Part shown: one piece after another, positions 1 through 26,351 of the stretch
Position numbering within the stretch: position 1 is the stretch's first letter
Layout: each line of letters begins with the position of its first letter
From: a virus
IMG/VR virus record: IMGVR_UViG_3300032224_000246
Coordinates: 1-26,351 of that record
DNA: 26,351 bases
Reading direction: 5' to 3' (one strand)
Position numbers and translations under genes: made by a program
Notes under the pieces: generated by a model
Seen by the model: only the letters and a program-made list of their open reading frames with translations
The model's database searches: none
What the model was told of the DNA's origin: nothing

Positions 1-726
1 CCTGTTCTTAAACCATTAAAAGATGCTGGAGGCCTAATTTTTCCTTATACTCCAAAAATTAATATTTCTAGCGGTGCAAGTTACGGAGCAATACCAACTA
101 CACATACTAATTATACTTTCCAGGCATTTAAAAACAGTGAACCTGGCGAAATACAAATTACTGCACCTATGTATGTAGAAGATCCGGAGCAGGGATTATA
201 TTGGATTGCAATGGTACATTATCTGAGATCATTAACAAAAATGTTTGCAGGCACTGATCCAAAAGCAGGCAATCCTCCTCCTATTGTTATGTTAAATGGT
301 TACGGAAATTATGTTTTTAAAAATGTTCCAGTGATTGTAAAAAAGATGTCTGTTGATTTAGATAAGGAATGCGACTATATTGGATGTAACGTTGTTGGCA
401 GTGCCGCTGGCGATATCGCTGGCATTGCAGATAGTATCGGTGGATTATCAGATACGCTTGGCGGAGCACTAGGAGGCCTAGGCGGCGCAGTAGGAGAAGT
501 AGCTGGAGCAGTTAGTAGTATAGCAGGCGGAGTAGGCCAAGTTGCTGGACTGCTTGGAACATTTGGAATTGGAGGTACCGTTGATGGTGGGGTCACACAT
601 GTGCCAACTAAAAGTATGTTTACTGTAACACTACAACCGATGTATAGTCGTGATAGTGCTCGTAAGTTCAGCCTTGACAGGTTTGTGACTGGTGGTTATT
701 TAAATAACACATTCGGATACATTTAA
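1..726 (+). CDS. Tail-tube cap-like baseplate protein (gp48/gp54-like), 5' end missing
   Basis: The reading frame is open from base 1, so the gene begins upstream; the first in-window ATG at 169 is internal. The visible part is 241 residues. Motifs: a helical stretch (LYWIAMVHYLRSL, about residues 64-76), a turn-rich strand pair (VMLNGYGNYVFKNVPVIVKK, about 94-113), and a C-terminal beta segment (MFTVTLQPMYSRDSARKFS). This layout, with a strand pair then a final strand reading like FTLEITMRE in T4 gp48, and the position just before a gp53-like gene suggest a tube cap or tube initiator at the junction of baseplate and tail tube. Between the two parts lies a glycine/alanine-rich segment (about residues 131-198). 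It could also be the tube-initiator gp54 counterpart or another tube-fold protein. The structural role is fairly sure, the exact T4 equivalent is not. Confidence 0.6.
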   Translation, partial: PVLKPLKDAGGLIFPYTPKINISSGASYGAIPTTHTNYTFQAFKNSEPGEIQITAPMYVEDPEQGLYWIAMVHYLRSLTKMFAGTDPKAGNPPPIVMLNGYGNYVFKNVPVIVKKMSVDLDKECDYIGCNVVGSAAGDIAGIADSIGGLSDTLGGALGGLGGAVGEVAGAVSSIAGGVGQVAGLLGTFGIGGTVDGGVTHVPTKSMFTVTLQPMYSRDSARKFSLDRFVTGGYLNNTFGYI

Positions 727-727
727 A

Positions 728-1027
728 ATGGCAAATTATACAAATACAAGCCCGTGGTATTCTACTCAAATAACTAACAACTATCTAGATGTTCTTGATG
801 TAAGATCAGTTAGTTCTGAAAAAGATGACTTTCTCTATACTATACAAGCACAATATACTTATAGACCGGATTTGTTAGCTTATGACTTATATGGTGAATC
901 TACTTTATGGTGGGTCTTTATACAAAGAAATGCAGATGTACTACAGGATCCTATCTTAGATTTTATTCCTGGAACTAAAATTTATATACCTAAGAAAAGT
1001 AGTTTGTTTACAGTGTTAGGATTATAA
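728..1027 (+). CDS. 53: Baseplate wedge protein, gp53-like
   Basis: This 99-residue protein carries the pattern of the gp53 wedge family: a strand with YTIQAQYTYRPDLLAYDLYG (about residues 37-56), then LWWVFIQRNADVLQDPI and a closing IPGTKIYIP. In T4, gp53 (196 residues) locks neighbouring wedges together around the hub and has a LysM-like fold. This copy is about half that length and is essentially only the conserved core. The ATG starts one base after the upstream stop codon (724-726), so the genes are tightly coupled; the Shine-Dalgarno sequence is weak. The family call is confident because the RPDLLAYDLYG...WWVF signature is distinctive. Confidence 0.85.
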   Translation: MANYTNTSPWYSTQITNNYLDVLDVRSVSSEKDDFLYTIQAQYTYRPDLLAYDLYGESTLWWVFIQRNADVLQDPILDFIPGTKIYIPKKSSLFTVLGL

Positions 1028-1028
1028 C

Positions 1029-3254
1029 ATGCCAGGTTTAACAGTCAACCCTTCCTCAATAGGCAGTGTTCAAAATCTTGTTACTAGTATTGGCGGCGCC
1101 GGTGGGGTATCTGGTGCAGTAGATCAGGTTACAAGTGGCGCATTTGGCGGTCTAAAAACTTTTTTTAAAACGCTATCTGGTACTAAACTTCCTTTATCCA
1201 ATCCATTATTTGCGTATGCATCATATGACTATGTTATTGGTCTAGGATGTTTAAGTGCGAAAGAAATTAATAATCCTGATTCTACATATATTAAAGGAAA
1301 TACATTTAAATTAATTTGTAAAAGTGCAAATGCAGATCCAAATAATCGCGTAAAAACTTCTTACGGTAAATTTGATTTTTTTATAGATAATTTACAATTA
1401 AAAAGTTTAATTGGATTTCTAAATACAAATAGTAATGTAGCTACACTATCTTTTGAAATAACAGAACCGTATAGCATGGGGATGTTTGTCATTTCATGTC
1501 AGCAACTAGCACAACAATTAGGATATAAAAACTGGAGAGAAGCACCGTTTGTAATTTCTCTTGAATTCCGTGGAAATAAAGAAACAGGTACTATTGGAAG
1601 CATTCCTGGAACACGCAGAGTGATCCCCTTTACATTTACAGATATTAGTATGACAGCAGATAAAGATGGTGCAAAGTATTCTTGTAAAGGGCTTATTTGG
1701 GCTCAAAGTGTAATGTCGGATTCAGTTAGTAAATTTAAAACAGACGTTAGTGCGCAAGGTAAGACTGTACAAGAAGTTTTACAAACTGGAGAAAATAGTA
1801 TTCAGTCTGCTTTAAATAAAAAATTTAAAGCTATCGCTACTGCCGAAGGTTTAGAATATCCCGACGAGGTGATAATTTATTTTCCAAACCAAGTTGCATC
1901 GGAAGGCGGCACACAACCCCCATCTAGTAAACCAGAAGTCGCAACTCCAATAGCTGCCGCACCGGTTGCAATGGGTGAAATTAACTTGAAAGAGAAAGGT
2001 GCAGTATTTGAAAGATTAGGAGTTTCTCGAAGCGATGTTAATGGTACACTAGTACAAGAAGCCGGCCAAACAAATGCGATCGGTGCCGCCTCTATGAATA
2101 TTAACGAGCAGGTTAAAGGCGATACAGTAATGAATAAAGATAATGCAACTTATAGTGTATCTGCCGGAATATATCTTAAATCGTTGAATACAACAGATTC
2201 ATCTTTAACTACTGTAAGTTTTGGACAAAATACTAGAGTAGAAATGGCCATCAATAACGTCATAATGAAAAGTAATTTTGCTACAGAAACTTTACAAGAA
2301 GCAAATTTAGATAAAAACGGAATGAGAAATTGGTGGATCATACTGCCCGAACAATATTTTATTAGCAATGAAATTAATAAAAAAACAGGTGTTCCTGCAA
2401 AACTTCATGTATGGAAGATCCTTCCATACAAAGCACACTCGAGCAAACTTATGTCAGGCGGTCTTAAACCTCCGGGTTATGAAAATTTAGATAAGGAAGC
2501 AGTTAAGGTATACAATTATATGTATACCGGAAAAAATGTAGACATATTAGATTTTAAAATTAAATTAAATTTTAGTTTCACTACAATGCTTCCGTCATCA
2601 CCACCTTCACAAAATATTGATACTAGTAGTAATATACAGCAGGGGGGTACTGCGGAAAAACAAGCACCTGTAAATCCTCTTCCTCCGGGCGAAAATCCTG
2701 ACAAAAATGTGTTAATGCCAAATATAATTAAATTTGTAGATAACTTAACTGGTACAGATTTACAAGGTGGTGGGGGGCCGGATACACCAGCAACTCGAGC
2801 CGCAAGAATGTTTCATGATGCATTAGTTAAAGGCGATGAAATGACAGTGTTAAGAATGAAAGTGATAGGAGATCCATATTATATTACACAATCTGGCTCT
2901 GGCAATTATACATCGACGCCGACGCAATATCAAAATCTTAACTCTGACGGAACAATAAATTGGCACAACGGTGAAGTGGATATCAGAGTTAATTTTAGAA
3001 GTCCAATCGACATTAATCAGGGCACTGGTTTATACAACTTTGGTGGTTCTAGCAAAAGTTCACCAGTCAATTCGTTCACTGGATTATACCAACTTGTTAT
3101 TGTAAACAGTAGTTTTAAAGGTGGACAATTTACACAAGAGCTTAAGGCATTGAGAAGACCAATGTACGAATCTACTAAACCTGCTGGTAAAACCTTTAAT
3201 GCTAATGCCGGCAAAGTAGATGCAAAAGATCCTTACAATACAAAAGATGAGTAA
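1029..3254 (+). CDS. Baseplate hub-like structural protein (gp27 position)
   Basis: A 741-residue protein with no signal peptide. The N-terminus is glycine-rich (about 15-50), then NPLFAYASYDYVIGL begins a globular beta domain running to about 230. A LysM-like or linker stretch (about 240-290) ends in DEVIIYFP, and a low-complexity Pro/Gln/Ala linker follows. The middle (about 400-520) has INNVIMKSNFA, a WWIILPEQ strand, LHVWKILPYKAH and YMYTGKNVDILDFKIKLNF, a pattern typical of hub proteins whose strands end in WW(K/R)I. The C-terminus (about 603-715) has MTVLRMKVIGDPYYI and FTGLYQLVIVNSSFKGGQFTQ, common in myovirus tail-tip proteins. It lies directly before the gp5-like spike, where gp27 function is needed, so I infer a trimeric hub. 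It is nearly twice as long as T4 gp27 (391 residues). AGGA at 1018-1021 precedes the ATG, which is one base after the previous stop. Confidence 0.55.
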   Translation: MPGLTVNPSSIGSVQNLVTSIGGAGGVSGAVDQVTSGAFGGLKTFFKTLSGTKLPLSNPLFAYASYDYVIGLGCLSAKEINNPDSTYIKGNTFKLICKSANADPNNRVKTSYGKFDFFIDNLQLKSLIGFLNTNSNVATLSFEITEPYSMGMFVISCQQLAQQLGYKNWREAPFVISLEFRGNKETGTIGSIPGTRRVIPFTFTDISMTADKDGAKYSCKGLIWAQSVMSDSVSKFKTDVSAQGKTVQEVLQTGENSIQSALNKKFKAIATAEGLEYPDEVIIYFPNQVASEGGTQPPSSKPEVATPIAAAPVAMGEINLKEKGAVFERLGVSRSDVNGTLVQEAGQTNAIGAASMNINEQVKGDTVMNKDNATYSVSAGIYLKSLNTTDSSLTTVSFGQNTRVEMAINNVIMKSNFATETLQEANLDKNGMRNWWIILPEQYFISNEINKKTGVPAKLHVWKILPYKAHSSKLMSGGLKPPGYENLDKEAVKVYNYMYTGKNVDILDFKIKLNFSFTTMLPSSPPSQNIDTSSNIQQGGTAEKQAPVNPLPPGENPDKNVLMPNIIKFVDNLTGTDLQGGGGPDTPATRAARMFHDALVKGDEMTVLRMKVIGDPYYITQSGSGNYTSTPTQYQNLNSDGTINWHNGEVDIRVNFRSPIDINQGTGLYNFGGSSKSSPVNSFTGLYQLVIVNSSFKGGQFTQELKALRRPMYESTKPAGKTFNANAGKVDAKDPYNTKDE

Positions 3255-3260
3255 TAATTA

Positions 3261-4619
3261 ATGTCAACACCTGATCAGTTTCATAGTTCTTCAGCGCCAA
3301 CTAAACCAGATTCTGGGCCTTTCTTAGCTCGAGTTATCAGCCACCAAGATCCTGAATTTATGGGATCTCTACAAGTTGAGATACTACGACCTGTCGGCAA
3401 TAGGAGCACTGGATCAGAATTAAGAACAGTATCTTATATGAGTCCATTTTATGGAGTCACAGGCGCTCAGTTTACTAGCGAAACTAACGATTATGACGGA
3501 ACACAAAAAAGTTATGGTATGTGGATGGTACCGCCTGATATTGGAACCACTGTAGTTATATTTTTTATACAAGGAGATCCAAAGCGAGGATATTGGATTG
3601 GATGTGTACAAGACGAAAGTATGAATTTCATGGTGCCAGGAATCGCATCTACAGGATATACAGTTGACGGTACGGGTAGAGTACCAGTTGCTGAATATAA
3701 TAAAAAATTAAACAACAGTAATGCTAGCTCTACGACATTTAATAAACCTAAACATCCATTTGGCGATGTATTAACTACACAAGGTTTAATCAAAGACGAC
3801 ATACGAGGTATAACAAGTTCTAGTGCAAGACGTGAAGCACCGAGTATGGTGTTTGGAATTAGCACACCGGGTCCGGTAGATAGAAGAACTAATGCGCCAC
3901 GAGGCGAAGTAGGACAGTCTGACAGTGCAGTTCCTAATGCGTTTGTCAGTCGCCTTGGCGGAAGCACATTTGTTATGGACGACGGCGATGCATCTTTTTT
4001 ACGCAAAACTTTAGCCAGTGATGGCCCTCCAGATTATGCATCAGTTGAAGACAATGAAACTACTGGTAATAGGACGATCCCACATAATGAACTAGTTCGT
4101 ATCCGTACACGGACAGGCCATCAAATTCTTTTACATAACAGTGAAGATTTAATTTATATTGGAAATGCTAAAGGAACTACTTGGATTGAATTAACAAGCA
4201 ATGGTAAGATTGATATCTATGCTAAAGATAGTATAAGTGTGCATAGCGAAAATGATATTAATTTTACAGCTGATCGCGATATTAATTTAACAGCTAAAAG
4301 AAATTTTAATCTTAATTCCGCAGGAGCAAATAATCTAACAGCTACTGGTGCAACTAATATTAGAAGTGGCGGAAATCATGTTGAAACAGCCGCAAACATT
4401 CATATGAATGGACCAGCTGCCGTCACTGCTCCTAAAGCCGCAAGAATTCCGCAACACGAGCCCTGGGCTGGACATGAAAATTTAAATCCAATGGCCCATA
4501 CGCCTGCTAAAACAGCCGCAGTGGCAGCACCAGTGGCACCGACTTCTGCATTTTATAACAAATACACGACTAGCGTCGATACATTTAAACGTGTACCACC
4601 GCCAGCTAAAGGAAATTAA
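3261..4619 (+). CDS. 5: Baseplate hub spike, gp5-like, without lysozyme domain
   Basis: A 452-residue protein forming the membrane-piercing spike. Residues about 19-118 are a gp5-type OB fold: GPFLARVISHQDPEFMGSLQ opens it, and GMWMVPPDIGTTVVIFFIQG with RGYWIGCVQD closes it. A linker with MVPGIAS follows, then about 150-280 residues rich in Gly, Ser and charged residues. A triple-stranded beta-helix comes next, starting near GHQILLHNSEDLIYIG (about 283) and continuing as eight-residue repeats (317-380). The tail has IPQHEPWAGHENL and a Pro/Ala-rich end. T4 gp5 has 575 residues with a lysozyme domain between OB fold and helix; here that interval is short and I see no lysozyme catalytic pattern. 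It follows the hub-like gene by six bases and precedes gp25 by two. The Shine-Dalgarno sequence is weak. Confidence 0.85.
   Translation: MSTPDQFHSSSAPTKPDSGPFLARVISHQDPEFMGSLQVEILRPVGNRSTGSELRTVSYMSPFYGVTGAQFTSETNDYDGTQKSYGMWMVPPDIGTTVVIFFIQGDPKRGYWIGCVQDESMNFMVPGIASTGYTVDGTGRVPVAEYNKKLNNSNASSTTFNKPKHPFGDVLTTQGLIKDDIRGITSSSARREAPSMVFGISTPGPVDRRTNAPRGEVGQSDSAVPNAFVSRLGGSTFVMDDGDASFLRKTLASDGPPDYASVEDNETTGNRTIPHNELVRIRTRTGHQILLHNSEDLIYIGNAKGTTWIELTSNGKIDIYAKDSISVHSENDINFTADRDINLTAKRNFNLNSAGANNLTATGATNIRSGGNHVETAANIHMNGPAAVTAPKAARIPQHEPWAGHENLNPMAHTPAKTAAVAAPVAPTSAFYNKYTTSVDTFKRVPPPAKGN
4209..4400 (+). repeat. Eight-residue beta-helix repeats of the spike shaft
   Basis: Eight consecutive octads can be aligned by eye in the spike protein (residues 317-380): IDIYAKDS, ISVHSEND, INFTADRD, INLTAKRN, FNLNSAGA, NNLTATGA, TNIRSGGN, HVETAANI. 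A hydrophobic or aromatic residue recurs at fixed positions, and D/N/G occupy the turns. This is the pattern of the T4 gp5 C-terminal needle and of VgrG spikes. The first four octads are the most regular. Confidence 0.75.
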
Positions 4620-4621
4620 TA

Positions 4622-5065
4622 ATGACCTCAAATGCTAATTTATACGACAAAATAGTTTTACCGGCAGCTAGTCAGCCGGACAACATTGGCCCTAAGATGT
4701 ATAAAGGGTTCAGTTCGATTAGTCCCGCTACAGAGAACTATAATCTTTATGATTTTGAATTAATTAAGCAAGATATTTTAAATCATTTTAACACTCGTCA
4801 GGGAGAACGATTAATGAATCCCGAATTTGGTTGTGTTATTTGGGACTTATTGTTCGAACCATTGACTGAAAATATTAAACAACTTATCCTTCAAAATGTT
4901 AATAAAATAATTAATTACGACCCCCGAGTTAAAGCTGAAACAGTCATTGTTACTAGCTATAGTCAAGGGATACAGATTCAATGTACATTAAAATTTGTGC
5001 CTTATAATATACAACAAACATTACAATTACAGTTTGATCAATCCAACGGTTTGATGGTTAAGTAA
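4622..5065 (+). CDS. 25: Baseplate wedge protein, gp25-like
   Basis: A 147-residue protein of the GPW/gp25 family, close in length to T4 gp25 (132 residues). Core motifs: YDFELIKQDILNHFNTRQGE (about 43-62), then RLMNPEFGCVIWDLLFEPL (about 63-81) and the helix and strand NIKQLILQNVNKIINYDPRV. The conserved Arg-Gly-Glu-Arg and Asn-Pro-Glu-Phe-Gly pattern is clear. Gp25 sits in the inner baseplate as part of the wedge core with gp6 and gp53 and helps start sheath polymerisation. An AGGA sequence at 4610-4613 lies eight bases before the ATG, inside the end of the spike gene. The gene is followed by the only sizeable gap in the window. Confidence 0.92.
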   Translation: MTSNANLYDKIVLPAASQPDNIGPKMYKGFSSISPATENYNLYDFELIKQDILNHFNTRQGERLMNPEFGCVIWDLLFEPLTENIKQLILQNVNKIINYDPRVKAETVIVTSYSQGIQIQCTLKFVPYNIQQTLQLQFDQSNGLMVK

Positions 5066-5115
5066 TTAACTACGCACATAATATAATAAAATAAATACAA
5101 TATACAGGACTAATC
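5066..5115 (+). promoter_or_regulatory. Intergenic gap with T4-late-promoter-like AT box and Shine-Dalgarno
   Basis: This is the only gap longer than six bases between genes. It is nearly all A/T and contains AATAAATA at 5090-5097, one base different from the T4 late promoter core TATAAATA. The Shine-Dalgarno AGGA (5106-5109) lies six bases before the gp6 ATG. If the AT box works as in T4, transcription would start around 5103 and leave a very short leader. The A/T-rich background makes chance matches likely, so the promoter call is tentative; the ribosome-binding site is convincing. Confidence 0.4.
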
Positions 5116-8100
5116 ATGAGTGCAACCGATAGACAAAATAATTTGCTGATATCAGAAGATTGGAAGAAAATTTATCAAAGTTTCCGTAACGCTGATTTTC
5201 AGAGCTACGATTTTGAAAATTTACGTAGGACTATGATTCAGTATCTGCGTACTAATTATCCCGAAGATTTTAACGATTATATCGAGTCTAGCGAATATCT
5301 TGCCTTAATTGATGTAGTGGCATTCTTGGGCCAAAGCATAGCTTTCCGTGTTGATTTAAATGCTCGTGAAAACTTTTTAGAACTAGCAAGTCGTCGAGAT
5401 AGTGTATTACGGTTAGCAAGATTAATTAGTTATAATGCTAAACGTAATATAGCCGCTCAGGGATTATTGAAATTTACCACAGTTCAAACAACAGAAAGAG
5501 TAGTCGATAGTAACGGTCGTAATATTGCTAATCAGGTTATAACTTGGAATGATGCTAGTAATACTAATTGGTACGATCAGTTTATTAAAGTTATTAATGC
5601 GGCATTACCGCAAACACAACAGTTTGGCAGTCCGGCAGCATCATCAAATATATACGGAATTCCAACAAGCCAATATAGATTTAACGCTACAAATACTAAT
5701 GTGCCTATTTTTTCTTTTACTAGCACAGTTGCTGGCAGAAGTATGAATTTTGAAATTACAAGTACAACCTTTAGTGGTCAAGACATTATTTACGAAGAAG
5801 CACCTAAGATAGGTAATTCTCCTGCCTGCATATACAGAGATGATGGTCACGGTGCAGGTAGTGCTAGCACAGGATTCTTTTTAAATTTCGTTCAAGGAAA
5901 TCTTCAAGCCGGCCAATTTACAATCACTCAGCCTAGTAGTAATGAAACAGTTGATATCGCCACACAAAATATTAATAATAACGATGTTTGGTTATACCAA
6001 TTAGACCAGAGTGGAATCGAAAATACATTATGGTCTCAGGTAAGTGCTACTACTGGTAATAATATTATCTACAATAGTCTTAATAAAAGTATTAAGAACA
6101 TATATTCAGTAATAACAAGAGCAGGCGATCAAATAAGTTTATCGTTTAGTGACGGTACGTTTGGTAATTTACCACTCGGAGATTTTAGAACATATTACAG
6201 AATTAGTAACGGATTAAGTTATACAGTTAATCCTGCTGATATTAAAAATGTAACAATTAACATACCTTATACTAGTTCATCTGGCACTGCTGAATCTCTT
6301 TCAATTACATTGGGCCTAGCTTCTTCTGTGAATAATGCAACTATATCAGAAGATAATACTACAATTAAAACTAATGCTCCACAAACATACTATACACAAA
6401 ATCGTATGATTACAGGAGAAGATTATAATATCAGTCCCTTGTCTGTTTCTCAACAAGTAGCTAAAGTTAAGAGTATTAACAGAACTAGTAGCGGCATAAG
6501 TCGTTATTTTGATTTATCAGACCCTACTGGAAAATATAGCTCGACAAATTTATTTGCCGATGATGGTATTATCTATCAAGATTTTTATACATCCGGAACA
6601 CAATTTAACTATGTGACTAAAACAGATATTGAAGGGGTTATATATAATCAAATATTCGATGTATTAGCAAGTTCGGATCTTTCAAACTTTTATTATAGTA
6701 ATTTTGTTAATTTTCTAACAGCGAGTCTTAATATTGCATGGTATAAAAAAACATCGGATACTGGTAGTTCAACAGGATATGTGGGGGATGTTGTTGATGC
6801 AGGAGCATATAAAGTTGGCTCATATACTAGTACCGATTTAAAATATTTAACAGTAGGATCTCTGATTAAATTTACTGCACCTGCCGGCCAATATTTTGAT
6901 ACTAAAAATTCAAATAAACTTGTAACAGGTTTAGCAACAACGCCGGGAGCAACATCATATATATGGGCTCAAGTAGTTAATGTTTCAGGAGACGGAACTG
7001 CAAATAACACAGGCGTATTATCTACAGGATTTGGACCTATCACATTGAATCAGTCGATCCCATCAAATGCTATATTGTCTAAACTAACACCACCACTAAC
7101 AACTATTATTAGTTCAGTAGTCATTACTACAATGATTGATTTAATATTTGCAAATAAACCATTTGGTTTACGATATGATGCAGAAAAACAATCATGGCAG
7201 ATTGTTTTTGAATCTAATCTTGATAGAGTGTCTGAATTTAGTTTAGGCAATCAAGGTGACACTACTAATACACAACAAGATTCTAGTTGGATACTATTGT
7301 TTACAACTAATAATGAATATTATACAGTAACATCGAGACTATTAAGATATGTGTTTGAAAGTGATAAACAAGTTCGTTTTTATTTTGATAGTACAACACC
7401 GATATATGATAGTTCTACAGGAACAGTAATTTCCGATGTAATTAACGTATTAAATATTAACACACAACCAGACCTAACTACCGCATTTACAACCGATCAA
7501 ACATGGAGTGTTGTAAAAGAATTTGTAGGCATCGATGGTTATATTGATAATAAGAAAATAATAATTAGTTTTTCTAAAGATGCAGATAACGGCGCAATTA
7601 TCGATCCGGAAACATTTTTAAATATTGTTGCTCCTACATCTAATCCATTAACGAAATATATTTTACAACAAAAATATTTGTTAAATGACGGTCAAGAAGA
7701 ATACAGGTACGTAAGTAATAGTGATAATAAAGTCATAATTGCTCCAACGCAAGCGTCAATATTAACTACAATAAGCAATTATGTAGACGGTCAGTATTTT
7801 TACTTTGTTGATACTAAGGTTGTAAAAGTTCTAACTAAAGCTACTGCGGCATTAACTCCTACTCTTGACTATAAAGTTTATGTAGGTCGAGATTCTTTAA
7901 AATTCCAATATACTCATAGTGCTGATTATAATTCAAGAATTGATCCTAGCTCTAGTAATATTATTGATGTTTATATTTTAACTAAGAACTATGATACTTC
8001 TTACAGACAATGGCTTGCTAATTCTAATTTAACATATCCTCTACCGCCTAGTTCGGATGAGTTATATAATTTAATATCACCAAAATTAAATTTAATTAAA

Positions 8101-8577
8101 TCTATAAGCGATGAGATCGTTTACCATCCGGTGACATATAAAGTGTTATTCGGAGCAACTGCGAGTACTGAAGTACAAGCAATATTTAAAGTTACGAAAA
8201 ATCCTAATAGTGTTGTATCAGATAATGATATTAAAGCTAGAGTTGTGACAGCACTGAACACGTTTTTTGCATTAGATAATTGGGATTTTGGTGATACATT
8301 CTATTTCTCAGAACTTTCAACTTATATAATGTTACAACTAACACCGGACATTACAAACTTCTTAATAGTTCCTATATCAAATGGACAGTACTTTGGTAGT
8401 CTATTTGAAATTGTGTGCCCGAGCAATCAAATTTTTATTAATGGTGCAACTGTTGATAACATTGAAATTATCGCTGGTATTACAGGAGCGAATATTAAAA
8501 CTGTAACAGGCAATGCATTGACTACTGTAAATTCAAATCAAAATGTAACTAGTGCAAATTATGGAGCAACAAATTAA
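5116..8577 (+). CDS. 6: Baseplate wedge protein, gp6-like (baseplate J family), enlarged
   Basis: A 1153-residue protein. The N-terminus is a good gp6 match: IYQSFRNADFQSYDFENLRR (about 19-38), YLALIDVVAFLGQSIAFRVD and ENFLELASRRDSVLRLARLI. The FSDGTFGNLPLGDF motif (about 345) and APQTYYTQNRMITGEDY (about 421) are baseplate-J hallmarks. The conserved C-terminal part (about 975-1112) has YHPVTYKVLFGA, a dimer-forming helical segment ending ALDNWDFGDTFYFSEL, and a final beta domain. In T4, gp6 dimers form the continuous inner ring of the baseplate and drive its shape change. T4 gp6 has 660 residues; the extra length here is beta-rich material between about 470 and 960. The stop codon overlaps the next ATG by one base. 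The start is set by the AGGA site six bases upstream. Confidence 0.88.
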   Translation: MSATDRQNNLLISEDWKKIYQSFRNADFQSYDFENLRRTMIQYLRTNYPEDFNDYIESSEYLALIDVVAFLGQSIAFRVDLNARENFLELASRRDSVLRLARLISYNAKRNIAAQGLLKFTTVQTTERVVDSNGRNIANQVITWNDASNTNWYDQFIKVINAALPQTQQFGSPAASSNIYGIPTSQYRFNATNTNVPIFSFTSTVAGRSMNFEITSTTFSGQDIIYEEAPKIGNSPACIYRDDGHGAGSASTGFFLNFVQGNLQAGQFTITQPSSNETVDIATQNINNNDVWLYQLDQSGIENTLWSQVSATTGNNIIYNSLNKSIKNIYSVITRAGDQISLSFSDGTFGNLPLGDFRTYYRISNGLSYTVNPADIKNVTINIPYTSSSGTAESLSITLGLASSVNNATISEDNTTIKTNAPQTYYTQNRMITGEDYNISPLSVSQQVAKVKSINRTSSGISRYFDLSDPTGKYSSTNLFADDGIIYQDFYTSGTQFNYVTKTDIEGVIYNQIFDVLASSDLSNFYYSNFVNFLTASLNIAWYKKTSDTGSSTGYVGDVVDAGAYKVGSYTSTDLKYLTVGSLIKFTAPAGQYFDTKNSNKLVTGLATTPGATSYIWAQVVNVSGDGTANNTGVLSTGFGPITLNQSIPSNAILSKLTPPLTTIISSVVITTMIDLIFANKPFGLRYDAEKQSWQIVFESNLDRVSEFSLGNQGDTTNTQQDSSWILLFTTNNEYYTVTSRLLRYVFESDKQVRFYFDSTTPIYDSSTGTVISDVINVLNINTQPDLTTAFTTDQTWSVVKEFVGIDGYIDNKKIIISFSKDADNGAIIDPETFLNIVAPTSNPLTKYILQQKYLLNDGQEEYRYVSNSDNKVIIAPTQASILTTISNYVDGQYFYFVDTKVVKVLTKATAALTPTLDYKVYVGRDSLKFQYTHSADYNSRIDPSSSNIIDVYILTKNYDTSYRQWLANSNLTYPLPPSSDELYNLISPKLNLIKSISDEIVYHPVTYKVLFGATASTEVQAIFKVTKNPNSVVSDNDIKARVVTALNTFFALDNWDFGDTFYFSELSTYIMLQLTPDITNFLIVPISNGQYFGSLFEIVCPSNQIFINGATVDNIEIIAGITGANIKTVTGNALTTVNSNQNVTSANYGATN

Positions 8578-11500
8578 TGGCTGATAATAATCCAAACGGT
8601 ACAAATGCGATTTCAAAAAATCTTTTACCAAATTATTATAACACTGAATCTAATAAAAAATTCTTACAGGCAACAGTTGATCAATTAGTACAACCTGGTG
8701 CTGTAAAAAAAGTTAATGGATTTATTGGAAGAAAGACAGCAAAATCTGCTAAAGGATCTGATGTTTATTTAAAAGCGGCCGATACTGTACGACAAGATTA
8801 TCAGTTAGAACCTGGATTTACCGTTAGTGATTCGTTAGGTAATACAACATTTTTTAAAGACTATATTGATTATATAAATCAACTTAGAGTGTTTGGTAGT
8901 AATGTCGATAATCATGCACGTTTAAATTTACAAGAGTTTTATAGTTGGGATCCGCATATTGATTGGGATAAATTTGTTAATTTTCAAAATTACTATTGGC
9001 TACCATTTGGTCCCGCTACTATTAAGATTTTTGGACAACAGTTAGCAGTTACTAGTACATATACTGTTAAATTAGAATTAGAAGGTTCGGATTATCAATA
9101 CATCTTCACGCCAGACGGATTAACACCTAACCCTGTATTAAAATTATACAGAGGACAGACCTACACATTTAATATTTCTAGTTTAGGCAATCCTTTAAGT
9201 TTTAAAACATCACGCTCACTAGGAGTTACTGATCGTTATGTCATCAGTGGTATTGATAATTATGGAGTTGAAAATGGAACTATAACATTTACAGTCCCTA
9301 ATAACGCACCAAATTTATTATACTATCAAAGCGAAACTGATATGAATGTCGGCGGTGTTGTTGAAATTTTTGACATTACTGAAGCTACATTTATAGATGT
9401 ATCGAAAGATATTTTAGGAAAACAAAGTTATATTCTTCCTAACGGTACACCACTAAGCAACGGTATGAAAGTATCGTTTGGCGGCAATGTTACTCCAGCT
9501 AAATTTGCCACAAGTGAATTTTATGTCGAGGGCGTCGGATCTGCAATTAAACTTATCAATAAAGATATTTTAGAAATAGCGGCTACCTATACAATAACAG
9601 AAGCAGTATACTTTGATAGTGTACCTTTTGATACACAACCATTTAGTGACAGCACAGGATTTGCTGGAACTAAAGATTATTTGTTAATTAATAGGGCTAG
9701 TAACGATCATAATCCGTGGAGTCGATATAACAGATGGTTCCATAAAGATGTCATTGAAACCTCAGCAAAACATAATGGTCGAGCACCATCTCTTGATCAA
9801 GATGCAAGGGCAACTAGACCTATAATTGAATTCAATGCAAATTTAAAATTATTTAATTTTGGAACAACAGCAGTTGACGATGTTGATGTAATCGATACCT
9901 TTACAATAGATGTGTTCTCGACTATCGAAGGAAGCGCAGGGTATAATGTTGACGGAACTCCCTTGTCTCAAGGTCAGTTGATTTTATTTACAGCTGACAC
10001 TGATCGATTAGTTAAAAATAATATCTATAAAGTTACATTTGTTAATATACAAGGTTTTAGGCAAATACATTTAGTTCCTCATGCAGAACCGTCATTAAAT
10101 CAAGTAGTTTTGATCAAACAAGGTACTAGAAATAAAGGCCAGATGTATTGGTTTAATGGAAGTACTTGGAAGTTATCACAACAGAAAAGTAATATAAATC
10201 AATCGCCATTATTTGATATTGTTAACGACGATAAGATTTCGTATGGCGATACTGATGTTTATCCGGGTTCTACTTTTAGAGGCACAGCGATATTTCTATA
10301 CAAAATTAGTACATCGAGCACTATCGATCCGACATTAGGTTTTGGCCTAACTTATAAAAATATTAATAATGTAGGCGATATTGTTTTTAATTTTACATTA
10401 GCAACTGATACCTTTGAATACAAATTACCTACTACAACAGCATTAACTAGCGTATCGATTAAAAAAGGTTACTTGATTAGCCAAGACTATGCTGGTAATC
10501 TATTGTATCAGAATGGATGGCAAAAATGTATAGCAACTACATTACAAGCTGGAATTCGAGTTTATAAAGATAGTAAATTAACTAATACATTTCCTATTGA
10601 TATTTTTAATGATAATTCGGAGTTAAATGACTTAGTTGTTAAAATTTACATTAATGGTATTAAACTACCTTCGTCCGATTGGTCGTTAGTTGATACTCCT
10701 AGATATAAAACTGTTAAATTAAAAAATTCAATTACTAGTAGTGATGTTTTGACTATAAAAACATATACTTCTCAGCCTATCAATGAAAATGGTTACTATG
10801 AAATACCTGTAAATTTACAAAATAATCCAATGAATAATGAGGTAGGTGATTTTACACTTGGCGAAGTTATCGATCATGTAGGTTCAATCGTTGATAATTT
10901 AACAAACTTTTCTGGAACTTATCCGGGAAATAGTAATTTAAGAGACTTAGGCAACATAAGTCCTTATGGCACAAAGTTTGTTCAACATAGCGGCCCTGCA
11001 AGTTTATCCACTTATCATATTACTTCTGAAATCAACAATATAGTTAGGGCGATTGAAAAAAATAGAGAAGATTATAATAATTTTAAACGTAATTTCATTA
11101 GTATTGCTTCTAATTTAGGAGTTGATACTGACCCGGTAACTCAAGTTGATTTAATCTTAGATAAGATTAATAAAGATAAACCTAAAGAATTCCCATACTA
11201 CTTTAGTGATATGGTGCCATACGGATCATATTCTACAACTACAATTAAAGTAGTTGACTATCGAATTAAGACTTATCCGTTAACTAACGTGTTTAATCTT
11301 GACGTACTATCAAATAAAGCAGTAGGTGTTTATTTAAACGGATTAACCGGCAGTCAACTATTATACGGATTAGATTATACATTTAATAGTCAAGGCTTTA
11401 TTGAATTAACAAATGCAGTCAATTTGAAAAATAATGATTTAATTACTATTAGAGAGTATGATAATACTGATGGATCATTTGTACCAGAAACTCCGACTAA

Positions 11501-14500
11501 ATTAGGAATGTGGCCAAAGTTCACTCCAAAAATTTATTTAGATACAACACTAATTAATCCTGTTAATTTAATACAAGGACATGACGGCAGCCTAACAGCG
11601 GCATATAATGATTATCGTGATGCCATTATATTGGAATTAGAAAAGCGAATTTTTAATAATATTAAAGTCAAATATAATACTGAAATTTTTGATATTGCAG
11701 ATATTATTCCTAGTTTTAACAGACCTAACGATTATTCATTAGATGAATTTAATCTAGTACTTGCTCCAAGTTTTTATAAGTGGACTAGTTTAATAGATCG
11801 AGATTTTAGTAAACCATTAAAGTACGACGTTAATAATTCATTCACTTACAACTATGCAGGACATTCTGGTCCTACCGGATATACTGTTCCGGGGTATTGG
11901 AGAGGTATTTATAGATATCTATTAGACACAGATCGTCCTAATATATGCCCGTGGGAAATGTTAGGATTTAGTCAAGAACCAGCTTGGTGGGTAGATACTT
12001 ATGGTCCTTCTCCATATACTTGCGATAATGCAGTTATGTGGAAAGATATTAGCGACGGAGTAATACGCCAGCCAGATACCGCTCCAATATATGTTAAAAA
12101 ATATGCCAAATCTTTTTTAACTAAACATATTCCAGTTGATGATTCCGGAAATTTAATAAGTCCAGCACAATCTGGTCTAGCTACAGGTACAGTGACATTT
12201 GCTACAGATAGTGATTACGTATTTGGTGATGTTGGTCCGGTAGAAGCCGCATGGCGCAGAAGTAGCTATTTTCCTTTTAGTATTATACTAGCATCGATGT
12301 TATTAACCCCTGCAAAGACATTTGGTCTACTATTAGATAGATCTAGAATTGTTAGAAATCTTGCAGGACAGTTAGTTTATAGTGAAACTGGATTAAGGAT
12401 AACCCCTGCCGATGTAGTAATTCCTAGTATAAGTGTAAGTAAAGATAGAATACAAACAGCAGGTATAATAAACTATCTAACAAACTATATACTAAGTGAT
12501 AATTTAAAATCATATTCAAGCTATCAATATGATTTAATGAATATTTCTCCAAGAATAAGTCATCGAATTGGGGCATTTACCAGTAAAGAAAAATTTAATT
12601 TATTATTAGATTCAAAAACATATGCATCATCTAGTAGTGTATTTGTTCCACAAGAAAATTATAAAATTATTTTAAACAGTTCAAGTCCTGTTAAAAAGAT
12701 TACATACAGCGGTATAATTATAACTAAAGTGTCTGACGGATTTGAGATAAAAGGGTATAGTCAAACGCAACCATTCTTTAAATATTATCAATATACACAA
12801 TCAGGTATAACGATTAATGTTGGCGGAATATCGGAAAAATTTAATACCTGGACTCCTCAGGAAACCTATAGTGCCGGTTCAATTATTAAATTGAATCAAA
12901 ATTATTATAGAGTACTTAGAACCCATACTACAACAAATAACTTTGAAAGTTTAAATTATCAAAGCATACCGAGCCTTCCTATTGTTGGCGGCCGCTCAGC
13001 GACTTTTAGAAAAACTTGGAAAAGAACTAATGCTCTAATAGCACCATACGGTACACGATTTAAAACAGTTCAGGATGTAGTAGATTTTATTTTAGGTTAC
13101 GGTGAATATTTAAAAGATCAAGGATTTATCTTTGATGAATATAATAAAAATCTAGGTACCGTTACTAATTGGGAAACTAGTGCAAAAGAATTTATGTTCT
13201 GGACAACACAGAACTGGAGTACCGGTGAGGACAAATGGACTAACTGGATTCCTAATGTTTTAATACCATTTAATTCTATTGTAAAATATAATGGAGATTA
13301 TTACAGAGCAAATTCTAACATCCAACCTAGTGCAATCTTTGATGTTAATAATTTTGTTAAACTTGACAATCTCAGTACAGTCGGTAGTGGAGTAATTAGT
13401 CTAAGTCCAAGCGCCGATAAAATTACATTTAAGACAACATTAAGTATAGTAGATGATATTTCTAATCCTTTCAATGGATATGAAGTTGTTAAAGTTGATG
13501 GAACTCCGTTAGATCCACATTTTATTAATTCATATAGAGAAGATAATTCTGTTAGTTATTCTTCAACAACTAACGACGGAATATACGGAGCAAGTTTTTA
13601 TCTAGTACAAAAAGAACAAGTAGTAATTTTAGATAATACTACATTGTTTAACGATACAATCTATAATCCAGAAAGTGGATATAGACAAGAAAGAATTAAA
13701 GTTGCAGGCTATGTCAGTGTTGGATGGTATGGTGGATTTGATGCTCCGGGTTTTATATTTGACGAAGCACGTATAGAAGAATGGAGCTCATGGTCAGATT
13801 ATAATCTAGGTGATATTGTAAAATATAAACAATTCTACTATAGCGCCAAAACATTTTTACAGGGACAAGCATTATTTAATTCCAGCGAATGGGTAAAATT
13901 GGATAAACCACCATCTGCTGGCCTGTTACCTAATTGGACTTATAAAGCTGGACAATTTACAGATTTTTACAGCCTTGATAGTGATAATTTTGATTCAATG
14001 CAACAAAAAGTTGCTCAGCACTTAATCGGTTACCAAAAAAGATCATATCTCGATAATATTATTAAAGATGATGTAAGTGAGTTTAAATTTTATCAGGGAA
14101 TGATACGCGAAAAGGGTACACAAAATAGTCTTAATAAATTATTTGATGTGTTAAGTTCTGAAAATAAAGAAAGCTTAGGATTTTATGAAGAATGGGCAAT
14201 TCGTTTAGGACAGTACGGCGCCAGCGGGTCGTTTGAAAATATTGAATTTGTATTAGATGAAGCACAATTTAAAATTAATCCTCAAGGATTTTATCTAGTA
14301 CAACAGCCTGATTTTAATGCATTAGATTATATCATACGACAAACTCCAAATAGTGTATATTTAAAACCGTTAGGATATAATAATAATCCCTGGCCTATAT
14401 TAAAAAATTATCAATCTTATCTAAGAAGTGCAGGATATGTTAGGGAAGCAGATGTTTTTATTACTATAAAACAAATTTCAGATATTGCCAATTATGATGT

Positions 14501-17500
14501 AGAAACATTTAATAATGGTTCTTATATTTGGTGTACATTTGAAGGAATATCATGGAATGTTTACAGATTTACAGATGTAAATTTTAAAGTTACAAACGTA
14601 TCTTATGATCAAAATATTTTAACCATCACACTTAAAGATGTTGTAACGCTACCAGTAGGAACATGGATTGGAATTAGTCAAACAACTATCTTAAACGGAT
14701 TCTATCAAATCACTAGTGTAAAATTGAATACATTTACAGTAAGTGCAGACATACCGGGATGGTCTAACCCCTTTAACGAAAATGCAAGAATAATCGTGTA
14801 TGCATTATTAAGTCAACGAGCTGATTCTATCGATAATATAGATGATATTATTCCGAGAAAACTAACATCAGGTGAAAAACTTTGGACTGATAATTCAGGA
14901 GATGGGACCTGGGCAACTTGGACTTACGACCCAGTATACACAAAATTATTGTTAACCAACACAAATCCAGATAGCCAATTAAACTATGGTAGATCTGTAT
15001 CTATTAATGCAAACGGTAACATACTTGGAATATCAACATCTAACGGTGATATAATAACATGGGATAAAGCTAGCCCAAAAACACCTTGGATACAGCGTCA
15101 ATATATTACTAAGCCTGTTGTTACAAATCATGCTATGGATTCAAGTTTGTATGCTACTGTTGCAACTTTTAGTAACGACGGTACTTGGTTAGTAACGGGA
15201 AGCCCTAGCGTCGGATATGTCCATACTAGATACAAAGGTACATATAATGTATTCAGTACTTATAATATAAACGATATTGTATCTAATGGATCACTTTATT
15301 TTTATAGGGCATTACAAGATCTTATTCCTGGACGTGTACCTCCGACTGGCAAAACTGCAAGCATCTATTGGGAAAGTATTCCTTATATCCCAGTTGAAGA
15401 AACCGGAACAGCTAGCTCTCTAAATGCACAGGGAGTTGTACATCTGTACAAGAAAGATTCTGATAATATCTATTCTTTAGTTGATAGCATTGTCAGCCCG
15501 CGACCACAAGCAAATGAGTTTTTTGGTTCAAGTATTCAATTTTTTAGCTCGTCAAGTTCTAGTATAGATCAATTAATTGTCGGAGCACCCGGAAGCAACT
15601 CTTTTTATAAGTTTACATTTGGAGCTGTTGCGGAAGCAACATCGGCATATAATCCTGTAGGATCGATCGGAGGAATAATTTCGCTTACATCAACTGCTGG
15701 AATATTACCAGGTATGGCTGTTAACGGACTAGGATTTACAAGCGATCAGACAGTACTTTTGGTATTAAATGATACACAGGTAGAACTAAACGGAAGTCCA
15801 AATAGTACACCATCTGGTGTATTAACTTTCAGCGTTGTCGGTTGGTTCTTTACAGAATATTCACAGTCAACATCATATAGCATACCAGCTGGAAGAAATT
15901 TTGGAGCTAATATAGTAGTTAGCGGAGACTGTAGTTCAGCGTTTGCGCTTTCGTCGATTAATGGAATAAATTTAAGTAAAGTTGCAGTTAAACATACTAA
16001 TATTTTGTCGCAAACAATAACCGGAACAAGTATAGCTTTTGGAACATCATTAGCACTTTCGAACGATGGAACTTATCTAGCAATATCTGATCCGCTAGCA
16101 TCTAGTGTGAAGATTAATCAAGGTGCAGTTTACATTTATAAATTAGTCGGTAACTTATATACTTTATATCAGACTATTGTAAATCATGATCCTGAAAATT
16201 CTGGGTACTTCGGTCAAAAAATATCATTTATGTCTGATAAAACATTAGTAGTTTATAGCTCAAACGGTGATACAACACAGTCAATGACGTTTGATACTAA
16301 TCAAACAACGTTTGATAAGAAGAGTACAACATTCATTACAACGCATATTGATAGCGGAAAGATCGATATCTATGATAACTATTCTTCAAATTGGGTTTAT
16401 AGTGAAACGTTATCATCATCAAATGTTGTTAGTGACGGGTACGGAACCGGACTAGCAGTAGGAAAAGACCATGTTATCGTCGGTGCACCATTATCATTAG
16501 ATCAAGGGTTAACCTCGGGTAGGGTATACGATTATTACAAATCTTCAAATTCATTTACTTGGAAAAAAACTCACTCAGAAATTATTAAACCTGATATAAG
16601 CAAAGTTAAAAGAGCATTTTTATACAACAGAAAAACAGGACACCTAGTAGCTCATTTAGATACACTTGATCCCTTACAAGGCAAGGTAGCCGGTCCAGCA
16701 AAAGAAGAGATAACATTTAATTCTTTTTATGATCCAGCTGTTTATTCAGTAGGTGATTCTTCAGTAGTCGTTAATTCAAATAAACCATGGACTAAGGATC
16801 AAGTAGGTAAACTTTGGTGGGATTTAAGAACTACTAAATTTATTGAAGCTTATGATAGCGATATAGTTTACAGAACAAGTTCTTTTAATTCTCTTGCGGT
16901 AGGCGCATCAGTTGATGTATACGAGTGGGTTTCAACAACATATCTTCCTGTTGATTGGGATGCCTTAGCAGATACTGAGGAAGGATTAACAAAAGGCATA
17001 AGTGGAATTAGTTTATATGGTAATACTGCTTACAGCGTTAGTCAAGTATACGATACAATCAGCCAGACATTTAGAAATACATATTATTTCTGGGTAAAGA
17101 ATAAAAAAATTATTCCTAATATTCCAGGTAGATATATGTCTGCTAGCGATGCAGCCACTTTAATTGAAAATCCAAGAGGACAAGGATATCGTTACCTATC
17201 GTTAACAGGAATAGATTCATTTAATTTAGTAAATGTTAAACCTATATTAAAAGGTGATGATGTTGTACTCTCAGTTGAATATTGGATCACTGATAAAATA
17301 GATCAGAATGTTCATAGTCATTGGAAGATAATAAGCAATGACAAGAATACTACATTGCCTAATAATATTGAAAGAAAATGGATTGATAGCTTGTGTGGAA
17401 AAGATATTAATGGATTACCAGTACCCGATTTAAAACAACCGGTGAAATTGCGTTACGGTATTGAGAACCGCCCACGTCAGAGTATGTTTGTTAATCGATT

Positions 17501-20500
17501 TGAGGCCTTAAAACAATTTGTCGAATTATCTAATATAGTTTTATCTGATAATCAAATTGTACAATCGAGAAATATTACAGCCTTAGAGAGTTACGATGCT
17601 TATCCGGATTATGCAACATTAGTTGACGGCACAAAAACTTTACCTAGCGGAGCATATGATACTACGGTTGATTATGTTTCGCTATCATTATTAGAATTAT
17701 CGTATGTTAGTGTTAGTGCATTTAAACGACCTAACATATCACCTGTAATAGTTGACGGTAAGATAACCGGAATCACAATAAATTATCCAGGAATTGGATA
17801 TCTATATCCTCCATTTATTGAGATTGTCGGTAGCGGTAAACGAGCAGTTATCCGTGCAAAAATTAACTTAATTGGTCAAATTGTTGGAGCAGATATATTA
17901 GACAGCGGTGAAGGATACAATTCATATACGTCGGCGATTGTTAGGGATTATTCTGTACTAGCATATAGCGATGAGCAATCAAACGGTGCTTGGGCAATTT
18001 ACTCTTATGATCCTACTGGCAAAGTCTGGTCAAGAGTTAAATCTAAAACCTATGACGTTAGAAATTATTGGAAAAAGATTGATTGGTATGCTACAGGTTT
18101 TGATCAATTTAGTTCAGCAGATCACGGTGTTGATACATTTAGTGATCTAAGTTTAATTAATTCCTCAATTGATCAGTTAGTGCTTGTAAGAAATACAACT
18201 ACTAGCGGCTGGCAATTACTTTTAAAATATGCTAATTCAACTAGTATTGATTGGACACAAAGTTATAAAGTAGTAGGTGTACAAGACGGCACGATTCAGT
18301 TAAGTTCTAACTTATATCAATTTGCAAATACCAGCATCGGTTATGATGATTCGACATTTGATGGAGCAGTATTTGATGGCGAAGCAAGTAATGAATTAAG
18401 AATTATTTTAAATTCTTTAAAGAATGATATTTTTATTGATGATCTTAAAAATAATTATTTAGATTTATTCTTTTCAAGTGTGCGCTATGCATTGAGTGAA
18501 CAGACATATCTCGATTGGATCTTTAAAACTAGTTTTGTCAAGGCGATGCATAATGTTGGAGACCTTGGCCAGCCTGTAACTTATCAAACAGATAATCTTT
18601 CTAATTTTAAAGAATATGTCGCTGAAGTTAAACCGTTTAGGACAAAAGTACGTGAATACATTAGTGCATATTCCAAGGTTGACCTAGCCGAGACGCTGGT
18701 TAGCGATTTTGACTTGCCATCAGTTCGAGAAGGTAGTAAATTAGTTCCGATAAACACGTATATACTAAATGGAAAAATCCAAGCAGATAATCCTGCTATA
18801 CAAACATACCCATGGAAAAATTGGTTAGATAATGTTGGTTTTATTGTAACAGAACTTCGACTAGTAAATGGAGGTAGTGGATATATTACAGAACCGATCG
18901 TAAAAATTACTAGTAATTCCGGCTCAGGAGCAACTGCAAGAGCATTTCTCGCTAACGGTAAAGTTAATAGAGTGGTACTACTAACTAACGGAATTGGATA
19001 TTTGGCGGCTCCGACAGTTACAATTGAAGGCGGTCTATCTGCTGCCGGTGTTAAGGCAACTGCTGTGGCAGTTATTGGAAATAGTATTTCATCCGATCAG
19101 CCTCACGGTGTGGTGAGATCAACACTGGTAAAGATTAAGTTTGATAGATTAACACAATCATATTTTATTACACAGTTACAACAAACTGAAACCTTTGTTG
19201 GCTCTGGTGCAAAAGTACAGTTTCCCTTAACATGGGCACCGGATATTAGAATTGGACAAAGCACTGTTACTATTACTGCTCCTGGACAAACTAGCGAAAT
19301 ATTAGTACTAAGAGATTTATATACATTGAATGTTGTAAAATCAACCTCTAAAGGGTTTACATCTTATTCTGGTTCAATAACCTTTACTACAGCTCCGGCA
19401 AATTTTTCAGTAATTAAAGTAACCTATCTTAAAGATTGGGATTTATTAAACGCCGCGGATAGAACACAATTCTATTATGATCCACAAACAGGACAATTAG
19501 GAAATGATCTTTCACAATTGATGACTGGTATTGATTACGGCGGTGTCGTTGTTAATGGGCTAGGATTTGACGTTGCTGCCGGATGGGGAGCTCTTCCTTA
19601 TTATACAGATAAGTGGGATACGTTTGATGCTACTTATAGCGACTACATTGTAACGGTTGCCGCAGGAACACATTCGTTTACGTTACCCTATACACCGCAA
19701 TCTGGTACGATATTGAACACATACTATTCTCGTAAAAATACTTTAACATATACTAGCAACGGTATTGATCTAAAATATTCATACACTGCTGTTAATAGGA
19801 CTCCGGTTGTTACAGCATCAATCGCACAAACAGCACTAGCATCGACATTAACATCGGGAACTGCTGGAACAAAAATATTAAAAGTAAATTCTACAACTAA
19901 AATTAAAGTTGGTGATATAGTTACTTGTTCTAGTGTTGCATCTTTTGCATTAAACACAATAGTTACAACAATTAATTCAAGTGATACTGTTACACTAAAT
20001 CAAATTTTATATTTAAATATTCCTACCGGAACTAGTATTACATTTACTAGAACACTATCGCAACCGACAGATTTATCTATATTTGCTAACGGTAATATAA
20101 TATTAACTAGTCCATTATTAACAGGTACTAATCTAAATATTATTACTCAGTTAGAACCAATTCGTTTAGATGACCCGCAATACGGAACACTTCAGCAAAC
20201 AAATACTAATGCAATTATGACTTCAGTAACTGCATCTGGATCTAGCGCAATTTTTACAATACCTAATACATTTACAGTAACTGAAGGTGATCAATTTATT
20301 TGGAGACAAAGTACTAGTGATGGCTCTATCAAGCCTCAAGATACTGATTATGATACTGCATTAAGTGGAGGAAATCTTGCATATAGTACTGCCACAGGAT
20401 TATCAGCTGATGATATTCTAGTTGACGGTGATGGACTAGTAACCCCAACTACTAGCCCTGCCCCAGAAGAAGTAGTACCAGGCCAAGTTGTTGATGCAGT

Positions 20501-22898
20501 TGCTATTAAAGTTTATGATCAATTACAATCTGGTAGTGCTAATATTAAAGTTGACAACTACATCGCTGATGGAACAACATCATCTTTTAAAATTACACAA
20601 GTGCCGTCTAGTATTAGAGCTGTAATTGTAAAAATTGGCCAAACTATAAAAACATATGCAACTGATTATACTGTTGATTTTGCAAAACAAACTGTTAATT
20701 TTGTAAGCGCACCTGCAACAAATGCAACTGTATCGATCTTCAGTTTAGGATTCAATGGCACGAATATTCTAGATCTAGATTATTTTATTGCAGACGGCAG
20801 CACTTTAGAGTTCATAACTAAATCACCTTGGTTAGATCCTGTGACTAGTTTAGTTTATCTCGACGGAATAGCAGTTAGTCCAGAATTATTTAAAACTGAT
20901 AATACTTATGTCAGTGCTAATAGAATTGGTCTTAGATTTAGTACTCCTCCGACTAACGGAAAATTAATTAATTATATTATAGTCAGCGGCAATCAACAAA
21001 CATTTGCTATTACTAAGACAGAAAGAATTATTCCTACAGGAACAGACACATACGTATTATCATATCCAATTGGAAATAGTTTGCCCTTAGAAAGTAATAT
21101 GATTGTGCGTGTTGATCAACAAATACTTTCCGGACCGAATAATAATTATTTTATAATAACAGATAAATTGTTATCATACACTATCGATCCTACAACGTTC
21201 TTGCCATATAGCGTGCCAATTACTGATATTAAAGTTTTGGCAGATGGTAATTTATTATCTATTGGCAGTGACTATACTGTTGATCTTAGTGGTATTACAA
21301 TTACTATTAATCAAAACGTTTATACGTTATATGAAGGTATGAATTTAATTATTAGTATAGTTACTGACCAAGAATATACATATAATGCTACAACAAAACA
21401 AATTAAATTTAATCAAGCATATGATAATACTCATATAATCGAAGTAATTAGTTCTTATAAGCATGATGTTCTTGAAATTGAAAGAACTGATGTTAATGTA
21501 TCTTCAAGTTTAGTCTTAACACCGGATTCAGTACAATATTTTTATTATAAATCAATTACCGGTGGAATTTTAAATATCAATCGTTCTGTAATTAACGACA
21601 GCTATGTCTGGGTAATTAAAAATGGCCGTCTATTAACTCCGGCAATCGATTACAAATTAAATGATGATCGTAAGACAATTACATTGTCAACTGATAATGT
21701 TTTAACTGATCAAATTACATTAATGACATATGGTAGTAACGTGCTAGTGTCCGGAATAGCATATATGCAATTTAAAGATATGCTAAATCGAGTACATTTT
21801 AAACGCTTAAATCTCAACAAAGAAACACAGCTAACTAACGATTTGCATTATAATGACATTAGTATAACAGTTGATGATGCTAGTAAATTTGATGCACCTA
21901 ATCCTTCACAAAATAAACCTGGAATTATAGAAATTCGAGGAGAGCGTATTGAATTTTTTGCAATAACTGGTAATACATTAAGCAAACTCCGTCGCGGTAC
22001 ATTAGGTACAGGTACGCCTCTAATACACCGAGCCGGATCTTGGGTTCAAGAAATCGGAGCAAGTGAAACAATACCGTATGTAGAAAATACAATCACTGAG
22101 CAAATTATCAGCGATGGTACAAATTTTGTTGGCACTACTTTTATTCCAACATTAGATACTAACAGTTATAGTACTTGGTTCAGTGAATATGGGTATGTGT
22201 TTAAGGATTCATACAGCCCAATCACAACATATAATGTCAAGGATGCAGTCATTTATAATGGATTATATTATATTAATACTAAATCTTCTACAAATAAAAT
22301 TCCAACTAACACTACATATTGGAAACAGTTTGCATTAAGTATCCCAGTTGGATACGGTCAAAGTAATGATATCGAAGTGTTTGTTGGCGGATATGATACT
22401 AGTGCATCTTGGTCAGCTAACACTACATATGCTATAGATGCTATTGTTACTGTAGGATCGTATACTTATAAATGTATTACTGCCCACACAAGTAGTACTA
22501 TATTCTTAAATGATAATATTTATTGGTCGTTCTTTATAGGAAATATTCGTCTTAAAAAGAAACCTTACAAGGTGCACAATATTAATCAAGCTCCATATAG
22601 TCCTAACGGTGATATACAATTAGATGCAGATTTTGCAGTTGATGGAACATCAAAGAGAATAAGATTAACAAATAAACTAGCAGTTGGAACACAGGTTACA
22701 GTAGTTAAGCGCCAAGGTATTGAATGGGATAGCACTGTAAACGTGTTGAATGATAACGGTAATATTACTAAATTTCTAAGAGCAGTCCCCGGAACTTGGT
22801 ATAAAGACTTTAAACAAATAAGTACAAGTAGTACTGCTACAACGTTTGATAACAATACATCGTTTGATGGCATAACAATAACATTTGATCAAGGATAA
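8577..22898 (+). CDS. Giant baseplate wedge/fibre protein (gp7 position), 4773 residues
   Basis: One uninterrupted frame. Scaffold blocks that I recall from large structural proteins of marine T4-like phages are: residues 1-150 (LLPNYYNTESNKKFLQATV...YQLEPG); 380-578 (NPWSRYNRWFHKDV, ADTDRLVKNNIYKV, SPLFDIVNDD); about 990-1260 (IQGHDGS, CPWEMLGF, APA-like WWVDTYG); about 1800-1970 (IGYQKRSYLDNIIKDDVSEF); 2778-2982 (EWVSTTYLPVDW, RQSMFVNRFEALKQF); 3302-3382; 3652-3722 (GVVVNGLGFDVAAGWGALPY); and 4401-4499 (FKDMLNRVHFKRLNLN, LRRGTLGTG). Between them sit a cupredoxin-like fold (169-267), carbohydrate-binding-like modules, a beta-propeller (about 2130-2680) and GxGY repeats. Position after gp6 suggests the outer wedge, as gp7 in T4 (1032 residues), perhaps fused to fibre parts. 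No signal peptide or membrane segment is seen. The ATG shares one base with the gp6 stop, which suggests translational coupling. Confidence 0.75.
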   Translation: MADNNPNGTNAISKNLLPNYYNTESNKKFLQATVDQLVQPGAVKKVNGFIGRKTAKSAKGSDVYLKAADTVRQDYQLEPGFTVSDSLGNTTFFKDYIDYINQLRVFGSNVDNHARLNLQEFYSWDPHIDWDKFVNFQNYYWLPFGPATIKIFGQQLAVTSTYTVKLELEGSDYQYIFTPDGLTPNPVLKLYRGQTYTFNISSLGNPLSFKTSRSLGVTDRYVISGIDNYGVENGTITFTVPNNAPNLLYYQSETDMNVGGVVEIFDITEATFIDVSKDILGKQSYILPNGTPLSNGMKVSFGGNVTPAKFATSEFYVEGVGSAIKLINKDILEIAATYTITEAVYFDSVPFDTQPFSDSTGFAGTKDYLLINRASNDHNPWSRYNRWFHKDVIETSAKHNGRAPSLDQDARATRPIIEFNANLKLFNFGTTAVDDVDVIDTFTIDVFSTIEGSAGYNVDGTPLSQGQLILFTADTDRLVKNNIYKVTFVNIQGFRQIHLVPHAEPSLNQVVLIKQGTRNKGQMYWFNGSTWKLSQQKSNINQSPLFDIVNDDKISYGDTDVYPGSTFRGTAIFLYKISTSSTIDPTLGFGLTYKNINNVGDIVFNFTLATDTFEYKLPTTTALTSVSIKKGYLISQDYAGNLLYQNGWQKCIATTLQAGIRVYKDSKLTNTFPIDIFNDNSELNDLVVKIYINGIKLPSSDWSLVDTPRYKTVKLKNSITSSDVLTIKTYTSQPINENGYYEIPVNLQNNPMNNEVGDFTLGEVIDHVGSIVDNLTNFSGTYPGNSNLRDLGNISPYGTKFVQHSGPASLSTYHITSEINNIVRAIEKNREDYNNFKRNFISIASNLGVDTDPVTQVDLILDKINKDKPKEFPYYFSDMVPYGSYSTTTIKVVDYRIKTYPLTNVFNLDVLSNKAVGVYLNGLTGSQLLYGLDYTFNSQGFIELTNAVNLKNNDLITIREYDNTDGSFVPETPTKLGMWPKFTPKIYLDTTLINPVNLIQGHDGSLTAAYNDYRDAIILELEKRIFNNIKVKYNTEIFDIADIIPSFNRPNDYSLDEFNLVLAPSFYKWTSLIDRDFSKPLKYDVNNSFTYNYAGHSGPTGYTVPGYWRGIYRYLLDTDRPNICPWEMLGFSQEPAWWVDTYGPSPYTCDNAVMWKDISDGVIRQPDTAPIYVKKYAKSFLTKHIPVDDSGNLISPAQSGLATGTVTFATDSDYVFGDVGPVEAAWRRSSYFPFSIILASMLLTPAKTFGLLLDRSRIVRNLAGQLVYSETGLRITPADVVIPSISVSKDRIQTAGIINYLTNYILSDNLKSYSSYQYDLMNISPRISHRIGAFTSKEKFNLLLDSKTYASSSSVFVPQENYKIILNSSSPVKKITYSGIIITKVSDGFEIKGYSQTQPFFKYYQYTQSGITINVGGISEKFNTWTPQETYSAGSIIKLNQNYYRVLRTHTTTNNFESLNYQSIPSLPIVGGRSATFRKTWKRTNALIAPYGTRFKTVQDVVDFILGYGEYLKDQGFIFDEYNKNLGTVTNWETSAKEFMFWTTQNWSTGEDKWTNWIPNVLIPFNSIVKYNGDYYRANSNIQPSAIFDVNNFVKLDNLSTVGSGVISLSPSADKITFKTTLSIVDDISNPFNGYEVVKVDGTPLDPHFINSYREDNSVSYSSTTNDGIYGASFYLVQKEQVVILDNTTLFNDTIYNPESGYRQERIKVAGYVSVGWYGGFDAPGFIFDEARIEEWSSWSDYNLGDIVKYKQFYYSAKTFLQGQALFNSSEWVKLDKPPSAGLLPNWTYKAGQFTDFYSLDSDNFDSMQQKVAQHLIGYQKRSYLDNIIKDDVSEFKFYQGMIREKGTQNSLNKLFDVLSSENKESLGFYEEWAIRLGQYGASGSFENIEFVLDEAQFKINPQGFYLVQQPDFNALDYIIRQTPNSVYLKPLGYNNNPWPILKNYQSYLRSAGYVREADVFITIKQISDIANYDVETFNNGSYIWCTFEGISWNVYRFTDVNFKVTNVSYDQNILTITLKDVVTLPVGTWIGISQTTILNGFYQITSVKLNTFTVSADIPGWSNPFNENARIIVYALLSQRADSIDNIDDIIPRKLTSGEKLWTDNSGDGTWATWTYDPVYTKLLLTNTNPDSQLNYGRSVSINANGNILGISTSNGDIITWDKASPKTPWIQRQYITKPVVTNHAMDSSLYATVATFSNDGTWLVTGSPSVGYVHTRYKGTYNVFSTYNINDIVSNGSLYFYRALQDLIPGRVPPTGKTASIYWESIPYIPVEETGTASSLNAQGVVHLYKKDSDNIYSLVDSIVSPRPQANEFFGSSIQFFSSSSSSIDQLIVGAPGSNSFYKFTFGAVAEATSAYNPVGSIGGIISLTSTAGILPGMAVNGLGFTSDQTVLLVLNDTQVELNGSPNSTPSGVLTFSVVGWFFTEYSQSTSYSIPAGRNFGANIVVSGDCSSAFALSSINGINLSKVAVKHTNILSQTITGTSIAFGTSLALSNDGTYLAISDPLASSVKINQGAVYIYKLVGNLYTLYQTIVNHDPENSGYFGQKISFMSDKTLVVYSSNGDTTQSMTFDTNQTTFDKKSTTFITTHIDSGKIDIYDNYSSNWVYSETLSSSNVVSDGYGTGLAVGKDHVIVGAPLSLDQGLTSGRVYDYYKSSNSFTWKKTHSEIIKPDISKVKRAFLYNRKTGHLVAHLDTLDPLQGKVAGPAKEEITFNSFYDPAVYSVGDSSVVVNSNKPWTKDQVGKLWWDLRTTKFIEAYDSDIVYRTSSFNSLAVGASVDVYEWVSTTYLPVDWDALADTEEGLTKGISGISLYGNTAYSVSQVYDTISQTFRNTYYFWVKNKKIIPNIPGRYMSASDAATLIENPRGQGYRYLSLTGIDSFNLVNVKPILKGDDVVLSVEYWITDKIDQNVHSHWKIISNDKNTTLPNNIERKWIDSLCGKDINGLPVPDLKQPVKLRYGIENRPRQSMFVNRFEALKQFVELSNIVLSDNQIVQSRNITALESYDAYPDYATLVDGTKTLPSGAYDTTVDYVSLSLLELSYVSVSAFKRPNISPVIVDGKITGITINYPGIGYLYPPFIEIVGSGKRAVIRAKINLIGQIVGADILDSGEGYNSYTSAIVRDYSVLAYSDEQSNGAWAIYSYDPTGKVWSRVKSKTYDVRNYWKKIDWYATGFDQFSSADHGVDTFSDLSLINSSIDQLVLVRNTTTSGWQLLLKYANSTSIDWTQSYKVVGVQDGTIQLSSNLYQFANTSIGYDDSTFDGAVFDGEASNELRIILNSLKNDIFIDDLKNNYLDLFFSSVRYALSEQTYLDWIFKTSFVKAMHNVGDLGQPVTYQTDNLSNFKEYVAEVKPFRTKVREYISAYSKVDLAETLVSDFDLPSVREGSKLVPINTYILNGKIQADNPAIQTYPWKNWLDNVGFIVTELRLVNGGSGYITEPIVKITSNSGSGATARAFLANGKVNRVVLLTNGIGYLAAPTVTIEGGLSAAGVKATAVAVIGNSISSDQPHGVVRSTLVKIKFDRLTQSYFITQLQQTETFVGSGAKVQFPLTWAPDIRIGQSTVTITAPGQTSEILVLRDLYTLNVVKSTSKGFTSYSGSITFTTAPANFSVIKVTYLKDWDLLNAADRTQFYYDPQTGQLGNDLSQLMTGIDYGGVVVNGLGFDVAAGWGALPYYTDKWDTFDATYSDYIVTVAAGTHSFTLPYTPQSGTILNTYYSRKNTLTYTSNGIDLKYSYTAVNRTPVVTASIAQTALASTLTSGTAGTKILKVNSTTKIKVGDIVTCSSVASFALNTIVTTINSSDTVTLNQILYLNIPTGTSITFTRTLSQPTDLSIFANGNIILTSPLLTGTNLNIITQLEPIRLDDPQYGTLQQTNTNAIMTSVTASGSSAIFTIPNTFTVTEGDQFIWRQSTSDGSIKPQDTDYDTALSGGNLAYSTATGLSADDILVDGDGLVTPTTSPAPEEVVPGQVVDAVAIKVYDQLQSGSANIKVDNYIADGTTSSFKITQVPSSIRAVIVKIGQTIKTYATDYTVDFAKQTVNFVSAPATNATVSIFSLGFNGTNILDLDYFIADGSTLEFITKSPWLDPVTSLVYLDGIAVSPELFKTDNTYVSANRIGLRFSTPPTNGKLINYIIVSGNQQTFAITKTERIIPTGTDTYVLSYPIGNSLPLESNMIVRVDQQILSGPNNNYFIITDKLLSYTIDPTTFLPYSVPITDIKVLADGNLLSIGSDYTVDLSGITITINQNVYTLYEGMNLIISIVTDQEYTYNATTKQIKFNQAYDNTHIIEVISSYKHDVLEIERTDVNVSSSLVLTPDSVQYFYYKSITGGILNINRSVINDSYVWVIKNGRLLTPAIDYKLNDDRKTITLSTDNVLTDQITLMTYGSNVLVSGIAYMQFKDMLNRVHFKRLNLNKETQLTNDLHYNDISITVDDASKFDAPNPSQNKPGIIEIRGERIEFFAITGNTLSKLRRGTLGTGTPLIHRAGSWVQEIGASETIPYVENTITEQIISDGTNFVGTTFIPTLDTNSYSTWFSEYGYVFKDSYSPITTYNVKDAVIYNGLYYINTKSSTNKIPTNTTYWKQFALSIPVGYGQSNDIEVFVGGYDTSASWSANTTYAIDAIVTVGSYTYKCITAHTSSTIFLNDNIYWSFFIGNIRLKKKPYKVHNINQAPYSPNGDIQLDADFAVDGTSKRIRLTNKLAVGTQVTVVKRQGIEWDSTVNVLNDNGNITKFLRAVPGTWYKDFKQISTSSTATTFDNNTSFDGITITFDQG
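9081..9378 (+). other. Cupredoxin-like domain lacking metal ligands (in giant protein)
   Basis: Residues about 169-267 read like a small blue-copper-type beta sandwich: LKLYRGQTYTFNISSLGNPL, then FKTSRS, ENGTITFTVPNNAP and LYYQSETDMNVGGVVEIFDI. In copper-binding members the loop after LYY carries Cys and His. Here it reads QSETDMNVGG, and the whole segment has no His or Cys. The fold is therefore probably structural or a binding module. The call rests on pattern memory. Confidence 0.5.
12840..13905 (+). other. Three carbohydrate-binding-like short modules (in giant protein)
   Basis: Three stretches have the CBM5/12-type layout of an aromatic start, Y..G.IV.(Y), then YY.(A/V) and a closing W or F. 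They are TWTPQETYSAGSIIKLNQNY (near 12849), WIPNVLIPFNSIVKYNGDYY (near 13246) and WSSWSDYNLGDIVKYKQFYY (near 13785) ending in WVKLD. Such modules of about 40-50 residues are frequent in chitinases and in phage tail proteins. Sugar binding is inferred only; the exposed aromatic residues are present. Confidence 0.5.
14970..16550 (+). other. Probable seven-bladed FG-GAP/integrin-like beta-propeller (in giant protein)
   Basis: Residues about 2130-2680 contain seven units of the type (F/Y)G..(I/V)..S.DG..L.(V/I)..P followed by a strand like GxVxxY. Unit cores: LNYGRSVSINANGNILGIS; LYATVATFSNDGTWLVTGSP; FFGSSIQFFSS...LIVGAPG; NFGANIVVSGDCSSAFALS; AFGTSLALSNDGTYLAISDP with GAVYIYK; YFGQKISFMSDKTLVVYSS with GKIDIYD; and YGTGLAVGKDHVIVGAPLS with GRVYDYYK. 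This matches FG-GAP propellers as in integrin alpha chains, but the calcium-binding DxDxDG loops are missing. Extra modules are inserted within unit 2 and between units 3 and 4. A surface or receptor-binding role is inferred. Confidence 0.6.
17760..17940 (+). repeat. GxGY-type repeat segment, first copy (in giant protein)
   Basis: Residues about 3062-3122 read ITGITINYPGIGYLYPPFIE, then a short strand-turn-strand, then GQIVGADILDSGEGY. Two half-units each consist of a strand, G.GY and P.I.I. A related segment lies at 18856-19035. These repeats recur in phage tail proteins and resemble small beta-solenoid turns. Confidence 0.5.
18856..19035 (+). repeat. GxGY-type repeat segment, second copy (in giant protein)
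   Basis: Residues about 3427-3487 contain LRLVNGGSGYITEPIVKITS, then GSGATARAFLANGKVNRVVL and TNGIGYLAAPTVTIEGG. This is a classic pair of the motif GGSGY..P.V.I..G.GATA.A...G.V. It is cleaner than the first copy at 17760-17940. Confidence 0.6.
22205..22540 (+). other. Two C-terminal carbohydrate-binding-like modules (in giant protein)
   Basis: Near the end of the giant protein two more CBM5/12-like units stand side by side: SYSPITTYNVKDAVIYNGLY followed by IPTNTTYWKQF, and SWSANTTYAIDAIVTVGSYT followed by FLNDNIYWSFF. Each has a start strand, a Y....A(I/V)..(G/N) turn and a closing YW. They lie between the block with LRRGTLGTG and the terminal block with LKKKPYKVHNINQAPYSP. Confidence 0.5.
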
Positions 22899-22902
22899 TA
22901 GA

Positions 22903-25026
22903 ATGTCACAGCAGATAATTAACACAGGGGTTTCGGCCAATGATGGCAAGGGCGATAGTTTACGTAGCGCCGGCATAAAAATGAATGCCAATTTTACTGA
23001 ATTATATGCAACTAAGGTCCCTGATTTCTTTGGAAATAACAACAAAGTATTGAGTAATAATGGCACTAGTTTAGTTTGGGTGCCGTCAACAGTAGTCAAT
23101 GCATTACAAGCAACTAATGTTTATGATAACCCTTCTTGGATTGGAACACTAGCTTATGCTAAACTAACAGGTAAACCGACTATACCGACACTAACTAGTC
23201 AACTAACTAATGACAGTGGGTTCGTTACTACTACATACACACTGCCTACAGCAAGTACGAGTATACTAGGTGGTGTTAAAGTTGACGGATCAACAGTTAC
23301 CATTAATGGTAGCGGAGTAATTAGTATTAGTTCAGGACTAGCAGGTTCAGTCGTATTTAAAGGCGGTTGGAATGCAAATACAAATACTCCTGCATTAGGT
23401 AATGGAGTTGGTACAAGCGGCTGGATGTATATTGTAACTGTGGCAGGCACACGAGACTTAGGTGCTGGATCATTTGGATATTCGGCCGGTGATTTACTAG
23501 TATATGATGGAACTAGCTGGGTTAATGTATCGTCTAATAGTGGGATAGTTTCATTTAATACACGTAGTGGAGCAGTAACACTACTCAGTAGTGATGTTAC
23601 AACTGCATTAGGTTATACCCCGATCCAGTCAAGTAGTTTAAGTATAACAACTAATCCTGCCAATGGCAGTGGAAGTTTAACTTACTCTGCAGGATTATTT
23701 ACGTTTACTCCTTATGCATTACCAACAGCAACATCAAGTGTGCTAGGCGGTGTTAAAGTTGATAATAATACTATTGTAATTAATAATGGAATTATTAGTG
23801 TTGGCGGAGCATTGACTAATGCTACAATATTTAAAGGTTCATGGGATGCAAGTACAAATACGCCCACATTAGTATCAAATAATGGTATAGCCGGTCATGA
23901 ATATATTGTAAGTGTTGCTGGAACTCGAAATTTAGGTAACGGAAGTAAAACATACAGCGTTGGTGATTTATTAATTTACGACGGTACTAACTGGGCACAA
24001 ATTCCTGGAGGCAATAATGTTACAGCTTTTAATACACGTCAAGGTTCAATTACATTGACTAGTAGTGATGTTACGACAGCATTAGGATTTACACCTCCAG
24101 CTGATACTGGTTCTGCTAACATAATTACGCTAGGCACTATCGGTACTGGTACGTGGAACGGCAGTTTAATTACTGGACAGTATGGTGGTACTGGTGTAGC
24201 AAATACCGGCAAGACTATTACACTTGGAGGTAATTTTACTACCTCTGGTGCATATTCTACTACATTAACTGCAACAGCTACTACTAGTGTAACCTTACCA
24301 ACAAGTGGTACACTAGCAACACGAGCCGGTACTGAAACATTGACTAATAAAACACTTGGTGCTACTACTATTGCTGGCGCTTTGATTCCAGATACCGATG
24401 TTACATACGATCTTGGTTCTGCAACTTATAGATTTAGAGATCTATACCTAAGTGGAAGTTCAATAAAATTAGGAAGTGCTACTATTACTGCATCTGGCAC
24501 TACACTAACTATTCCTTCCGGAAGTACACTAACATCTCCATCTGTTACTACTAGTATTGTAACTGCTAGTACAAGTTTCGATCTTGTTAATACAACTGCT
24601 ACTACAGTAAACTTTGCCGGTGCGGCAACCGTAGCATTAAAAATTGGTGCAAGCGGTGCACCTATTACTGGATTCGCGGCAACTGCTACATCAACAAGCA
24701 CAGCCGCAAGTTTAGGCTATATTGGTAGCCCAATTAATACACAAGCCAGCACATATACACTGGTAATCGGTGATACCGGCAAAACAATTTATGCTGGCGG
24801 TAACTTGACTATTCCAGCTAATGCTAGTGTAGCGTTTCCAGTAGGTACAATTATCAACGTGATAGCTAGCGCAGGTATTACTATAGCAATCACAAGTGAT
24901 ACATTACAATGGGGCGGACAAGCTACAAGTCAAACTGGTACACGTACTGTTGCGGCTTATGGTATGGCTTCGTTAGTCAAGGTAACTTCGACTATATGGT
25001 ATATTAGTGGCGCAGGAGTGACCTAA
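22903..25026 (+). CDS. Tail fibre-like protein with duplicated module
   Basis: A 707-residue protein. The N-terminus QIINTGVSANDGKGDSLRSA is the attachment-type start common to marine T4-like fibre proteins and is followed by IKMNANFTELYA. Then come LTGKPTIP and LTNDSGFVT, a duplicated unit of about 130 residues (23236-24099), GTGTWNGSLITGQYGGTG, SGTLATRAGTETLTNKTL, and a DLGSATYRFRDLYLSG segment typical of fibre shafts. A Ser/Thr/Ala-rich beta region follows, and the C-terminus ends TSTIWYISGAGVT. I chose the ATG at 22903 because AAGGA at 22891-22895 lies seven bases before it and this start avoids overlap with the giant gene; a TTG at 22885 is in frame but less likely. The role is an adhesive or short fibre attached to the baseplate; no catalytic or intramolecular chaperone domain is seen. 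Confidence 0.75.
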   Translation: MSQQIINTGVSANDGKGDSLRSAGIKMNANFTELYATKVPDFFGNNNKVLSNNGTSLVWVPSTVVNALQATNVYDNPSWIGTLAYAKLTGKPTIPTLTSQLTNDSGFVTTTYTLPTASTSILGGVKVDGSTVTINGSGVISISSGLAGSVVFKGGWNANTNTPALGNGVGTSGWMYIVTVAGTRDLGAGSFGYSAGDLLVYDGTSWVNVSSNSGIVSFNTRSGAVTLLSSDVTTALGYTPIQSSSLSITTNPANGSGSLTYSAGLFTFTPYALPTATSSVLGGVKVDNNTIVINNGIISVGGALTNATIFKGSWDASTNTPTLVSNNGIAGHEYIVSVAGTRNLGNGSKTYSVGDLLIYDGTNWAQIPGGNNVTAFNTRQGSITLTSSDVTTALGFTPPADTGSANIITLGTIGTGTWNGSLITGQYGGTGVANTGKTITLGGNFTTSGAYSTTLTATATTSVTLPTSGTLATRAGTETLTNKTLGATTIAGALIPDTDVTYDLGSATYRFRDLYLSGSSIKLGSATITASGTTLTIPSGSTLTSPSVTTSIVTASTSFDLVNTTATTVNFAGAATVALKIGASGAPITGFAATATSTSTAASLGYIGSPINTQASTYTLVIGDTGKTIYAGGNLTIPANASVAFPVGTIINVIASAGITIAITSDTLQWGGQATSQTGTRTVAAYGMASLVKVTSTIWYISGAGVT
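23236..24099 (+). repeat. Tandem duplication of a ~130-residue fibre module
   Basis: Unit 1 (23236-23625) and unit 2 (23713-24099) share the same order of motifs: LPTA..S.LGGVKVD, a .FKG.W.A.TNTP strand, Y.V(A)GTR.LG, YS.GDLL.YDGT.W, FNTR.G..TL.SSDVTTALG(Y/F)TP. The units are 130 and 129 residues with a spacer of about 29 residues. The DNA has diverged clearly, so the duplication is not recent. Confidence 0.85.
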
Positions 25027-25027
25027 A

Positions 25028-26341
25028 ATGAGTGGCGCAATAATGGTTACCCGAGGTACGTTTGTACCTAGCACGGCATCAGCAGGAGCATTCGATTTTG
25101 TCAACCCACCCCAAACTGGTGGCATTGTATCGTCAACCTGGACTGATAGCATTAGTGGGATAGTAGCGACGATCAACGGATCACCAACTTATAATTCCAA
25201 CTATGGTGGTGGTATTAATTTTACAGAAGCTATACCAACTTGGGTTAATGTTCCTACTAGTAGAACCGGTACTGGTGGTTATACAATTAGTATGGCAGCT
25301 CTTGTACCGCAAAGTGCCGCACACTATGTTCCATTGTTTTGTGGTAACACTACTGCTAGAACAGGTAATTACATTTATTCTAGAAAATGGACAAATTTTG
25401 AAGCAGGAACAAACGCCAGCGGCATCATTGGTATTAATCTAGACATGGGCAAAGTAGCTTGGTACGACTTTGTCTACAATGGAACTAGTATTACAGTTTA
25501 TAGAAATGGAAGATTACTATCCAACGGAACCCTAAGTGCGGCTAATCAAGGCTGGTTAAATCCGTTACGATTTGGTGCTGATGAAAGTACTCCTGGTAAC
25601 ACTATGGCCACTGGCACATTGTATAGGATGAAACATCAATTGACGGCCCTAAGTGCTTCAGAAGTCGCTACACAATTTGAAACAGTTAGAGCTACTTACG
25701 GTGGCGGAACGCTAGCTGGTAGTCTAAGTTTTCCAGGAGGTGTTGCTGGTACACGCATGTTAGATTTGACTACAGGATTTACTCTTGGAGCAGGATCATA
25801 TACTGTTGAAGGTTGGTTCCAACTGCCAGACTTTGCTAACCAATATGCCTTATTTGGTGCTAATGCCAGTGCTGGTGACGGCTCGGGAATGATGAATTTG
25901 ATAGTAGGTAGTTCAACTTTGATATTCTCAGACAAGAACGGTGGCGGAGGTAGTGTTAGCTACACTGTACCAACGATGTCGGCTAACACTTGGTATCATT
26001 ATGCCCTAACTCGTAACGGCACAACTGAAGCATTGTTTATTAACGGTGTACGATGCGGAACTAGTGTAACTAACGCAATCAACTATACTGCGGCTACAAA
26101 GCGTATAGGTATGAGCTATGTGCGTAGTTGGCCTGGACTAATGACTAACATGAGAGTTGTTGTAGGATCTTTCGTTTATGACCCACAGTATGCGTATTGC
26201 ACAGTTCCAATTGGTCCGCTGACTGCTGTCACAAATACCAAATACCTAATGTTAGGCGCGGTTGCAACTACTGATTCTAGTGGTGTTGATACAGTAACAA
26301 ATACGGGGTCAGTAACAACTTCAGCAACTAAACCGTTCTAA
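25028..26341 (+). CDS. Twin LamG/concanavalin-like domain tail adhesin
   Basis: A 437-residue protein with two jelly-roll lectin-like domains. The first (about 35-226) has GYTISMAALVP, a VYRNGRLLSNGTLS strand and ends in ALSASEVATQFETVRATYG, the usual close of phage LamG domains. The second (about 230-395) has GSYTVEGWFQLPDF, WYHYALTRNGTTEALFINGV and ITNMRV-like MTNMRVVVGSFVYDP. The C-terminus TNTKYLMLGAV...DTVTNTGSVTTS...PF is the closing segment often seen after such domains. These domains usually bind glycans, and I infer a receptor-binding protein at the fibre tip or baseplate rim. AGGAG at 25014-25018 lies nine bases before the ATG, which is one base after the previous stop. The gene appears complete and ends ten bases before the window edge. 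Confidence 0.75.
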   Translation: MSGAIMVTRGTFVPSTASAGAFDFVNPPQTGGIVSSTWTDSISGIVATINGSPTYNSNYGGGINFTEAIPTWVNVPTSRTGTGGYTISMAALVPQSAAHYVPLFCGNTTARTGNYIYSRKWTNFEAGTNASGIIGINLDMGKVAWYDFVYNGTSITVYRNGRLLSNGTLSAANQGWLNPLRFGADESTPGNTMATGTLYRMKHQLTALSASEVATQFETVRATYGGGTLAGSLSFPGGVAGTRMLDLTTGFTLGAGSYTVEGWFQLPDFANQYALFGANASAGDGSGMMNLIVGSSTLIFSDKNGGGGSVSYTVPTMSANTWYHYALTRNGTTEALFINGVRCGTSVTNAINYTAATKRIGMSYVRSWPGLMTNMRVVVGSFVYDPQYAYCTVPIGPLTAVTNTKYLMLGAVATTDSSGVDTVTNTGSVTTSATKPF

Positions 26342-26351
26342 GAGATTAAAC

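Follow-up and report, generated by a model that had tools for sequence, protein, structure and literature searches.

A predicted seven-bladed FG-GAP-type β-propeller within a giant baseplate protein of uncultured phages

The question raised by this locus is whether a giant structural protein of a phage carries a propeller of the integrin type in its interior, and what such a domain would do there. The window analysed here is a virus record of 26,351 bases, itself a fragment, that contains an open frame of 4773 residues (8577..22898, on the plus strand, as are all features given below). The initial annotation, made from the letters and their open frames, had placed a seven-bladed integrin-like propeller at 14970-16550, with blocks of a wedge scaffold on both sides.

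The giant, a baseplate/virion structural protein, matches phrog_10938, "virion structural protein" (E 0, 1033.5 bits), and its scaffold is homologous to this family of RaK2/PA5oct-like jumbo phages over most of its length. Collinear homologues of 3,326-4,555 residues occur in the cultured jumbo phages PA5oct, RaK2, SCTP-2, Atu_ph07, Phosso and others, and nine cultured phages share several collinear blocks with the giant. The genes before it match gp53-, gp5-, gp25- and gp6-type baseplate proteins. The gp53-like wedge subunit (728..1027) matches phrog_7145 (8.1e-28), the gp25-like wedge subunit (4622..5065) matches the baseplate wedge families phrog_261 and phrog_43, with PF04965 GPW_gp25 noted for the syntenic gene of GAP32, and the gp6-like wedge subunit (5116..8577) matches phrog_10646 (1.6e-298) and phrog_219. 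The stop codon of the gp6-like gene and the ATG of the giant overlap by one base, which puts the giant directly after gp6, in the slot of T4 gene 7; the T4 genes 53 to 6 and 7 have a similar order, and 6 and 7 overlap briefly. The gene after the giant starts with a segment matching the fibre-connector/wedge families phrog_677 and phrog_958. In PA5oct, the homologue and the proteins encoded next to it are listed among those that ESI-MS/MS detected in the virion. From gene position and the mass spectrometry of homologues, we infer that the giant is a virion baseplate wedge protein. The name "wedge protein" has indirect support, from position and from the PA5oct data; no relationship with T4 gp7 was detectable. 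When nine blocks of the giant were compared with seven gp7 sequences by HHalign, the probability was at most 0.9%, and nothing exceeded 1.6% with gp6, gp8 and gp10 included as controls. The AF2 model of scaffold residues 930-1910 is mediocre (pLDDT 68), with structure matches confined to CBM-like parts, and gp7 is not among the matches listed by two structure searches made with it.

The propeller itself is predicted with much better scores. AF2 on residues 2055-2701 gives a pLDDT of 88.3 and a pTM of 0.83, and 28 strands of the model are assignable as seven blades of four, provided that the strand at residues 2122-2126 closes blade 7. Residues 2119-2668 (14931..16580) are, in this model, a closed seven-bladed β-propeller. 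The annotated extent was slightly short; the domain takes in the N-terminal closing strand. Among solved folds, the closest are seven-bladed propellers of integrin alpha and WD40 proteins, with Z from 28.8 to 27 over 300-350 residues; the top match is the integrin alpha propeller 4wk2 in Foldseek (E 2.8e-10) and integrin alphaL 5e6s in VIA-align (Z 28.8 over 342 residues). Because the WD40 scores are nearly equal to those of the integrins, the term "integrin-like" rests on the FG-GAP sequence together with the fold and not on Z alone. Pfam FG-GAP_2 (PF14312, cut-off 23) matches the propeller fragment at 2.5e-10 and 40.8 bits and the whole giant at 27.8 bits, while single blades in a six-frame scan fall just under the cut-off, at 19.8-21 bits. 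The same family is found in 47 of 58 relatives at E <= 0.01 (best 1.7e-12). A sequence search of the PDB gives weak matches with the propeller, including integrin alpha-L at E 0.047, and nothing useful with the whole giant; the NCBIfam search gives no match. The calcium loops, DxDxDG, which had been described as missing, are absent from all 58 relatives.

The count of seven FG-GAP-like units within about 550 residues is borne out by the repeats. By eye, the units start at residues 2135, 2191, 2313, 2440, 2485, 2542 and 2620 (nt 14979-16434). A profile of blade 5, built from the 58 relatives and aligned by HHalign to the propeller profile, finds exactly seven places, with probabilities of 99.7, 96.9, 95.1, 80.8, 32, 24 and 3.7%; an eighth match is noise, and against the eight other blocks of the giant the profile reaches at most 0.8%, with no blades outside the propeller. 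This profile by itself matches blades 3, 6 and 7 only weakly, and their assignment depends on the structure model; because the weakest of the seven matches is below 4%, the blade count likewise depends in part on the model.

The initial annotation did not describe the large insertions that some blades carry, nor the homologues that lack a propeller. The probable closing (velcro) strand, the fourth of blade 7, is at 14940..14954 (aa 2122-2126, strand 68-72 of the model); it probably pairs with blade 7, and residue 1 of the integrin chain aligns at residue 65 of the model, near this strand. Blade 1 (14979..15110, aa 2135-2178) is defined by the DSSP strands of the model and the repeat profile. 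Blade 2 (15144..15500, aa 2190-2308; repeat profile and model) is interrupted between strands B and C, so that the 54 columns of the blade-5 profile are spread over 116 positions; its BC loop holds a CBM5/12-like module (15210..15428, aa 2212-2284), supported by an insert profile and by loop lengths. Blade 3 (15510..15866, aa 2312-2430) is assigned from the model and is matched by the blade-7 and blade-4 profiles. Its CD loop (15609..15830, aa 2345-2418; model and loop lengths) forms a long β-arm; its two modelled strands, 23 and 18 residues long, carry a small domain of the G-I-x-x-G-M-x-V-x-G type. Blades 4 (15888..16028, aa 2438-2484) and 5 (16029..16184, aa 2485-2536) are seen by both repeat profile and model, and blade 5 also has an FG-GAP_2 match at 16035-16139. 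Blade 6 (16197..16412, aa 2541-2612; repeat profile and model) has an insertion of about 33 residues in its BC loop. Strands A-C of blade 7 (16428..16541, aa 2618-2655) come from the model and an FG-GAP_2 match at 16431-16529.

Scaffold flanks the propeller on both sides, as had been proposed; this is supported by matches to cultured phages and by two conserved anchor blocks. The upstream anchor (13974..14291, aa 1800-1905) is found by its HMM in all 119 spans and also served in choosing relatives without reference to the propeller, and the downstream anchor (16602..17546, aa 2676-2990) matches PA5oct, SCTP-2, XaC1, GAP32, RaK2 and others. Immediately before the propeller is a scaffold strand, WATWTY (14913..14927, aa 2113-2117), and at its end is another, TWKKTH (16560..16577, aa 2662-2667). 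The first aligns to WAVAVVSG in PA5oct and to WAVYYFN in SCTP-2, both of which have an empty site, and the second aligns to the strand that comes directly after the first in the same two phages. When the flanks of the window's family (up to aa 2118 and from aa 2658) are joined into one profile, this crosses the junction almost free of gaps, to WAVAVVSGSTITNIRS in PA5oct with 99.0% probability and to WAVYYFNSGKWNLDYK in SCTP-2 with 97.5%. By this junction, the propeller occupies the tip of a scaffold β-hairpin; according to these alignments it is a clean insertion of a closed domain into a larger scaffold. RaK2-like phages align over 309 columns, without the hairpin.

The propeller is optional in this protein family. 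Among relatives picked by a scaffold block (A2) outside the propeller, and so independently of it, all 75 metagenomic relatives that have both anchors score more than 280 bits with the propeller profile, and the propeller HMM finds nothing in the anchored span of the nine cultured jumbo-phage homologues. Between the anchors lie 646-1424 residues in the propeller clade and 222-227 in RaK2-like phages; a Vibrio phage has 286, PA5oct 339 and SCTP-2 525. In Atu_ph07 and Phosso the interval is about 1,550 residues long and contains no blades; an early BLAST overlap of Atu_ph07 with window residues 2490-2660 was not upheld as blades. No propeller-bearing relative came up when 50,697 phage records were searched by tblastn with three different propellers. 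A0A6J5L0K2, a protein of an uncultured Caudovirales phage in UniProt/BFVD that was deposited from metagenomes, is 38-40% identical over the propeller and is evidently a relative; its annotation, "YHYH domain-containing protein", makes no mention of a propeller. Contigs of up to 259 kb (L115) suggest that the propeller clade is one of jumbo phages.

Several observations concern other modules in these proteins. In SCTP-2 gp140 (L005:10210-21633), about residues 2100-2350 appear by eye to form a LamG/concanavalin-like domain instead of the propeller. Three loci (L075, L077 and L092) have anchor spans of 1423-1424 residues, with about 650 extra residues in the propeller region. A "GSGY" β module of the window (18861-19127, aa 3429-3517), located downstream of the propeller, matches residues 2541-2632 of the Atu_ph07 protein (L009) with 38% identity, there between the anchors and in the propeller's place; the different positions indicate that modules move within these giants. 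A separate Atu_ph07 protein, the 393-residue "hemagglutinin" A0A2L0UZX4, matches the propeller fold in a viral library (E 3.3e-12, TMt 0.66). FG-GAP propellers are also present in several giant viruses, where the names of some of the proteins refer to collagen-like or LamG domains.

Of the loops of a four-stranded blade, AB and CD belong to one face of the propeller, BC and DA to the opposite one. Length variation among the 58 relatives is concentrated on the BC/DA face of the predicted model, where the standard deviation of loop length has a median of 2.9, compared with 0.22 for AB/CD (Mann-Whitney p = 0.006). The AB hairpins are nearly invariant in length except 3A-3B, and the CD loops keep a constant length in blades 1, 2, 6 and 7; exceptions in some relatives are 3C-3D, with up to 181 residues, and 5C-5D, with 235 in one. 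The blade-3 arm, which sits on the less variable face, has a nearly constant length in most relatives (quartiles of 3C-3D 80-81 residues) and a conservation of 0.56, like that of the strands. Variation peaks in the BC loop of blade 2, which ranges from 8 to 379 residues and contains none, one or two CBM5/12-like modules or other β modules; even near relatives with cores about 62-68% identical have inserts of 84-164 residues here. In L016 and L017, a segment of about 70-80 residues lies inside the blade-2 CBM-like module, giving an insert within an insert within an insert.

Modules of the blade-2 type are not confined to the propeller, and at least four or five CBM5/12-like modules are seen elsewhere in the giant. 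The insert profile, built from 14 blade-2 BC inserts, also finds CBM-like modules at residues 1424, 1735, 4542 and 4611, and the scaffold model has folds of the chitin-binding type at residues 1422-1467, 1549-1600 and 1726-1777. The first of these (12840..12977) is found by the profile and matches chitin-binding folds with Z 7.0 and an rmsd of 1.2 over 45 residues; the second (13221..13376) is weak by profile; the third (13752..13907) has both profile and structure matches. The best phage match of the pair at residues 1549-1777 is a protein of the baseplate receptor-binding complex of Agrobacterium phage Milano (8fqc), with Z 8.5 over 96 residues and a high rmsd of 19.5. Two further modules at 22200..22529 (aa 4542-4651; by profile 4542-4586 and 4611-4651) match Pfam CBM_5_12 at 9.3e-9. 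This Pfam family is found in 7 of the 58 relatives and is not reported for the window's own propeller region. The modules probably bind glycans.

The one-sided length variation and the CBM-like content of the blade-2 loop suggest a display platform for exchangeable modules, and there are precedents for propellers in phage host recognition that count for this reading (PMC4901313). We put at roughly 60% the probability that the propeller is a calcium-independent platform displaying exchangeable, probably glycan-binding modules toward the host. The closed FG-GAP propeller at the hairpin tip of the giant baseplate protein would act as a rigid display platform that needs no calcium. Its conserved core, the constant AB and CD hairpins and perhaps the conserved blade-3 arm would anchor it, while the BC/DA face, above all the BC loop of blade 2, would point to the host and carry exchangeable, often CBM5/12-like modules, which may touch host surface glycans as the baseplate lands. 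The copy number would be six or a multiple of six. The initial annotation had proposed one large, rigid platform per wedge, facing the receptor; the length variation and the CBM-like insertions are compatible with such an orientation but are no proof of it. On these computational grounds, the propeller probably contributes to host recognition by these viruses. Several points count against a display platform: in residue conservation, the short loops of the two faces do not differ (p = 0.28), the CD loops 3C-3D and 5C-5D also bear insertions in some relatives, blade number and faces are taken from a predicted model, and the giant has no detectable homology to T4 gp7. CBM-like modules are, in addition, found in phage structural proteins that have not been shown to bind sugar.

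The main rival is that the propeller is an internal assembly hub that docks tail fibres or neighbouring wedges, with modules that contact virion proteins and not the host. It would fit the conserved length of the blade-3 arm, the fibre-connector/wedge segment with which the next gene begins, and the nozzle propeller of SU10, which docks a fibre and carries inserted domains (PMC9509320). A blade-2 insert that ranges over 8-379 residues and differs between close relatives is unexpected for a conserved protein-protein dock, however, and the content of this insert is CBM-like, so that we regard a hub as unlikely, if still a serious contender. That the propeller is an enzyme, for example a polysaccharide lyase or hydrolase that targets the host envelope, is very improbable: many β-propellers act on glycans and are often accompanied by CBM modules, and the propeller lyase 2z2o is in the fold list (Z 27.1), but no enzyme family is matched in the Pfam and NCBIfam searches, no sialidase Asp-box is present in the 58 relatives, and conservation is highest mainly at FG-GAP glycines and aromatics, with no polar cluster. 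Equally far-fetched is a passive expansion in one clade, with no receptor role and loops that vary for want of constraint, since, even if the cultured homologues manage without a propeller and short loops are equally conserved on both faces, all 75 sampled loci retain the domain, its core is nearly constant, and its length variation is one-sided, not general.

The propeller core has a mean identity of 40%, compared with 64% for the scaffold, and its divergence tracks that of the scaffold (Mantel r = 0.73, p = 0.001). This correlation indicates a long shared inheritance of propeller and scaffold, during which the decorations turned over. A recent insertion, considered from base composition, was rejected: the G+C content of 36% differs too little from the 31-34% of the flanks to be of use, and the Mantel result favours vertical inheritance.

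Seven-bladed propellers at phage baseplates are already known; what is new is that this one is of the FG-GAP type and lies within a giant polypeptide of the baseplate. The literature searched, which covers a minority of subscription journals, describes no baseplate protein with an FG-GAP propeller. The propeller shares with that of integrin alpha its seven four-stranded blades, FG-GAP-type motifs, an N-terminal closing strand and a large domain insertion on the BC/DA face near blades 2-3, which is where the integrin I-domain is inserted. It differs in having no calcium loops in any of the 58 relatives, in being only 15-17% identical, in belonging to a viral structural protein, and in having its hot insertion site within blade 2, whereas that of integrin lies between blades 2 and 3. 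The cultured giants of phrog_10938 from RaK2, PA5oct, SCTP-2, Atu_ph07 and Phosso have the same scaffold on both sides and the same position after gp6, but hold 222-339 residues or unrelated modules between the anchors in place of a propeller. PhiKZ gp131C (PDB 4GBF) is a seven-bladed propeller at the baseplate periphery of a jumbo myophage, proposed to be receptor-binding or enzymatic (PMC4901313); it is the C-terminal domain of a 771-residue protein, whereas the present one is an internal insertion, and as a candidate homologue it was rejected for lack of detectable profile similarity. Gp45 of Staphylococcus phage phi11 is a baseplate host-recognition protein that also has a propeller platform, with a possible GlcNAc pocket (PMC4901313), but it has five blades and is a separate trimeric protein of a siphophage with a Gram-positive host. 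In SU10, as in T7-type nozzles, a seven-bladed propeller is inserted in a tail structural protein, the nozzle-protein platform, and itself bears inserted domains; a blade-1 loop docks the fibre (PMC9509320). There, however, the phage is short-tailed, the propeller lines the tail channel and the extra domains lie between blades 2 and 3.

A further proposal, tentative and on balance doubtful, is that a large uncultured, probably jumbo clade built an integrin-like host-recognition turret into its giant protein and that its host range evolves by swaps of the blade-2 insert, not by fibres. If the display of modules toward the host is correct, a calcium-free FG-GAP propeller in a structural wedge protein would be the acceptor for glycan-binding modules on one face, and a metagenomic phage clade of wide distribution would have a receptor-type propeller inside its giant baseplate protein. 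The empty sites in PA5oct and SCTP-2, together with the hypervariable blade-2 loop, point to residues that may set the host range of these phages.
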